Below, piece after piece: positions 1-64,000 of a stretch of DNA of 64,000 nucleotides. Source of the DNA: Natrinema halophilum. Its GTDB lineage: Archaea > Halobacteriota > Halobacteria > Halobacteriales > Natrialbaceae. Within the stretch, counting starts at the first letter, position 1. Every line of letters begins with the position of its first letter. Made by a program: the position numbers and the translations under genes. The DNA is taken from assembly GCF_013402815.2 (NCBI RefSeq), contig NZ_CP058601.1, positions 558,001 to 622,000 of the forward strand, given 5' to 3'. A model generated the notes under the pieces. That model worked only from the letters and a program-made list of their open reading frames with translations, was not told the origin of the DNA and did not search any database.

Positions 1-52
1 GCTTCGAGCCACGCGACCGCACGGCAGGTCACCGGTGTACCGTCTCGGGCGT

Positions 53-1051
53 TCAGTTTCCGGTGAGCGCCTCGCTCGCCGGCTCGAACTCGATTTCGGT
101 GCCCAGCCCCTCCTCCTGTGCACGTTCGTATAGCAGATACGCAGCAGCGACCGTCTCGATACCGGTTCCCCCGCTGTCGAAGACCGTAATCTCGTCTTCG
201 TCCGTTCGACCGTGTGCGTTCCCGGCGACGATATCGCCTAATTCCGCGGAGACGTGGTCTTCGGAGATCGCACCCTCCTCGAGCGCCTGGATGTACGAAC
301 CCGCATCGAACGTCGCTCGCTCACGGAGATCGGGCACGTACGTCGCGTTTGCGATGGTCGCTGCATCCAGTTCGCGCTTATCGGGCGAGTACTGGCCCAT
401 CGCGGTAACGTGAGTGCCAGCCTCGAGATCGTCGCTGTCGAAGACGGGATCACTTGCTCGTGTCGCTGTGATCACGACGTCCGCTCCGGAGAGGGCCCGG
501 GAACTCGAGTCGACCGCACGGACTGATGCCTCGAGTGATTCATCGAAATCGGAGGCGAACGCGTTGCGGTTTTCTGGTGTGGGAGAATATACCCGAATTT
601 CGGTGAAGTCTCGAACTGTCGCAGTTGCGCGAAGCTGTCCTCGCGCTTGTGCGCCGCTACCGATCACCGCGAGCGTGTCGGCGTCCGAACGAGCGAGTTC
701 GTCGACTGCGACTGCACCGGCGGCACCGGTTTTGTGCGGATTCATGCTCGCACCGTCGAGCAGGGCGAGTGGGGCACCGCTTTCCGCATCGAATACCGGC
801 GTCATAAACCAGGCGTCTTCTGCACCGAACCCGGCGCTGTACATGTACCCGCCCATCGCACCGGTCTCGGGGAGGACGGCAGCGTAGGTCGTGAGCATCC
901 CCTTCGGATCGGCGTTGAAGAACTTCGACCGCGGTTGTGCAGGCGCACCGTTACCCCGCTGGCGATACCCTTCCCGAACTGCATCCACGTAGTCAGCAGG
1001 GGTCGCCAGGTTGACGACATCCGTGCTAGTAAGGAACAATGTGTCAGTCAT
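53..1051 (-). CDS. Ornithine cyclodeaminase / alanine dehydrogenase family protein
   Basis: This 332-aa protein belongs to the ornithine cyclodeaminase/mu-crystallin family, whose members are NAD(P)-dependent enzymes acting on amino acids or imines. A Rossmann segment with the dinucleotide motif LAVIGSGAQARGQL lies near residue 130, preceded by the family lysine region (MNPHKTGAAGAVA). The length matches the family norm of about 330 aa. I chose the ATG at 1051 (MTDTLF); a GTG four codons upstream (1063) is possible. The exact substrate (ornithine, alanine, pyrroline carboxylate or an opine-type imine) cannot be told from sequence. It is the first gene of the window and no operon partner is visible. 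Confidence 0.85.
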   Translation of the reverse strand: MTDTLFLTSTDVVNLATPADYVDAVREGYRQRGNGAPAQPRSKFFNADPKGMLTTYAAVLPETGAMGGYMYSAGFGAEDAWFMTPVFDAESGAPLALLDGASMNPHKTGAAGAVAVDELARSDADTLAVIGSGAQARGQLRATATVRDFTEIRVYSPTPENRNAFASDFDESLEASVRAVDSSSRALSGADVVITATRASDPVFDSDDLEAGTHVTAMGQYSPDKRELDAATIANATYVPDLRERATFDAGSYIQALEEGAISEDHVSAELGDIVAGNAHGRTDEDEITVFDSGGTGIETVAAAYLLYERAQEEGLGTEIEFEPASEALTGN

Positions 1052-1122
1052 GACTGACAGCACGAAACGGAGACGTGAAAAGGAACCGGAAGCGGTCAGT
1101 TACTCGGAAGAGAGAGGGAAAT

Positions 1123-1350
1123 TCAATCCGCGTTGACTGGGTGACGCGCTGTCTGGGCCTCTTCTGTGACATCAGCCGGGACGTCTGCTGGGGTGTTGAT
1201 GAACATCGCGTGGCCGATGATAGCCATTGCGACGAGTGAACCGAGTGGTACTGCGGCGGTTACCGATAATCCTACGAACGTCAAGGCTGCTGTGATTCCG
1301 AGCAGTGCGACTGGGATGAGGCCAAGAACAATGTCGTAATATCCAGTCAT
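1123..1350 (-). CDS. Small two-helix membrane protein
   Basis: A 75-aa hydrophobic protein with two predicted membrane helices (about residues 6-28 and 34-52) and a short polar C-terminus. The start at 1350 (MTGYYDIVLG) is preferred to the GTG/ATG codons upstream because hydrophobic sequence begins directly after it. Similar short proteins are common in haloarchaea, but I cannot assign a function. The next gene on the same strand (DUF3054) is also an integral membrane protein. Confidence 0.6.
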   Translation of the reverse strand: MTGYYDIVLGLIPVALLGITAALTFVGLSVTAAVPLGSLVAMAIIGHAMFINTPADVPADVTEEAQTARHPVNAD

Positions 1351-1615
1351 AATGTATTCTATAGTATGAGGAAGAGGCATATAAGTGTTTCCCATAATCG
1401 GCACATGGTAGATGAGTTTCTAACTTGTGGCCAACGCCGTGAATTCTCATAACTTATTGGATTGTTATTGCACGTCGAGATCCGTGAAAATTTACCGATT
1501 ACGATACTGTCGAAGTGGTTACTCAGCTACTACCGCCCGCGATCCCAGTTAGATTGGGAGAAATAGCCGGTTTTCGCCTCGGTACGAACGAAGGGTGATT
1601 CAACAGCGATTGGAC

Positions 1616-1656
1616 AGTACTGACTCGATCCGACAGTGACTCGATCCGACAGTGAC
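1616..1656. repeat. Short tandem repeat (GTGACTCGATCCGACA)
   Basis: A 16-bp unit (ACTCGATCCGACAGTG) occurs twice in direct succession, with a partial third copy, just beyond the stop codon of the DUF3054 gene. It probably arose by replication slippage. No function is evident. The rest of 1351-1656 shows no gene. Confidence 0.6.
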
Positions 1657-2082
1657 TCACGCCGTCGCCGAACGGTAAAGACCGAATCCGAAACGCCAGC
1701 CCAGCAGGGCAACCAGTCCGGTTCCGGTTATCACGAGCGGGAACGGCCACGTCGCGCCACCATCGAACAGCGACGAGGCTCGAAGCATGAGGCCAACGTT
1801 CGCTGCTGCGATCCAGGTTACTGCCATCTGACGGTACCGATGCGAACCCTGGACTCGGTCGCGTGTGTAAACACCAGCGAGAAGTGAAACCGCGAGCCAG
1901 CCAATGACGAACGGAGCGATCGTCTCGACGGATGCGAACGGTTCAGCGATCGGATTTCCGCCGTGTTCGATGTTCCCGAGAAGAACCAATCCGGCTATAA
2001 CACTGACGTCTACAACCGCAGTGACGAACTGATCGCGGTCAACACCGCCGCCGTACCCTCCGGATCGAACAGCCGTATCCAT
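1657..2082 (-). CDS. DUF3054 family membrane protein
   Basis: A 141-aa integral membrane protein with about four predicted helices. The segment GNIEHGGNPIAEP after the first helix is the characteristic signature of DUF3054, a family spread through haloarchaea and actinobacteria with no established function. I chose the ATG at 2082 (MDTAVRSGG); an ORF extension to 2142 adds polar sequence unlikely to be translated. It is transcribed in the same direction as the preceding small membrane protein but separated from it by about 300 bases. Confidence 0.7.
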   Translation of the reverse strand: MDTAVRSGGYGGGVDRDQFVTAVVDVSVIAGLVLLGNIEHGGNPIAEPFASVETIAPFVIGWLAVSLLAGVYTRDRVQGSHRYRQMAVTWIAAANVGLMLRASSLFDGGATWPFPLVITGTGLVALLGWRFGFGLYRSATA

Positions 2083-2433
2083 ACACGGGACTTGGTCCCA
2101 AGAGATTATTGTTTTCCCGATTCGGATCGCCGAACGCGGCAAATCTGACAGGAGAGGAGGAACTCGGCGACTGCTTGATGCCGAGCACCATCCAACGGAC
2201 AGAGCGTCTTCGTGCGAGGGTCGCCTCGCACGTGCCGGAACACGGTGGGAGGGACCTTTGTTATCGATGCCGTTCAGGACCGACTGTCCAACGGCACTAT
2301 TCGGGGTAACTAGTAAGTGGAACTTACCTCAGTAACAGCTAAAATCCCGTCTCCAGTCAGACTGCGAGAGTTTCTCGTTTGCGCGACTGTCAGCAAAAGA
2401 ACTAATACGGGAAAGTCCCAAATCGGTCGAGTG
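2083..2433. other. Gene-free interval between divergent genes
   Basis: This 350-base stretch separates the DUF3054 gene (minus strand) from the J-domain gene (plus strand), so it should hold both promoters. Short open frames here have no family features and I do not call them. No RNA gene or repeat is evident. Confidence 0.5.
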
Positions 2434-3129
2434 ATGGCCGTGGTCGGTGATCGACAGGCCGGCTGTGACGGGTGTGGCCGAACGGTTGCGCTCGAGGAAT
2501 TACTGGCAGTGACAATGCCAAACGGCGATCAGGTCGTCTGCTGTTCGGACTGTGAACCACATGCCAGAACGGTTGCGCGGAACGGTGGGTCGCTCGATCA
2601 GTGTCGAGACGTCTGTGATGGCTGTACCCGAACCACCCGTTTGACCGACCTCGAAGACGTCGTACTCGACGACGGGACCGTCCTCACCTGCTGTCCATCC
2701 TGTGTCGCCGAAACACCGGGTAGCAACACGGAAGGCGCCGATCGTTCTACCGCCGGTGCATCCGACTCAGGAGTCGACTCGAGCCCGACTCCGGGAGATC
2801 AAACCGATGCGGAAGTGACCCGCTGTAGTCACTGTCACGAGAGCGTCTCAGGCGACCCCTTCCGCATCACGACGATCGACGAGCGCACGGAATGGCTCTG
2901 TCACGATTGTAAGACCGACGCCGAAGAGCGGGGTATCGTCGCAACAGTCGACATGCAAACGTCGAGAGCGTGCGAAATCCTCGGCGTGAGCGCGAATGTA
3001 ACCGAAGACGAACTCCGTGCGGCCTTTCACAAACAGGTCAAACGGGCCCACCCCGACCGGAAAAGCGGCAGCAAATCGGCGTTCAAACTCGTCACGAGGG
3101 CCTACGAGCGGCTCCGAGATGCCGACTGA
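2434..3129 (+). CDS. J-domain protein with three zinc-ribbon modules
   Basis: A 231-aa protein. Residues 1-165 contain three paired-cysteine modules (CDGCGRT...CCSDC, CDGCTRT...CCPSC, CSHC...CHDC), typical of zinc ribbons, separated by an acidic/serine linker. Residues about 175-231 form a DnaJ-type J domain with the diagnostic HPD tripeptide (KRAHPDRKS), which stimulates Hsp70 (DnaK) ATPase. It lacks the Gly/Phe and substrate-binding domains of DnaJ, so it is a specialised co-chaperone rather than DnaJ itself. The start at 2434 (MAVVGDRQ) is preferred over an upstream ATG at 2317. Its last 28 bases overlap the convergent TIR gene. Confidence 0.8.
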   Translation: MAVVGDRQAGCDGCGRTVALEELLAVTMPNGDQVVCCSDCEPHARTVARNGGSLDQCRDVCDGCTRTTRLTDLEDVVLDDGTVLTCCPSCVAETPGSNTEGADRSTAGASDSGVDSSPTPGDQTDAEVTRCSHCHESVSGDPFRITTIDERTEWLCHDCKTDAEERGIVATVDMQTSRACEILGVSANVTEDELRAAFHKQVKRAHPDRKSGSKSAFKLVTRAYERLRDAD

Positions 3130-3740
3130 GGAGCGATACCTTCTTCCCGCCCCAGAAACCCGATCGTCGCCGGGTTGAAGTAGTACGATGTTTCACAGAC
3201 CTCACACGACGTCGTCAGGTGTTTGCTGTGAGCGTGAAGTTTCCAGAGTTTTGTCTGCCCTTGCTCGAGTTCGAGCGTGACTGGATGGCCACAATCGGGG
3301 ACCGTACACGGGAATCGAATATACCAGTTCGGCACGGACAGCGCACCCAATGGGGCGAGTTCGCTCCGCAGGCGACAGAGGAGGTTGAAGATCGTAAACG
3401 AGAGATTGTCCCGATCGATCGTCACGCCTTCGACGTCGTTGATGAACCCGCGCCGGCTCACCTCCTCGTCACGTAATGGCAGTACCGGAATCCCCTTGGC
3501 CACCGCATAGCCGATCTCCTGGTCGATCCACGTATTGCCGGTGGCGTCCTCGGTTAAGACCGCGACGACGACATCGCTGTTTGCGAGTCGACCTTCGAGT
3601 CGTTTTCGTGACCGACCAGATTCGATCTCCTCGAGTGCAATGTGTACCCCGAATGGAAAGTTTTTGACCGTCGAGAACAGGTCCTGAACGAGGCCGAGAT
3701 CGCCGGGAGCATGTGAAACGTATACCTGTTCTCCAGTCAT
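3102..3740 (-). CDS. TIR-domain protein with C-terminal zinc-binding domain
   Basis: A 212-aa protein. Residues 4-110 resemble a TIR (Toll/interleukin-1 receptor) domain: the first strand VYVSHAPGDLGLV, the BB-loop region ESGRSRKRL, and NTWIDQEIGYA, where a glutamate follows a tryptophan as at the catalytic glutamate of NADase TIR domains. Residues 140-195 carry paired cysteines (CTVPDCGH and CEVCETSYYF) likely to bind one zinc. Bacterial TIR proteins often cleave NAD+ in antiviral signalling (Thoeris, TIR-STING, SPARTA), but no defence partner is adjacent, so a defence role is inference. It converges on and overlaps the J-domain gene. Confidence 0.75.
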   Translation of the reverse strand: MTGEQVYVSHAPGDLGLVQDLFSTVKNFPFGVHIALEEIESGRSRKRLEGRLANSDVVVAVLTEDATGNTWIDQEIGYAVAKGIPVLPLRDEEVSRRGFINDVEGVTIDRDNLSFTIFNLLCRLRSELAPLGALSVPNWYIRFPCTVPDCGHPVTLELEQGQTKLWKLHAHSKHLTTSCEVCETSYYFNPATIGFLGREEGIAPQSASRSRS

Positions 3741-3959
3741 TGTATGGTCTACGATAATCAGGTGTATGAGTCATTATTAATCTATCTCTCAAATCGTATT
3801 CAACAACTGCGCTGTTTATCTTGGTAATTAGAGGTGGATTTCGAACTACGGCACTACTATTCGAGTGAGTAAGATCCGTGTCGAGCCGATCGAATCGTTC
3901 GCGATCGGCGCTCTCTCCGGGGATGGTTTCGCCCCAGGTAACAGAGGTCAGTGCGGAAT
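3741..3959. other. Intergenic region between TIR gene and tpiA
   Basis: About 220 bases without a convincing gene. The AT-rich part (3745-3840) directly upstream of the TIR gene probably contains its promoter. Confidence 0.4.
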
Positions 3960-4604
3960 TTAGAGCGGCTCGACCAGCGACTCGAGCGCCGCAGTTGGGT
4001 CGTCGGCCTTCGCGACGCCGCTTGCCAGTAGAACGCCCTCGGTGCCGAGGTCGCTCGCGGAGACGACATCGTCACCCGTGCTGATCCCTGCACCACAGAG
4101 AACCGCGACGTCCGGGTCGACGGTTTCGGCGGCCTCGACTGCGTCGCGGACGATGTCGGGATCGGCCTGGCTCACCGGAGTGCCGGTACCGATGAGTTCC
4201 GGCGGCTCGACGGCGACGGCGTCCGGTTCCAATGCGGCGGCAGCGCCGACCTGCGTTGGATTGTTCGCACAGACGATGGTCTCGAGATCAGACCGCTCGG
4301 CTGCCCGGAGCGCCCCGTCGATGTCGGCCAGTTTCAACCGTCGTTCGGAGTGGTTTATCAGCGTGCCAACAGCCCCAGCGTCGGCGGCGGTTTCCGCGAG
4401 CGTGTGCCCGGTGTTGCTCCCGTATTCGATTGGATCGACGTGCTGGGCCCACGTTTCAACTCCGGTCTCGGCGACTCGTTCGATGTGCGCCGCCTGTGGC
4501 GCGACCGCTAGCCGAGCGTCGGTGGTATCGTTGACGTCGCGGACGGCTTCGGCGATCGCGATTGGATCGCACGGATAGGTCTTCAGGTTAACGAGGACGA
4601 ACAT
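3960..4604 (-). CDS. tpiA: Triosephosphate isomerase
   Basis: A 214-aa triosephosphate isomerase of the short archaeal type, which interconverts dihydroxyacetone phosphate and glyceraldehyde-3-phosphate in the cytoplasm. The substrate-binding lysine (VLVNLKTY), the catalytic-histidine segment (LINHSERR), the catalytic-glutamate loop ([10 protein letters not shown]) and the C-terminal phosphate-binding segments ([15 protein letters not shown]) are all visible. The length fits archaeal enzymes (about 220 aa against 250 in bacteria). It lies about 80 bases downstream of the MBF1 gene on the same strand, an arrangement I believe is common in haloarchaea. Confidence 0.97.
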
Positions 4605-4682
4605 ATCGCCAACCCCTCCCGCCCGAAAGAAATAGCTTGCGAGTCGGCGACGCCGTCTCCGACGCCGCTGACGGACCGCGTG

Positions 4683-5231
4683 TCAGTCTTTGCGCTTGAC
4701 GACGTCTCCAAGCGTATAACTTCCCGTCGAGGACCCACTGGACCACTCCGAGTCCCCGCCCGAACTCCCTTCTGCACTCAGGTCAATCTCGAGGAACTTC
4801 TCGAGTTTCGATTGGACGCGATCGCTCGGAAGCGTGTCACCGCGCTCGATCTTGCGGATCAGACTCGCTTTTTCGTTGAGTTCGTTTGCGAGATCGGATT
4901 GGCTGAGCTCATTTGCCTCCCGGGCGTTGCGAACCCGATCGTCGTAATCAGTCGCGAGTTCCTCCATGTCGTCGAACATGTCCGAACGGCGCCGCTGGCT
5001 CGAGCCGCCAGAGCTCGAGGAACTCGTACTCGAACTGGCGGATTGGCCATTTTCGCTCGAGGAAGACGAACTGGAACCGGTCGAATACTTCGTGGACGTA
5101 CCGGAACTCGAGGGCTGTTTCACCTCGGTTCCGAAGTCGGTACAGTTCGAACACACATCTAGCTTCGCGCCCTCGACTTTGATGGTCTTCGGGGACGACG
5201 TCTCGGCCCCACACATCTCGCACTGAACCAT
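4683..5231 (-). CDS. Multiprotein bridging factor 1 (archaeal MBF1)
   Basis: A 182-aa archaeal MBF1. An N-terminal zinc ribbon (CEMCGAE...CSNC) is followed by a long serine/glycine-rich linker (about residues 40-82) and a Cro/C1-type helix-turn-helix domain at about 95-150 (ELSQSDLANELNEKASLIRK). Archaeal MBF1 associates with ribosomes and helps translation, unlike the eukaryotic transcription coactivator. The linker is unusually long and low in complexity; this looks like lineage-specific expansion rather than a frame error, because the frame is intact on both sides. Confidence 0.93.
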   Translation of the reverse strand: MVQCEMCGAETSSPKTIKVEGAKLDVCSNCTDFGTEVKQPSSSGTSTKYSTGSSSSSSSENGQSASSSTSSSSSGGSSQRRRSDMFDDMEELATDYDDRVRNAREANELSQSDLANELNEKASLIRKIERGDTLPSDRVQSKLEKFLEIDLSAEGSSGGDSEWSSGSSTGSYTLGDVVKRKD

Positions 5232-5319
5232 GTGAGACCCTATATCGTGGCGAGGGATAAAGCATGCGGCGCGATGCCGAACTGTGGAAATCCCCCGGCT
5301 GTGTCGGGTGAACCAACGG

Positions 5320-5934
5320 TCACTCGAGTGCAGCCCACGAGTAATAGAACCGCTGGAGCGCGGTCACGTGGCCCACGACAGCGAGGAAGATTAGTACCCA
5401 GCCGACGATCGTAAATCCGCCGAATGTCGTTCCGGCGAGGGGATACGCGACGAATCCGACGATACCGATGATCGCCAGTCGATCCGCGCGACCGACGAGA
5501 CCGCCGTAGACTCGGTCGAGACCGACTGCTTGCGCCTGCGTTCCGAGATACGAGGTCATCACGACGCCGGTCACTGCGACGAAGCCGAGCAAATAGTCCT
5601 CGAGTCCCGCGGCCAGCCCTGCAATGACCACGATGTCCGCGTATCGATCGAGAACGTGATCTAGTAAGTCACCGCCGGCTGACGCAACGTTTTGCTCTCG
5701 TGCGAGCGCGCCGTCGACGATATCGAGCCAGCCATTTAGGAAAACCAACGCTGCTGCAACGGCGTACCAAACCGGATCGCCACGCCCGCCGAGGGCAAAG
5801 GCCACCGCGGCCAGAATCGCCATTCCGAAGGCGATCACGCTTACTCCGTTCGGGGTCAAACCGACGCGATCGAATCCGGTGACGAACGGATCGAGAAACC
5901 GCGAGATGTACGGTCGAAACCTGTCCAACGTCAT
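5320..5934 (-). CDS. CDP-alcohol phosphatidyltransferase family protein
   Basis: A 204-aa membrane enzyme with several predicted helices and the family motif D-x2-DG-x2-AR-x8-G-x3-D-x3-D, seen as DIVDGALAR followed by GGDLLDHVLD at about residues 70-93. Such enzymes transfer a phospho-alcohol from CDP-activated lipid (CDP-archaeol in archaea) or onto an alcohol; archaetidylinositol-phosphate synthase is one possibility. It overlaps the upstream kinase gene by four bases (ATGA), which points to translational coupling in a hisC-kinase-transferase operon. Confidence 0.88.
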   Translation of the reverse strand: MTLDRFRPYISRFLDPFVTGFDRVGLTPNGVSVIAFGMAILAAVAFALGGRGDPVWYAVAAALVFLNGWLDIVDGALAREQNVASAGGDLLDHVLDRYADIVVIAGLAAGLEDYLLGFVAVTGVVMTSYLGTQAQAVGLDRVYGGLVGRADRLAIIGIVGFVAYPLAGTTFGGFTIVGWVLIFLAVVGHVTALQRFYYSWAALE

Positions 5935-6485
5935 GTCAGATACCCCATGAAGTTGACCTCACCCGCGCTCGGTTCGCGCTCGTTCAATGCGACGGCTGCC
6001 AGTTCGTCAGCGACTCCCTCGGAATCGAGATCTGTCGTGTCGATCTCGTAAATCGACTCGAGGCCGTGTTCCTCGACCGCTTCGGAGAGGATGACGTCGA
6101 GCGCCTCGCTTTCCGCGTTTTCGTGGGCCTTGCGCTCACTCTCGCCGCGATCGTGTAACCGTTGCTCGAGGATTGCTGGGCGACACCGCAGGACTGCGAC
6201 CCGATCGGCCTCGAAGTGGTGGGCGAGGTGGGATTCGAACACGACCGACTCTCTGCCTTGGAGCCACTCGCTGATGGCCTCGAGGTCCGCAATCTTGCTT
6301 TCGCGGTCGGCGTCGACATCGGTGTAGAGCGCCTCGTCTTCGAGGACGCGGTTGAGGTGGACTACTTCGAGATCAGCGAGCGATCCGTCGTCCTCGTTCG
6401 AGTCTCGGCTATCCAACCGAGATCGGAGCAGTTCCGTGGCGGTCGTTTTCCCGGTCCCCGGAGTACCAGTGACCGCAATTTTCAT
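5931..6485 (-). CDS. AK6/Fap7-type adenylate kinase family protein
   Basis: A 184-aa P-loop kinase starting MKIAVTGTPGTGKTT, with the Walker A motif at residues 7-15 as in the archaeal/eukaryotic AK6 (hCINAP/Fap7) family. AK6 proteins have adenylate kinase activity and act in small-subunit ribosome maturation. The gene overlaps hisC upstream and the CDP-alcohol transferase downstream by four bases each, so the three form one transcriptional unit. Confidence 0.85.
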   Translation of the reverse strand: MKIAVTGTPGTGKTTATELLRSRLDSRDSNEDDGSLADLEVVHLNRVLEDEALYTDVDADRESKIADLEAISEWLQGRESVVFESHLAHHFEADRVAVLRCRPAILEQRLHDRGESERKAHENAESEALDVILSEAVEEHGLESIYEIDTTDLDSEGVADELAAVALNEREPSAGEVNFMGYLT

Positions 6486-7627
6486 GGATCGGCCACCTCT
6501 GTATCCGGTCCCTCAGGGGCGTCCGAGCCGAGACCGAGATCGGCGAGCACGCCGTTGAGCGTCTCGACGGCGCGCTCGGTTTCGTCTTTGGTGCCGCAGG
6601 TGATGCGGATACAGCCCGGAAGACCGAAACTCGAACAGTCCCGAACGATGACGCCTCGTCGTTGCATCGTTTGGGCCACGGTTGCTGCATCGCCCACGTC
6701 GACGAGAACGAAGTTACCTCCACTCTCCCAGACGTGCGAATCGATGTGTTCGCGCATATACGTGCGGGATTCGCGGGCCGTTTCGACGGTTCGAACGACG
6801 TGTTCGTCGTCTCCGATGGCGGCGAGGCCGGCCCTGCAGGCGAGTTCGCTCGCCGCGAACGGTGTGTTTACGCGGACGTAGGCGTCGGCCCACTCGTCGG
6901 GGACGACGGCGTACCCGAGTCGGACGCCGGCCAATCCATACGCCTTCGAGAACGTCCGTAACACGGCGACGTCGTCGCGGGCGTCGTATCCGTTTCGTCC
7001 CTCGATGAGGGCAACGGCACTCTCTCGGTCGGCGAACTCGCCGTACGCCTCGTCGACGACGATCAGCGTTTCCTCGTCAGTTGCGTCGGCGAGTCGCCGA
7101 ATTTCCTCGAGCGGGATGGTCGACCCGGTCGGGTTGTGCGGGCTAGTAAGCCAGATGATCCGTTCGCCGTCGTACCCCTCGAGAACCGTCTCGGCGTCCT
7201 GAACGAAGCCATCGGACTTCGATAGTTCGTACTCTCGGACGTCGCCGTGGTGATACCGGGAGCTCATTCCGTAATAGGCGAACCCGGGTGTGGGGACGAC
7301 GACGTCCTCACCCGGTTCGAGCATCGCCCGGTGGAGGTAGTCGATCGCCCCGTCACCGCCGTTTGCCAGCCATATCTGTTCGTCGGTGACGTTCCAGCGG
7401 TCCGCGACGGCGGCGGTGAGGTCTGCGTGGGCGGCTTTCGGGTAGGAACTTACGCTCGAGGCCGTCTCCCGGAGGGCAACGGCCGCGGCCGGCGAGGGAC
7501 CGTGCGGGTTCTCGTTCGAGGCGAGTTTGACGAACTCGGAGGGATCGCGCCCGAGTTCTCGGGCGACTTCCTCGATGCCTCGACCCGCCTCGTAGGCGAC
7601 GTGATCGGACAGGTCGCGCGGTTGCAT
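6482..7627 (-). CDS. hisC: Histidinol-phosphate aminotransferase
   Basis: A 381-aa PLP-dependent fold-type I aminotransferase of histidine biosynthesis, which converts imidazole acetol phosphate plus glutamate into histidinol phosphate. Visible features are the N-terminal KLASNENPHGPSP, the segment WLTSPHNPTGS, VVDEAYGEF, and the PLP-lysine region RTFSKAYGLAGVRLGY. The start at 7627 (MQPRDLSDHV) is set by family length and by the promoter-like AT-richer sequence upstream; an open extension to 7831 is arginine-rich and noncoding in character. First gene of a three-gene overlapping operon. Confidence 0.95.
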   Translation of the reverse strand: MQPRDLSDHVAYEAGRGIEEVARELGRDPSEFVKLASNENPHGPSPAAAVALRETASSVSSYPKAAHADLTAAVADRWNVTDEQIWLANGGDGAIDYLHRAMLEPGEDVVVPTPGFAYYGMSSRYHHGDVREYELSKSDGFVQDAETVLEGYDGERIIWLTSPHNPTGSTIPLEEIRRLADATDEETLIVVDEAYGEFADRESAVALIEGRNGYDARDDVAVLRTFSKAYGLAGVRLGYAVVPDEWADAYVRVNTPFAASELACRAGLAAIGDDEHVVRTVETARESRTYMREHIDSHVWESGGNFVLVDVGDAATVAQTMQRRGVIVRDCSSFGLPGCIRITCGTKDETERAVETLNGVLADLGLGSDAPEGPDTEVADP

Positions 7628-7820
7628 ACGCGAATTCTGTTTCCCGTGGCTCTTAAGGGTGCTTACATGTGGTCGGTCGCGCCGTAGAGACCGTGTGTTC
7701 TGCTGTCGCACGTCGGAAGAGACACCGTCCGGTGACGCGGAGACCGATGTACGGATGCGGGTCCGCAAGCGGTGTAACCTATCTGCTCTATATGCGTTCT
7801 CCACGGCCCGTTTACGGCGG

Positions 7821-8006
7821 TTAGACGGCATTTTCCGTCGCCTCTCTCAGGATGTGTGGGACGAGGAAAATTTCCACGATCGCTATACCGAGCCAAATCC
7901 ACCGGCTTGTTCCATCAGCAACGGTGAATGCGAAGAACGTGATTGTCCCTGCGCTGGCGAACCCCGCCCCGTAACGGACGATCGGGTTTTCGAGCGGACT
8001 GGACAT
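7821..8006 (-). CDS. Small two-helix membrane protein
   Basis: A 61-aa protein starting MSSPLENPIVRYGAG with two predicted membrane helices (about residues 10-28 and 33-52). Similar short proteins occur widely in haloarchaea, but the role is unknown. The ATG at 8006 is preferred over an extension to 8222 because the extension is polar and lacks coding character. Confidence 0.55.
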   Translation of the reverse strand: MSSPLENPIVRYGAGFASAGTITFFAFTVADGTSRWIWLGIAIVEIFLVPHILREATENAV

Positions 8007-8178
8007 ACGTTCCACGCCACGTGACGTGGATATATTACTTACTATATTAGAGGGAAAGCAAGTTGCGAATTCCTCGCTGCAATGTCCCGACTCGATCGAA
8101 ATTACTGAGCGAATTCGCCATTCGCTGTCTCGGGGCGGTCTCCGTATCCGTATTCGGTGACCCGCCGGCATTCGATAA

Positions 8179-9954
8179 TCACTGTGCTCGAAGCCGCTCG
8201 AGCCGTTCGAGCGTGTCCGCATCCTCGGGAGACTTGTCAGATCGAACGCCCTGAAAGCGCGGAAACCGAAGCGCGTAGCCCGACGAATAGGTCGGCGAGG
8301 ATTGAATCTCCTCGTAGCCGACCTCGAAGACGACTGCGGGTTCTACGTCTACCTCCTGGCCTTCTTCGACCGTAACGTGGGGCTCGAGCAGTTCGGTGAG
8401 TTCGGCGAGTTTTTCGTCCGTGATTCCGGTCGCGACCTTGCCGACAGTCTCGAGGTCTTCACCCGCCCGAACGGACAGTTCGAAGGTGCCGAGGAACGTC
8501 GCGCGTCTGCCTTCGCCCCATTCGGCGCCCGTCACGACGCAGTCCAGCGTCTCGACGTCCGGTTTTCGTTTGCGCCAGTGCTTGCCCCGACGGCCCGGCG
8601 AATACGCTGCGTCGGGATTCTTGAGCATAATCCCCTCGTGGCCGGCCTGGAGCGCATCCGCGTCGATCGATTCGATCTCGTCGGGATCGCCGGTTTGCCA
8701 CAGGAGGGAGAGCCCCCGGATGTCGTCGTCATCGATGGTATCCGCGTCTGCGTCGGAGTCGACGAGCACCGACCGGAGTCGCTCGTGACGGGCCGAAAGC
8801 GGCTCCTCGAGCAGGTCTGCACCGTCGGCGTGCAGACAGTCGAAGAAGACCGGTCGGACGGTGACGTCCTCGCGAGCTTTCGCGACGTCGTGTTTCCGCC
8901 GAAATCGCTTGAGCACTTCCTGAAACGGCAACGGCGAGCCGTCGCCGTCGACCGCGACGACTTCCCCGTCGAGAATCGCGGGTTCCTCGAGCCTGTTCTC
9001 GGCGAACTCGACCACTTCGGGAAGCGCATCGGTGACGTCCTCCATGTTTCTCGAGAAGACGCAGGTTTCGCCCGATCCGCTACCGTCGAATGGGTCGTAG
9101 TGCAACTGAATTCGAGCCCCGTCGTATTTCCACTCGACGCCAGCCTCGTCCCACTCCTCGAGCGCGTCGGTCACCGTCCCCGCCTGGGCAAGCATCGCCT
9201 GAACGGGTCGACCCACCTCGAGGTCCATCGCGTCCACCCCCTCGACCCCTTCGTCCTTCGCCACCCGGGCTACCCGACCGTAGTCGTTCGAAACCTGCAG
9301 GGCGCGCTCGACCCGATCCACGGGAACGTCGAACGCGTCAGCGATCGCGTCTCGAACCGTTCCTTCGCCGACCCCGATGCGCATCTCGGAGAGGACGAGC
9401 CGAGCGAGGTATCGAGCTTCGTCGCTCGAACAGCGGTTGAACAGCCCGAAGAGCAGGGCGACCTTGCGATCCTGGCTGCCAGATCCCTCGGCGGCCGCAA
9501 GGTCGGAGAGCACGTCGAAGACCTCACGGACGGCGAGGTCGTCGCTGCGACCGGCTGTATCGCTATCATCGTCGGCATTTCCACCGCCACCGTTCACGAA
9601 GGCCCCCAGCCCTTGCTGGCCGCCGAAATCGTAGCCGGCCGCAACGTCTCCGATCTCGCCGACCGTCGCGAGGCGATCCTCGACGTCATCTGCGCGCACG
9701 TTCGTCCCCGCCGCACGGGCGATCGCTTCGTAACAGGTCCTCGGTCCGATGTCGAGCGTCGTCGAGTCCCAGGCAGGGAACACCCGCCCCTGAGCGAAAC
9801 GCGCGACTATCTCGAGGGTCTGCGGGCCTCTCTCCGCGCCATCGTCTGCGGTAGCCGCTTCCGAGAGCAGATCCCGGACGTGCACAACGGTCTCGAGGTC
9901 CGCGGTTTCGGCTTCGATCGTCCCGGCGTGCTCGGCGAACGTGGCGAACTCCAT
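8179..9954 (-). CDS. lig: ATP-dependent DNA ligase
   Basis: A 591-aa archaeal replicative DNA ligase joining nicks with ATP. The N-terminal DNA-binding domain (residues 1 to about 240) contains an acidic, glycine-rich insertion (FVNGGGGNADDDSD). The catalytic motif I, EWKYDGARIQLH, carries the adenylated lysine at about residue 280. Motif III-like VFSRNMEDVT, motif IV ILDGEVVAVD, motif V (HEGIMLKNP) and a C-terminal RFPRFQGVRSDK follow in order. The start at 9954 (MEFATFAEHA) fits the family; an extension upstream is out of family. It diverges from the GCS2-like gene across about 100 bases that hold both promoters. Confidence 0.96.
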   Translation of the reverse strand: MEFATFAEHAGTIEAETADLETVVHVRDLLSEAATADDGAERGPQTLEIVARFAQGRVFPAWDSTTLDIGPRTCYEAIARAAGTNVRADDVEDRLATVGEIGDVAAGYDFGGQQGLGAFVNGGGGNADDDSDTAGRSDDLAVREVFDVLSDLAAAEGSGSQDRKVALLFGLFNRCSSDEARYLARLVLSEMRIGVGEGTVRDAIADAFDVPVDRVERALQVSNDYGRVARVAKDEGVEGVDAMDLEVGRPVQAMLAQAGTVTDALEEWDEAGVEWKYDGARIQLHYDPFDGSGSGETCVFSRNMEDVTDALPEVVEFAENRLEEPAILDGEVVAVDGDGSPLPFQEVLKRFRRKHDVAKAREDVTVRPVFFDCLHADGADLLEEPLSARHERLRSVLVDSDADADTIDDDDIRGLSLLWQTGDPDEIESIDADALQAGHEGIMLKNPDAAYSPGRRGKHWRKRKPDVETLDCVVTGAEWGEGRRATFLGTFELSVRAGEDLETVGKVATGITDEKLAELTELLEPHVTVEEGQEVDVEPAVVFEVGYEEIQSSPTYSSGYALRFPRFQGVRSDKSPEDADTLERLERLRAQ

Positions 9955-10057
9955 CAGCGGAGTCTCGTTTCGGGGGAAGTAAAACCATTCTGAGACGCGA
10001 TCGAGCGGCGGTGATGGAAGCCAGTGTTTAAAGACATTCGCGTGCCCACAGGGAGGT

Positions 10058-11611
10058 ATGCCAGAGGAGGAACTCGCTGCTCGGGTTGCGGACGTGCTGG
10101 CCGTCGACGCCGCTGCCTTTCGTGAGCAGGCCGAGGAGGACGCCGAGGTTATCAAAGATGCCGTCGAGGAGGGGGTATTCGATAACCCGCAGGCGATCGT
10201 CGGCCTGGAGTACGAGTTCTACGCCGTCAAGGCCGACGACTGCACGTTGCGGCGAGTTCCACGACGACTGCTCGAGTTGATCGGTTTCGAAAAGGAACTC
10301 GGCTTGCACAACGCCGAAATGACGACTAGTCCGCAACCACTGAACGCTCCCGGGCTGGCTGCACAGGAGTCGGAAGTAAAAGCGCGCTTGCAGACGGCAC
10401 TCGACGTGACCCAGTCCGAGCGAATGCGACTCGTCAGCGATGCGCTCTGGACGATTCCGCCCGAGGGAGAGGAGGCGAGAACCTATCTCACTGACAGCAT
10501 CGAGCGAACCGCGCTCGCGGTCGACGGAACGGAACGAACGATCCGCATCGCCACCAACATGAGCGATTCGGCGCGCTATCACGCGATGGCCAACACGGCG
10601 AAGGCCGATTCCGCTGGAATGTGCATCGAGGCACCCCACGTCTCAGTACAGGCAGACACCGTCATGCCCGAAAGCCTCATCACGTCGATTCAACCGCACT
10701 ATCAGGTCCCCCACGCGCCCGACCTTCCCACCTACTTCAACTACGCACTGCGGATCGCCGGTCCGCTTCTCGCACTGGGCGTCAACTCCCCGTTCTTCCC
10801 CGCGGATCTCTACGACGACGACGCGTCCGCTGAGGAGATTCTCCGCGATGGCTGGATGGAACACCGAATCAGCGTCTTCGAAACCGTATTGAACGATCCC
10901 ACGACGGGCGACGGAAAGGTCCGCTTTCCGTTCGACATAGAGACCGTCGGGGAGGCGATCGATCGGATCGCCGCCGACGAGACGATCGTCCCGATGCCGG
11001 TCGAACCCGGCGAGCGCTTCGACGACCAGTTCCCACACTTCAGCCGCAAGCACGGCACCTACTGGCGGTGGATTCGGCCGGTGTTCGGCGGACCGACCCG
11101 GTCGGCCGCCAACGCTCGCATCGAATTTCGACCGATCCCCGCCCAACCGACGGTCCGTGATTCGGTGTCCTTCCTCGCCGCTTTCGCCGGCCTGATGGAG
11201 AGTCTGACCCGTCTCGAACATCCCGTCGTCGAACTCGATTGGCAGATCGCCCGGGAGAACTTCTACGCCGCGATGGCCGACGGTCTCGAGGCCGATCTGA
11301 CCTGGATCACCAACGACGGCAAGGAGACGACCGACGGCCTCGCACTCTACGAGGACCTCCTGGCCCACGCCGAGGACGGGTTGACGAACCGGGGACTAAG
11401 TGAGGAAGACGCCGCGAAGTACCTCTACCCGCTCCGCCGGCGCGTTCGCCAGGGAGTAACGCCGGCCAGCTGGAAGCGCGAGCACGTCCGGTCCGCGATC
11501 GACGGCGGTGCGGAGTTTGCCGCCGCGATCGAACGCATGCAACAGGAGTACGTCGCTCGACAGTCCGAGACGCTGCTCGAGGGTAGTTTCGCGGACTGGA
11601 TCGGCGAATAA
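10058..11611 (+). CDS. Glutamate-cysteine ligase (GCS2)-like protein
   Basis: A 517-aa protein of the GCS2 / carboxylate-amine ligase superfamily. Seen are IVGLEYEFYAV near residue 47 (the conserved glutamate strand that binds metal and substrate), HNAEMTTSPQ near residue 90, and NARIEFRPIPAQP near residue 350, which corresponds to the conserved arginine region. Haloarchaea make gamma-glutamylcysteine as their main thiol with a shorter GshA of this superfamily; this longer paralogue may have another substrate. It is monocistronic, divergent from the ligase gene. Confidence 0.65.
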   Translation: MPEEELAARVADVLAVDAAAFREQAEEDAEVIKDAVEEGVFDNPQAIVGLEYEFYAVKADDCTLRRVPRRLLELIGFEKELGLHNAEMTTSPQPLNAPGLAAQESEVKARLQTALDVTQSERMRLVSDALWTIPPEGEEARTYLTDSIERTALAVDGTERTIRIATNMSDSARYHAMANTAKADSAGMCIEAPHVSVQADTVMPESLITSIQPHYQVPHAPDLPTYFNYALRIAGPLLALGVNSPFFPADLYDDDASAEEILRDGWMEHRISVFETVLNDPTTGDGKVRFPFDIETVGEAIDRIAADETIVPMPVEPGERFDDQFPHFSRKHGTYWRWIRPVFGGPTRSAANARIEFRPIPAQPTVRDSVSFLAAFAGLMESLTRLEHPVVELDWQIARENFYAAMADGLEADLTWITNDGKETTDGLALYEDLLAHAEDGLTNRGLSEEDAAKYLYPLRRRVRQGVTPASWKREHVRSAIDGGAEFAAAIERMQQEYVARQSETLLEGSFADWIGE

Positions 11612-11648
11612 CGCTTCGAACGCCTCCATCGGTCGAAAAAGCGCTCGT

Positions 11649-13052
11649 CTACCGGGTCTTTGCCGGTTCGACGTTCTGATTCATCCTGAACAGGTTCTCC
11701 GGGTCGTACCGGGCCTTGATCTCGGTCAACCGCTCGTAGTTCACGCCGTAGCCGAGGTTCTCTTCGCCCTCGTCCTCGCTGATGAAGTTCACGTAGACAC
11801 CGACGGTCGCGTACGGGGCCATCGCGTCGAAGAACTCTCGAGACCAGGTAATGCACTCGTCGTCCATCGCGGGATCCTCCCAGCGCGTGTGGACGTTCAT
11901 CGCGTACTCGGCGTCGCGGTGCGGATACGCCGTGGCGTCCGCGGGAACTCGTCCCATCGCACCCCCGAGCTGTCCGAAGAAGATTTCGGAGAGCGGCGAC
12001 GGCAGATCTCGAGCGTACGCCACGACGGTATCGATGGCCTCATCGGGGATCTCGCTGAAGTTGTGCGACTTCCAGTAGTTCCGGGCACCCTCGGTGAGGA
12101 GCGGATCGAACGCTTGCTGGAACGCTGTGTACTGTCGCGGGCTGACGGTATCGGCGATCGGTTCGCCGTACTCCCGAACCGGAGCCAGTACTTCTTCGCC
12201 CTCAGCGACGTCCCCGGCGTAGAACGGGACCACGACGATCACGTCATCACCGTGGATGGTTTCGGGAAGGAACGGGAGCGGCGGTGCCTTGCGTAAGACG
12301 ACCCAGACGGTCGCTTCGTCGGGTGTGTCCTCGTTGAAGTCCCGGACGTGTCGCAACACGTCCGGCGCGTCCGCGCCGCGATAGACGATCATTCCGGCGA
12401 GCACTTCGGGACCGACTTCGTGGAGGGCGAACTCGAACGACGTGACGACGCCGAAGTTGCCGCCCCCGCCGCGGACCGCCCAGAAGAGATCGGGGTTTTC
12501 ATCTTCACTCGCGTGGCGCAGTTCGCCGTCAGCGGTGACGATGTCGACGGAGCGCAGGTTATCCACGGTCAATCCGTAGTTGCGCGTGATCCAGCCGAAC
12601 CCGCCGCCGAGCGTGAGGCCTGCGACCCCGGTCGTCGAGTTGATCCCGAGCGGCGTCGCCAGTCCGAACGCTTGTGTTTTGTGATCGAAATCAGCGAGGG
12701 TTGCCCCCGGCTCGACTCGAGCCGTCCGTTCCGCTGGATCGACGCGAACCGACCGCATGGCCGAGAGATCGAGCATCAGTCCGTCGTCACAGACTGCGTT
12801 CCCCGCGATGTTGTGTCCAGCGCCGTGGATCGCGAGCAACATATCGTGCTCACGGGCGAAGGTCACCGCCGCAATCACGTCCGAAACACCCATCGCTCGA
12901 ACGATGAGCGCCGGCCGCCGGTCGATCATGCCGTTCCAGATCGCCCGAGCGTCGTCGTAGCCGAAATCCCCCGGGAGAAATACCTCGCCTCGAAGCCCCT
13001 CGCTGAGACCGTCAATAGCACCGTCGTCTATGGGTGTGGTAATCATAGACAT
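11649..13052 (-). CDS. FAD-linked oxidoreductase (berberine-bridge type)
   Basis: A 467-aa flavoprotein of the PCMH-type FAD-binding/BBE family. Residues about 40-210 form the FAD domain: the segment AIHGAGHNIAGNAV carries the histidine that usually holds FAD covalently, and GVAGLTLGGGFGWITR the pyrophosphate loop; the second covalent cysteine of bicovalent members is not obvious. The C-terminal BBE segment (VNYERLTEIKARYDPENLF) is present. These enzymes oxidise sugars, alcohols or alkaloids. It is divergently arranged with a close paralogue at 13309, both apparently using the 256-base interval between them. Confidence 0.9.
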   Translation of the reverse strand: MSMITTPIDDGAIDGLSEGLRGEVFLPGDFGYDDARAIWNGMIDRRPALIVRAMGVSDVIAAVTFAREHDMLLAIHGAGHNIAGNAVCDDGLMLDLSAMRSVRVDPAERTARVEPGATLADFDHKTQAFGLATPLGINSTTGVAGLTLGGGFGWITRNYGLTVDNLRSVDIVTADGELRHASEDENPDLFWAVRGGGGNFGVVTSFEFALHEVGPEVLAGMIVYRGADAPDVLRHVRDFNEDTPDEATVWVVLRKAPPLPFLPETIHGDDVIVVVPFYAGDVAEGEEVLAPVREYGEPIADTVSPRQYTAFQQAFDPLLTEGARNYWKSHNFSEIPDEAIDTVVAYARDLPSPLSEIFFGQLGGAMGRVPADATAYPHRDAEYAMNVHTRWEDPAMDDECITWSREFFDAMAPYATVGVYVNFISEDEGEENLGYGVNYERLTEIKARYDPENLFRMNQNVEPAKTR

Positions 13053-13308
13053 TGTCCTTCACAGGTACTACGCCTCGCTAGAGCTTATAGTACCACATAA
13101 TTAATAATTAAGATAGCTCTGCCCACGGAGAGAGACTCGAGAGTTGGCGCGTCAGCGCGTGGCTCGGTCCGACAGAATCAGTGCGTTCCTCGGCCACCCA
13201 TGAGTCTCGTGATCCGAGCAACCGGCGCGGAAACGAACATATCTCCCCGACTGATCATCGTGTTAGATTGACTACTGTTTTATCTTCGGCAACAATCTAC
13301 TGTGTGGT
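13053..13308. promoter_or_regulatory. Shared intergenic region between divergent FAD oxidoreductases
   Basis: This 256-base interval lies between two divergently transcribed paralogous flavoprotein genes and must contain both promoters. The part at 13082-13118, next to the minus-strand gene, is strongly AT-rich (taccacataattaataatt), as expected for a TATA box/BRE region. Confidence 0.5.
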
Positions 13309-14742
13309 ATGGGAACAGCACACAGGCAAGAGGGGGATGCGGCGTTCCACCAGCTGCCGAGCGACGACGTGCGGTCCTTCGTCGCTGGATTTCGCGGCGA
13401 CGTGGTGTCCCCGTCCGACGAGGAGTACGACGCCGCTCGAGCGATCTGGAACGGCATGATCGAGCGGTTTCCGGCGCTCGTCGCGCGCTGCGCCGGCGTC
13501 GCCGACGTCGTCGCGGCGGTGACGTTCGCCAGGGAGCACGACCTGCCGCTCGCCGTGCGAGGCGGCGGGCACAACGTGGCCGGGACGGCCGTCTGCGACG
13601 GCGGGATCGTAGTCGATCTCACGGAGATGAACGGCGTCCGGGTCAATCGCCAGGCGAGGACCGTCTTCGCCGAAGGCGGCGCGACGCTGGGTGACGTCGA
13701 CCGTGAAACGCAGTTATTTGGGCTTGCGACGCCCCTGGGGGCGGTGTCGCAGACTGGGATCGCCGGGTTGACCCTCAACGGCGGCTACGGTCACCTGACT
13801 CGTGAGTACGGACTGGCACTTGACAATTTGGTCAGCGTCGATATCGTGACGGCAGATGGGACGGTACGAACCGCCAGCGAAAAGCGGAACGAAGACCTGT
13901 TCTGGGCGGTCCGCGGCGGGGGCGGCAACTTCGGTGTCGTCACGTCGTTCGAGTACGCCCTCCACGAGGTCGGTCCGGAAGTGTACGCGTTCTTCGTCTG
14001 GTTCCACGCCGACGAGGCCGACGCGGCATTGGCGGCCTTCCACGAGTGGACCGAGACCGCGCCGCGAGACGCGGGCGTTCTCGCGTTCACTGCCCACATC
14101 CCCGATCTCGAGGAATTCCCCGAGGAGACGTGGGGCGAACCGGCAATCGCGTTCCTCGGTTCCGCCCGCGGCGAGTCGGCTACCGACGGCGATGTCTTCG
14201 GATCGCTCCGCGAGGTCGCGACGCCCATCGCCGATATGAGCGGGCCCATTGCCTACGTCGACCTCCAGTCGATGCTCGACGAGGACTACCCGGATGGGCT
14301 ACGGTACTACTGGAAGTCGATCTTCCTCACGGAACTCACCGACGAGGTATTCGACCGCATGGTTCGGTACAACGAATCGACCCCGTCGGCGCTGTCGACG
14401 ATCGACATCTGGCACCTCGGCGACGCGGTCGCTGACGTTCCGCGGGACGCGACCGCGTTCTGGCATCGGGACAAGCCGTACATGCTCACCGTCGAGGCGA
14501 ACTGGGAGGAACCGGAGGACGACGACGCGAACGTGAACTGGGCTCGCGAGGTGTTCGCCGACGTTCAGGCGCTGCCAGTCGCCTCTGGCCGCTACGGAAA
14601 CTTCCCGGGACTGAACGAAGACCCCGTGAAACTGCTCTACGGCGACAACTACGACCGACTGGTCGAGGTGAAGACGAAGTACGACCCGGAGAACCTGTTC
14701 CAGTCGAACGCTACCGTTCCACCACGATCCGGAGTCGACTGA
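13309..14742 (+). CDS. FAD-linked oxidoreductase (berberine-bridge type), paralogue
   Basis: A 477-aa paralogue of the neighbouring divergent enzyme with the same layout: AVRGGGHNVAGTAV with the presumed covalent-FAD histidine, GIAGLTLNGGYGHLTR as pyrophosphate loop, and the BBE tail DNYDRLVEVKTKYDPENLF. The two share long identical stretches such as LFWAVRGGGGNFGVVTSFE, so they come from a duplication followed by inversion. The stop codon overlaps the start of the SnoaL-like gene (TGATGG), so the two are probably co-transcribed. Confidence 0.9.
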   Translation: MGTAHRQEGDAAFHQLPSDDVRSFVAGFRGDVVSPSDEEYDAARAIWNGMIERFPALVARCAGVADVVAAVTFAREHDLPLAVRGGGHNVAGTAVCDGGIVVDLTEMNGVRVNRQARTVFAEGGATLGDVDRETQLFGLATPLGAVSQTGIAGLTLNGGYGHLTREYGLALDNLVSVDIVTADGTVRTASEKRNEDLFWAVRGGGGNFGVVTSFEYALHEVGPEVYAFFVWFHADEADAALAAFHEWTETAPRDAGVLAFTAHIPDLEEFPEETWGEPAIAFLGSARGESATDGDVFGSLREVATPIADMSGPIAYVDLQSMLDEDYPDGLRYYWKSIFLTELTDEVFDRMVRYNESTPSALSTIDIWHLGDAVADVPRDATAFWHRDKPYMLTVEANWEEPEDDDANVNWAREVFADVQALPVASGRYGNFPGLNEDPVKLLYGDNYDRLVEVKTKYDPENLFQSNATVPPRSGVD

Positions 14743-15236
14743 TGGACCGATCCTCGTCGATCGAGACCGGTGAAACCGCAGAGGATCCGGGGGTGTCGAC
14801 GATCGAAACACGCAACGAACGACTCGTTCGGGACTACTTCGCAGCCGTCTGGAACGGCGGTGACCTCGAGGCGCTCGACACCGACGCGGTGAACGACGAC
14901 TACGTGCTTCACCACGGAACCGACGACGCGTATACGGTCGACGAATTGCGGACGGCATGGGCCGACTGGTACGAGGCGTTTCCGGACTTGCGAAACGAGA
15001 TCGAAGACGTGATCCCGACGGCCGACCGGGTCGTCGTACGGTACCGTTTTTCGGGGACCCACCGGGCCACGGTTTTCGACATTCCGCCGACGAGGAACGA
15101 AGTCGAAACGGCCGGCATTGTCGTTTTCAGCGTGGAGGACGGTCAGATGTCTGAAGCGTGGGCGCTCGACGACGTTGACGGACTCCGCTCACGGCTCGGT
15201 GCTCGTCGAGTCGTCGCGAGACGATCTGACTCGTGA
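14742..15236 (+). CDS. SnoaL-like ester cyclase family protein
   Basis: A 164-aa protein with the SnoaL/ester-cyclase fold (NTF2-like), recognised by NERLVRDYFAAVWNGGDLEAL, the central WADWYEAFPDLRNEI, and the C-terminal VFSVEDGQMSEAWALDD. Family members cyclise polyketides or hydrolyse small molecules; many are of unknown substrate. It overlaps the upstream FAD oxidoreductase by one base, which suggests a two-gene unit acting on the same small molecule. Confidence 0.8.
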   Translation: MDRSSSIETGETAEDPGVSTIETRNERLVRDYFAAVWNGGDLEALDTDAVNDDYVLHHGTDDAYTVDELRTAWADWYEAFPDLRNEIEDVIPTADRVVVRYRFSGTHRATVFDIPPTRNEVETAGIVVFSVEDGQMSEAWALDDVDGLRSRLGARRVVARRSDS

Positions 15237-15292
15237 TACCTCGTTCGCCGCGGCCGAAAGCGATTAAGTAGCCTCGCTCGAGAGTTGTGCGT

Positions 15293-16285
15293 ATGGTAAC
15301 CTTCCTCTCCGGGGGCACAGGGACGCCGAAGCTGTTAGACGGTGCAGCTGCCGCGTTCTCGCCGGAGGAGACCACGGTCGTCGCCAATACGGGCGACGAC
15401 ATCGAACTCGGCGGACTCATCGTTTCGCCGGACGTCGATACGCTGCTGTTCCAGGGTGGTGGTGTTCTCGATCGGGAGACGTGGTGGGGAATCGACGGTG
15501 ATACGCATCGAACCAACTCGGCGCTGATGGACATCGCTGAGGCCGCGGGTCTCTCAACGGGACCGCAGTATCTTCCCGAGGAGAAGCAAACCGAGAGCCG
15601 ACGGCTCGCGAACTGGCGACGGTTCTCTGGCGTCGCCGAATTTATGACGATCGGCGACCGCGACCGAGCCATCCACATCACGCGGACGAGTCTCATAGAC
15701 GAGGGCCAGCTGCTCGACGAGGTAACTCAGCGCCTCGCCGGCGCGTTCGGACTGACCATCGATCTGATTCCGATGAGCAATGATCCTGTCGCCAGCCTCG
15801 TTCATACGGATCGGGGCCTCATGCACTTTCAGGAATACTGGATCGGCCACAATGGCGAGCCGACCGTCAACACCGTCGAGTTCCGGGGCTCTTCGGAAGC
15901 CGAACCCGCACCGGGCGTGCTCAACGCGCTCGAGGAGACCGTCGTCATCGGCCCTTCGAACCCGGTCACCAGCATCGGTCCGATGCTCGCGCTGCCGGGC
16001 GTAGCAGACGCACTCGCTCAAACGACCGTCGTCGCCGTCTCGCCATTCCTCGGCGACGAAGCATTCTCCGGGCCGGCAAAGAATCTCATGGATGCGGTCA
16101 ACGCTGAACCGAATACTGAGGGGCTGGCCACGGCTTATCCGTTCGCGGATGTATTCGTGATCGACGACGACGACGATGCTCACTTCGACCGGCCGACTGT
16201 CCGTACCGACATCGAAATCAACTCCCGCGAGGATGCAAACCGCGTAATTCGCGCGGTCCAGAGTGCCATCGCGCGCGTGAGCTGA
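15293..16285 (+). CDS. cofD: 2-phospho-L-lactate transferase (coenzyme F420 synthesis)
   Basis: A 330-aa CofD, which transfers the phospholactyl (or phosphoenolpyruvyl) group from the guanylylated precursor to the deazaflavin Fo during F420 synthesis. The start [17 protein letters not shown] is diagnostic, followed by [14 protein letters not shown] and, later, [18 protein letters not shown] two codons upstream (15287) could also serve. It is followed after two bases by the Dus-like gene, so the two form an operon. Confidence 0.96.
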
Positions 16286-16287
16286 CA

Positions 16288-17046
16288 ATGGTTCCACCTC
16301 TGTCGTTTTCACCGTCGCTCGCGCTCGCAAGTCTCAGCGGCGAAGCGGACGCAGAGTGGGCCCGTGCGGGCGCAGAACATGCGGGTGCTGCGTTCCTCGG
16401 TGGAATCGCCCTCGACGCGGATTCACGGGCCGCCGCTCGCGAGCTCGTCGAACGCGACCGTAACGAGTTCCTTCCGGACGATCCCCTCGCGTTCATCGAC
16501 CGCCAGCTCGAGGCACTGGCCGACGTCCCGATTCAGCCGGCATTCAACGTCCGGAGCGCGACCGCCGAACCGGTGGCCCAGGCCGCTCGCGTCTGCCGGG
16601 ATCACGAGGCCTATCTCGAGATCAACGCTCACTGCCGTCAGGACGAACTCTGCATCGTCGGCTGCGGAGAGACGCTCTTACAGGACGGACCACGCCTTAC
16701 CGACTACGTCGACCAGGCGGCAAGCACTGGCGCCACCGTCGGCGTAAAAGTTCGCGCGGAAGTTCCGGGCATCGACCTCCCGGACCTGGCCCGAAGTCTC
16801 GAACTCGCGGGTGCCGACTTCATTCACGTCGACGCGATGGATACCGAGTCAGTTATCGCGGACGTCGTCGACGCAACTGACCTCTTCGTTATCGCCAACA
16901 ACGGCGTCCGCGACGAGGATACTGTTCACGAATACCTCGAGTACGGTGCCGATGCTGTCAGCGTCGGCCGGCCGAGCGACAACCCCGCCGTTCTCGCACG
17001 TGTCGGCGCGGCCGTCGATCGAAAACCGGGCCTCGAGACGATCTGA
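16288..17046 (+). CDS. Dihydrouridine-synthase-related (beta/alpha)8 protein
   Basis: A 252-aa TIM-barrel protein related to tRNA-dihydrouridine synthases and dihydroorotate dehydrogenases (the archaeal MJ0144-type group). Visible are EINAHCRQDELCIVGCGE (a cysteine-containing active-site-like region near residue 115), GVKVRAEVPG, and VIANNGVRDEDTVHEYLEYGADAVSVGRPS, the phosphate-binding end of the barrel. In archaea this group often sits beside cofD, as here. Whether it modifies tRNA or serves another flavin reaction is not settled by sequence. Confidence 0.75.
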   Translation: MVPPLSFSPSLALASLSGEADAEWARAGAEHAGAAFLGGIALDADSRAAARELVERDRNEFLPDDPLAFIDRQLEALADVPIQPAFNVRSATAEPVAQAARVCRDHEAYLEINAHCRQDELCIVGCGETLLQDGPRLTDYVDQAASTGATVGVKVRAEVPGIDLPDLARSLELAGADFIHVDAMDTESVIADVVDATDLFVIANNGVRDEDTVHEYLEYGADAVSVGRPSDNPAVLARVGAAVDRKPGLETI

Positions 17047-17196
17047 CGGGAGCCATTGCTCGGAAACGGGTGATCCAGGCGTATTTCCGGGCCTGAATTC
17101 GAACCGACGGTGAGCAAAACTCGACAGCGCGATAGCCGGGACCAATCGTTTTATCCTTCTCGTCGTCAATCCCCAAACGATTGCCTGATCGCTCCT

Positions 17197-17634
17197 ATGA
17201 ACAATCCGATCGATATTCTGCTGGTGGAGCCAAACCCGGGAGATACCCGTCTCTTTACGGAATCGTTCGGCGAGGCGAATCTCACAAACAGCGTCCACAC
17301 CGTTGCCGATGGGGAGGCTGCACTCGATTTCGTTCATCAACGCGGAGACTACGAAGACAAACCCGATCCGGATCTCATCCTGCTCGAACCCCAGCTTCCC
17401 GGAAAAAGCGGGATCGATGTGCTCTCCACCCTGAAAAATGAGCCCTCCCTCCAAGAAATTCCGGTCGTGGCACTCACGAGTTCCGAAATCGGCGAAGAAA
17501 TCGTCAAATCCCACGGCATCGACGCCGATCACTACAGTCGGAAGCCGGTCGAACCAAATGACTTCCTCGAGTTCGTCCAGGAAATAGAGGAGTTCTGGCT
17601 GACGATCGTTCAACAGGAATCGATGAACGAGTAA
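17197..17634 (+). CDS. Receiver-domain protein with glutamate at the phospho-acceptor site
   Basis: A 145-aa stand-alone receiver (CheY-like) protein. The strand that normally ends in the phosphorylated aspartate reads DLILLEPQLPG, with glutamate in its place, and the first acidic pair reads LLVEPNPGDT instead of the usual LLVEDNPGD. The conserved threonine/serine (VALTSSE) and lysine (YSRKPVEPNDF) are kept. Glu commonly mimics phospho-Asp, so the protein may be locked in an active state. I chose the ATG at 17197, 62 codons short of no family sequence being lost. It interrupts the F420-linked cluster. Confidence 0.85.
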   Translation: MNNPIDILLVEPNPGDTRLFTESFGEANLTNSVHTVADGEAALDFVHQRGDYEDKPDPDLILLEPQLPGKSGIDVLSTLKNEPSLQEIPVVALTSSEIGEEIVKSHGIDADHYSRKPVEPNDFLEFVQEIEEFWLTIVQQESMNE

Positions 17635-17818
17635 CTGCTTGACGGGCGACGCCTGTTCGGAAACCTGTCTCGGAACCAGTCTCCTTTCGGTTCCTCCCTC
17701 GGCGATCGACCTCTCGTCGTGCGATCGGATTCTCTTCCAGTTAGTTCGGTGAAACTGAATTCACCACCGCGACCACCGCTACCCGGTGGCAACGAGGGGG
17801 AACCGTTGGACTACAGCA

Positions 17819-18163
17819 CTACAGCGGCGCGCCGACCAGTACGAGTTTCGCACGTTCGTCGCCTCGGTTGTAGATCTGGCGCGTCTCGTCGGAATCGAGA
17901 CGGATCACTTCGTCCGTGTCGAGCGATACCGTATCGCTCGAGTCGGGCAGTTCGATCTCGACTGGCCCGGAGACCACGTAGTATACTTCCTCCTGCCCGG
18001 TATTGGTTTCATCGTGTTCTTTTCCCTTCCCTTCGGGCTCGAGTTCCAGGATCGAAATACCGAGTTCATCCGTTTCGAGTTCCTCCTTGAGGAACCACAT
18101 GCCACCCCACTCCTCCGGAACGACCGATTCAGTATCCGTTTTGGCTGCGGTGTCGTAGCCCAT
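17819..18163 (-). CDS. Cupin-domain protein
   Basis: A 114-aa single-domain cupin: EVYYVVSGPVEIEL followed by VSLDTDEVIRLDSDETRQIYN. The histidines of the classic metal site (HxH...H) are largely missing, with glutamate and tyrosine residues in those places, so it may be a non-metal or binding cupin. Its substrate is unknown. It is a lone minus-strand gene between the receiver and the CitG-like gene. Confidence 0.75.
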   Translation of the reverse strand: MGYDTAAKTDTESVVPEEWGGMWFLKEELETDELGISILELEPEGKGKEHDETNTGQEEVYYVVSGPVEIELPDSSDTVSLDTDEVIRLDSDETRQIYNRGDERAKLVLVGAPL

Positions 18164-18323
18164 ACTGAATGGTTTTCGGTCCGGAGCTTAAATCGACGGG
18201 ACGACGACCCCGTTCGATTTGCGCTGACTGGGTCGGCAAGATTGCTCCCACGGGCCCACAGATCATCGACCGTGACCGAGCTCAACCCGTATCCCTAAGC
18301 CGCCCCGGCACGCAGCGAGACGT

Positions 18324-19175
18324 ATGCGATCGCCGGAAGCGAACGCGGAACTGGCACTCCTCCTCGAGGTAGCGGGGACGCCCAAACCGGGAAACGTCGA
18401 CCGGCATCGAGACCTGCCGGACTTGCGGTTTGAACACTTCCTCGCGGGTGCCGTGGGGGCACGCGACGGTCTCGAACTGGCAGCCAACGGAGCAGCGGTC
18501 GGCACAGCGTTCGAGCAGGCCGTCAGCGGCATGGCTTCCCAGAAGGGGGGAAACACGCAGTTCGGAGCGCTACTGTTGCTCGTCCCGCTCGTCAGAGCCG
18601 CCCGCAAAGAGGCGTCTCAACCCGTCGTAGAGGCCGTCGTCCGAGAAACCACCGTCGGCGACGCGGCGGCGTTCTATCGCGCATTCGAACACGTCGACGT
18701 CGCCGTCTCCGATCCGCCAGCAGGGATGGCCGCTCTGGACGTCCGACGAGGTGCAGCTGCGATTCCGGCTCTCGAAGAGCGGAAGCTGACGCTGTTCGAC
18801 GTCATGGATCGAAGCGTCCCCGGCGACGACGTCGCTCGCGAATGGGTTCGAGGCTTCAGACGCTCGTTCACGGCGGCCGAGCGACTCGCCGCCGCCGACG
18901 GCTCCGTCCTGGATCGGACCGCGGCGGTCTTTCTGTCGCTCCTCGCTGAACGACCCGATACGCTCGTGACGACGCGCCACGACGAAGCGACCGCGCGGGA
19001 GGTAACGGATCGGGCCGCAGACCTGTCCGAAGACGATGCACTCGAGAGCCACCGAGCTGCCGTTGAGACGTTTGCGGACGATCTTGTCGACCGCGGTATC
19101 AACCCGGGAACGACGGCGGATATCACCGCGGCCGGGCTGTTCATCGCGCTCGAAAACGAGGGGCTCGAGCTATGA
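18324..19175 (+). CDS. Triphosphoribosyl-dephospho-CoA synthase (CitG/MdcB)-like protein
   Basis: A 283-aa protein of the CitG family, recognised by EVAGTPKPGNVDRHRDLPDL, GGNTQFGALLLLVPLV, and FLSLLAERPDTL. CitG makes the prosthetic group of citrate lyase, but haloarchaea lack that enzyme, so a distinct nucleotide-linked reaction is likely. It overlaps the DUF447 gene by four bases. CitG-like and DUF447 genes are repeatedly paired in archaea and in methylotrophs; a role in cofactor synthesis is inferred, not shown. Confidence 0.8.
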   Translation: MRSPEANAELALLLEVAGTPKPGNVDRHRDLPDLRFEHFLAGAVGARDGLELAANGAAVGTAFEQAVSGMASQKGGNTQFGALLLLVPLVRAARKEASQPVVEAVVRETTVGDAAAFYRAFEHVDVAVSDPPAGMAALDVRRGAAAIPALEERKLTLFDVMDRSVPGDDVAREWVRGFRRSFTAAERLAAADGSVLDRTAAVFLSLLAERPDTLVTTRHDEATAREVTDRAADLSEDDALESHRAAVETFADDLVDRGINPGTTADITAAGLFIALENEGLEL

Positions 19176-19804
19176 GCGACGATCGTGATGTGCGATCAGG
19201 CGATCGAACTGGATGTGGCGACAGCGTCGCCGAGGACGGATCGGCCGAGTGGCCGGTCCCGCTCTCCGGCGTCACCGAAACGGTCGTGACGACGCTCGGT
19301 CCGAACGGGCTGTGGAACGCAGCCGCACTCGGCCTCCACGCAGGAAATACCGTTACTGCACGAACGTGGGGGAACACTCGTACCCGTCGGAACTTCCACC
19401 GCCGAGGCGAAGGCTACGTGCAATTCGTCGACGACCCCGTCGTCTTCGTCGACGCCGCGCTCTCGATCATCGAGCGCGACGAACCGACCCTCGAGTCACC
19501 CTGCGCCTGGGTTCGCGTAGCCGTCGAACGGGTCGACGCCGGGACCGAGGGCGGAACCGACTGGGAAGAGTGGACACTTCACCCCCTCGAGTCGTCGGTC
19601 GAGCGCGAGACCGTCCCGACGATCAACCGCGGATTCGGCGCCGTCGTCGAGGCGACCGTCGCCGCATCGCGACTCGACGTCGACGACTACGACGAGGCCG
19701 ACCTTCGTGACCGTCTGGCATACTGCGCTACGGTCGTCGACCGGACCGGCGGGTCTCGCGACCGCGAGGCACTCGAGCACGTACGTGAGTACTCTTCGTG
19801 GTGA
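19172..19804 (+). CDS. DUF447 family protein (FMN-binding split-barrel type)
   Basis: A 210-aa DUF447 protein. The family has a flavin-reductase-like split barrel; here GVTETVVTTLGPNGLWNAAALG and TARTWGNTRTRRNFHRRGEGYVQFVDDPVVF match that fold. The start codon overlaps the stop of the CitG-like gene, giving a coupled pair. The stop codon lies inside a 33-bp tandem repeat, so slippage there could change the C-terminus. Confidence 0.8.
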   Translation: MSDDRDVRSGDRTGCGDSVAEDGSAEWPVPLSGVTETVVTTLGPNGLWNAAALGLHAGNTVTARTWGNTRTRRNFHRRGEGYVQFVDDPVVFVDAALSIIERDEPTLESPCAWVRVAVERVDAGTEGGTDWEEWTLHPLESSVERETVPTINRGFGAVVEATVAASRLDVDDYDEADLRDRLAYCATVVDRTGGSRDREALEHVREYSSW

Positions 19805-19878
19805 CTACCCTTCGGTGACTACCTGGCTTCGTGGTGACTACCCTTCGGTGACTACCTGGCTTCGTGGTGACTACCTGG
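19794..19878. repeat. 33-bp tandem repeat over the end of the DUF447 gene
   Basis: Two perfect 33-bp copies (19794-19826 and 19827-19859) and a 19-base internally shortened third copy (19860-19878) run from the last codons of the DUF447 gene into the intergenic region. Each copy contains two near-identical halves built on GGTGACTACC. The stop codon is in the first copy. Confidence 0.85.
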
Positions 19879-20355
19879 TCGGAGATGGATCGTGGCAACT
19901 GGCAGACCTGATCGGATACAGCATCCATCAAACCAGATGGGTTCTACGATGAGCACCAGATACAACCATTTTCGTCCACGACGAACGAGATATCACGCAG
20001 CTCATCGATGTTACGCTGGTCAACATAGCGCGCAAACTACCGAGCGAACGCTCTCTCACTCGTAAATAAACCGTGCAAATCAGTCGGTCACTCGAATTCA
20101 ACGCAAATGGGGAGTAACCGTTCCGTCTGGAGTCAGATTGTCACTGATACTGCCTCGATGCCGATTCGGTCGCTTGACAGGACCCCTACGCAAGGGGTCA
20201 TCCCTATCCTGTCGACTATAAGAGTGGGACATCGTCTACTGGACAGACCTGCCCTTCAGCATAGACTGGCCTGGTCGGCCGATCCGGCAACGATACCGTG
20301 GCGTCAGAACGGGATATCGATGCTGTTGATTGCCACTGCGCATCGTCGGTCGAAA
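19879..20355. other. Gene-free interval with a nested hairpin
   Basis: I see no convincing gene in these 477 bases. The only marked structure is a nested hairpin at 20176-20213, listed separately. A short plus-strand open frame (from 20107) lacks family features and is not called. Confidence 0.45.
20176..20213. other. Nested inverted repeat, possible structured RNA or regulatory hairpin
   Basis: An outer 7-bp pair (GACAGGA at 20176-20182 with TCCTGTC at 20207-20213) encloses an inner 6-bp pair (ACCCCT at 20182-20187 with AGGGGT at 20193-20198). It stands in an interval without genes. It may be a transcribed structure or a relic of a transposon end. Confidence 0.4.
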
Positions 20356-20598
20356 TCAATCTCGTGAATATTGGGTGAACTTATGGGTAACTCCGTAAAG
20401 AACCATGATAATTGTCATTCCAATGAGGCCGGCGTAAAAAGTCGCAGCGACGATCGGGAGGGGCCAGACTAGGGGAACGTTGCCGTTGTCGCTTGCGTGT
20501 CTGTACGTCCAAACTGCAATATAAACCGATACGAGTACGACAGCCAGATGCCCAACACGATATGCCAATGAAAGTGGTGGGTTTAATAGTTCGTACAT
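20356..20598 (-). CDS. Small membrane protein
   Basis: An 80-aa protein with two predicted membrane helices (about residues 14-32 and 43-67) starting MYELLNPPLS. The upstream AT-rich stretch (20600-20640) looks like a promoter. No family is recognised. Confidence 0.5.
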   Translation of the reverse strand: MYELLNPPLSLAYRVGHLAVVLVSVYIAVWTYRHASDNGNVPLVWPLPIVAATFYAGLIGMTIIMVLYGVTHKFTQYSRD

Positions 20599-20657
20599 TG
20601 ACTGTTATTTATTAATAAGTATATGGACTAATAATTTTCCCATCCATTCTGTGACTG

Positions 20658-20800
20658 ATCCTTCCGTCCAAGTCGGAAAGTGACCTCGCCAGTGCGACCG
20701 TGATCACCGACGTGGCTACCGAACGTCGCCGGGTATCGGTCGGCTTCGGTATCGGATATGACGACGACGTCGAACAGGCGCGGAACGTCATCATCCACAC
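20658..20800 (+). pseudogene. Fragment of an MscS-type mechanosensitive channel gene
   Basis: One plus-strand frame reads ILPSKSESDLASATVITD followed by ATERRRVSVGFGIGYDDD, which matches the beta-domain of small-conductance mechanosensitive channels (ILPNS...N, then RRR and GIGYDDD). It is cut off on both sides, with no start and no downstream domain, and its 3' end abuts the stop of the minus-strand gene at 20800. It is a relic left by rearrangement. Confidence 0.6.
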
Positions 20801-21048
20801 TACTCAATGGCGTCGAGAAACTCGTCGAACGTGTCAGTGAGTTCGGTGACCGGTCCACCATCCTGCTCGGCGGAATAGCGCACGATGATCTTGTCTTTCT
20901 GATCCGTGTTGTGTGTGGCGTCGATTTGTTCGACGCCCTTCCAGATTCCCGTGACTTCGACGAGTCCGTACTCGTCGTGATCATACGTCTCATCCTGTTC
21001 CACGATGCGCTCGGATTCGAGGCCGGGAGAGTCATCCGGGTCACTCAT
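20800..21048 (-). CDS. Conserved small acidic protein of unknown function
   Basis: An 82-aa acidic protein starting MSDPDDSPGLESERIV, with a C-terminal TELTDTFDEFLDAIE. It has no membrane segment and no recognised domain. The residue composition and clean frame suggest a real haloarchaeal gene; no function is proposed. Confidence 0.5.
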   Translation of the reverse strand: MSDPDDSPGLESERIVEQDETYDHDEYGLVEVTGIWKGVEQIDATHNTDQKDKIIVRYSAEQDGGPVTELTDTFDEFLDAIE

Positions 21049-21120
21049 ATGAACCGATGGTCACCAACATCGCTCTGTCCGTTATCGGTTTGAACGACAG
21101 CCCGAGAGGAGGGGTTCCCA

Positions 21121-21468
21121 TCAAACATCTCCGTTCTTCTCTTCTTCAACTATATTTCGGTTTTGCACCTTCACAACTCCGCGGTTCTCCACCTCCACTT
21201 TGCAGCCGCAATAGGTGAATGTGATCTTCCCGTCCGAACGATGACCGTCACCAGTTATTGAATGGAAGAGATTGTCCAGGGCCTCGGGGTCAATTGCGTG
21301 GTAGAGCGGATCGAGTACGTTCTCCTCCTCAGGAGTTGAGCCGATCACTTTGGAACCCGTTGCTTCGGCAGTGGCGTGGAGAACCGCTTCGCTCGACGAT
21401 TCAGATGGAGACATTCTGTAGGTAAGTCCTTCTAGACCGATCCCCTCGCTCTCATCACTAGAGTTCAT
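21121..21468 (-). CDS. HalOD1 output-domain protein
   Basis: A 115-aa protein dominated by a HalOD1 domain, the output module haloarchaea often attach to receivers or use alone. Seen are SEAVLHATAEATG, DPLYHAIDPEALDNLFHS and KITFTYCGCKVEVENRGVVKV. I chose MNSSDE at 21468. It is divergent in role from, but next to, a Bat-type regulator on the same strand, an association common among haloarchaeal signalling genes. Confidence 0.8.
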   Translation of the reverse strand: MNSSDESEGIGLEGLTYRMSPSESSSEAVLHATAEATGSKVIGSTPEEENVLDPLYHAIDPEALDNLFHSITGDGHRSDGKITFTYCGCKVEVENRGVVKVQNRNIVEEEKNGDV

Positions 21469-21545
21469 AATAGCCAACGGATTGGAGAACAGGGAGATAG
21501 GTGAATCTGGTTTCTAATTATGAACGGTGTTTAAATATGCCTTCG

Positions 21546-22208
21546 TCAATCCCCGCCCTTTGTGTGGATGAGCGTACTTCCGATCAGGTTCCGATAGCCG
21601 CGATGGAGTCGGGATGTTACCGACGGACGCGTAATGCCGAGCATCTCGGCAAGCTCTTCGAGGTTCGTCTCTCTGGGATCGTTGTAATATCCCTCGTTGA
21701 ACGCCAATACTAACGCTTCGTGTTGCTCCGATGTGAGGTTATACTTGCCCCCGGTTTGCATTTCGGCGAGCGTGAAGAGACGATTGAGGGTTAAGTCGAT
21801 GTCGTGCTCTCGACAGTACTGTTGGAACTCGGAGAGAGAATCGAGGCTTTCGACTCGGAACTCGAATACCCACTTGCCGCGTTCACCTGTCCCCTCGCCC
21901 CTCGTCAACACCACGTCGGACTCGGCAATTGCGGTCAAAATACCCTCTTTCTGCTCGTCCCACACGGCCCGGAATAGCCCGCCGCCCTCCAATTCGTCCA
22001 CGATCGTAACCGAGAGGATTTCGGGCTGATCCGCGATTACATCCGCGACGCGTTCCATATCTCTTCCCCACACCCAGAAGTATGGGAGAATTGTCTTGTT
22101 CGTCGGGACGAGGCGGTCGAGTTCTACGGTGACGGTCGGCAGCTCTTCAAAGATCGATCCGAGTGGAAAGTCGTCGCCACCGACGGTGAATTCTGCGATG
22201 GTGGCCAT
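21546..22208 (-). CDS. Bat-type transcriptional regulator (HTH-10)
   Basis: A 220-aa regulator with an N-terminal sensor-like domain (MATIAEFTVGGDDFPLG) and a C-terminal HTH-10 (bacterio-opsin activator type) DNA-binding domain: LTSEQHEALVLAFNEGYY and LEELAEMLGITRPSVTSRLH. I chose the ATG at 22208 because this start is typical of the family; one at 22250 is possible. The target genes are unknown. The transposable element at 22.43 kb lies directly upstream. Confidence 0.85.
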   Translation of the reverse strand: MATIAEFTVGGDDFPLGSIFEELPTVTVELDRLVPTNKTILPYFWVWGRDMERVADVIADQPEILSVTIVDELEGGGLFRAVWDEQKEGILTAIAESDVVLTRGEGTGERGKWVFEFRVESLDSLSEFQQYCREHDIDLTLNRLFTLAEMQTGGKYNLTSEQHEALVLAFNEGYYNDPRETNLEELAEMLGITRPSVTSRLHRGYRNLIGSTLIHTKGGD

Positions 22209-22431
22209 GCGGTTATAATCGGGAACGGATATGAAAAGTCTGTCACCCATGTGGATTGGCAGCCTCGGCCATCTTTTCACGCTTGAGCCACACCCTTTCA
22301 GAAGCAAATACTGTTCATTTCGTTCCCGCCGGAGGCACTCACGTTGAAAGACTTGTCCTAACCCGTTTCCGATATCAAGATAGAAGCGAGACAGATTAGC
22401 GCCCGCAGAACGGAGCGGGTTATACGAGATA

Positions 22432-22481
<50 letters not shown>

Positions 22482-22548
22482 TCAAACCACGCTACAGTAG
22501 CAAGCCGACTCCCATCTGTTTAAGAAACACCAGTCTTACATATAAGAT

Positions 22549-23802
<1,254 letters not shown>

Positions 23803-23987
23803 CTCAAACCGTGTCTTCGGGGTTTTCCATACCGAATTCGAGGCCGTGGCGGAGGCATTTCGTTCAGATTCCACGATAGCCTGACACCATCCAGAGAGAC
23901 AGAATCCGTTCCAAAGACGTATGCTACCTGTACTGACCATTCAGCCATCCGTGTTGATCACCATCGGCTTATGCCACATTTGTACTG

Positions 23988-24553
23988 TGTATTCAGCATG
24001 ACACCTGAAAATTGTCGTCGATTGAAAGTTTCAAGAAGGCCGACGAGATCGATATCGATCTTCCGATCGGCCACCACTCCCCAGACGTTTCACCGACGTG
24101 ACTATCTTTGATCCTCGATTGCGTACCGACAGCCTTCCTCGAGAGCCAGTGAGGCCTGATGTCCGCGGGAAACACTCCAACTGCCGTCTCGAGCATCGCC
24201 CGATGTCGACCGATCGAACGAGAGACCTGCAAGTGACGAAACTGTGCAAACAGCCGCGATCGCGGTGGGTCAGTCGTGTCGTGGACCAGCGATTGCCCGG
24301 TAGGGCAGTGGTAAGTCCTGTAGGCGGACATGCGGGAATTGATTCGACCACAACCTGTTGGAATGGGCTGTGGCGGCTTCGTAGAGAACTCCGTTGGGGG
24401 TCTGGGCCGAACATTCGATTCAGTCGACTCGAGGGCAAACCGTTGGCGGAGATCGCGGAGCATCCATCGAACGGACGCGCTTTTTCCGACCCTCGCTTCT
24501 GCAGAAACTGAACGATCCATCGATCTGCTGTCAAGAACAGCGTGCTGAATACA
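23988..24553. mobile_element. 566-bp inverted-repeat element (copy A), MITE-like
   Basis: It is bounded by TGTATTCAGCA (23988-23998) and its perfect inverse TGCTGAATACA (24543-24553). About 250 bases inside the left end are homologous to the sequences at 28.9 and 33.0 kb, which precede the two coiled-coil genes, but this copy has no such gene and no transposase. Long minus-strand open frames here are composites and not credible genes. It sits inside, and truncates, a Tat-leader gene. Confidence 0.6.
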
Positions 24554-24556
24554 GAG

Positions 24557-24936
24557 CATGAGTTCGGCACGGCGGCTTCGTTTGTCCCACACCGAAATCA
24601 GCGACTTCACTCGTGAGTGATCGGTCATCTTGCGAAAAGAACCCGCTGTCGCCCGCGTAGCGACTTCTCCATCAATGCCGCCGCCACCGCCGACACCGCC
24701 GTCATTGTTGCTGCCTTTGCCGGGGTTTTTGGGTCCGAAATTTACCGGTGGTTTGTGTTTTTGAGCCCCCCTTTGTATTACGCGACGCTTTCTTAGCGGT
24801 CTTTGACTTTGCGCTGGCGGTGCCGACGCCCATAGTGAGGAGCCCGGCGACACCCGCGCCACGAAGGACGGTTCGGCGTGGCCTGCATTGATTCGGATTT
24901 AGTTTCATCCGTTGTATGGTTTTGATCGTTACTCAT
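24557..24936 (-). pseudogene. Truncated and frameshifted Tat-leader gene
   Basis: From an ATG at 24936 the frame reads MSNDQNHTTDETKSESMQAT, homologous to the leaders of the photolyase and DUF1254 genes. A small deletion then shifts the frame before RRTVLRGAGVAGLLTMGVG, the twin-arginine signal. A further shift leads into a glycine-rich tail (GGVGGGGGIDGEV). The 3' end runs into the inverted-repeat element at 24553. A second ATG at 24908 would read a 68-aa peptide through the RR motif. It is best viewed as a decayed secreted-protein gene. Confidence 0.65.
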
Positions 24937-25003
24937 GGCTACTTGCCTCTCTTGAGCTTTGGCGGTAATACCGCAACCGACTCACGCTATCGTAGGCCAG
25001 ACG

Positions 25004-26581
25004 TCAGCCGTCGCCGGGCGCGGCCTCGAACGCCGCGATTGCGCGATCGCGGTACTCGCCGAGCTCGACGATGGGAGCGGGGTAGTCGGGCGCAATGGCG
25101 GCGCGTGTCTCGTCATCCAGCGTGGGCCACTCGTGGATGGCGTCGGTCGGCACATCCCGGAGTTCGGGGACGTGTTCCCTGACGTACTCGCCGTCCGGGT
25201 CGTACTTCTCGGCCTGGGTCGTGGGGTCGAGGACGCGGAAATCCGGCTGGGCATTCGCTCCCGTCGAGGCAGCCCACTGCCAACCGCCGGCGGCGTGGGC
25301 GGTGTCGTGGTCCGCAAGCTTTCGACGGTACCAGTCGTAGCCCTCGCGCCAGTCGATCAGCAGGTCCTTCGTGAGGAACGAGGCGGTCACCATCCGGACG
25401 CGATTGTGAATCCACGCGTCGGCGCGCAACTGCCGCATCCCGGCGTCGACGAGCGGATATCCCGTCTCGCCATCCTTCCACGCCCGGAGCCCCTCAGGAT
25501 CGTCGCGCCACTGGATTTCGTTCGGGTACTCGCGGTAGTTCTCGGTAACTACGTCGGGACGCGCGTCGAGGATGTGCGCGTAGAACTCCCGCCAGGCGAG
25601 CCGTCGTCGGAACACTTCGACCGACTCCCGAGCCTCCCCGTCGCTGGCGGCGGCCGCCGCGTCCTCAGTGGCTTCCCAGACCGTCCGGACGCCGACTGTC
25701 CCGAACTTCAGGTGCGGCGAGAGGCGCGAGGTCGACTCTCGGGCGGGGTATTCGCGGTCGTCCCCGTAGCGGTAGATCGTGTCCTCGCGGAAGTCGGCGA
25801 GTAGGTCGTGGGCGGCGTCGGTGCCCGCTGGCTGCACGTCGGCTTCGGGTTCGTCGAAGCCCAGGTCGGCGAGTGACGGGAGCGGGCCGGCGACACCGGA
25901 GGCTTCGCGGAGCCACTCCTCGTCGAGGTTGTCGCGGGGGTCGACAACGTCACCGCTAACCGGCGCGGCGACGGGGGCGGCCTTCTCCTGGGTGCGCCAC
26001 TCCTGCCAGAAATTCGAGAAGATGGAGTGGTGGCTCCCGTCGTCCGTCGTGATGGTCTCTGGTTCGTGGAGGAGAGTGCCGCCGAACCGCTCGACGTCGA
26101 CGCTGACGCCGGCGTCGGCGAGCGCCGCCGCGACCGCACGGTCGCGTTCGCCCGCCAGGCCGGAGTAGTCGCGGTTCCAGGTGACTGCATCGGCGTCGCA
26201 GGCCGCGACGAGATCGGGTAGCACCGCCCGTGGGTCGCCACGGGCGAGGAGCAGTTCGCCGCCGCGCTCGCGGTACTGTTCGCGCAACGAATCGAGCGCA
26301 TCGAGCAGGAACGCCACCACGGGCGGCGCGCCGTAGGTGAGTATCGCGGGGTCGTGGACGAACACCGGGAGGAGGCGGTCGTCGCCCGCCAGCGCCGGAT
26401 TGTCGGTCACACGCAGGTCGCGGCGGTGCCAGTGGAGTCGCGCAGTGGAATCTTGGCGGGCGCTGGCGCCGCCCATCGCGAGCATTCCGACGAGACCCGC
26501 CCCGCGAAGTGCGTTTCGACGGGTTGCTCGCATCGGTTCGGAGTCTGGTTCCGCAGTCGTGTGGGGTGGCTCGTTGCTCAT
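25004..26581 (-). CDS. DNA photolyase with an N-terminal twin-arginine signal
   Basis: A 525-aa protein. Residues 1 to about 42 are a Tat-type leader with ATRRNALRGAGLVGMLAMGG ending in ASA; photolyase sequence starts at once after it (ARLHWHRRDLRVTDNPAL). The rest is a complete class I cryptochrome/photolyase: STSRLSPHLKFGTVGVRTVW and RRLAWREFYAHIL in the FAD domain, then GYPLVDAGMRQLRADAWIHN and GGWQWAASTGANAQP. These repair cyclobutane dimers using light, in the cytoplasm, so an export signal is anomalous. The leader and promoter are shared with two neighbouring genes. Start at 26581 (MSNEPPHTTA). Confidence 0.88.
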   Translation of the reverse strand: MSNEPPHTTAEPDSEPMRATRRNALRGAGLVGMLAMGGASARQDSTARLHWHRRDLRVTDNPALAGDDRLLPVFVHDPAILTYGAPPVVAFLLDALDSLREQYRERGGELLLARGDPRAVLPDLVAACDADAVTWNRDYSGLAGERDRAVAAALADAGVSVDVERFGGTLLHEPETITTDDGSHHSIFSNFWQEWRTQEKAAPVAAPVSGDVVDPRDNLDEEWLREASGVAGPLPSLADLGFDEPEADVQPAGTDAAHDLLADFREDTIYRYGDDREYPARESTSRLSPHLKFGTVGVRTVWEATEDAAAAASDGEARESVEVFRRRLAWREFYAHILDARPDVVTENYREYPNEIQWRDDPEGLRAWKDGETGYPLVDAGMRQLRADAWIHNRVRMVTASFLTKDLLIDWREGYDWYRRKLADHDTAHAAGGWQWAASTGANAQPDFRVLDPTTQAEKYDPDGEYVREHVPELRDVPTDAIHEWPTLDDETRAAIAPDYPAPIVELGEYRDRAIAAFEAAPGDG

Positions 26582-26815
26582 GGCTCGTGCCTCTCTGAAG
26601 TAGCCCATAGCAGCAGTGGGGACTGACTCACACGCTCCCACTCCAGCATTCCATATAATACAGCGACGATACTTGAGAAGGATTTCACGAAATGAGGATA
26701 GTGGTGGATGGATGACTGAATCTGATTCTCAATATGCTACCGAAATCTGTAGTGAGCGATCACGGATCTCGCTAGCCACCCGGCAGTTCATACTGCACTT
26801 GCGCCCTGTATCTCA
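26582..26815 (-). promoter_or_regulatory. Duplicated promoter cassette upstream of photolyase
   Basis: This stretch is homologous to 28701-28912 upstream of the DUF1254 gene. Both keep a TATA-like core (ccatataata near 26651, catataatata near 28770) about 70 bases before the start, an AGAGAGGYAYGAGCC motif abutting the start codon, and a distal end at GCGCCCT next to a TGTATTC/TCTATTC end motif. The cassette extends through the Tat leader. Confidence 0.6.
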
Positions 26816-26992
26816 CAGCGCCTCGGCGAACCACCGGGGAGGTGTCAGTAGGGGTAGGCGAGATACAGAGGATGTGTTCAGCACCGCCATCAGAACTAAA
26901 CGCCAACGAGTCGACAAATATGGAACTGTTGAGGTCGTCGTATCGGGCGTTCAGCCGTAGTGCCCGACCGAGATTCATCGGATAGGCTCGCC

Positions 26993-27307
26993 TCAGCCTA
27001 TCATTCGGACGATTGCTTCGTAGGGAGTCCGCTCACCCTGCTCAAGCAGACGCCGCTGGAGGGCCGTGGACTGGCGTTCACGTTCTTCCCAGAAGGACTC
27101 GAAATGAAGGCCGTAGCAGTTACAGACCGCCCGCATCCCCTCAAGCGTCTTCGATTCACCGCCGACAAACGCTTCGACATCCGATTCATCCGAAACAACG
27201 TCAAAGGCTTGAAATGTCCCCTCAACTACGCTTCGATAGACATCTGGATAATTGGGGTGGCGGCGCAAAAGTACCCCGTCAACGTCGAAAACGGCAGCGT
27301 CGTACAT
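26993..27307 (-). pseudogene. 5' fragment of a HAD-superfamily phosphatase gene
   Basis: A 104-aa frame starting MYDAAVFDVDGVLLRRHPNY, which is the HAD motif I (DxDGVL), followed by a helical cap (FEAFVGGESKTLEGM-like segment). It stops at RMIG where motif II (hhhS/T), motif III (K) and motif IV should follow. It is less than half the length of a working HAD hydrolase, so it is a truncated gene. Confidence 0.6.
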
Positions 27308-27389
27308 ATCCGTACATGAGGAGCCAACATGATGAACATATCGCCTGATTGAACGACACCGTCGCCTAACTCGTGATACATAAGCGCCC

Positions 27390-27450
27390 TGTATTCAGCA
27401 AGACCTGATCGAACTCCCGAACCACTGTCACGATCGGCGTGCTGAATACA
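27390..27450. mobile_element. 61-bp inverted-repeat remnant
   Basis: TGTATTCAGCA (27390-27400) and its inverse TGCTGAATACA (27440-27450) enclose only 39 bases. The ends are identical to those of the 566-bp element at 23988, and the outer flanks are also alike (acagagcat on the right). It may be an internally deleted copy. Confidence 0.6.
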
Positions 27451-27561
27451 GAGCATACGTTCAGCATATGACCGTCGGTAGAAAGGGGCGGACGAGTCGA
27501 TGTTCGATATCGCGGCGATTCAGTCGCCTAAAGCGTCAAGACCGATATCCGCGCGTTTGCC

Positions 27562-28700
27562 TCACTCGACCGGCTGGGCTTCGGGGAACTGATAGCTCCC
27601 GTCGAGAATGGGGTCGCGCGGCTGGTAGAGCCGAACCGTGTAGTTCCATCCCTCTGGTGTATAGAGGAAGTTCGGCTGGTCGGGGTCACCACCGAAATGG
27701 ATCGTGATACTGTCGTCGTCGTTTGGCTCTGCGGTCGCGTTACTCACAGTATAGGCATCGTACTCGTTCTCCTCGAAGTAGAAATCGCTGTTGTAGACGC
27801 TGATCGACCAGAACCCGTCGACGGGGACGTCCTCGACGGTAAGTGTGTGTGTGGCGTCGTGCCGTCATTCTGGGCGGGAGTCCGTTGAAGGATGAACGCT
27901 TCTGATGGGTTCGGAACGCCGGTCCACCCTGCCGTACTGGCAATGAAGTGCTTCACGGGGTCGACCTCATCGACGTCGCCATACGCGCCCGAGTAGTCGT
28001 CAAATGTGAGTCCGACCGTTACGAGCGCGTCGGTGAGTTGTTCGTATGATCGCTGATCCCAGTGAGGAATGTCGAACGTGCCAGCCGACGATTGCTCCGC
28101 GTCAGTCTCGTCCTGGAGTTGCCGGGTTTGTTCCAGATCGTCTGGATCGGTCGGGTCGACGAACGTGCGAATCACGACGCCAGCATACCCTGTGCCGACG
28201 AGGTCTTGTGTTATCGTGTACTCGCCGGGGTCGGTGGCGAACATCTTCACGTATTGGTCCTCGTTCTGGACGTTCATCGACCGGTATCGATCACCGCTGT
28301 CTGGGAGCGTGATGGTGACCGGCTCGGTTAGATCGAAGACTCCGAACGAGGCGAGCACGTCCCGGTCCTCCCCGATAGCAACCTGATCCTCGATGGGGGA
28401 GACATTTCTGCGATGGTAGAACTGTCCGAACCCGCCCGCGTCGACGATCGACTGGAACACGACATGACAGTTGGCGCGCGGGTAGTTCTCCCACGTCACT
28501 GGGACTGTCTCGTCATTTTCTGACGGTTCGTTCTGGTCCTGTGAGGCATTAGACCTCGCGGGGTTCGTCCGGGCAGTGGCGCTGCCACCACCCAGCGCGA
28601 GCAGTCCCCCGAGACCCGCCCCACGAAGTGCGGTTCGGCGGGTTGCTTGAAGCGGTTTGGAGTCCAATTCTGGCGTCGTGTGGTGTGTTTCGTTGCTCAT
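27562..28700 (-). pseudogene. Tat-exported DUF1254/DUF1214 protein, frameshifted at a GT repeat
   Basis: The frame opens with a Tat leader (MSNETHHTTPELDSKPLQAT, then RRTALRGAGLGGLLALGGGS) and a DUF1254 region (GGFGQFYHRRNVSPIEDQ). Near 27843-27853 a (GT)5 run carries two extra bases, so the frame ends soon after with missense tail at 27744. The original continuation, SISVYNSDFYFEENEYDAY to the DUF1214 end (YQPRDPILDGSYQFPEAQPVE), is intact in another frame down to 27562. Full length would be about 378 aa. The dinucleotide tract could permit reversible slippage. Confidence 0.75.
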
Positions 28701-29217
28701 GGCTCATACCTCTCTGAGTGGCCCACAGCAGCGATTAGGACCGACTCAGACGTTCACACTCCTGCATCCCATATAATATAGTGACGAGATTCGAGAATAA
28801 TTTCACGACACAATGATAGTGGTAGATGGATAAACATCTCTGAGTTCTCGATTGTCTCTCTGTGCGTATAGTGGGCGATCACGGACCGTAGTTCGTGCTG
28901 CATTCGCGCCCTCTATTCAGCATGACGCTTGAAAATTGACGTCGATTGAGGGATTCAACAAGACCAACGAGATTGATATTGATCTTCCAATCGGCCACCA
29001 CTCCTCAGACGTTACACCGGAACGACAGTCTCCCAGACTCGATTGCGTACCGACAGCCTTCCTCGAGAGCCAGTGACAGCTGATGTCCCCGGGGAACACA
29101 CCAACCCCCGTCTCGAGCAAGGACCGACGACGACCGATCGAGCGAGAGACCAACAAGTAACGAGACCACGCAAACAGCCGCGGTCCTAGTGTATTATTCT
29201 ACCTGGGAGTCTTTGAT
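28701..29217. other. Promoter cassette and left part of repeat copy B
   Basis: Bases 28701-28912 are the promoter cassette of the DUF1254 gene, homologous to that of the photolyase. From 28912 (TCTATTCAGCA) to 29200 the sequence matches 23988-24250 and 32958-33230. A minus-strand open frame (28917-29156) reads through this repeat but all three copies differ by frame-breaking changes, so I do not call it a gene. Confidence 0.55.
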
Positions 29218-30201
29218 TCATCGTTCGGGTGGTGGAAAACCCCCATGGCCAGCCCTATCTGTGGACACCATCTGTCTCCGGTGATCCAGTCGATTCACCC
29301 GTCTCCCCGGGGATCGACGCATCCCCTTCAGCAGCATCCGCCGCTCGGTGTACGGCAGCCCGTTCTTGCGTTCGGTCCGCTTGCGGATCGCCAGGCGATT
29401 CTTCGAGAGCTCGAGCAAGGCGTCGATCGTCCTCGAGACGAGCTTCTTCGCGTAGGCGTCACTGACTCCTTTTTCTTGCCGCCGGATCCAGTGTTTCATG
29501 TCGCTGGCCTTCACGTACTCACGGACGCCCTTGCAGCCCTCTTGCCACGGATCATCACCGACACTGGGATCGGACCGAGCCCGCCAGAGTTTTACTGCGA
29601 GTCGCGCTGGGAGCGAACTCGTCGACGACCGGAGCATATCGTCGTCCATCTGTGCCAGTCGCTGGATTGGGAGCAGATCGCCGTGAGACAGCGTGACCGA
29701 TCCACCCCGATCGAGTGAATCATCGGCGTCGGGAATCCGCATGTACGTATCGTCCTCTTTGGTGAATTGCTCGAGGTGATCGACTCCACTTGCAAGCGCG
29801 TCGGGGTCGACGTGCTCGGCGAGGAGATGCGCGCCTTTCTCGAGTTCTCTCGTTTGTAGCTCTGCAATGCGGTCTTTGTTCGTGCCGGCTTTCTTCAGGG
29901 CGGCCTGCGCGACGGCTTCCAGGCGCGTGTTCCCTTCTTGGAGGGTCTCGATCTGGTTGCTCTGTTCGGTGACTGTCTCTCGAAGGGATTCGTTCTCGCT
30001 CTCGAGATCGTCGAGAAGATCGACGGCTCGCCAGACCGTTGATTGTGTGACGCCGGTGACGTTGACGAGTTCGGGGATGCTGAACTCCCCCTTGTGGGCA
30101 TCGACGAGAAGCCGAAGAATATCGTCGGCTGCCTGGATACGGAACGTCTCGGTATCGTCAGTCGGATTGCCGTCGATGGAGTCCTTTATCCCTTGTTGCA
30201 T
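29218..30201 (-). CDS. Chimeric protein: winged-HTH head fused to coiled-coil family (copy B)
   Basis: A 327-aa protein. Residues about 15-62 (ADDILRLLVDAHKGEFSIPE) and TGVTQSTVWRAVDLLDD form a winged helix that in haloarchaea normally starts nucleotidyltransferase-domain proteins. Residues 63-105 are a heptad coiled coil (ESENESLRETVTEQSNQIE). From there on it is nearly identical to the protein at 33268 (KDRIAELQTRELEKGAHLLA; GGSVTLSHGDLLPIQ). The join falls at a shared LDDLESEN word. The C-terminus (after about 290) diverges again. Function unknown; likely mobile-DNA associated. Confidence 0.7.
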   Translation of the reverse strand: MQQGIKDSIDGNPTDDTETFRIQAADDILRLLVDAHKGEFSIPELVNVTGVTQSTVWRAVDLLDDLESENESLRETVTEQSNQIETLQEGNTRLEAVAQAALKKAGTNKDRIAELQTRELEKGAHLLAEHVDPDALASGVDHLEQFTKEDDTYMRIPDADDSLDRGGSVTLSHGDLLPIQRLAQMDDDMLRSSTSSLPARLAVKLWRARSDPSVGDDPWQEGCKGVREYVKASDMKHWIRRQEKGVSDAYAKKLVSRTIDALLELSKNRLAIRKRTERKNGLPYTERRMLLKGMRRSPGRRVNRLDHRRQMVSTDRAGHGGFPPPER

Positions 30202-30669
30202 AGCTTCAGATAGAGTCTGATACTGTGCAACGAGTTAAGGATGTAGCGGAGAGAATTGGCAGATGAATCTCGAGGACTGATTAGGGCTCGGTCGGTTTCG
30301 ATAGGATTCGAAAACCCAGTCAGCTCTGATTCAGATCCGTTCGCTGTTACACTGGATTTGCTCCCGGTGTTCCGAAAAGCCTCACCGACCGTTGGTTCGA
30401 AGCTGAAATACCTGACGTCGTCAGGGAAGTCGAACGCAAGTAAGATGGTCCAGACGATTTCTGGACCGGGTCGCCACTGTGCTCGAGGATATCTGATCCC
30501 TGGACTGAGACCTAGTTGCAATCCTTGAGTGACACATGTCGTGATCGCAGTTCGTTACGTGAGCGGCACCAAAGAATCCCAGAAATAATTCCTTGACAAC
30601 CACCTCGACATCGCCACCATGGAACTCCAGAAGCTCCTATCCGAGTTTTTGTTCGAAGATGCTCAATAA
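30202..30669. other. Gene-free interval
   Basis: These 468 bases lie between the chimeric gene's start and the peptidase gene's stop. The AT-poor left part should include the promoter of the chimeric gene. Short open frames (for example 30256-30528) show no family features, and I see no repeat or RNA structure. Confidence 0.4.
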
Positions 30670-31596
30670 TCAGGTCAGGGATTGGAGCTGCTTAATACGC
30701 ACGTCGATAGAAGGGTGTGTGGAGAGAAGGCGGAATGTATTGGATCCTTGCCCGAGCGTCGGGAAAGCATTGACAGCATTCGTCGAACGAGCATGTTTCC
30801 GAAGGTCAGTCATCGGTTTATCCGACTTCGATTCATCAAGTCGTTTGAGAGCTGTTGCAAGCGTCTCAGCCTGACCAGTCGCAGCTACAGCACCACGGTC
30901 TGCAGCTAGTTCACGACCGCGAGTGAAAACACCCACACCAACCAATGCAATGACGGTAAGGATACGGCCAACAATATCAAACACGTTTGCTGGATACCCC
31001 TCTTCATAGAGTGATTCAGCGGCTATGAGCGGCACAAGTAGTCCCGAAACCAAGCGGAGATCGTCGTTAGCAATATGTGCGAGTTCATGCGCCAGTACAG
31101 CCTCACATTCTTCTTGTGATAGCAATGTGATGAGACCCTCGGAAATAATGACGACGGGAGTATGTCTGTCTTTGGTCCAGATGTTTGCATCTTCAGGCCG
31201 GTAAGTCGTGTATGCGAGTGGCGCTGAGGTTGAGTGGATTCGCAGATCTGGAACCGGAACATCGAATTGAGCAGCAACCCGTCTGACTGATGCCTCGGTC
31301 AACGCTGCATCTTCCAACGTTGACTCCGTTATAGGAACGGTCTTTTCGAGTAACTGACGACGTTCCTCACGAATTGTCTTCTGAATCGTCCAAGCAAAAA
31401 TAGGTAACATAACGACAATACCGAGTGAGAACGCGGCGATCCACAATTGCATCTTACCCTGTTTGGGAACAAAATACATGAGTGCAGCACCTATTATACC
31501 CCCTACAAAAGCAATACTGACAGCAAGTACCGTAACGAGGATAGCAATTGATAAAAGTGCCCGGATGGCCAATCCTGTTGGTGTTGTTAGCCGCAT
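30670..31596 (-). CDS. M48-family membrane zinc metalloprotease (HtpX-like)
   Basis: A 308-aa membrane peptidase. Two hydrophobic segments lie near the N-terminus (about residues 10-35 and 45-65) and another pair after the active site. The zinc motif HELAH (AVLAHELAHIANDDLR) and the downstream glutamate ligand (GRELAADRGAVAATG) are intact. HtpX-like proteases degrade damaged membrane proteins. The start at 31596 (MRLTTPTGLA) is favoured by position; 31629 is possible. Base composition is lower in GC than the core genes, consistent with transfer. Confidence 0.88.
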   Translation of the reverse strand: MRLTTPTGLAIRALLSIAILVTVLAVSIAFVGGIIGAALMYFVPKQGKMQLWIAAFSLGIVVMLPIFAWTIQKTIREERRQLLEKTVPITESTLEDAALTEASVRRVAAQFDVPVPDLRIHSTSAPLAYTTYRPEDANIWTKDRHTPVVIISEGLITLLSQEECEAVLAHELAHIANDDLRLVSGLLVPLIAAESLYEEGYPANVFDIVGRILTVIALVGVGVFTRGRELAADRGAVAATGQAETLATALKRLDESKSDKPMTDLRKHARSTNAVNAFPTLGQGSNTFRLLSTHPSIDVRIKQLQSLT

Positions 31597-31682
31597 ATTG
31601 GTTATTACCGCATATGGGATAAAACCCAACTCAATAAGATATAATTAGTGTTGTGAGGGCGGATTAAAAAGTTTCCAACTCA

Positions 31683-32240
31683 ATCGACTGTACGTACCTG
31701 AACGGACGGTATGACGAGAACGGTGTGGTGCGTCACGGCTACGCCGCTGACGCGCCGTTCATCGGGACTCCACACGACGCTCGATACCACTACAGCAAAC
31801 GCTTCGGTATCGAGTCGAGCTATCGCTTATCTGAGCAAGCGATAGCGACGACAACAACACGAGACGTAACGGAGAGACTGCTGTACGTCGTGGTGAGTCT
31901 GCTGTTAGGGAACGTTTGGCGGTATTTGCACTACGAATACGTGGCGACGCCCTGCCGAGGCGGGCGTCGCTTCTGGTGGTGGCCGTACAAGGAGTTCGTG
32001 AATATGGTTCGGCGGGCTGCGTGGACGGCCCTTGCGGTGCGTCGGGCTGTCCCCGTGAACCGACCACCTGACGCACGGTTCTACCGGCAGCCACAGACCG
32101 AGCAAGCGTCTTCGCAAGTGGCAACGCTGTCGCGTCGGCGGCTGACCGCCGCCGGCAGCGACAACTCTGTCTTCGATCAGCGTTGCTCGGCCGTTACCGA
32201 CGACTCATCACAACAAAACAGGTGGGTCAGCTCAGGCTAA
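31683..32240 (+). pseudogene. C-terminal fragment of an ISH3-type transposase
   Basis: An open frame without its N-terminal half encodes the conserved transposase tail: HYSKRFGIESSYRLSEQA, LLYVVVSLLLGNVWRYLHYE and WWPYKEFVNMVRRAAWTA. The catalytic glutamate region (KRFGIESSYR) is present, but the two upstream aspartate motifs are missing. The left end is cut near 31680 with no recognisable terminal repeat, so it is a dead remnant. Confidence 0.75.
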
Positions 32241-32269
32241 CTGGCGATGCTTTGTGAGGTACTGATACT

Positions 32270-32761
32270 CTACTGTGAGAAGCTATCCTTGAATTTTATT
32301 CCTGGTCCATCTTCTCGATGTTTCACGACAACGTTCTCAGGTAGCATAGAATCAAATGAGATAGTTGCCTTATATGGAACAACCGCAGTTTCAGTTGTAC
32401 AGACGCCTGCTGACTCATCCCTATCATCAAAAACTATCACGGTAAGAGTATCACTTTCTTCATCGTAACATGCCGACTCAAGGACCGTCTTCTTACAGGA
32501 CCGGCCCCCGCTTTTCAATCGACCTTCGATGATGATTTGAAATTCCTCAGATATAAAGTGAACATTTACAGCGTGTTGGAATCTCTTCTCAAAATCTATC
32601 TTAGTTGATTTGGGGGGTTCCTCGGAGTCTACAAGCGCGAATTGAAAGTCTGTAATCGGCTGAGTGAAACAGTTTTTGTCGGCTGGTGAACCAGTCGCCA
32701 TGCATCCAGCGAGAGTGGTGAAACCCGCACCTGATAACCCGAGGAACGTTCGCCGGTCCAT
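32270..32761 (-). CDS. Tat-exported lipoprotein
   Basis: A 163-aa protein with the twin-arginine leader MDRRTFLGLSGAGFTTLAGC. The RR pair at residues 3-4 and the lipobox LAGC (cysteine 20) point to Tat export and lipid anchoring on the outer face of the membrane, the usual haloarchaeal route. The mature part has four further cysteines and no recognised domain. Function unknown. Confidence 0.75.
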   Translation of the reverse strand: MDRRTFLGLSGAGFTTLAGCMATGSPADKNCFTQPITDFQFALVDSEEPPKSTKIDFEKRFQHAVNVHFISEEFQIIIEGRLKSGGRSCKKTVLESACYDEESDTLTVIVFDDRDESAGVCTTETAVVPYKATISFDSMLPENVVVKHREDGPGIKFKDSFSQ

Positions 32762-33267
32762 ATCTCATAAACGGTTGCTATAGATTAAAATCATAGAATT
32801 GTTCAAAGAACCATTTCACCTTCTGCACCGAGCATTTCAAACAATTTCTCTGGTTCTATCTGTCTTCTAAGATCACAGACTGGTTAGTACGTCACTGAAA
32901 TTTCGTGTTGCATCAGAGCTTGCACTCCGAATATTGAGGTGAGGTATATATAGATCGTGTATTCAGCAAGATCCACCTACCAATACTGTATCGGAAAGAC
33001 TATTCAGCGATATCAGCAGTGTCTGCGCTCTCAAAGCATATGCTAGAGCACGTAGGCTCGAGAAGTTCTCGGACAAGGTTTTCCGAGAGACACCTGATGT
33101 CCTCGGGGAACACTCCAACCCCCGTCTCGAGTTCGGACCGACGACGACCGAGCGAGCGAGAGACCCACAAGTAACGAGACCACACGTACAACCGCGATCG
33201 CGGTGAATTACTCGTTTCGTAGACCTGAATGAGCCCGGTGGGCGGTGGTCCCTCCCTGTGGCCAGGC
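32762..33267. other. Intergenic region with left part of repeat copy C
   Basis: From TGTATTCAGCA at 32958 to about 33240 the sequence matches the repeats at 23988 and 28912; the best conserved block is around 33095-33185 (cctcggggaacac, cgaccgagcgagcgagagacc). The first 190 bases hold only the promoter side of the lipoprotein gene. I call no gene here. Confidence 0.5.
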
Positions 33268-34116
33268 CTATCTGTGGACGCCAGCTGTCTTCGGTGAATC
33301 AGCGGATTCGGCAGTCTCGCCAGGAACCGACGTATCCGTCTTCAACAACACCCGGCGTTCGGTGTACGGCAGTCCGTTCTTGCGTTCGGTCTGCTTGCGG
33401 ATCGCCAGGCGATTCTTCGACAGTTCGAGCAAGGCGTCGATCGTCCTCGAGACGAGCTTCTTCGCGTAGGCGTCGCTGACACTCGTTTCCTGCCGTCGGA
33501 TCCAGTGTTTCATGTTGCTGGCTTTGACGTACTCGCGGACGTCCTTGCAGCCCTCCCGCCACGGATCGTCGCCGACGCTTGGGTCGCTCCGAGCCTTCCA
33601 GAGTTTCGCGGCGAGTCGTGACGGCAAGGAGTTTGTCGACGACCGGAGCATATCGTCGTCCATCTGTGCGAGTTGCTGAATCGGGAGCAGATCGCCGTGA
33701 GACAGCGTGACCGATCCACCCCGGTCGAGTGGATCATCGGAGTCGGGAATCCGCATGTACGTATCGTCCTCTTTGGTGAATTGCTCGAGGTGATCGACTC
33801 CACTTGCAAGCGCGTCGGGGTCGATGTGCTCGGCGAGGAGATGCGCGCCTTTCTCGAGTTCTCTCGTTTGTAGCTCTGCAATGCGGTCTTTGTTCGTGCC
33901 GGCTTTCTTCAGGGCGGCCTGCGCGACGGCTTCCAACCGAGTGTTCTCTTCCTCGAGAGTCTCGATCTGCTCTTGTTGTGCTTCGATTTGGTCGCTCTGC
34001 TCGGCGACGGTCTCTCGAAGGGATTGGTTCTCGCTCTCGAGATCGTCGATACGAGCCTCGAGCTGTTGGAGGTGGTCTCTGATCGATGCGTCACTGTCGG
34101 AATTGTTGGGTGTCAT
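33268..34116 (-). CDS. Coiled-coil protein of unknown function (copy C)
   Basis: A 282-aa protein: a long N-terminal coiled coil (about residues 10-70, with LQQLEARIDDLESENQSLRE) and a conserved C-terminal domain (EQFTKEDDTYMRIPDSDDPL, DMKHWIRRQETSVSDAYAKK-type segment) shared almost exactly with the protein at 29218. This copy lacks the winged-helix head and so probably represents the ancestral form. It may be a DNA-binding or partition-type accessory protein of a mobile element, but no domain identity is certain. Confidence 0.65.
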   Translation of the reverse strand: MTPNNSDSDASIRDHLQQLEARIDDLESENQSLRETVAEQSDQIEAQQEQIETLEEENTRLEAVAQAALKKAGTNKDRIAELQTRELEKGAHLLAEHIDPDALASGVDHLEQFTKEDDTYMRIPDSDDPLDRGGSVTLSHGDLLPIQQLAQMDDDMLRSSTNSLPSRLAAKLWKARSDPSVGDDPWREGCKDVREYVKASNMKHWIRRQETSVSDAYAKKLVSRTIDALLELSKNRLAIRKQTERKNGLPYTERRVLLKTDTSVPGETAESADSPKTAGVHR

Positions 34117-34201
34117 CGAGGGAATGGGGAAAGTCGAAGATCGTTCGCCAGAACGGAGCTCGAACTCGGCAACAGACCGGTGATCACGGCGCTGTCGCTA
34201 T

Positions 34202-34226
34202 CGCGACGGGGACTGTGCCCGTCGCG
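34202..34226. terminator. Perfect 9-bp inverted repeat
   Basis: CGCGACGGG (34202-34210) pairs with CCCGTCGCG (34218-34226) around a 7-base loop. It lies in the 204-base gap between the four-gene minus-strand operon and the coiled-coil gene. It could be a transcription terminator or operator; no T-run follows on the minus strand, so the assignment is weak. Confidence 0.35.
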
Positions 34227-34320
34227 AGTGCAAGGCGATTGCTGGCAACGTGGCCACTGGAGACTGGCCGTTCGTGAAGGGAGCACCGTTCAGGGAGGCT
34301 ATCCGAGGGTGTGGTGCTCG

Positions 34321-34719
34321 TCAGGCAGTGGCCACGACTGTCGGATCGACGAGGGTCGTCCAGTGTGTCTGACCCGCCATCGCGAGTCCGAGGTCGGCCT
34401 CGAGGATGACATCGTCTCGGCCGTGGGCAGTCCCAGTTAGCTCCGTTGGAGCGCAGCCAACACAGTAGACGGCTGCGATCGTGTAGGTCAGCTCGTCTGA
34501 GTACCGGCAGGCTCGAGCGCTTATTGGACGGCCTTCATGGAGGCGACCTCCGCAGTCGTAGCAGGGGACAGTCTCGCCTGCCGTGATCCGTGCACCCTCA
34601 AACTGCTGCTCGAGGAGACAGGGATGGTGGGTCCCGGTCGACGTCGTCTGTGGTTGGCCATCGGGTGACTCAAGAGCGTCGTCACAGACAGACGCCAGCC
34701 AGAGGGGGGAGTCTGTCAT
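34321..34719 (-). CDS. Small zinc-binding protein of unknown function
   Basis: A 132-aa protein with CYDCGGRL and a later CVGCAP pair, consistent with one zinc site. Start at 34719 (MTDSPLWLAS) overlaps the stop of the previous gene by four bases. It is the last of four tightly overlapping small genes (35463 to 34321), a layout typical of haloarchaeal plasmids and viruses. Confidence 0.65.
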   Translation of the reverse strand: MTDSPLWLASVCDDALESPDGQPQTTSTGTHHPCLLEQQFEGARITAGETVPCYDCGGRLHEGRPISARACRYSDELTYTIAAVYCVGCAPTELTGTAHGRDDVILEADLGLAMAGQTHWTTLVDPTVVATA

Positions 34720-34904
34720 CGGTCGTCCTCCGTGGAGTAGGAGTCGTCTGCTTCGATTCGCTTGTACACCTCGATCGTCTCCTCGATGTTGCGGATTGCC
34801 GGCTCGAGCGACAGCGGCTCGATTATCTCGCCGTCGAGAATCCACACGTCCGCGAGGACTTCCTCGAGACGGACACGGACCGGGTGTTCTGGTCCGTTGG
34901 TCAT
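34716..34904 (-). CDS. Small acidic protein of unknown function
   Basis: A 62-aa protein starting MTNGPEHPVRVRLEEVLADV, with no recognised domain. It overlaps both neighbours by four bases (ATGA junctions), so translation is coupled in the four-gene operon. Confidence 0.6.
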   Translation of the reverse strand: MTNGPEHPVRVRLEEVLADVWILDGEIIEPLSLEPAIRNIEETIEVYKRIEADDSYSTEDDR

Positions 34905-35077
34905 GCTTCGACCTCCTGGTTCGCTCTAGCGAGGGTGTCGGTCGTTGTGGGAGTAGAGTCGTGGGACTCTGGACCAGCGACCGCCTTCGCTTCCGCGAGG
35001 AGTTTCAGTTGGCGCTCTGCTTCCCGCTCGAGTTGCTCACTGCGGAGGCTTTGGTGTCGGTCCCTGGCGACCGACAT
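34901..35077 (-). CDS. Very small charged protein
   Basis: A 58-aa frame starting MSVARDRHQSLRSEQLEREA, helical and charged. I accept it because its stop overlaps the next start (ATGA) and its start lies two bases past the previous stop, filling a gap in the operon exactly. Confidence 0.55.
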   Translation of the reverse strand: MSVARDRHQSLRSEQLEREAERQLKLLAEAKAVAGPESHDSTPTTTDTLARANQEVEA

Positions 35078-35079
35078 GC

Positions 35080-35463
35080 TCAGAGTTCCTCCTCAAGGAT
35101 GTCCTGTGCCTGGTCAGCTGCGGAGACAGGGCGGTCGGCCCAGCCGCCACACTCCTGGTCGATGAACGCGATCCAGCGCTGGAGGTCCTCGCCACCTTCG
35201 CCCATCGGTCCGAGTTCGATGGCTTCGGTGTGCAGGATCGGCCCCTCGAGTGAGAATACCGGAACGGCGCCTGAGTCGTCGCGGTTGGCTCTGGAGTCCG
35301 TGACGACGATGCGCTCGAGTTTTCGGTCGACGTGGTGGTGTCGGCCTTCGTTGTCCTCGCCGACGTAGCCGTCGTTCCACGAGCGACGCTCGAAGGCTGG
35401 GTTGTTGGGCAGTGCCTGTCCATCAGTCGAAACGGTTTCATCCGTTGGGTGTTGTACGCTCAT
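35080..35463 (-). CDS. Conserved hypothetical protein, first gene of small operon
   Basis: A 127-aa acidic protein starting MSVQHPTDETVSTDGQALPN. It has no membrane segment or cysteine cluster and no known family. It opens the four-gene operon and is divergent from the winged-helix gene at 35650, which may regulate it. Confidence 0.6.
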   Translation of the reverse strand: MSVQHPTDETVSTDGQALPNNPAFERRSWNDGYVGEDNEGRHHHVDRKLERIVVTDSRANRDDSGAVPVFSLEGPILHTEAIELGPMGEGGEDLQRWIAFIDQECGGWADRPVSAADQAQDILEEEL

Positions 35464-35649
35464 ACGCTGGTTGCTCCAGCACAGGAGGTCGGTGCTCCAA
35501 CACCGGCCTCAGAGATTTTCCGAGGCGTCCTGTGCTCAGTTACTACTCTATTTGCCAGACTATTAAGCGTTACTTTGTAACGTACAATAGAGGAGACAAC
35601 AGAAAATACAATAGCTTCGACAGCGATAGGTACATTTGAGGGGATTGCT

Positions 35650-35928
35650 ATGCAAGGATACAAACGATTCAACGTGGCGAACAAGAACTTCGATCCGTCG
35701 AAACAACAGCGCCAGGTCCTCGATGTTTTCTGTGACGAGTATCAGGTAAATCCGCGGCGCATTCGTGATATTACCGATCTCGAGCGCCAACGCGTGAACG
35801 ACGCACTTACTGCGCTCGAGAACGCCGGCTGGGTCGAAAAACGTGCTCGTGGCCTGTACCGATTATTGTACGATGGCGAGTGCTACGTTGAACAGGTCAT
35901 CCGCTGCGAGGAGAATGCCAATGAATAG
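35650..35928 (+). CDS. Small winged-helix DNA-binding protein
   Basis: A 92-aa protein with a MarR/winged-helix-like fold: KQQRQVLDVFCDEYQVNPRR, ITDLERQRVNDALTALENAG (recognition helix region) and VEKRARGLYRLLYDGE (wing). Its position divergent to the four-gene operon across 186 AT-rich bases suggests a local repressor. Confidence 0.7.
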   Translation: MQGYKRFNVANKNFDPSKQQRQVLDVFCDEYQVNPRRIRDITDLERQRVNDALTALENAGWVEKRARGLYRLLYDGECYVEQVIRCEENANE

Positions 35929-36034
35929 GCTGCAGTATGCCGACGGCGGCTCTCTTTTTGAGTGACCTGCTAGCTACTATCGGAGCGACTCAGACGGCCA
36001 TGAACCCTATCTCGGAAACCCCTCTGTCAGCCAT

Positions 36035-36285
36035 ATGCAGGCATTCAAGAGCGTCGCCGAGGAACTCGGAACGGAGTTTACTGAGGGAGATCAACTCTTC
36101 CTCGATCGGGTGAAAGAAGACGCACTTTAAAAAGAGCGCCTGCGCCAGTCGGCGACGGTCAACTCTGAGGACAATATTGCCCTCGAGTTCGATAGCATGC
36201 TAACCAAGCAATTCATCGACCGCCGAGACCAGAACTAGGTGCACTTCCAGAAGGTCATGGACAACGACAAGGTCTAGGACATCAT
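36035..36285 (+). pseudogene. Fragment of a type I restriction HsdR gene
   Basis: One frame reads MQAFKSVAEELGTEFTEGDQ then, after a stop, ERLRQSATVNSEDNIALEF and LTKQFIDRRDQN, which matches the C-terminal region of HsdR subunits (LRQ...N.ENF...DRM.QN). In-frame TAA, TAG and TAG codons (about 36128, 36236, 36275) kill it. No hsdM or hsdS is nearby. Confidence 0.6.
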
Positions 36286-36703
36286 CACCGAAAGACGGTC
36301 TACGAAGCGAGTCAGGAAACCAAGGCTTGATCATCGCCTCTTTCAAAAAATTCACTCTCGCCTCGTTTGTTTGCACGCTCTTGTGCTCCGTTTCCTAACA
36401 GATGAAAACCCACTCGACGATATAGTCCTAAAGAACGAGTACAAAGGACCCGCGAAAATCGGCGCGTCCTCGTCGAAACCCGACTCACCGTTCGTAGTCC
36501 CGGGCGGGGCTGACATCCGAGTTTTGCATCTTCAGTAGCCACTTGGAGGAAGATCATTTGAATGTCATCTTTGATCATCTCGTAATCGTCTTCGCGGAGA
36601 TGGCTAATATTCTCGTGATCAAGATCGTTGCAAAGGTCAACAATTGTTCCTTCGTTAGAGTATTTGATCTGTAGCGCCTCAAGCAGGGATACCTGACTGG
36701 TAG
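36286..36703. other. Interval of uncertain coding content
   Basis: A minus-strand frame (36312-36578, open further upstream to about 36690) reads EALQIKYSNEGTIVDLCNDL, which looks protein-like, but it has no start codon before residue MIKDD and its tail becomes arginine-rich. It is probably the remains of a gene joined to unrelated DNA. Nothing else is seen. Confidence 0.35.
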
Positions 36704-37822
36704 TTACTCCTCGTCTCCATCATCGGGGACTCCAAGACCATACTTCGACAGCTGGCTCTGCTTGCCGATCTCAGCAGCCACACGGTCCTCGCATTCCTCT
36801 CGCAACTCATCTTTCTTACCCTCGATCCGCCAATCAATCCATTTGTCCTCAAGAACCTGCTCTAGGTCATCTTTGGCCGTATAATTTGACACAATCTTGA
36901 ATCCCGCACGGTCGTCCTCCCACTCCGACAAGAAATTAATGTTCTCACCACCCTCTATCAAATCGTTCACGATCTCTTCGACCCGTTCTTCGGTATAGTT
37001 CAACGAACTCTCCGCAACATACTCCCTGATGTCCTCACGGTCAACGCATGGATGGCGCCCCTCGACACGACGTGCCTGCACAACAACACGGAGCCGATCG
37101 ACGATAATTGACGTCGGTAAGACATCCGCCTGCCCGAAACTCGTCGTTACACGGTCCAGTTCGCCGTTCAACGACGAAATATCGTGGGTATGGCGTCTCT
37201 CCAACTCTTCGAGCATTGCGTCTGGCTGTTCAGCTTCCAGATTATCCGGGAATGCCGTCGGCCTCGCATGACGAACCCACAGCGTGTCCGAATGCGCGTC
37301 AACAACCCACGTGATGAACTCCGCGCCTTCTTCAATGATCTCCTTTGCAATTTTGTCGCCGTGATTGACGTACGTCGCTACCACGAACTCCATGTGGTTA
37401 ATCTCGCTTCCAAGGTACTCCTCCTCGATGTAGTCCTGATGGTCCTCCGCGATCTCTTTGCGGTCTTCGAGCTGATTCACTACCTTTGTAGCGTTGTCCG
37501 GAATCGAGGACTTTGCTTCCCCGAATATAACGCTCCCATCAAGATTCCAGAGCAAGAAATCGAAGTTCGGAACCCCGAGTTCCTCGAGCGGTTCTGCTTT
37601 GAGGAATTTGTATCCAGCAGGATCGTCCTGAGCAAACGGGAAAATGGAATAGCTAATTAGCTTCCGGTGGTTGCGCTGTATATCGATCTCTTCGCGTAAG
37701 TCCTCGCGCTTGGATGTTTCTGGAAACTCTTGGAGCTTATGATGGACGCACTTGCCGTATAGCCCGCGAAATTTTGTTTCTTGACCCTCTGGAACCGAAT
37801 TAGGAGGGTCAACGTTCGTCAT
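36704..37822 (-). CDS. PD-(D/E)XK-type nuclease, last gene of Kiwa-linked cluster
   Basis: A 372-aa protein. The segment VPNFDFLLWNLDGSVIFGEA followed by KSS gives a D...ExK arrangement (Asp near 89, Glu-x-Lys near 103-105), the signature of PD-(D/E)XK nucleases. A heptad-like region (MLEELERRHTHDISSLNGEL) precedes a C-terminal helical part possibly forming a winged helix (CVDREDIREYVAESSLNYTE). It starts three bases after the 365-aa gene ends, so the two are co-transcribed, downstream of kwaA-kwaB. A defence nuclease is the natural inference. Confidence 0.65.
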   Translation of the reverse strand: MTNVDPPNSVPEGQETKFRGLYGKCVHHKLQEFPETSKREDLREEIDIQRNHRKLISYSIFPFAQDDPAGYKFLKAEPLEELGVPNFDFLLWNLDGSVIFGEAKSSIPDNATKVVNQLEDRKEIAEDHQDYIEEEYLGSEINHMEFVVATYVNHGDKIAKEIIEEGAEFITWVVDAHSDTLWVRHARPTAFPDNLEAEQPDAMLEELERRHTHDISSLNGELDRVTTSFGQADVLPTSIIVDRLRVVVQARRVEGRHPCVDREDIREYVAESSLNYTEERVEEIVNDLIEGGENINFLSEWEDDRAGFKIVSNYTAKDDLEQVLEDKWIDWRIEGKKDELREECEDRVAAEIGKQSQLSKYGLGVPDDGDEE

Positions 37823-37825
37823 ATA

Positions 37826-38923
37826 TTATGCGGCCTGGTGAGACTCATAAAGTTTCATTCTCGCCCCACCATCCAACATTTGAATCACGGCCAAGTAGAA
37901 CTCAACAAGCGAAGGGAACGAACAGTCGTGCTTTGGAACGATCCTCATCGACTCTTCGGTGGCACTGACGTTGAAGAGGGACCCTCTGTTCTCGTCGGTG
38001 ACTTGGGCCGAAAAATCGAGAGAGCCTGCTTGCTTTGTTACGTCCGTAAAGCTGAAGTTCAAATCGTTACTGATCTTCGTTCCTCTGATGAAATTCTCGG
38101 CCTGCATCAACGTGACTTGCTGATCAAAATGGATTTCACCAGAACTCACCTCCGGCACCTGGATTTTCAAGTTTCCCGGCATCACCTCTCGCTTCTCGAA
38201 TTTAATACTGTTTGCAACATCGAGAAGCTCGAGAACATTCACAACAACTTCGCTCAAGAGTTCGAACAAAATGTTGAAACTCTCTTGGTTGATGGTCTCC
38301 AAGGTGAATTTACCGGATGTATCGATCCTGATTGAGACGTTCTCGTGTTCGTATTGAATACGAGTCGGGACTACACCGTATTCCTCACGGAATTCGTTGA
38401 GGCGTTCTCGCCCGTCGATACCCTTATATTCAATCTCTCTGTCGACGTCAGGTCGGGTCCGAGCATCCGCCAAGCTAGGGACTCGTTTGGATTTGAATTC
38501 GGATATCCGCATATCATCATAGCTACTGAGGACGATTTCGTTCATGGTCTGGAAGTCCTCAGTCATGATCGGCATTGGGGAGAGGCAGTCACTGTGTTGA
38601 GAAATAGGTAACAGCGCTTGTCGGATCGCCTCTTCAGTTTCCGCAGTGACGACCATCTGGAGATCGTCTTTGTATTCTCCAACGTAGAACTCGGCGGGTT
38701 GCTCAGCGCCCTTCCTATTCCGGTATTCGCCGACGAACTTCGTTATTTGACCGAGGTCCTCGGTCTGGTAGTGTCTGTCGAGGTAGTCTCTCCAGCCGTC
38801 GTCGGAGAGATAAAGGTACGATTTGATGCGTTGGCCATGGTACCCTGATAGGACGGTTTCAGGCGAGTCTATGATGACTCGGCAGAATTCCTTTAGGTTG
38901 TATTCTCCTTCGGGTATGTCCAT
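37826..38923 (-). CDS. Uncharacterised 365-aa protein of the Kiwa-linked cluster
   Basis: A soluble 365-aa protein I cannot assign to a family. The N-terminus (MDIPEGEYNLKEFCRVIIDS) is followed by mixed alpha/beta sequence, and the C-terminal half has beta-rich stretches (ENVSIRIDTSGKFTLETINQ) resembling a sensor or binding fold rather than an enzyme. It lies between kwaB and the nuclease gene with three bases to the latter, so it belongs to the same operon. It may be a recognition or adaptor subunit. Confidence 0.6.
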   Translation of the reverse strand: MDIPEGEYNLKEFCRVIIDSPETVLSGYHGQRIKSYLYLSDDGWRDYLDRHYQTEDLGQITKFVGEYRNRKGAEQPAEFYVGEYKDDLQMVVTAETEEAIRQALLPISQHSDCLSPMPIMTEDFQTMNEIVLSSYDDMRISEFKSKRVPSLADARTRPDVDREIEYKGIDGRERLNEFREEYGVVPTRIQYEHENVSIRIDTSGKFTLETINQESFNILFELLSEVVVNVLELLDVANSIKFEKREVMPGNLKIQVPEVSSGEIHFDQQVTLMQAENFIRGTKISNDLNFSFTDVTKQAGSLDFSAQVTDENRGSLFNVSATEESMRIVPKHDCSFPSLVEFYLAVIQMLDGGARMKLYESHQAA

Positions 38924-39147
38924 AGGGTACCTCCGGCGCAGTTACTGGTTGAATATGAGACAGCCGGGTGTATATTAGTTCCCCATTTGGGGTGAAAGTA
39001 GAATTCACGCCTCTTACGGTTTGGTGGGCGTGTTTCTGGTGTTTTCCGAAGTCTGTTCTCCTTATAGCCAGCATCCTCACGTTTGATCCGAGTCGGCAGT
39101 GACTTCTGGTAGTCATTCGCGTCTTTGGAGATCTCAAACAGAGTCAA
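38893..39147 (-). CDS. Possible small protein between kwaB and the 365-aa gene
   Basis: An 84-aa frame starting MTLFEISKDANDYQKSLPTR whose start overlaps the kwaB stop by four bases (ATGA) and whose end overlaps the next gene by 31 bases. The N-terminal 35 residues look protein-like; the tail does not. It may be a real small subunit or the remnant of a longer one. Confidence 0.35.
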   Translation of the reverse strand: MTLFEISKDANDYQKSLPTRIKREDAGYKENRLRKTPETRPPNRKRREFYFHPKWGTNIHPAVSYSTSNCAGGTLWTYPKENTT

Positions 39148-40109
39148 CGCTGTTCTTTACCATATACCTGGAAACGTGACGAATCCACTGGAGACACGAG
39201 ATGATCGTTATTGAATAGTCGAATCACGTCCCAGACGCGATGGCCATCCGGAATCATGATCCCTTCTTCGCCATTGCCGTTCTCTTTGATCTCTAACTCC
39301 AAATCGAACTCATCGATAAGTGCTTTCGCTTGGTCCATGTCGAGTTCTGATGTGATGCCTGACTGAGACACTTCGTACAATTTCCGCATTTTTGTACGAT
39401 GACTATACACTCGATCCCGGAACTCACCCATGTTGTGAATCAGAACATCACTGTCTTTGATGGTCCTGAACGTCTCTACAGCCGTAGTTTCGAGTTCCTC
39501 AACCCAGTCAAACGTATCCTCGAAGCTCCGCTGTTTGAAAATAAAGAACTGGCCGTCAAAGTATATCGCATCGATCTTCTGAGGGAGCGAGACTAATTCA
39601 CCCTCATCTATTTTATTGTATTCTTGCCCCTGAAGCATCATCCACCCTTTCCGGGTCATTTTGATGACTTGGCGGTTCGTGTACTTCCGGAACGCAATCA
39701 ACTTCTTCTCGTCGCCATTTTTCAATCGAATCGCTTGGAAGTCAGGACGAGGTTCCTCGTAAGACGACTCAGGGAACACTTTCTGTGTAACCAGTGATTC
39801 CATTGAGTCATACATTGGAAAATCGTCTCGGTCACAGTATTGGACGGGTGCCGGGTCGCGATTGATGTTCGAGAGACAGTATTCCTCAAGTTCCTTTTTC
39901 CCGTCCTGATACTCCTTGATTCGGTGTTTTAAATGGCGTTTTACTAGGTCCTGAACATCATTTGCAATCGTCTGATTGATCGGGACTTCCCCAAATTTGA
40001 ATTCGAGACCGTCATCCGAGTCCTGTTCGCGGGCGACGATAATGTCTCGAGTCAACCCATGCCCCATCGCAAAAGTTCTCGCATCCTCCAGATCAGTAAT
40101 GTCAGTCAT
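39144..40109 (-). CDS. kwaB: Kiwa protein KwaB (DUF4868)
   Basis: A 321-aa DUF4868 protein, the KwaB subunit of the Kiwa anti-phage system. The family core is clear: AIRLKNGDEKKLIAFRKYTN, then LPQKIDAIYFDGQFFIFKQR and SFEDTFDW. In bacteria KwaB binds DNA and acts with the membrane protein KwaA in a membrane-bound complex that blocks late phage transcription and replication. The length (about 315 aa in bacteria) fits. It starts 36 bases after kwaA. An archaeal host is less usual. Confidence 0.82.
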   Translation of the reverse strand: MTDITDLEDARTFAMGHGLTRDIIVAREQDSDDGLEFKFGEVPINQTIANDVQDLVKRHLKHRIKEYQDGKKELEEYCLSNINRDPAPVQYCDRDDFPMYDSMESLVTQKVFPESSYEEPRPDFQAIRLKNGDEKKLIAFRKYTNRQVIKMTRKGWMMLQGQEYNKIDEGELVSLPQKIDAIYFDGQFFIFKQRSFEDTFDWVEELETTAVETFRTIKDSDVLIHNMGEFRDRVYSHRTKMRKLYEVSQSGITSELDMDQAKALIDEFDLELEIKENGNGEEGIMIPDGHRVWDVIRLFNNDHLVSPVDSSRFQVYGKEQR

Positions 40110-40145
40110 GAGTCTCCTCTTTCTTACTAGGAGACCTCAGTTCAG

Positions 40146-40694
40146 TTACCTATTTCTTACGGTGATATACACCCGATTACTTAATTCAACCGTTGTGACA
40201 TTATCATGCTCAAGATTGATGTCTCGATCGGCAACCAGCATGTTGGTCCCACGACTGCCGTCCTCTATTTCGTAGATGTCGTATCCCATTGCAGCTAGTA
40301 CAGGGTTGACATGCAGGTGAGTGGAGCGAATCTGAATCGCGGCTAGCACTAAGAAGAACAGGGCAAATATCACCCAGCTCTCCCACATAGTGTAGTTGAG
40401 GTTAACGAACGGGAAGATGTATGCGATGAGGTAACTAGTGAGGAGATCATGGCGACTCTTGTAGGATTCAATGTCGCGGAATTTCGGTTCTTTCTGCTTG
40501 CGAATAGTGATTGCTTCTCGGAGGATAATTCCAGAAGCGAGTGTGATGAGGAGGAATAGAAGTGAAACCCACGGGAGTGGGACACCGTAAACTGGGTATG
40601 TAACATCGTGGGCTTTCACCGCCATGGCAATCCAGAGGGGAATGTAGGAACTCAGGAAGAGACCTACCTTGACCCACCCACGATAGTCCGCCAT
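40146..40694 (-). CDS. kwaA: Kiwa membrane protein KwaA
   Basis: A 182-aa protein with four predicted membrane helices (about residues 5-25, 35-60, 80-98, 102-118) and a C-terminal cytoplasmic part. The segment LTSYLIAYIFPFVNLNYTMW, followed by VNPVLAAMGYDIYEIE, is typical of KwaA. KwaA forms a membrane sensor of phage attachment to which KwaB docks. I chose MADYRGWVKV at 40694; an extension to 40823 is possible but out of family. First gene of the Kiwa operon. Confidence 0.75.
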   Translation of the reverse strand: MADYRGWVKVGLFLSSYIPLWIAMAVKAHDVTYPVYGVPLPWVSLLFLLITLASGIILREAITIRKQKEPKFRDIESYKSRHDLLTSYLIAYIFPFVNLNYTMWESWVIFALFFLVLAAIQIRSTHLHVNPVLAAMGYDIYEIEDGSRGTNMLVADRDINLEHDNVTTVELSNRVYITVRNR

Positions 40695-40958
40695 ACTTGT
40701 TCCTTGTAGATGCAGAGAAATGGCCTTTTCCCAATCAGTTGATGATGGATATCGATTCTTTCGATCGTCCGTTTTTTCGAGTGGGCCTAATACACCCTTA
40801 TGTGTTCTCGGTCCATTCTTCAAAAGAGCCTAGCATTGATTATACCGGCTTTCGTGCCTCCATTAGGCTCAGTCTAGTGAACTCGAATCCGCCACAGACT
40901 CCAGTGTAGGACCTCTTGATATATGATTGGGACACGCGTTTCTTCCCTATCAGCAGCA

Positions 40959-41159
40959 CTATTCTCTTTCTGTTCCTCTGGTTCGCTTGTGTGGCTTGTC
41001 ACTCGCCACATCTTGTATTTTGAACGCACATACGAGGGGGCATAGAACGGAGTTTGTCTCTTTGAGGCGCTGCCAGAATTTCCAAAGGCAGGGTTCCCAC
41101 ACGTGGTCCGCGTTTCTCGAAATACACTCGCGAACGTCTTGGTCAACATCATCGATCAT
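40959..41159 (-). CDS. Possible small protein downstream of the frameshifted gene
   Basis: A 66-aa frame (MIDDVDQDVRECISRNADHV) whose ATG follows directly after the stop of the gene at 41160. The first 50 residues look protein-like and then run into a polar tail that may be frameshifted. Low certainty. Confidence 0.35.
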   Translation of the reverse strand: MIDDVDQDVRECISRNADHVWEPCLWKFWQRLKETNSVLCPLVCAFKIQDVASDKPHKRTRGTERE

Positions 41160-41406
41160 CTACTCCTCGAGACACTCTTCCAACCCCTGAATCCGACACT
41201 CCTGAGCTAACAGCACCGACATCAGAAACGGCTCCATCACCCCCATCTCATTCTGGAGCCCAGCCGCATCCGCGAACTGCCGTGCCCCGTCAAACAACTG
41301 GTCGAATTCCTCCTGATACTGCACACGAAGCGCCCCGCCGAAACGGCTGCCAGTCCTCCTCGAGCCGATGCAACTGGTCGCGATAGGTGGGGTTCGTCTT
41401 CCCCAT
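41160..41406 (-). pseudogene. Small conserved haloarchaeal gene, frameshifted at a G run
   Basis: From the ATG at 41406 the frame reads MGKTNPTYRDQLHRLEEDWQ and PFRRG, then loses sense; the other frame continues ALRVQYQEEFDQLFDGARQF and ends QECRIQGLEECLEE at 41160. One extra G in a run (C4 at 41333-41336 on the plus strand) explains it; without it a protein of about 81 aa results. Similar small genes commonly follow a RecA-like gene, as here (start right after its stop, TAAATG). Confidence 0.65.
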
Positions 41407-42123
41407 TTAGGCCACCTCCCGGATTGATCCCGCAGTGATCGGCGTCGGATACGCCGGCTCACGCGCCGCGAGTATCTCCTTCCAGAACGCGAGTGTCGTC
41501 TGGACCATCCCGTTCCCAACCGGATACACCAACGACTCGAACTCCCCACCGATGAATCGAGCACCCTCGTCGGTCTCGAGACACTGGATCCGCTCGTCGG
41601 CGAGGTTGTCGATCGGCGCTGTAAACTCATCATCGCGAGCCTTCGAGACCAGCACCGGACACTCATACTGCCGAGCCGCAGCAGCCAGTCGGGCGAGGGC
41701 AGACACGACCGTTCGCTCTGATTCGTCCTCGTCGAGATCGTCGTCCCGATAGAGGCCATCCACCGCCGGCACCACGATCAGGCCGACGTCGTCTCGATCG
41801 ACGCTCGCAAACACACCGTAGTCGGGATCCTCGAGCAATCGCTCGCACAATGTGTAGTGCTGGTACGCAGTGAATGTACGAGCGATCTGGATCTTCTTCA
41901 GGACACGCCGACTCGGTGCGACGTCTGCAAGCGGCGCGGTCTGTGCGTGGCCATGCGTGTCGATCCACCACGCCGTTCCCGGCCGCTCGAGGAGGAGATG
42001 GTCGACGACGAGTGCGTGGAACGCACCTCGTGAGGATGATTTCAGGACCGTGACACCTTCCTCGAGAGTTGGAAGGTTGGGAATCTGGTCAATCGACGGT
42101 ACGACGTCTGTATTCCCACCCAT
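41407..42123 (-). CDS. RecA-like fold protein of unknown function
   Basis: A 238-aa protein starting MGGNTDVVPSIDQIPNLPTL. A strand-loop-helix (VTVLKSSSRGAFHALVVDHL) stands where a P-loop would be but lacks the GKT signature, and GLIVVPAVDGLY resembles a Walker B strand. The C-terminal LVYPVGNGMVQTTLAFW is well kept in haloarchaeal relatives as I recall them. It is probably a degenerate RecA/KaiC-fold protein. It is followed without spacing by the frameshifted small gene. Confidence 0.6.
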   Translation of the reverse strand: MGGNTDVVPSIDQIPNLPTLEEGVTVLKSSSRGAFHALVVDHLLLERPGTAWWIDTHGHAQTAPLADVAPSRRVLKKIQIARTFTAYQHYTLCERLLEDPDYGVFASVDRDDVGLIVVPAVDGLYRDDDLDEDESERTVVSALARLAAAARQYECPVLVSKARDDEFTAPIDNLADERIQCLETDEGARFIGGEFESLVYPVGNGMVQTTLAFWKEILAAREPAYPTPITAGSIREVA

Positions 42124-42299
42124 ACTCGTATTGGTCTGTCTCGGATGTTAACTGTTCGAGGGTGGGTTCCAATTTTCCGAAAGCTATATTGTGAACAATA
42201 TCTATTTGTAGTAATGCATGTTCTTCTAATCATACAAACAAAATCATATACAGCGATTTTAGTTGGTCATGTCCAGTAATAGTTAGAAATACTTGCAAA
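42124..42299. promoter_or_regulatory. AT-rich upstream region of the RecA-like gene
   Basis: The AT-rich segment at 42185-42295 lies upstream of the minus-strand RecA-like gene and upstream, on the plus strand, of the first repeated RNA-like element. It could supply promoters both ways. Confidence 0.4.
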
Positions 42300-42514
42300 T
42301 TGGCCAACAAGTTGATGCTGTTTGCACCTCTTCGGTAAGATGGCGAGGCGCCGATTCGGTCGTTGCCCGACAGAATCAGGCACTCCGAGACATACACCAC
42401 CTCGCCGCGACGAGATCAAGATGCCGTGAAGGCATCGCCAAACTACCACCTGATCTCAAGCCCCACCTGACACATCTAGGGGGATGTGCATCCGATGCCG
42501 GACCCCTCCGGCAT
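42300..42514 (+). ncRNA. Candidate structured RNA, copy 1
   Basis: The element runs from TTGGCCAAC (42300) to a perfect hairpin ATGCCGGA-CCCC-TCCGGCAT at 42495-42514 followed by TTTAT. Inside are further hairpins, for example GATTC-GTCG pairing CGAC-GAATC around 42356-42380 and GATGCC-GTGAA-GGCATC near 42419-42436. The next 300 bases contain a second copy with the same spacing (195 against 192 bases from TTGGCC to the hairpin) and compensatory stem changes. No shared reading frame survives the indels between copies over the first half, which speaks for RNA rather than protein. Confidence 0.45.
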
Positions 42515-42621
42515 TTATCTGGAATTTTTGTACAGAGCCACAGGTGACGAAGGTGATACACCTCACTATTGTATTGGAAGAGATGGGAACTCGAAACGAA
42601 CTTCAGGCAACGGAGACACAG

Positions 42622-42833
42622 TTGGCCAATAGATTGATGATTCACACCCGTTAAGTCGCAGACGGCGGGGGGATTGAGTCGACTCTCATACAATCGACTC
42701 CAAGACATTCAGACCTCGCCGCCCCCGAGATCGTTCCACCGTGAAGTCAATTGCCACATTGTCACCCGATCTCGGACTCGCCCCATTAGTACACCACCTA
42801 CCAGGGGGACCCAACGCCGGCCCCTGCCGGCGT
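42622..42833 (+). ncRNA. Candidate structured RNA, copy 2
   Basis: This is the second, diverged copy: TTGGCCAATA (42622), a stem GAGTCGA/TCGACTC near 42677-42704, the shared ACCTCGCCGC...CGAG block at 42712-42731, and the end hairpin ACGCCGGC-CCCT-GCCGGCGT at 42814-42833 followed by TTT. Two base pairs of the end stem differ from copy 1 and both remain paired. The last third also keeps some protein-level similarity between copies (SPDLGLAPL against PPDLKPHL), so an old coding origin cannot be excluded. Confidence 0.45.
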
Positions 42834-42878
42834 TTCAAATACGACAGTTCGTATCCAAAGCCGCGGCCAATAGCGGCG

Positions 42879-43082
42879 ATGTCTTTCGATAATCGACAGG
42901 ATGACCTCTTGATCGCTGTCGCACTGACTGAGTTCAGCGTACACTACGCAGTTGCTGATCCGGTGCGATCCCAATGGGCGTGGCAGTTGGCTGCCGATCG
43001 ATTCGTTGAGCAGGACGTCCGGCTGGAGGAAGTCATCGACGAACTTGAGGTAGAAAACGGAAATTTGTCAGTATTAGCGTAG
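42879..43082 (+). CDS. Small acidic protein downstream of the tandem RNA-like elements
   Basis: A 67-aa protein starting MSFDNRQDDLLIAVALTEFS and ending in a helical acidic segment (VRLEEVIDELEVENGNLSVL). The frame is open further upstream through copy 2 of the RNA-like element (to 42741), so a longer 113-aa protein is an alternative. No family is recognised. Confidence 0.5.
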   Translation: MSFDNRQDDLLIAVALTEFSVHYAVADPVRSQWAWQLAADRFVEQDVRLEEVIDELEVENGNLSVLA

Positions 43083-43142
43083 CCATCACCTGCCGTACCG
43101 TCACTGTATTCACTCGTCGGGCTGCCGTATTTGGATAAATAA

Positions 43143-43526
43143 AAGACCAGGAGTTACGAGTCATTTTCCAGTATATTGCCACTCACGAGGGGGAGCAGCT
43201 TCCTAACAGAAAGTCATAATCGATGGAAGTGGTGGACCTCACGATACTTAGAGACTGAACACGAGTTAGTCAAAGAATCCGGCTGGGGATATCAACTCAC
43301 TGAGCGAGGAGAATTAGTTGATCAGGTACTATGGAATCTTGAGAAACAACCACTGCTCGAAATGGTAGGACAGGGTCGGATGAGCACTGCCGAGGCGGCT
43401 CTGCAGTTATTGCCACATCACGTCGGGGCAGATCGCTGGGATGCCTGGGAAGATTTTAACTACTCGGGAACCGCGATGGCTGACGCCAACTGCGGGTACG
43501 GCTTACTGACTCCCGAACTGTTGTAG
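43143..43526 (+). pseudogene. HTH-like haloarchaeal protein with damaged N-terminus
   Basis: One frame reads KDQELRVIFQYIATHEGEQL before a stop at about 43206; another carries on as SRYLETEHELVKESGWGYQL and TERGELVDQVLWNLEKQPLL to a natural stop at 43526. Together they resemble a small winged-helix regulator with the recognition helix region lost or out of frame. The second frame alone is open from 43176. Confidence 0.5.
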
Positions 43527-43613
43527 AAACCCACGGACCGGGTACGTCGTCACGGATGAACTTCTGCCATACTGAGGATAACATTTCATCGGACTCCAGC
43601 CAAGAAGGGTTAT

Positions 43614-43906
43614 ATGGCGACGTCAGAGATGTCCCTGTCAGATGCCCTTTTAGAGGAGATTTGATGATGCTGCTACAAGAAAACAGCTCATAGCCGCAAT
43701 CAACTGCTTCCACTTCAGCAATGATTCGCTAGATATCCTGGCTACAGCGTCTTTCGGTCGAATCTTGCAGTTCAGAGCTGAAGCGGCACTACAAGCAGAT
43801 GGACGTTCTCACGGATACAGAAGTTCCAGAGTTCGGGTTCTCAAGCAGTTTAACCTCGAAATGGTTTAACCGGCTTGAAAGGATAGTCAACTATCCGTTT
43901 GAATAG
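43614..43906 (+). pseudogene. Degraded gene of unknown family
   Basis: Three frame segments appear consecutive: MATSEMSLSDALLEEI (stop), FDDAATRKQLIAAINCFHFS (next frame), then RLSVESCSSELKRHYKQMDV and GFSSSLTSKWFNRLERIVNY to a stop at 43904-43906. The composition looks protein-like in each. No complete product is possible. Family unknown. Confidence 0.4.
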
Positions 43907-44111
43907 ATACCACAAACCACGACAAGGTAGACCACCGTGAGTTTCTTTCAGTAGCTTTATTAATCCAAAGTGCAGACTCAAAACTATCCAACTAATTCAT
44001 GACTCCATTTATTGTATCGTCGTCAATGTGTTCCGATAGACTACCGCAAGGCGACCATGCTATTCGAACGCTGGAAAAGTAATCAATATTAAGAGTTCTT
44101 TACTACAATAA
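43907..44111. promoter_or_regulatory. AT-rich region upstream of the surface-glycan cluster
   Basis: This interval has low GC. A TATA-like AATCAATATTAA at about 44082-44093 lies some 25 bases before the ATG at 44112, fitting a leaderless haloarchaeal promoter. Confidence 0.45.
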
Positions 44112-45857
44112 ATGGACATAAAACTGGGTAAAGACACGAGTGTTCTATTCATAACAGTTGATGCTGCCCGCGCCGACGTTATGGGCAACAATTCAGGTAG
44201 CCCTTCTCCAACGCCGTTCATCAATAATTTATTTGAAAATAACTTCACTCTGGATTCCTGTTTTAGTACCGGATACCCGACTCAGTTTGCATTACCTGGT
44301 TTGATCACATCGACTCTACCGCTTGATTATGGTGGATACGACAAAGGTATTTACACACGGCCTTCATCGATATCGGAACCATTCGAGCAACACGGAATGG
44401 ATACTATCGCGTTTGTGAATGGATTTGCACCAAATTCTCTTTTTGGGTACGACCGAGGATTCCAGCGGTTTCACCACTTCAATAGTTTAGCGTCGATCCT
44501 GGGTAGCTTTATGAATATTTATACAAAATATTATGCAGAGAGGGAGTTCTCCAGTTCCAAATCTAGTGGTTTCTCTTCATATAAGGAATTCGTCAAACGT
44601 TTTTTTCCATTCCTTCGAAAATGGTGTGAAAAGAGAAAGAGAGAAACAGACGAAGGTGATGGAAAATTACCGTTTCTTTCACCAAGGTTGCACGACATCA
44701 ATTGGGAGAGGGCCATTTCAGTAATTGAAGCGGCTATAGAAGAATACGAGGAAAAACAGGACCAGTTTGTTCGTGATTTGATCAAGGACTATCCAGAGAT
44801 CGATGCTATTGAATCATTGCGAGATGCAGAGAATTGGAACGGTATTGACCTCGCGTTTTCGAGGATACGGCGTCTGGAATTCCAAGCTCTCAAGATGATA
44901 GGTGGGACGAATCCGTACTTCGTTTCGGTAGCCAAGAATGAAGGTTTGAAACCAAGTTTAAAAGAGATCAAATCTTGGGCAGAAGCGCCACTAATATCAC
45001 CTGGTAGTTCCTCATGTGGGTATATTTTTGCAAACCTTTTTAATTATATACAAGATACGGAGAATTCCTTCTTCGCATGGACTCACCTCATTGACGCTCA
45101 TTCTAATAATTATTTCTCATGGGAGATCAGCGACAGTTCATGTCCATTTCCTCATATGTCTAATACATTGGAAAGAGAGTTGTTATCACATCTTCGTTAT
45201 ATGCGATCCATGCGACCGTGGCAATTAAATGGCTCTCCAAAATACGATTTAGGTCTCCGTACTATTGATTTGAATCTAGAAAATTTCCTGAACAGGGTGT
45301 ACGAGTCAATGGACAATCCTCCTCTAGTAGTTATTACAGCTGATCACGGTCATGAAGTGTTACCATCCCGGTCTGGCCATCATGCAACTCATTTCTATGA
45401 CGAGTTATTGCATATTCCGGTTGCTTTCGTTCATCCCTCAATGCCGTCCGAATCGTTCGAAGGTTTGTGTTCTTCGATGGATATTGCCCCGACGCTTTTC
45501 GACATACTAGGATTCAATATCCCATCGGGCTTTCAAGGAACTCCAGTATCACAGTTATCAAAAAAGGGACGTGAATACATCATTGCAGAAGATTATGGTA
45601 GAGGTCCGATTGATCCAGTCAAGAAGTCACCAAACGTGTGTATTCGCTCTGCTGAACGCAAGATTGTTTATTCTCCAACCGAGTCAAGTGACCTTGATAC
45701 CGAGATAAAATCTGCTTACAATCTTGATTCAGATCCAATGGAGCTAGAATCTATAGATATTGATGATATCAATAAACGGTTTGACATCTTGGTGGATCGT
45801 GCTCGGACCCGTTGTAAGGAGATTGAGGAGTCAATCGCAACTCGTCACGAGTTATGA
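44112..45857 (+). CDS. Alkaline-phosphatase-superfamily (sulfatase-like) protein
   Basis: A 581-aa protein of the sulfatase/phosphoglycerol-transferase part of the alkaline phosphatase superfamily. Metal-binding elements are visible: SVLFITVDAARADVMG at the N-terminus and VVITADHGHEVLPSRSGHHA with THFYDELLHIPVAFVHP at the C-terminus. The nucleophile site reads FSTGYPTQFALPG, with threonine in place of the sulfatase Cys/Ser. GC is clearly lower than in its neighbours, which suggests recent transfer. Such enzymes remove or transfer sulfate or phospho groups on surface glycans; either is possible here. No signal peptide is seen. Confidence 0.75.
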   Translation: MDIKLGKDTSVLFITVDAARADVMGNNSGSPSPTPFINNLFENNFTLDSCFSTGYPTQFALPGLITSTLPLDYGGYDKGIYTRPSSISEPFEQHGMDTIAFVNGFAPNSLFGYDRGFQRFHHFNSLASILGSFMNIYTKYYAEREFSSSKSSGFSSYKEFVKRFFPFLRKWCEKRKRETDEGDGKLPFLSPRLHDINWERAISVIEAAIEEYEEKQDQFVRDLIKDYPEIDAIESLRDAENWNGIDLAFSRIRRLEFQALKMIGGTNPYFVSVAKNEGLKPSLKEIKSWAEAPLISPGSSSCGYIFANLFNYIQDTENSFFAWTHLIDAHSNNYFSWEISDSSCPFPHMSNTLERELLSHLRYMRSMRPWQLNGSPKYDLGLRTIDLNLENFLNRVYESMDNPPLVVITADHGHEVLPSRSGHHATHFYDELLHIPVAFVHPSMPSESFEGLCSSMDIAPTLFDILGFNIPSGFQGTPVSQLSKKGREYIIAEDYGRGPIDPVKKSPNVCIRSAERKIVYSPTESSDLDTEIKSAYNLDSDPMELESIDIDDINKRFDILVDRARTRCKEIEESIATRHEL

Positions 45858-45892
45858 TTACATTTAAAAAAATGTAAAGCAGTATTGGAGTC

Positions 45893-46705
45893 ATGCAGAA
45901 AGTCTACCGGTACAATAAAAACGAATCGTACTGGGAAGATAGATGGGAAAACGCCGGTGTAGACAAGCAAACGTTTGATCGGCTCGATTTTTATCCAATA
46001 AAATACGCAAAGATGGTTATTGACGACCTCTCACCGTCGTCGGAAATCCTTGAGGCTGGCTGTGGTCCCGGTCGTCTCTACTTCCATTTCGACGAGAGGG
46101 GGTACGACATGACTGGCGTCGACTTTAGTTCCACTGCGATCGATCACATACGGGAGATAGATCCCGATGCAGATGTCGAAGTAGCCGACGTTCGCGATCT
46201 CCCGTTTCCAGACGAATCGTTCGATGCTGTGCTAGCTTTTGGGCTCTTTCATAATTTCGGTGATCCCCAGGACCTCGCGGCGGCCTTCTCCGAAACCGCT
46301 CGAGTTCTGAAACCGGGTGGTCGCATCGTGCTCTCTGTTCGATGTGACAGTCTGGAGAACCACCTCATCGAGTACATAACAGCGTGGAAATCCGAGCAAC
46401 GTGGTGAAAAAGAGTTTCACAAGCTCCACTTCACTAGAAACGATGTCGAGTTTTATATAACGAGCACCGGGTTAACCCTGAAAGATGTAGAATTCGCCCG
46501 AAACGTGTCCTTCCTGTTTAAATTCGATTCGCTGCGTGCGCCGCACATGCGGGGCGAGAGCTTTGACGAGTCCGTGGCCCGAGCGAGCGGATTCCAACTT
46601 TTCGAAATTGGGGACGCGATTGACACGACCCTCCATACCCTCTTTCCGAAGCAGTTCTCTAACGAACTTGTCGCGTTCGCACAGAAACCCGAGACCGAGG
46701 GGTAA
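45893..46705 (+). CDS. Class I SAM-dependent methyltransferase
   Basis: A 270-aa methyltransferase: motif I ILEAGCGPGRLYFHFDERGY, acidic motif II (TGVDFSSTAIDHI), and post-motif region LPFPDESFDAVLAFGLFHNF. It lies 35 bases after the sulfatase-like gene on the plus strand and converges with the glycan cluster on the minus strand. If the cluster makes a phosphoramidate as in Campylobacter, this enzyme could add the O-methyl group; the substrate is otherwise unknown. Confidence 0.85.
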   Translation: MQKVYRYNKNESYWEDRWENAGVDKQTFDRLDFYPIKYAKMVIDDLSPSSEILEAGCGPGRLYFHFDERGYDMTGVDFSSTAIDHIREIDPDADVEVADVRDLPFPDESFDAVLAFGLFHNFGDPQDLAAAFSETARVLKPGGRIVLSVRCDSLENHLIEYITAWKSEQRGEKEFHKLHFTRNDVEFYITSTGLTLKDVEFARNVSFLFKFDSLRAPHMRGESFDESVARASGFQLFEIGDAIDTTLHTLFPKQFSNELVAFAQKPETEG

Positions 46706-46744
46706 TCCCCGACGTAGTCATCCGAGCAGACGACCGCTCGCTGT

Positions 46745-47497
46745 TCACGAGTCGTATCTGACAAACACGTCATCAGCCGCCATCCGTTCGGAAACCCGCT
46801 CGTGATCCTCCGGCGAATCGATCGAGTATGTTTCGCGGTCTGTCTCGACTACGTGGACGGGGTGGCCGTGCTCAAGCAGGCGTAACATATCGATTGACTC
46901 CGCGGCCTCCAAAGGCGTTTCCTCAAGTTGGGTGTACTTACGGAGGAGTTCGCGCTCAAACGGGACCACACACACCTGGTGAAAAACCGGGACAGATCCG
47001 TATCCAGTTGAACGGAGGTATGGAATGGGTGCACGGGTGAAGTATAGTGCCGCCCCGCTCTCATCGACGACTATCTTAATGCTGTTCGGATCCCGATGTA
47101 TCTGCTCGTCCCGTATCGGTCTCCCGAGGTTAGCTACTCCGACATCCTCGCGCTCTTGTACTGCCGAAACAGCTTCGTCTATCATTTCCGGAGTGATCAG
47201 TGGCTCATCAACGTGTACTGCAACAATGATGTCTGCGTCAAAAGACTCTGCCGCCTCTGCGACGCGATCGGTTCCCCGCTTATGGACTCCAGTGTCAATA
47301 GCCTCGCCACCGAATGATTCTGTCGCGTCCCGGATTTCAGAGTCGGGCGTGGCAACGTATGTCTCGTCGACTGACGGACTCAGCTGACACCGTCGATAGA
47401 CGTGCTCCACCATCGGCAGTCCCCGGATGTCACAGAGGGGCTTTCCGGGGTATCGAGTAGAATCCATCCGAGCAGGAATGACAGCTGCGACTTGCAT
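46745..47497 (-). CDS. CMP-sugar synthetase (KdsB-like cytidylyltransferase)
   Basis: A 250-aa cytidylyltransferase of the 3-deoxy-manno-octulosonate / acylneuraminate CMP-transferase family. The N-terminal VAAVIPARMDSTRYPGKPL is the CTP-binding loop, followed by GVHKRGTDRVAEA and VHVDEPLITPEMI (metal-binding Asp). The C-terminal HPVHVVETDRETYSIDSPED fits KdsB. It activates an acidic sugar with CTP. The true start is 47497 (MQVAAVIP). It follows the formyltransferase gene after 127 bases, perhaps from its own promoter. Confidence 0.88.
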   Translation of the reverse strand: MQVAAVIPARMDSTRYPGKPLCDIRGLPMVEHVYRRCQLSPSVDETYVATPDSEIRDATESFGGEAIDTGVHKRGTDRVAEAAESFDADIIVAVHVDEPLITPEMIDEAVSAVQEREDVGVANLGRPIRDEQIHRDPNSIKIVVDESGAALYFTRAPIPYLRSTGYGSVPVFHQVCVVPFERELLRKYTQLEETPLEAAESIDMLRLLEHGHPVHVVETDRETYSIDSPEDHERVSERMAADDVFVRYDS

Positions 47498-47624
47498 ACA
47501 ATCAACTACCCCATACTGAAACATAGGTAGTTTGGCTGTTGGCCATTCGATACGGGCTACTTCTTGAGTCGACCCCGGTCGACCAACTCTCAAGTACCGC
47601 TCCGGCTGAGAGGAGTTGGTGCAC

Positions 47625-48377
47625 TCACTCCTTGACGCGAAGCATCGTGAGGTGCTTGAGGACGGGGTGAACGATAAAGTACGTCTCCCCCTCATCGGTC
47701 CGTTGGGGCCGCCTGTCGAGTTCTCCCGTTTCCTCGTACTGCGAAAGGACGTCGACCAGGAGGCGCGACCGAATCCACGGATCGTAGTACAGATCCAGTG
47801 TCTCGGGATTCTCGGGAGGGGGATACACCTGCTGGCCGACAACTGGCCCTTGGTCAATCTGCTCATTCATAATAAATGCCGTCGCCCCACATTGTCCGTC
47901 CGCGAGAAGCGAGTAATAGACGGTCGTGCTGCCCCGGTAGTCGGGCAGTATCCCAGCGTGCACGTGCAGAAACTCTGGTCCAACGGTGAGCACGTCACCG
48001 TCCAGGATCACCCCGCCCGGCCCCGAATATACCAGCAGATCCTGATCGAGCTCCCCCACGGCTGCGACAACCGCGTCGTCGTTGGGGTTCAAGGTTTCGA
48101 CAGTCTGGTAGGGCACACCGGCGTCGTCGAAGCGCTCTCGAACGGACCGGTTGGTCTCTAAGTCCGGATCTTCGGGCAGGACTGCGTCGTCGTTGCTGTC
48201 GTCGTCGGACGCGTCCTCGGACTGACGGCGGCGTTGCTCGGCCGTCTCGGTCATCGAGTCGACCAGACAGATCGCAGTTTCGGGCAACAGGTCGTTTCGT
48301 TCCAGCACATCCAGGTAGATCCGACTCCGATTCGACGGCGCAGCGAGCATGGCAACGTTCGACATCACGTCGCTCAT
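47625..48377 (-). CDS. Formyltransferase-family protein
   Basis: A 250-aa protein of the methionyl-tRNA/sugar formyltransferase fold. FLHVHAGILPDYRGSTTVYY and the later EQIDQGPVVGQQVYPP match the N10-formyl-THF transferase core, but the usual Asn of the NxH pair is His (HVH). An internal acidic insertion (SEDASDDDSNDDAV) is present. Sugar N-formyltransferases occur in surface glycan clusters. Start 48377 (MSDVMSNVAM), overlapping the upstream gene by four bases. Confidence 0.75.
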   Translation of the reverse strand: MSDVMSNVAMLAAPSNRSRIYLDVLERNDLLPETAICLVDSMTETAEQRRRQSEDASDDDSNDDAVLPEDPDLETNRSVRERFDDAGVPYQTVETLNPNDDAVVAAVGELDQDLLVYSGPGGVILDGDVLTVGPEFLHVHAGILPDYRGSTTVYYSLLADGQCGATAFIMNEQIDQGPVVGQQVYPPPENPETLDLYYDPWIRSRLLVDVLSQYEETGELDRRPQRTDEGETYFIVHPVLKHLTMLRVKE

Positions 48378-49093
48378 TGCTCTACCCCCACAGACGTCGC
48401 GAGCGCCTGCATGGCATCGCGTTCGACAGCCAGCGCGAGATACGTCACCGCAAGCGTCCCCTGGTCGTCGATCGACTCGTGCCTCGAAGAGAGCAGGTCG
48501 CCGAGTTTGAGTGCCACGTTTAGGTACTTGAGGTTCCCCGTGCGTTCGTGTGAGACGAGCGCGACGAGCGAAAGGAGCGGATACGCGACGCACGGCGCAG
48601 GCTCGTCGTCGATCGGGTCCATGTCACTGTCGTATCTGGCAGAGAGGCGCTTGTCGACCTCGTACCGTTTGGTCAGGCAGTCGAGCCATGTTCTAGCGAT
48701 CTCCCCATTGAGCGGTCGGTCGCCGGGATAGCCGAGCAGGGACGCCTCGAGTTCGACTGTCTCAATCTGATCGACCTGGTCCCGGTCCGGGACCTGTCCG
48801 AACGCCGCTGTGAATTCGGTGACATCCGATTTCGTGCGCGACTCCAATCTCGGGAGTGACCGTTCAATCTCCCGGGAGGGGTCCGTTCCGACCGCCTCGA
48901 GGAGGCCCCGCCAGTGGGAGGCGTCAGACGAACAACGCCCGGAGACAGACGCCTCGATACTGTCGAGGACGGACGCTCTGTCTCGTTCGTACGCGTCGAG
49001 AAACGGGCGGCCGTGTACCTCGCTGTACTCGTAGCTTTCCGGTTCTTCAAGCAGATCACGGTCGGTGTACTCGTACGGGATGTTCGGTGTCAT
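48374..49093 (-). CDS. Uncharacterised protein of the phosphoramidate-type cluster
   Basis: A 239-aa protein starting MTPNIPYEYTDRDLLEEPES. It is soluble and mostly helical; residues about 165-225 (AYPLLSLVALVSHERTGNLK) suggest a helical repeat. No catalytic motif is recognised. It overlaps the APS-kinase-like gene upstream and the formyltransferase downstream by four bases each, so it is a core member of the operon. Confidence 0.7.
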   Translation of the reverse strand: MTPNIPYEYTDRDLLEEPESYEYSEVHGRPFLDAYERDRASVLDSIEASVSGRCSSDASHWRGLLEAVGTDPSREIERSLPRLESRTKSDVTEFTAAFGQVPDRDQVDQIETVELEASLLGYPGDRPLNGEIARTWLDCLTKRYEVDKRLSARYDSDMDPIDDEPAPCVAYPLLSLVALVSHERTGNLKYLNVALKLGDLLSSRHESIDDQGTLAVTYLALAVERDAMQALATSVGVEQ

Positions 49094-49611
49094 GGGAACG
49101 GTGAGTCGTCGGGAAGTGCGTCCAGAATGCGGTCGGCGAGCACGTCCGGGTCCGTCGGTGGGTCGTCGTTTTCGAGGACGAGATCGGGGTCTTCCGGCGT
49201 TTCGAACGGGATGTCGACGCCGACGACGTTTTCGATCTCGCCCCGTTCGGCCCTGGCATAGAGGTCTTTCGCGTCGCGTCGCTTGAGCGTCTCCATCGGG
49301 ACCTCGAGGTACACCTCGAAGTACGACGAGAGGTTCTGGCGGTTCCACTGACGGTGTTCCTTGAACAGTGAGAGGACACAACAGACCGCGTGGATGCCCT
49401 GATCGTCGAGGAGTTTCCCGAGACGACAGTACCGCCAGCCGTTCTCGTACCGGGCTTTCTCCGTGTGTCCGATGTCGTCTCCCCAGACCTCTCGGAGGTG
49501 GTCTCCGTCGAGAAAGAGGACGTCGTTTCGCTCGCGTTTAATCTTTTTGTAGAGTTCGTGACCGACTGTCGTCTTCCCCGCAGACGAGAGTCCGACGAGC
49601 CAGAGTATCAT
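49090..49611 (-). CDS. APS-kinase-like protein; candidate CDP-amidate 3'-kinase
   Basis: A 173-aa P-loop kinase that standard annotation would call CysC: Walker A ILWLVGLSSAGKTTVGHELY, FLDGDHLREVWGDDIGHTEK and YFEVYLEVPMETLKRRDAKD. No ATP sulfurylase is present. In Campylobacter jejuni the homologous gene (Cj1415) is a cytidine diphosphoramidate kinase, adding phosphate to the 3' hydroxyl of CDP-NH2. Since homologues of the other three pathway enzymes lie directly upstream, that role is preferred here. Overlaps the downstream gene by four bases. Confidence 0.75.
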   Translation of the reverse strand: MILWLVGLSSAGKTTVGHELYKKIKRERNDVLFLDGDHLREVWGDDIGHTEKARYENGWRYCRLGKLLDDQGIHAVCCVLSLFKEHRQWNRQNLSSYFEVYLEVPMETLKRRDAKDLYARAERGEIENVVGVDIPFETPEDPDLVLENDDPPTDPDVLADRILDALPDDSPFP

Positions 49612-49619
49612 CCTGCTAT

Positions 49620-50444
49620 CTATCCGGAAAACTCCGACCGGTCGATATTAAGCGTACCGTCCTCCGTCGGCGTGCATACGGAGCGAGCGATGTCGAGGTC
49701 GCGTGGCGTGTCTATCTCGACCCACCCGCCCTGGATTCGGGCTGCGTGGACCGGCACGTCACGCTCGATCATCCCCTGGAGGAGATCCGTCATGTGGATG
49801 TCCTCGAAGGACCGTTTGGTCCCCGTCGATCGGACGCCCTCCGCTTCGGCGCGTTCCAGCGCCGCGTACGTCTCGCGGAGGCGATCAATCCCCGCCGGGG
49901 AGAATTTCATCAGTCCGATGTACTGGGCCTCGGGTGCGTCGATCGACTCAACCCTCTCTCCGATAGACGTTATCCGATCGCCGTCGAAGGCGAGGCTCTC
50001 GGCGTCTTCGACGGGTTCCTCGTGGCGGCGCGTCCAGTAGGACTGCCAGTCCTCGTCGACGGCGACGACGACATCGCGTGGGTCTTCGAGGACCGTTTTG
50101 AGCACTGTCGGCGTATAGAGGATGTCACTGTATGAGATGACGACTGTCCCCTCCAGCGAGTCCGATCCACACCAGAGCGACCGCACCATATCCGTGTTCG
50201 CGTAGTCCGGGTTCCGGTGGATCGTGACATCGTCGTCGACCTGGTCGTCGATGCTGTCACCGAGGTATCCAGTGACGACCGCCCGATCCTCGATACCGGT
50301 GTGTCGAGCGGTGTCCAGCAACCAGCTCAGAAGCGACCGGTCTGCGACGGAAACCATCGCTTTCGGTTTGTCGTCTGTGATCGGGCGGAGACGAGTACCT
50401 TGACCGGCGGCCAGACAGAGCCAGGTGACGGCGTCGGCTACCAC
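49620..50444 (-). CDS. Nucleotidyltransferase; candidate CTP:phosphoglutamine cytidylyltransferase
   Basis: A 274-aa nucleotidyltransferase (sugar NTP-transferase fold): CLAAGQGTRLRPITDDKPKA is the nucleotide-binding loop, DILYTPTVL holds a metal-binding region, and HMTDLLQGMIERDVPVHAAR and GGWVEIDTPRDL close the domain. The likely start is the GTG at 50444, inside the end of the upstream gene. In the Campylobacter phosphoramidate pathway the enzyme of this type (Cj1416) joins CTP and L-glutamine phosphate to CDP-L-glutamine; gene order supports the same role. Confidence 0.78.
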   Translation of the reverse strand: MVADAVTWLCLAAGQGTRLRPITDDKPKAMVSVADRSLLSWLLDTARHTGIEDRAVVTGYLGDSIDDQVDDDVTIHRNPDYANTDMVRSLWCGSDSLEGTVVISYSDILYTPTVLKTVLEDPRDVVVAVDEDWQSYWTRRHEEPVEDAESLAFDGDRITSIGERVESIDAPEAQYIGLMKFSPAGIDRLRETYAALERAEAEGVRSTGTKRSFEDIHMTDLLQGMIERDVPVHAARIQGGWVEIDTPRDLDIARSVCTPTEDGTLNIDRSEFSG

Positions 50445-51088
50445 GTAAATTCCCCCTCTAGAAAGCGCGTGACGAGTCGGTCGAGCGGCTCGCGATCCGG
50501 GAGTGGTCGCTCCGGGTGCCACTGTATCGTGAGGACCGGTCGGTCGGGGTGATACAGCCCCTCGACGATCCGACCGCCGTCCGCGAAGGCATACTGTTCG
50601 AGTGGTGGTGCAACACCCTCGGGTGTAACGCCCATGTCGTGATATGAGTTGACAGTGAGCGACTCACCGACCATCGAACGGAACGGCTCTTCTTCTATCC
50701 GCATCCCGTGCTCCGTCCCTGCGTGTGCCCCGTGGTCTACGTGTTCTTCCACGGCGACGATGTCACCGCCGTAGTAAGAATTGACGAACTGGTGGCCGCG
50801 ACACACACCCAGCACTGGAATGCCCTCCTCGACCACACTGTCGATGAGTGCCCGCTCGGTCCGGTCACGGGGTCGATGTGAGCCGATGTCTTCACCGTTG
50901 GTCAACACCAGCGCATCCGGTGTGACGTCCTCGACGACTGTCGACGGATCCGTGTGGGTGTTGGCAACCGGGATCACGGTTATCCCGTGGTCGTCCAGGT
51001 AGGAACTCCAGTCGCGGCTGAGTGAATCGCGGAGTTCGCCCGTTGCCGGGTCACGGATCGAACGCATCGTGGCTAGAATACAGCTCAT
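50438..51088 (-). CDS. Class I glutamine-amidotransferase-like hydrolase; candidate CDP-glutamine amidohydrolase
   Basis: A 216-aa class I glutamine amidotransferase (peptidase C26-like). The nucleophile cysteine sits in GIPVLGVCRGHQFVN, and the catalytic histidine and glutamate in LTIQWHPERPL. In Campylobacter, Cj1417 of this fold cleaves gamma-glutamyl-CDP to glutamate and cytidine diphosphoramidate. Here the gene begins one base after the glutamine-kinase-like gene and overlaps the cytidylyltransferase gene, so a matching function is likely. The start is the ATG at 51088 (MSCILATMRS). Confidence 0.8.
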   Translation of the reverse strand: MSCILATMRSIRDPATGELRDSLSRDWSSYLDDHGITVIPVANTHTDPSTVVEDVTPDALVLTNGEDIGSHRPRDRTERALIDSVVEEGIPVLGVCRGHQFVNSYYGGDIVAVEEHVDHGAHAGTEHGMRIEEEPFRSMVGESLTVNSYHDMGVTPEGVAPPLEQYAFADGGRIVEGLYHPDRPVLTIQWHPERPLPDREPLDRLVTRFLEGEFTW

Positions 51089-51089
51089 G

Positions 51090-54000
51090 TTAGTTGATTT
51101 TCTCGAAGGTCCCGTCGGCACAGTTGAGTTCGACGACCTCAGCCCCGGTAATATCTTCATAAACGACCTCGCCACAACCTATCGCAGCTGGGAGCCCGAA
51201 CTCGGCAGCTCTGATCGCCATGTGTGAGGCGACGCCGCCGTACTTCGTGATGAGACCGGCGATGTCCGAGCCGAATATCCAGTCGTAGCCGGGATCGGCC
51301 GACGGGATCATCGCGATGCGTCCGTTCAACTCGTCAGGACTCAGGTCTTCGCGTACCTCGACCTGAACGACAGGTGCCCTGGCGGTCTCGTTGGTGATGT
51401 AGTTGGGCTGTTCGGACTTGACTTCGAACGCCCGCACCTCCGATGAATCCCGGATCACGGGTGGAAGCGTGATGCGGTCCTGGATCTGTGCGCGCTTGCT
51501 ACGGTAATTGATAGTTCGGTCGAACTCACGTGACAGTACCGGTGAGGGGTTGGTCGTTGCGGACTGGCAGATTTCCTCGAACGTGAGAGCGGCCAATTCG
51601 TCCGGTTCGAGGTCGTGATACTCTCTTCCGCCCCGACGAAGTAACGTGAGTGCCGCCGAGAGGTTCTTCGTGAACTCAAACTTTGCCAGTTCGCGAAGCG
51701 GGATCGACTCGGTGATGAACGAGATCAGTTCGTCGACGGTGAACGTGAATCCCTCGTCCCGAATGAGTGCTCGAATCCGGTCGCGCGAGTCCTCGAAAAC
51801 CGCCTCCGCCTCCGGAGATAGCGTCGGACTCCACTCGGTCAACTCTGACTCGCGGTCCCGCTCGAGTGCCAGCGGATCCGCATCGAGGCCCCCGTCCACG
51901 TCGAAGTACCCGGAAGGATCCTCGTCGTACCGGGGCGAACAGATGTCGTAGGTTCCGGGCCTGAGATGACCGTATTGCGTGAGAAAGTCCGATTCGTCAA
52001 GTTCCCCCTCGCGCAGTAGCTGCATGTCTGTCGCCAGTTCCTGAGCGATGGTTGGAACCCCCTCCGATATCGTCTCTATCTCTTCGTCGGTGAGGACGCC
52101 CCGCTCGCCGAGAGACCGGAGAAACACGGTTCCGATGAATGCATAGCGGGCGAGAATCGAAAACGGGAGTGTCCCGAACTCGCGGGCGTCGTCGAGAAGG
52201 TGAGTGACGCATCTGATGGTGTCAGACCAGGTCTCCCACTCGTCGTCGAGTAACTGCTGTCGCCGGTCGGCCAGTCGCACGAGGCGGTCACACTGCGTTG
52301 CGATCGGTGCAACGTCCCCGGTGACGATGTCGTCGGTGAGTTCCCGCAGGTGCCGTCGCAGCGTCGCTATTTCCTCGTCTGTAAACCCGGCGTCTTCGAG
52401 TTGTTCCCGGCGCTCGTCGAATGCAAAGTCCAAGCACGTGAACGCGACATCGAATTCGACTTTGTCCTGCAGGTCTGGCTCTGCGGAGAGTCGGTCGACG
52501 TAGTGTTCTACGAGTCGACAGCCCAGGTCGTCCGGGAGCGTCGCTGGGAGAAAGCTGTTAAAGTCGACGAGTGTGTCGATGTACGGTCTGCCAGCGAGCG
52601 TCACCATCAGTGGCTCGGGCCGGACGTCCCGATAGCCGGACTCTGCGCGAGCCCGCGCCCACACGTCGTCAGTAATCAGGTACTCGTAGAGTGAGGTGGC
52701 GAGTAGATCCGGTTCGGTCCCAATCATTTCGGCCGGGTTCCAGTCGGGCATCACGCCGAGAACCGTGCCTTCGCCCAGCACCAGTGGACGAGACCGCTGG
52801 AGTCCTTTGATCGTTTCGGCGACACTTTCGAGTTCGTCAGTGACGTCCCGCGTGTCGTACCGGTCGGCTCCCGTGTGGACCGCGAGCGGTCGCACCTGTA
52901 GGATCGTCACCGTACCGTCGTTATCGACGACGAATTCGACATCTAACGGCGGGTCATTGAGGAGATTGCGTAGTTCTTCGACAGCCGCTCTGACGGACGC
53001 GAGGGAACTATCTCCCTCGAATGTCCTTATCCCGTCCAGTCCATGCCGAAAATACGCCGTTCGTTGACTGGATCCCTCGCCGGCCGTTACAGTGTCGGTA
53101 CGCCCGGTCGTATCGTCGTAATTGATGACGGTGTACCGACCACCCGAGTCGAGGTCTCGCGTGAACGCGACGCCACTCATCGCAACGTCACTGACCTGGG
53201 GCTGGATGAGAACCTGGTCTTCGTCGGCCCGACCGGAGCCGTCCTGGAGACTCTCGACGACCCGTTTGATACTGTCTGTGAGAGCGCGTTTATCTGTCAG
53301 ATCAACGTCGAGTGCGGTGTGAAACGCCCCGGCCTGTGAATCGTGCCATCCGTCCTCGACCACAGCGCTACTCCGGACGACGATGGGATCACTCGAGAAC
53401 GAACTCTGTATGCGATCGACGACACCCTCAGGCGTCTGCTCCCAGGTCGCCACGTCGAAGACGACCTGGTCTAAGATATTCGCTTCCTCGAGGATACCGT
53501 CAAGACGGGCTAACGTATCGGCTTTCGTCCCGAGGAGGAATCTCCCGAGGGCGTTCTGTCTATCGTATGTCTGGACTGTCTCCTCGACTTCCAGCGCACA
53601 GACGTCGGCAGACGAAAGGGTAGCGACGACGTCGTAAAATGACGGGGCCGCCTCATTGTCGGCCCTGGACAACTCCATCACAGCAGACCGAAAGCGCTCG
53701 GTACCACGGTCCGATACCGACGCGGCGCCCAGAAGTCGCGCATCCGGCGGTTGGTCGTCCGGGACGTCCGGCTGGACGGTCCCGTCCTCGAGGAGAACGA
53801 GTTCGTCTTCGGTGAGCATTCGCTTTGCCTCCTGTGCCGCCTCATTTGTTGGGAACCGGGAGACGGCCACTGTGACGTCGCAGTCGACGTTTCGCAGTCG
53901 TGTTATCGCTTCCGGCTGGAGTAGCGTCTCGCCAGTCACGACAATAAGATCACCTTCGAGTAATTGCTGATACTGGGCCAGACCGGATATATTGCTATCA

Positions 54001-54248
54001 TTTTCCCACTCGGAATCATAGTAGTACTCGATCTCCGGGTGCGTCTCAACGAGTTTTTCCACGTGATACCCTGCGAGACAATTTATTTCGTCGATGTCTG
54101 CTTGTTTCACGGCCTCGATCTGACTATCTATAATGGCCTGCCCTTGGGGCGTCTCTACAAGTGGGATCGGCTTGCTTTTCTGAGCGTCAAGCCGTCTGAC
54201 TCCGCGTCCAGAAGCCAAGAGGAGTGCCTGAGTTGGTGACTCGTTCAT
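51090..54248 (-). CDS. Glutamine-kinase-like PEP-synthase-type protein with N-terminal nucleotidyltransferase domain
   Basis: A 1052-aa multidomain protein. Residues 1-215 form a nucleotidyltransferase-like domain with a variant loop (LLLASGRGVRRLDAQKSKPI). Residues about 225-475 are a PEP-synthase/PPDK-type ATP-grasp domain (DPIVVRSSAVVEDGWHDSQA; VEFVVDNDGTVTILQVRPLA). A long helical middle follows. Residues about 955-1052 are the phosphohistidine swivelling domain with the catalytic His in GGVASHMAIRAAEFGLPAAI. Without the N-domain the length (about 837) is close to Campylobacter Cj1418, L-glutamine kinase (ATP + Gln to Gln-phosphate + AMP + Pi). The following genes match its pathway partners. 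Confidence 0.8.
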   Translation of the reverse strand: MNESPTQALLLASGRGVRRLDAQKSKPIPLVETPQGQAIIDSQIEAVKQADIDEINCLAGYHVEKLVETHPEIEYYYDSEWENDSNISGLAQYQQLLEGDLIVVTGETLLQPEAITRLRNVDCDVTVAVSRFPTNEAAQEAKRMLTEDELVLLEDGTVQPDVPDDQPPDARLLGAASVSDRGTERFRSAVMELSRADNEAAPSFYDVVATLSSADVCALEVEETVQTYDRQNALGRFLLGTKADTLARLDGILEEANILDQVVFDVATWEQTPEGVVDRIQSSFSSDPIVVRSSAVVEDGWHDSQAGAFHTALDVDLTDKRALTDSIKRVVESLQDGSGRADEDQVLIQPQVSDVAMSGVAFTRDLDSGGRYTVINYDDTTGRTDTVTAGEGSSQRTAYFRHGLDGIRTFEGDSSLASVRAAVEELRNLLNDPPLDVEFVVDNDGTVTILQVRPLAVHTGADRYDTRDVTDELESVAETIKGLQRSRPLVLGEGTVLGVMPDWNPAEMIGTEPDLLATSLYEYLITDDVWARARAESGYRDVRPEPLMVTLAGRPYIDTLVDFNSFLPATLPDDLGCRLVEHYVDRLSAEPDLQDKVEFDVAFTCLDFAFDERREQLEDAGFTDEEIATLRRHLRELTDDIVTGDVAPIATQCDRLVRLADRRQQLLDDEWETWSDTIRCVTHLLDDAREFGTLPFSILARYAFIGTVFLRSLGERGVLTDEEIETISEGVPTIAQELATDMQLLREGELDESDFLTQYGHLRPGTYDICSPRYDEDPSGYFDVDGGLDADPLALERDRESELTEWSPTLSPEAEAVFEDSRDRIRALIRDEGFTFTVDELISFITESIPLRELAKFEFTKNLSAALTLLRRGGREYHDLEPDELAALTFEEICQSATTNPSPVLSREFDRTINYRSKRAQIQDRITLPPVIRDSSEVRAFEVKSEQPNYITNETARAPVVQVEVREDLSPDELNGRIAMIPSADPGYDWIFGSDIAGLITKYGGVASHMAIRAAEFGLPAAIGCGEVVYEDITGAEVVELNCADGTFEKIN

Positions 54249-54400
54249 TGTTTTGTCTGTGGATTTCCTGACATATTACTCTGATACCCTGAGCTAGTAG
54301 CTATTCGATATTTAGAATTGAGTTCCTTATAACAATTCCCTATTAATCAACTGAGCAAGTAGCCAACAAATCACGATAAATGAAAATATATTGAACATAT
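54249..54400. promoter_or_regulatory. AT-rich boundary between glycan cluster and provirus
   Basis: About 150 bases of low GC between the glutamine-kinase-like gene (whose minus-strand promoter must lie here) and the end of the terminase gene. It is also the point at which viral gene order breaks off. No attachment-site repeat is recognisable. Confidence 0.45.
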
Positions 54401-55668
54401 TTAGAACGTCGAAGGGGTTGCTCGGGGATTGGGGTCTTCTGCCGAAACAGCCAACGCCAGTGCATCAACGCAATCATCATGGAATCCAGATGGGGAAGTG
54501 TATCGGACCCGCCCTCGTTCGCTCGTCTGTGATTCATAGACTTGGAGTTCGTTGATAAGCGTCTTCACAGACTCTGGGATCGTAATCCGTCCAGCTTCGA
54601 GTTCGGTGGTCAGGTTCTCGATCAGCGTTCGTTTGTTCGCAGGCGAAAATCGGACTGGATCGACGAAGTATCCGCTGTCCTCGAGATCATGAACGATTTT
54701 GTTATCGCGAGTAGCATCGAGAACGGTCGCGCTTGGCGTGTACGTATCCGCGAAACGTTCGACTGTCTGCTGGATTCGTGTCCACGTCGTTTGCTGGAGA
54801 CGCTTGAACGCTACAATCCGACCATCAGCATCGAGAACGACGATAACGGTCCAGTCTTCAACACGGGCAAAGTTGACGCCGATCGCATACGGTCCGGTGC
54901 TTTCAGCGGCGCTCATAGGAAGAAAATATGACTCAACATTGCGTTTGCGTATGTTCTGGAAGACACCACTCGCATCGTCAACAAACTTCGCGAGATATTC
55001 CTGTTCAAATACACAGTCCGGCATATCGTCGCGTGCAGCGGCCACCTCCGAATTGGGGATATGTGGGTTCTGATGCGTTGGGACTTGGAAGCTCGCGACG
55101 TCCGGATAATCATCTGACTGCCCTCGTTTGAACCATCGATAGAACCAGTTACGGCCCTTCGGGGTCCCGATAGCAATCATATCCTCCTGGGAATCCGAAA
55201 GCGTCGGTCGAAGTTCCTCAGCCCACGCCCGCTCGGGAACAGATGCACTCTCGTCGATAATGAGGAAGTCAACACCGCCTCCACGAAGAGAGTCTTCGCG
55301 CTCAGCCGATCGAAACGAATTTTAGAACCGTTCATTAGCTGCAGTGCGCGTGGCTTCGCCCGTTTGGGCTTGTCAGCGAGAATAGCCGGCGACAGTAGTG
55401 GCATCATTTTATCGAAGCCATAGTGGTTGGCATCGTCATAGGTGGGCCCGCACCACCAAACATTGGATCCAGGGTTCTCAAGCGCACGCTGGAGACCATG
55501 ATGAGCGCACATCTCGGACTTTCCCCACCGGCGGCCACAGGCAACAATTCGGAACCGTGCCGGATGGTCCATGATAGCCTGTTGCCCGGGATGAGGTTGA
55601 CACAATGTTCTGAGGATACGCTGCTGATCCTTGGTGTCCATCGTGTCGTCAGAACCCGCGTCACTCAT
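54401..55668 (-). pseudogene. Terminase large subunit, frameshifted
   Basis: Two frames together give a full terminase large subunit of about 422 aa, the DNA-packaging motor of tailed viruses. The first (from MSDAGSDDTM at 55668) has Walker A RIVACGRRWGKSEMCAHHGL and runs to GSKIRF. One missing T in the TTT run near 55312-55320 throws it out of frame. The second carries Walker B (VDFLIIDESASV), IAIGTPKGRNWFYRWFKRG and the nuclease domain (ATVLDATRDN, FHDDCVDALALAV). As written the motor cannot be made as one protein. Confidence 0.8.
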
Positions 55669-56230
55669 CGTTTTCACCTCCTGACGAGTCGATTTCGATC
55701 GATGATGGTGCCGACGTGAATCCGAGATCTTCGTAGTCGACATCGCCAGTCGTGGTGGTAGGTAACGATTGGTCGTCACCGTCACGGACAGTCTGATACG
55801 CGACGTCAAGATTCCGCGATTGCATCTCCACGTCAACCGATGACTGCTTCGGTTCTCGATGCTGAGCACCGAGGTCGGCAAGCCAGTCGTTCCAGTCCAT
55901 AACAATATCCCAGGCTGCTTTCGTTGCCTTCCAGTCGTCTTCATCAAGTAGCTCCTCGGTGATTGTCTCGAAGAGAACTCGCGTCGTCAGTTTCGCATCG
56001 GCACCAAGATGGGCATCAATCGCCTGCTTGAGGCGAGTCATGTCCCTCGAGATCGTCGAACGATGCACACCGAATCGTTCAGCCTCGCGGGCCTGTGTAA
56101 TAGCATACGGTGAACCAGCCTCGCGGATACGATGCAACAGCGCGGCTCTGCGTTCGTGGTGTGTGTACTCTTCAATCGGCTTGTTTTCGGGCAGTTTGAG
56201 TGCCGTGTAGTTCGGTAAATCTTCGGTCAT
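55661..56230 (-). CDS. HTH protein, probable terminase small subunit
   Basis: A 189-aa protein with a helix-turn-helix at about residues 40-70 (REAERFGVHRSTISRDMTRL) and a C-terminal region that would contact the large subunit. It starts at 56230 (MTEDLPNYTA) and its end overlaps the terminase large subunit start by eight bases. This order (small then large subunit) is usual in tailed viruses. The identification rests on position and HTH, since small subunits diverge fast. Confidence 0.7.
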   Translation of the reverse strand: MTEDLPNYTALKLPENKPIEEYTHHERRAALLHRIREAGSPYAITQAREAERFGVHRSTISRDMTRLKQAIDAHLGADAKLTTRVLFETITEELLDEDDWKATKAAWDIVMDWNDWLADLGAQHREPKQSSVDVEMQSRNLDVAYQTVRDGDDQSLPTTTTGDVDYEDLGFTSAPSSIEIDSSGGENDE

Positions 56231-56397
56231 GAGTTGCACCTCGTTGTAGTTCTGTCACTTCCGAGAAGCTCGATCAACTCGAATAACTCCCGGCGAGTCA
56301 GTGTGTTCGTATCTGCTGGCTTGAACGCTCTCTTGACGCACTTGCAGCTGGGCGGGAGGCTGTCAGTCGCCCATTGTTCGCGAGCGTTCTCGGACAT
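56227..56397 (-). CDS. Small viral protein
   Basis: A 56-aa frame starting MSENAREQWATDSLPPSCKC, ending with a stop that overlaps the start of the terminase small subunit gene (ATGA-type junction). It overlaps the helicase 3' end by 35 bases. The tail TLTRRELFELIELLG looks like an amphipathic helix. Unknown function. Confidence 0.5.
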   Translation of the reverse strand: MSENAREQWATDSLPPSCKCVKRAFKPADTNTLTRRELFELIELLGSDRTTTRCNS

Positions 56398-58567
56398 CAA
56401 TCGGGGGACTCACCCCCGTAGCAGCGGTCCGCCAATCCCACTCGCTCCTGCTTGCGGTATCACTCCCGGAGCTATCAATCCCGCCGCAGCGTTCAGGTTC
56501 ACGAATCGCCAACGCCCACCTATTAGATACCTCATAAGCGTCCGTTGGCGATTCATCGCCGATGTCGACAATACCCCGCGTCGGGAGCCCGTCGTCGCTG
56601 TAAAGCGTCGCGCCGTGCTCACCCGTACCTTCGAGTGCGTCGGCGAGGTCACCCTCGCGGAGTGCGTCGAACGCCTGACGAATATGTTCTTTCGAGCAAT
56701 CGACAGCGTCGACGATCTCTCGGGCGGTGAGCGACCCGGGCGCATCACGCAGCTCGTCAACGACGGCCTCCTGAAGATCGGTGTAGAGCCACTCGACGCC
56801 GGGCACTTCGACATCGACGAAGCCAGTCGGCGCGGCGTCAGTCCACAGGTAGACGGTCGCGGTCGCGTCGGGATTGTCGGGGCTCCGTGCGTATCGGCCG
56901 CCAGCCTGGGCGACGTGGTTCTCGCGAACACTCGCAAGGATGGCCGCCGCCTTATCGGCATCCGATCCCTCGAACCCACGACCTCGTGCACGGTACTCGT
57001 CGCCGTCGTCGTCGACGGCCGTCTCAGGTTCGGCCATAAGGTCAAGTTCAGCAAGCAGGTCCAGCACGTAGTCATCGACGGGATCCATACAGCCGTTCAC
57101 GAATCCCACGGCCTCGCCGGCGAAGTCGTTCCTCGATTTTTCCTCGCCATAGTGCATCGTTTCTGGGCTGATGCCAGCCTCACGCATTAGGCGCTGAAGG
57201 TCTTCCTCAACCTGCGCTGTCGTGATGGCGGTCCCGAAGTCTGCGCCGTACTCGGCACGAAGATGCTCGATGAGCGCGCACAGATGATCCTCGTCGAGCC
57301 ACTCCTGGGCTTTCTCGCCGGAAAGTGGCCGTGTAGCGTCGCCGACTTTGACGACACGAAGGCCTCGCTCGTAGCGCCGCCAGAGACGCCGTTCTTCGGC
57401 GTCGAGCACCTCAGCGGTATCGATCCAGGGGACGGTGTTAGCCTGCCAAACCGGCACCGCGGGGTGGGCGTCAAGCCCGAGCACACTCCGGGCCGAGGAG
57501 AAGTCAGGGGTAATGCGGACCTGGCGCACATCGTTGGATTCGTCGAGTACGACAGTCACCCACTCACGGTTCCAGTCCCCATCCTCACGAGCAGCGGCAT
57601 CAAGACGCGGCGGTTCGTTAGCGGTTTTGCCAACACGCCGTCCGTTGCCACGATCCTCGGACCGAAAGATAGCCCGTGCGAGTGCCGGCACGAGGACATG
57701 AGCGTCCTCGTGCTCGATGAACCACTCACGGTCGGGGTCCCGGTCGAGTGTGTAGTCAAGCGCATCGCGTTCGGTGGCGGCGTCGTCAACATAGTCCTCA
57801 TGCTGGGACAGCGAGACGAGCGCCTCCCAGGTGCTCACGGGTGCGTCGATCTCCTGAAGATATGCGGTGACCGCCGTCCGAACGCGCTCGGTCGACAGCT
57901 CCATGCGGAAGTCGGGTTGCTCGTCGATGATAATGTTGTTACCGTGGCGAAGCCCGGGTGCAAACGAGAAGTTATGGGTCGCAATTACAAGTGGCCAGTC
58001 GTCCTCATCGTCAAGGTCGCCTGAGGGACCCTCATGATAGCGTTCCCACTGCGTAATGGCCTTGCAGGAGTCACCACCGCATGGGAGCTGGGCGAAATCC
58101 TGGTCGTTGTGCTTTTGGACGTACTGATGGGCGGTCGAGAAAGGGAGGCCTTTGTGCTCGCACAGTCGGTCGATGACCTGTGACGCCGGCTCATCGTCGA
58201 CGGTGACGATTTGGCGGTCCTCGTCGTCGCACTCACGAACCTGCCGGGGATCGTGGTCGCCAGCACAGACTGGACAGGCCTCATGACGGCCGCGGAGGAC
58301 GTGGAACTGGCCACCCTCCTCGTCAGCAACCTCGATGGCCTCGTCGCGAGCATCACAAGTTTCGAGCAGGTGAACCACCGGACGACCGCCGGTGATGTCA
58401 TCGCGAGCATCCCACCGGGTACTAGAAATCTTGTAACTCTTGCCGATTGAGGTTGGGGCGTCGATGACACGGTCATCCTCGTGACGAATTACTTCTTGGA
58501 TGGTGTCCCGGAGACGGTCGCGAGCGGCGTCGGTGCTGGGCCAATCAAGGCCTCGTTTCCGAGCCAC
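56363..58567 (-). CDS. Helicase-like replication protein (probably 3' part of a primase-helicase)
   Basis: A 734-aa protein beginning VARKRGLDWPSTDAARDRLR (GTG start) with a Walker A-like VIDAPTSIGKSYKI near residue 42, a cysteine pair CPVCAGDHDP, and the Walker B-like strand NNIIIDEQPDF. It fits superfamily 2-type helicases of haloarchaeal viruses. A C-terminal winged helix (SLTAREIVDAVDCSKEHIRQ) is visible. Its coding frame is open upstream of the GTG into the primase (through QLDALAPHERKR), so the two are likely one gene split by a frameshift near 58650. Confidence 0.7.
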   Translation of the reverse strand: MARKRGLDWPSTDAARDRLRDTIQEVIRHEDDRVIDAPTSIGKSYKISSTRWDARDDITGGRPVVHLLETCDARDEAIEVADEEGGQFHVLRGRHEACPVCAGDHDPRQVRECDDEDRQIVTVDDEPASQVIDRLCEHKGLPFSTAHQYVQKHNDQDFAQLPCGGDSCKAITQWERYHEGPSGDLDDEDDWPLVIATHNFSFAPGLRHGNNIIIDEQPDFRMELSTERVRTAVTAYLQEIDAPVSTWEALVSLSQHEDYVDDAATERDALDYTLDRDPDREWFIEHEDAHVLVPALARAIFRSEDRGNGRRVGKTANEPPRLDAAAREDGDWNREWVTVVLDESNDVRQVRITPDFSSARSVLGLDAHPAVPVWQANTVPWIDTAEVLDAEERRLWRRYERGLRVVKVGDATRPLSGEKAQEWLDEDHLCALIEHLRAEYGADFGTAITTAQVEEDLQRLMREAGISPETMHYGEEKSRNDFAGEAVGFVNGCMDPVDDYVLDLLAELDLMAEPETAVDDDGDEYRARGRGFEGSDADKAAAILASVRENHVAQAGGRYARSPDNPDATATVYLWTDAAPTGFVDVEVPGVEWLYTDLQEAVVDELRDAPGSLTAREIVDAVDCSKEHIRQAFDALREGDLADALEGTGEHGATLYSDDGLPTRGIVDIGDESPTDAYEVSNRWALAIREPERCGGIDSSGSDTASRSEWDWRTAATGVSPPIDVRERSRTMGD

Positions 58568-59796
58568 GCGCTTGCGCTCGTGTGGAGCGAGCGCGTCAAG
58601 CTGGCCGATGGAAGCGTCGACATCGCACGACTGTTGATGTCGTTCTTGTCCTCCTGAAAGGCAGCATCAAGCAGTTCGGGAAGGTTTTCGTCACGGCCGT
58701 ATTCGTCGTCGCCGCTTTGCTCGGGATCGTAGTACCAATCTTGGTAACCGACCTCCGAAAGCACCGAAGCGCGATAACTTCGGTCGGGTCGTTCGGGCCA
58801 CTTCTGCAGGTTCGAACGGTCTATCAGCCGCTCAACGACCGCGCGGTTACCCCGACCGACCCACGAGTCCAGGCGGTTCGCAAGCCAGATCTCTGCGGAC
58901 GACCGGTCGTCGAAGCCGGCGGCCCGATACCGGCCATTATAGACCTTCCTGATACGATTACCGTCATGACTGTTCTGGAACGCGCGCTCAAGACGCTTCT
59001 GGACAGTGTCGTCGTCAGGGGGGTCACCCTCATCCTTGAGGTCGATGGTCGTCGGGCCACTGTCGCCGTCCCTATCGCGACGACTGGACGCTGGGCGCAT
59101 CGAATGGTTTAGGTCCTTGTCGGCAAGGGTTGCGATGTCGCGGTTCTCAACGAGATGGTAGACGCCCCCGGTCGGATGCACGGATCCAGGCGCGACGACA
59201 TACCTGTTCTCGGCACGAATCTCACCGACGTTGTCGTCGACGCGGGCGTTCTGGACATCGCCGGAGTTCCGATAAGTCTCGTGGTTGCCTCGACCGGAGC
59301 CCGAGAGCATTTCGAGCGTCGGATCGGCGGTCGGCGTCGGGAAGCTATCGTCGTCGTGGTCGATGAAGACGGCGTCTTCGGTACCGTGGTCAGCCTTGCC
59401 GGCGTAGATAGCGAAGCCGCGGGCGCCTTCCTCGCGGATCTGGCGGACGGCCTCCTGGCCGTCGACGAGGAACGATCTCCCCACAGGGCTGTCGAGCTTG
59501 GCGCGGCCCTTGATAATGGGCGCCTTCCCCTCGTCATCCAGGGGCATGAGCTGCGGGATGCTGCCAAACTCGTCGACGAATCGCTCTAGGTACTCGCTGA
59601 GCATATCGGCGCGCTTGGCATCGGTCACGTCTGAAACGTCGATGGGGTTCTCGTGCTCGCCAGTCGTGTCGAATCGGTCGTCGCCAGTGGTGTCGTCGCC
59701 CCCCGGAGTGCAGTCAGCGCAGATGTAGGCATTGCCGAAGCGCTCAAGTTCCTCGGTCGTGCCACAGCGGAAGCACTCCGTCACGCCGACCACCAT
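58489..59796 (-). CDS. Primase-polymerase (AEP) protein, 5' part of a split primase-helicase
   Basis: A 435-aa protein with an N-terminal zinc ribbon (CFRCGTTEELERF...CADC) and a bifunctional primase-polymerase domain: PIIKGRAKLDSPVGRSFLVD, the metal motif DAVFIDHDDDSFPTPT (DxD) and NRYVVAPGSVHPTGGVYHLV with its histidine. A helical region follows (DRSSAEIWLANRLDSWVGRG). The last 55 residues or so, after about AAFQED, are probably out-of-frame missense: the helicase frame reads GGQERHQQSCDVDASIGQL over the same DNA. It is the first replication gene of the provirus. Confidence 0.8.
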   Translation of the reverse strand: MVVGVTECFRCGTTEELERFGNAYICADCTPGGDDTTGDDRFDTTGEHENPIDVSDVTDAKRADMLSEYLERFVDEFGSIPQLMPLDDEGKAPIIKGRAKLDSPVGRSFLVDGQEAVRQIREEGARGFAIYAGKADHGTEDAVFIDHDDDSFPTPTADPTLEMLSGSGRGNHETYRNSGDVQNARVDDNVGEIRAENRYVVAPGSVHPTGGVYHLVENRDIATLADKDLNHSMRPASSRRDRDGDSGPTTIDLKDEGDPPDDDTVQKRLERAFQNSHDGNRIRKVYNGRYRAAGFDDRSSAEIWLANRLDSWVGRGNRAVVERLIDRSNLQKWPERPDRSYRASVLSEVGYQDWYYDPEQSGDDEYGRDENLPELLDAAFQEDKNDINSRAMSTLPSASLTRSLHTSASAWLGNEALIGPAPTPLATVSGTPSKK

Positions 59797-59978
59797 TAGA
59801 AACTTACCTCCGCAGACATCGAATTATCTATCGCGTTGTGTGCTGCAAAATACACATCGCTGAAAGAAGGATATCGGCCGCTATCGGTCAGTTTCGACTG
59901 GGCATGACAACTTTTAGTAAAATGCCCGGGGAGGGATCTACACCCTATCTTTACATGCCCACACTTATAGTATAAGTC
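59797..59978. promoter_or_regulatory. Divergent control region with operator-like palindrome
   Basis: This 182-base interval lies between the replication genes (minus) and integrase (plus), the classic position of a lysogeny-type switch. At 59963-59977 the perfect palindrome ACTTATA-G-TATAAGT ends one base before the integrase ATG. A further AT-rich box (TATCTTTACAT, about 59946-59956) is placed near -30 of the integrase start. Confidence 0.55.
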
Positions 59979-61208
59979 ATGACCGCGAACCCGGGAAAGT
60001 CGATCAAACGCCTCCGAAAGCGGATCGACGAGGCCGAGGACATGAGCCAGGACGATGCCGAAGCGCTCCGACGGATGTCGGATACGATTCGTATCCTCGG
60101 ACCGTCGAAGTACTCTGATTTCGCTCACGAGAAGTACCTCATGCGAGCCGTAAAGATGGCCCAGGAAGTCGGCGGGCTCGCAGACGCCCTCGAGGACCGC
60201 GCGGCGGCTGAACAGTTCGTCGCTTGGATCAATACAGAGAAGGCCGACTCGCCAGAGACTAACAAGGACTATCGCGTCACCCTTCGCCAGTTCGGCAAAC
60301 TCGCCAGCGACGATGACGACGTCGACGAAATTCCCGAGAGCATCGAATGGGTCCCTGGTGGCTATCCCAACAACTACGATCCGGCGCCGGATCCCGGAGA
60401 GATGCTCCGATGGGAACAAGACATCCTCCCGATGATCAACGCCTGTTCGAATCTTCGCGATCGCGCCCTCATCGCCTTCGCATGGGATCTCGGACCGCGT
60501 CCGTTCGAGCTGTTCGATCTGACACCGAAGCAAATCTCTGACCACAAATACGGCCTCCAGGTTACCGTCGACGGGAAGACAGGCCGGCGATCGCCCGTCC
60601 TCATCCCGTCGGTCCCCTACGTCAACCGGTGGCTCGAGGTCCATCCCGGTAGTGGAAGCGATCCGCTCTGGTGTAATCTCAACTCTGGCGACTCGATCTC
60701 GAACAATCGAATCCGAGACATCTTGAAAGAGAAGGCGCGAAAGGCTGACGTCGACCGACCCGTCACGCCCTCGTACTTCCGAAAATCCTCGGCGTCGCAT
60801 CTCGCGAGTCAAGGAATCTCCCAGGCACACCTCGAGGACCATCACGGCTGGACCCGTGGGTCGGACATTGCTGCCCGCTACGTCTCGGTCTTCGCCGATG
60901 CGAACGATCGAGAGATCGCGAAGGCGCATGGGATCGACGTCCAGGAGGACGAACACGAGGACCTCGCACCGCTGGTCTGCCCTCGATGCGATCGAGAGAC
61001 GCCCCGTGAAAACGAGGTCTGTGTCTGGTGCGGCCAGGCTCTCTCCCAGCGGGCGATCGACCAAGATAACGAGCTCGAGCGCCGATGGATGGAGACGGCT
61101 GGCGCGGTGGCCGAGATTGAGGACCTCTCGCTTGATGAGGTCATGGAGGCGAAGGACGCCGTCGACGAGAACGCAGCCCTTCGGCAACTGCTCCTCGAAG
61201 ACGACTGA
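59979..61208 (+). CDS. Tyrosine recombinase / integrase with C-terminal zinc ribbon
   Basis: A 409-aa phage-type integrase. An N-terminal SAM-like core-binding domain (YLMRAVKMAQEV; AAEQFVAWINTEKA) precedes the catalytic domain: first Arg in FAWDLGPRPFELFDLTPKQI, second Arg in TPSYFRKSSASHLASQG (the usual His of HxxR is Tyr), His/Trp in LEDHHGWTRGSD and the nucleophile Tyr in AARYVSVFAD. A zinc ribbon (CPRCDRETPRENEVCVWC) and an acidic helical tail follow, common in haloarchaeal integrases. It integrates or excises the provirus. Start 59979, preceded by a palindrome. Confidence 0.9.
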   Translation: MTANPGKSIKRLRKRIDEAEDMSQDDAEALRRMSDTIRILGPSKYSDFAHEKYLMRAVKMAQEVGGLADALEDRAAAEQFVAWINTEKADSPETNKDYRVTLRQFGKLASDDDDVDEIPESIEWVPGGYPNNYDPAPDPGEMLRWEQDILPMINACSNLRDRALIAFAWDLGPRPFELFDLTPKQISDHKYGLQVTVDGKTGRRSPVLIPSVPYVNRWLEVHPGSGSDPLWCNLNSGDSISNNRIRDILKEKARKADVDRPVTPSYFRKSSASHLASQGISQAHLEDHHGWTRGSDIAARYVSVFADANDREIAKAHGIDVQEDEHEDLAPLVCPRCDRETPRENEVCVWCGQALSQRAIDQDNELERRWMETAGAVAEIEDLSLDEVMEAKDAVDENAALRQLLLEDD

Positions 61209-61217
61209 CGCCATCAT

Positions 61218-61367
61218 CTACTCGTCACCTCCGTCGGCGAGCTCGAGAACGCGTTCGATATCGTCCGAGATCGGGAGGTCAGCTTCCGCGATCCGTTCGA
61301 ACAGGTCCTGTTTTTCTTCGACTGTCTTTCGTGCTTCGGCTTCGGGGTCAGGGGTTTTCGTACTCAT
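61218..61367 (-). CDS. Small acidic viral protein
   Basis: A 49-aa protein starting MSTKTPDPEAEARKTVEEKQ, charged and helical. Its start overlaps the stop of the preceding gene by four bases; its end faces the integrase end. Unknown function. Confidence 0.55.
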   Translation of the reverse strand: MSTKTPDPEAEARKTVEEKQDLFERIAEADLPISDDIERVLELADGGDE

Positions 61368-61660
61368 TCGTCGGTCACCTGAGAGAGAACGTACTGCTGT
61401 TCTTTCACGGAGCGTTGCGACAGTGGGATGCACGTGATTAGCGTGTCGTCGCCGGCCACCAGGAGGACGAGATCCGTCTCCTGGTGGTAGCGAGCGTACT
61501 TTGCAGGCGGATTGATGCTCGGATACTCGACTGGGATGGCCTCGAGCCACGCGGCTCGCGGGTTCAATTTCGGTTGGGCCGAACGCTCGGTCCACCGATC
61601 GTAGGCGTGCTCCGAGACGCTAATCTCGGTGTACCGCGGTGACTGCGTGACGGTACTCAT
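61364..61660 (-). CDS. Small viral protein of unknown function
   Basis: A 98-aa protein starting MSTVTQSPRYTEISVSEHAY, with YDRWTERSAQPKLNP and DLVLLVAGDDTLITCIPLSQ. The latter resembles the core of small RelE/ParE-like or phage DUF4258-type toxins folds, but I am not confident. It is joined to both neighbours by four-base overlaps. Confidence 0.6.
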   Translation of the reverse strand: MSTVTQSPRYTEISVSEHAYDRWTERSAQPKLNPRAAWLEAIPVEYPSINPPAKYARYHQETDLVLLVAGDDTLITCIPLSQRSVKEQQYVLSQVTDE

Positions 61661-61938
61661 AGGGCGGTCACCCCGACAGCAATCAGGCTGATCGTCGCAA
61701 GTCCGAGCGCGATTACGAGTAGACCCAGAACTCGGGGATCGACCTGTGCGCGATCGCCGATCTGCAGGCCGCCGTCCTCTGCCTCGGCGATCATCTCGCG
61801 ACGGTACACCTCCTCGAGGCTGCCGTCGCCGTCTGTGAACCACGGCTGGCGCTCGCCACAGTTGGGACAGTACCGAGCCGACGCACCGATCTCGGAGCTG
61901 CAGGCGTTGCAGGTGGTCGTGTACGAGCCACCCGTCAC
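61657..61938 (-). CDS. Zinc-ribbon membrane protein
   Basis: A 93-aa protein with an N-terminal zinc ribbon (TTTCNACSSEIGASARYCPN then CGE) and one C-terminal membrane helix (PRVLGLLVIALGLATISLIA). It overlaps both neighbours by four bases. It may anchor a viral or plasmid complex to the membrane; the exact role is unknown. Confidence 0.7.
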   Translation of the reverse strand: MTGGSYTTTCNACSSEIGASARYCPNCGERQPWFTDGDGSLEEVYRREMIAEAEDGGLQIGDRAQVDPRVLGLLVIALGLATISLIAVGVTAL

Positions 61939-63020
61939 GGCTGGTCACCTCGCTGTTCAGTGTCCAGTTGTAATGATATTTCTAACCCGAAATCACTTCG
62001 GTGGACACAGTATAAGCCAAGATCTTCAGGCTGTGCGCTTATACAATACAACCCGCAAAATGATGATATGGGAGGGAGTAAGCGACGTCTCGTGGGTCTA
62101 GGCCTTGCATTTACCACCTTCACTGGCTTGCTTATTGGGTGGACAATTGGGCTAATAGACGCAGAATGGGTGAGCCAAGGAGAGGTCTTGGTCTTTCTCG
62201 CACTCGGCCTGCTCTTTTTAGTTAGTCTGGTCAGTGTTCTGGTCGAATTTGCACGGATTAAGCGTAATTCATCCTGATCAGTACCGTTCAACCACTGATC
62301 GACACCACCGTCGGTCGCGATCTCGCGTTCGGCTTCGTCAGCCTGTTCCTGTTTTTTCTTCGCGATGAGCTTGTTGCACTTCCCGACGAGGATCGACCGG
62401 GTGATGTCGTGTTCCTCGTGCTCGACGCGGATGAGTTCCCGGAGTCGGTCGATCTCCGCTCGAGCCAGAAGTCCATGCCACGAAATGAGGTCTTCATTCT
62501 CAACGGCACGGGCGATCGCCTCCTCGATGTCGTCTTTGCTGACACCGTCGAGTTTCCGTCCTTGGTGGACCAGATTGCTTCGACAGCCCCAGCGCGAGTC
62601 GGTGCCGGCTGGATACTTGTGGACGTTCCCGAGTACCCACTCGTAGACGTCGACTTCGCCACCATCGGCTCGCAGTTCGCTCGCGGGTTCGAACTCCCCA
62701 CCATCGGGGAGTGTCTCGAGGCGACTGTCGTTTTCCTCCTCGAGTTGGTTGATGCAGCCCGAGCAGATTTCGGCACCGTACTTGTCTGGCACATACCGGA
62801 GGTCCTCGGTGCTGTGGTTGAGTGGCGTCTCGACAGTCACTCCGCAGGCGCACGTGTGACGGGAGCCGTCAAAGTACATCGAGGCGTGCCACTCGTCGCC
62901 CAGGACCCACGGCGTTCGGTCGTGGTCCGATGGAACGCCGTGACGCTGCTCGAGCGAACAGTCCCGGCACGTGCGGCGGCCGGGGGCGGTCGGCATGCCG
63001 CACAGGGTACAGTCAGTCAT
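61935..63020 (-). CDS. Zinc-finger protein with apparently inserted C-terminal extension
   Basis: A 361-aa frame. Residues 1 to about 245 look genuine: zinc fingers CTLCGMPTAPGRRTCRDC and CACGVTV...CSGC, then YEWVLGNVHKYPAGTDSRWG and a helical region with KCNKLIAKKKQEQADEAERE. Past GGVDQWLNGTDQ the remaining 115 residues are read antisense to a plus-strand membrane-protein gene and have no protein character until the last few (EQRGDQP). The stop overlaps the next start by four bases, as for its neighbours. So the gene originally ended near here without the extension. Start at 63020 (MTDCTLCG); 63026 also possible. Confidence 0.65.
   Translation of the reverse strand: MTDCTLCGMPTAPGRRTCRDCSLEQRHGVPSDHDRTPWVLGDEWHASMYFDGSRHTCACGVTVETPLNHSTEDLRYVPDKYGAEICSGCINQLEEENDSRLETLPDGGEFEPASELRADGGEVDVYEWVLGNVHKYPAGTDSRWGCRSNLVHQGRKLDGVSKDDIEEAIARAVENEDLISWHGLLARAEIDRLRELIRVEHEEHDITRSILVGKCNKLIAKKKQEQADEAEREIATDGGVDQWLNGTDQDELRLIRANSTRTLTRLTKKSRPSARKTKTSPWLTHSASISPIVHPISKPVKVVNARPRPTRRRLLPPISSFCGLYCISAQPEDLGLYCVHRSDFGLEISLQLDTEQRGDQP
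62038..62046 (+). promoter_or_regulatory. TATA-like box of the inserted membrane-protein gene
   Basis: CTTATACAA lies 22-30 bases before the ATG at 62068, the correct distance for an archaeal TATA box of a leaderless transcript. Confidence 0.45.
62068..62277 (+). CDS. Small two-helix membrane protein inserted antisense in the provirus
   Basis: A 69-aa protein starting MGGSKRRLVGLGLAFTTFTG with two membrane helices (about residues 7-28 and 38-61) and a short basic tail. It is on the opposite strand to the surrounding viral genes, has its own TATA-like box, is lower in GC, and lies inside the open frame of a zinc-finger gene. These are features of a moron: an added gene, for example for superinfection exclusion. 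Its function is not known. Confidence 0.6.
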   Translation: MGGSKRRLVGLGLAFTTFTGLLIGWTIGLIDAEWVSQGEVLVFLALGLLFLVSLVSVLVEFARIKRNSS

Positions 63021-63159
63021 CGTCATCACCCGTCGCGGGTCGGGCGACCAGGATTTCGTCGTTGCCGTCATCGATGAGGATTGCATCGCCGCCGATGGTG
63101 CCGATCGCGTCGGCGACCGACCGATCGAGCGCACCGACGACCTCGTAGCGAGCTGTCAT
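63013..63159 (-). CDS. Very small acidic viral protein
   Basis: A 48-aa frame starting MTARYEVVGALDRSVADAIG, then GGDAILIDDGNDEILVARPA. It fits exactly between its neighbours: its start overlaps the previous stop (ATGA) and its stop overlaps the start of the zinc-finger gene. Unknown function. Confidence 0.6.
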   Translation of the reverse strand: MTARYEVVGALDRSVADAIGTIGGDAILIDDGNDEILVARPATGDDDD

Positions 63160-63518
63160 GCCGAATCACCCTGAAGCAGTTCGAGGCGATCCATCTGTTC
63201 GTGATATATCCGCGTACACTCGCCCGAATGCAGGGGATAGCCGTCTTTTGTCGACGGATGATCTCCGCTGTGGACCTCTTCGCTGCACTCCCAGCACATA
63301 GGCGGGTGGCGCGATTCAAAGGCCTCGTCGAGGCGGGCGGGATCCCTGACGCGGATAGGAATCCCCACATGGCCATGCGGGCAGGCCAGCCCGATCGCGT
63401 GGGCGGGCATGTCTGCTCGAAACTCTATGCGGAGGTCGGCATCGCACTCGGGGCAGTGGTAGATCGAGACGACGTCGCCCAGCTCGACGTAGTCGTCGGC
63501 GTCGCCCGGGTCGATCAT
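63156..63518 (-). CDS. Zinc-finger viral protein
   Basis: A 120-aa protein starting MIDPGDADDYVELGDVVSIY with HCPECDADLRI, CPHGH and CWECSEEVHSGDH, giving two likely zinc sites. It is joined by four-base overlaps on both sides. Probably a small DNA- or protein-binding early viral product. Confidence 0.65.
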   Translation of the reverse strand: MIDPGDADDYVELGDVVSIYHCPECDADLRIEFRADMPAHAIGLACPHGHVGIPIRVRDPARLDEAFESRHPPMCWECSEEVHSGDHPSTKDGYPLHSGECTRIYHEQMDRLELLQGDSA

Positions 63519-64000
63519 GCTTCCACCCGCTCGGTCTCGAGCGTCCCCTGTTCGGTCTCCTCTTCCTCTTCGGTCTCGGGGACCCACGCGATCGGGACGA
63601 TCTCCTCGTCGACGAACCGCGCGAAGGTCTCGATCGACCAGTCCGCGGGTTCCCAGATCGCGAAGTAGCCCGAGCCGTAGACGACGAGGCGGACGAACTC
63701 GCCGTTCCAAAGCGTCGTCAACGCGACGCCAACGTCGGACTTGATCGCGTCCTTCTTCATCGCACCCTGGCCCCACTGGATCGAGACGTCGTCGCCGTTG
63801 AACTCTCGTGAGGCCATCTCGATCGTGTAGTCGCGATCGGCGTCACGCTGGTTACGAACGAACTCGGCGGGTGAGAGCACGGTCGCCTTGATCTCGACGC
63901 CGGTCCGTTTGACGAACTCCGTGAACGGCCAGTCGACCTCGAGGTGTTCGTCCCTCTTTCGTGGCGCGTGGGTGCGATCGGCGACGATCCAACCGCCGCC
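63515..64000 (-). CDS. Viral protein, 5' end beyond the window
   Basis: The frame is open to the right edge, giving at least 161 aa: WIVADRTHAPRKRDEHLEVD at the edge, then LSPAEFVRNQRDADRDYTIE and SGYFAIWEPADWSIETFARF, ending in an acidic tail (PETEEEEETEQGTLETERVE). A GTG at 63880 could be an internal start, but coding character continues upstream of it. Function unknown. Confidence 0.6.
   Translation of the reverse strand, partial: GGGWIVADRTHAPRKRDEHLEVDWPFTEFVKRTGVEIKATVLSPAEFVRNQRDADRDYTIEMASREFNGDDVSIQWGQGAMKKDAIKSDVGVALTTLWNGEFVRLVVYGSGYFAIWEPADWSIETFARFVDEEIVPIAWVPETEEEEETEQGTLETERVEA

Follow-up and report, generated by a model that had tools for sequence, protein, structure and literature searches.

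The stretch of DNA analysed here (the window), 64,000 nucleotides from the haloarchaeon Natrinema halophilum, contains an operon that likely follows the Campylobacter route to an activated phosphoramidate, starting from glutamine, ATP and CTP (rough probability 0.82), with the substrates and products being inferred from homology. The support for this core pathway, comprising homology, gene order, conserved residues, gene fusions and a phylogenetic tree, is directly observed. Known biology offers few examples of P-N bonds. In the characterised pathway, glutamine, ATP and CTP are converted into CDP-phosphoramidate 3'-phosphate (PMC11800397), and phosphoramidate glycans have been found in Campylobacter capsules and, in unmethylated form, in the lipopolysaccharide of Xanthomonas and Shewanella (PMC3907429).

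The operon consists of six minus-strand genes arranged head to tail, encoding KIN, GAT, NT, APSK, X and FMT with successive gaps of +1, -7, +8, -4 and -4 nt. These genes and their neighbours beyond FMT are:

51090..54248, minus strand: KIN, 1052 aa, probable glutamine-kinase-type protein of the Cj1418 family (PPDK_N and PEP-utilizers domains)
50438..51088, minus strand: GAT, class I amidotransferase fold, Cj1417 type (GATase/Peptidase C26)
49620..50444, minus strand: NT, 274 aa, phosphoglutamine cytidylyltransferase-like, Cj1416 type (NTP_transf_3)
49090..49611, minus strand: APSK, 173 aa, CDP-amidate kinase type, Cj1415 (APS_kinase)
48374..49093, minus strand: protein X, 239 aa, conserved helical family (no Pfam/NCBIfam match)
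47625..48377, minus strand: FMT, formyltransferase-like, with HxH replacing the usual NxH active-site motif (PF00551)
46745..47497, minus strand: CMP-Kdo-synthetase-like cytidylyltransferase (NF009905, 265 bits, cut-off 255)
45893..46705, plus strand: SAM methyltransferase, converging on the operon; family present in 12/101 loci
44112..45857, plus strand: alkaline-phosphatase-superfamily protein, annotated sulfatase, converging on the operon (PF00884)

The original prediction, made from sequence alone, had described four overlapping genes at 49090-54248 as the Campylobacter enzyme set in the order Cj1418 to Cj1415. All four ORFs were found where it placed them, a domain search agreed with its family assignments for all four proteins, and "overlapping" was nearly right given the gaps between KIN and APSK. 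The enzyme set and its order also held, as judged by synteny, the family cut-off passed by KIN and the APSK tree, and the interpretation as a Campylobacter-type P-N pathway is probably correct, with substrates, product and glycan acceptor remaining inferred. The operon was drawn too short, missing X and FMT, which are coupled through the -4 nt overlaps, and an additional N-terminal domain of ~230 aa in KIN was absent from the account. GAT comprises 216 aa from its likely start, the start of the 245-aa ORF falling within KIN. The CMP-Kdo-synthetase-like gene lies 127 nt past FMT and has similar genes in some related loci; it could belong to the same unit.

Residues 234-1049 of KIN scored 821 bits on NF004508/PRK05849 (curated cut-off 501), a model on which the Campylobacter kinase scored 1119 bits and the genome's own PEP-synthase-like protein just 31 bits, whereas models for PEP synthase, rifampicin phosphotransferase and prodigiosin ligase all gave KIN less than 50 bits (best PEP synthase 49). 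In a pairwise comparison, KIN shares 33.7% identity with the Campylobacter protein (481 bits). The residue check proposed with the original prediction was carried out using columns invariant among relatives, not residues named in papers on the characterised enzymes: 59 columns were invariant among 15 relatives, and 55 of these were identical in three Campylobacterota as well. The catalytic residues are kept, and the shared columns include the phospho-histidine His1009 within the motif GGxxSHM, corresponding to His754 of the L148 ORF. KIN is likely a member of the Cj1418-type L-glutamine kinase family, with phosphorylation of the glutamine amide nitrogen being inferred from homology.

The N-terminal part of KIN (residues ~1-230) is an NTP-transferase-like domain missing from the Campylobacter protein but fused to the kinase in many bacteria as well. 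The GxGxR signature is gone from most of the fused N-terminal domains aligned, and is retained in KIN and the Haloferax elongans protein. An HxGH-type domain replaces the N-terminal domain in DPANN, Altiarchaeales and another euryarchaeon (nine loci), and kinases from Acidobacteria have an APS kinase domain in its place. Inspected by eye, the HxGH-type domain appears TagD-like, in place of the GT-A-type domain (L045, L050, L054, L060, L065, L075, L078, L105 and L106).

The best NCBIfam family for GAT was NF045546 (gamma-glutamyl-CDP-amidate hydrolase), with 64.5 bits against a curated cut-off of 250; because the score is far under the cut-off, the protein is here named hydrolase-like and not a family member. 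The Cys/His/Glu triad of GAT aligns with that of the Campylobacter protein, and its gene adjoins the kinase gene. NT, encoded by the third gene of the set, has 33% identity to its Campylobacter counterpart, a complete LAAGxGTRLxPxTxxxPK signature, and CTP:phosphocholine cytidylyltransferase (1jyk) as best PDB match. No curated phosphoglutamine cytidylyltransferase model was found among the NCBIfam matches of either NT or the Campylobacter protein.

APSK scored 178 bits on NF004041 (cut-off 127). In a maximum likelihood tree of 63 proteins, a 100/99 split separated a group made up of the window APSK, 39 further copies from operons and six from Campylobacterota from all 14 sulphate-type samples (those annotated cysC, cysN or nodQ and further haloarchaeal copies). 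Three APSK copies neighbouring operons (L065, L093, L105) grouped with CysC. The loop reading SPyR/TPyR in CysC is S-[MLI]-F...NR in most members of the operon clade. APS kinases are scarce in haloarchaea (4/59 genomes), and the genome has a second one, located beside ATP sulfurylase (C1:1750669-1751768), which groups with CysC. The earlier statement that no sulphate-assimilation partner is present is consequently true for the window only, as ATP sulfurylase and CysC are encoded 1.14 Mb off. Sulphate activation by these two enzymes shares with the operon the APS kinase fold and the logic of 3'-OH phosphorylation; its CysC belongs to another clade and has another active-site loop than APSK, and the genome's set lies elsewhere. 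The surrounding region (L162 2091-7971; C1:1748590-1754470) encodes a sulfatase-superfamily protein, ATP sulfurylase, CysC and a sulfotransferase-like ORF, and this cluster likely serves surface sulphation.

A search for relatives using one genome per species found at least 571 over bacteria and archaea, and the term "archaeal homologue" in the original prediction was therefore too narrow. Its expectation of misleading automatic names was met, with relatives labelled PEP-utilizing enzyme and adenylyl-sulfate kinase. The window, 80 of these relatives and further loci from plasmids, haloarchaea and Campylobacterota made up a sample of 101 loci. Near the kinase, GAT was found in 98/101 loci, NT in 94/101, both in 93/101 and APSK in 49/101, with several of the trio-incomplete loci being cut by contig ends. 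As the trio recurs in 93 of the 101 loci, from many phyla, the KIN-GAT-NT set is not a chance association. Gene fusions were found between kinase and GAT (a gut bacterial contig), APSK and kinase (five Acidobacteria), APSK and X (L087), and X and FMT (L082, L089, L097). The kinase family occurs in nine of 391 haloarchaeal genomes, one copy being a fragment. Glycan gene families (NeuB, DegT aminotransferase, UDP-sugar dehydrogenase or glycosyltransferase) are present in 46/101 loci, and in two haloarchaea (L018, L021) polysaccharide flippases immediately precede the trio. No kinase relative was found in the viral contigs searched, and the operon DNA had no near match on plasmids. One match labelled as phage (MT837632) was discarded, as its ORFs (thioredoxin reductase, PRPP synthetase, MurC-like, DnaC-like) make it look like a bacterial contig.

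The operon has the four enzyme types and their order in common with Cj1415-Cj1418 of Campylobacter jejuni, where the evidence comprises the family cut-off passed by KIN, the shared APSK clade and the catalytic residues; the KIN-GAT-NT-APSK order is also that of the Campylobacterota loci bearing the curated O-methyl phosphoramidate transferase. The window proteins are 27-43% identical to their Campylobacter counterparts. In contrast to C. jejuni, KIN has the extra N-terminal domain, the operon adds X and FMT, no Cj1421/Cj1422-type transferase was found, and the host is an archaeon in which no capsule genes were seen alongside. The kinase and APS kinase of H. elongans (L028) are 61% and 78% identical to those of the window, respectively; its X gene is disrupted, just past the APS kinase, by a transposase ORF (15328-16494 of the locus), and no FMT-like gene precedes the contig end. 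Other haloarchaea, Marinobacter, Pseudomonas marginalis and Vibrio alfacsensis encode the first three enzymes and the fused N-terminal domain, as in the window, but lack the APS kinase; some of these sets include a CDP-glycerol glycerophosphotransferase-like gene. The latter gene type was found in 17 loci, only one of which has APSK (Fisher p 7e-5, to be taken as a guide only, since the loci are related by descent). There seems to be a different downstream route in the absence of APSK.

Protein X was found in 24 loci and is located beside the FMT-like gene in 23/23 FMT loci, 19 of which also have APSK. X is encoded in only two of 341 haloarchaeal genomes, this one and that of H. elongans, which are also those with the APSK-type operon. 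It has no Pfam or NCBIfam family match, and its structure model is helical (pLDDT 80.8) without any match in the PDB at E <= 0.001. Matches to helical toroids reached Z 11.4, which is below the level trusted for helical models, and no fold is claimed. The fold of the FMT domain, tested on the natural X-FMT fusion L089, matches sugar and tRNA formyltransferases (Foldseek E 3.5e-11 to methionyl-tRNA formyltransferase). The active-site motif of formyltransferases is NxH. The catalytic Asn is lacking in this family and His is found instead in 23/23 aligned members, giving HxH in all, with the later Asp kept.

The two genes converging on the operon also offer candidates for downstream steps. The SAM methyltransferase could be an O-methyltransferase; 11 of the 12 loci with this family also have an APSK-type gene. 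The sulfatase-like gene has counterparts overlapping the kinase gene in H. elongans and within the operon in L077. Sulfatases need Cys or Ser at the nucleophile position. As Thr is found there in the window protein and in L028, L077 and L050, a role in phospho-transfer or on phosphoesters is more likely, and the protein is a possible phosphoramidate transferase or esterase. The O-methyl phosphoramidate transferase model NF058596, which does detect the Campylobacter transferase, had no match in four haloarchaeal genomes, nor in the control genomes.

Being homologous to the enzymes of the characterised pathway, the four core enzymes should yield CDP-phosphoramidate 3'-phosphate. In the first step, supported by strong homology, KIN would use phospho-His1009 to phosphorylate glutamine at its amide nitrogen. 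NT would then add CMP to form gamma-glutamyl-CDP-amidate, from which GAT would free glutamate and CDP-NH2, and APSK would phosphorylate the 3'-OH to give 3'-phospho-CDP-NH2, akin to the formation of PAPS from APS. Anything past this compound is inference only and no more than possible: an enzyme different from that of Campylobacter may move the P-NH2 group to an acceptor, most probably a surface glycan, with X and FMT or the sulfatase-like protein as candidates, and the methyltransferase may carry out O-methylation. A glycan acceptor, moderately favoured here, is inferred from relatives that adjoin flippases, NeuB, DegT and UDP-sugar dehydrogenases; the archaeal surface glycan named as target in the original prediction likewise remains an inference, as do the glutamine substrate and the product. 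The points against the main reading are the GAT score under its cut-off, the 27-43% identity, the failure to find a Campylobacter-type transferase in the genome, and the observation that the operon borders provirus genes, with no glycosyltransferase cluster seen next to it; nor was a glycan cluster evident within 18 kb either side of the window when ORFs were read by eye.

Upstream, the operon borders a broken terminase gene, followed by a primase-polymerase (58489-59796) and an integrase (59979-61208), and this upstream stretch is likely a decayed provirus. The large terminase (54401-55947, minus strand) is split over two frames and is a single ORF in the relatives L182 and L184. Since the operon abuts these genes, it may have arrived with, or beside, the provirus. 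Elsewhere in the window, a KwaB-like gene (Kiwa anti-phage family; 39144-40109, minus strand; PF16162, 70 bits) is located ~11 kb from KIN, next to a 225-aa ORF (40146-40823) without Pfam match. A 238-aa protein of unknown function has two closely similar copies flanking the region (41407-42123, minus strand, and L186 8941-9657, minus strand, right of the window), and a TnpB-like protein with a Cas12f1-like TNB domain is encoded at 22549-23802 (plus strand). The N-terminus of a DNA photolyase ORF (25004-26641, minus strand) resembles a twin-arginine signal (ATRRNALRGAG) and is nearly identical to that of a DUF1254 ORF (27744-28700), which might mark a recombination joint or be an artefact of start-site choice.

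Four alternative explanations were considered. The first, which rivals the acceptor and not the core chemistry, is that the operon is cargo of a provirus or island, its product being not a host surface glycan but something such as a toxin resembling a nucleotide or a modification of virions. In its favour are the adjacent terminase remnant, primase-polymerase and integrase, the KwaB gene, and the absence of the operon from all 20 other genomes of the same genus compared; against it, the trio directly follows flippases in two other haloarchaea and is found in glycan loci in bacteria, and we regard it as unlikely. Similarly improbable is that the four enzymes use a relative of glutamine (asparagine or another amide) or another nucleotide, giving a different activated phosphoramidate or phospho-amide. 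The limited identity, the GAT score and the fused NTP-transferase-like domain or its HxGH-type replacement, neither with a Campylobacter counterpart, would fit this, whereas the invariant kinase residues and the gene order shared with Campylobacter argue against it.

That APSK is a sulphate gene which chanced to adjoin a phosphoramidate trio is very unlikely. Its relatives are annotated as adenylyl-sulfate kinase and it scores on sulphate models too, but its 100/99 clade with the Campylobacter and operon copies is apart from CysC, the genome has a separate CysC beside ATP sulfurylase elsewhere, and fusions of APS kinase to the kinase exist. The identification of APSK as a sulphate CysC was rejected on these grounds. 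A nearby sulphate set, which the original prediction had named as refuting its reading, was looked for and found only elsewhere in the genome, with its own CysC. Its other refutation, a best match of KIN to PEP synthase or rifampicin phosphotransferase, corresponds to the reading of KIN as a PEP-synthase-like metabolic enzyme with unrelated neighbours; suggested by automatic names such as PEP-utilizing enzyme, this is all but excluded and was rejected by the scores (821 bits on NF004508, whereas the best PEP synthase model gave 49 bits and rifampicin phosphotransferase less than 50) and the strictly conserved trio.

The preferred reading thus remains a Campylobacter-type phosphoramidate pathway. 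The core chemistry is already known. What is likely undescribed is its occurrence in archaea and how broadly it is spread, together with the fused domains and the X/FMT unit; there is no report of an archaeal phosphoramidate pathway in the literature searched, which left out most subscription journals. A bolder interpretation, which we find more doubtful than convincing at present, is that unnamed phosphoramidate systems are widespread in bacteria and archaea, that X and the HxH-type FMT form a two-protein unit performing a new step on 3'-phospho-CDP-NH2 (e.g. transferring or acylating the P-N group), and that archaeal surface sugars are decorated with phosphoramidate. If the main reading is true, archaea too would make P-N bonds, and this supposedly rare chemistry may be common, its pathway being present in at least 571 contig stretches from many phyla under names like PEP-utilizing enzyme and adenylyl-sulfate kinase. 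The operon would also point to unstudied partner proteins of the P-N pathway. In Campylobacter, the tag influences phage recognition and serum resistance (PMC3907429), and given its effect on phage recognition, the archaeal operon would provide a testable handle on contact between archaeal viruses and their hosts.
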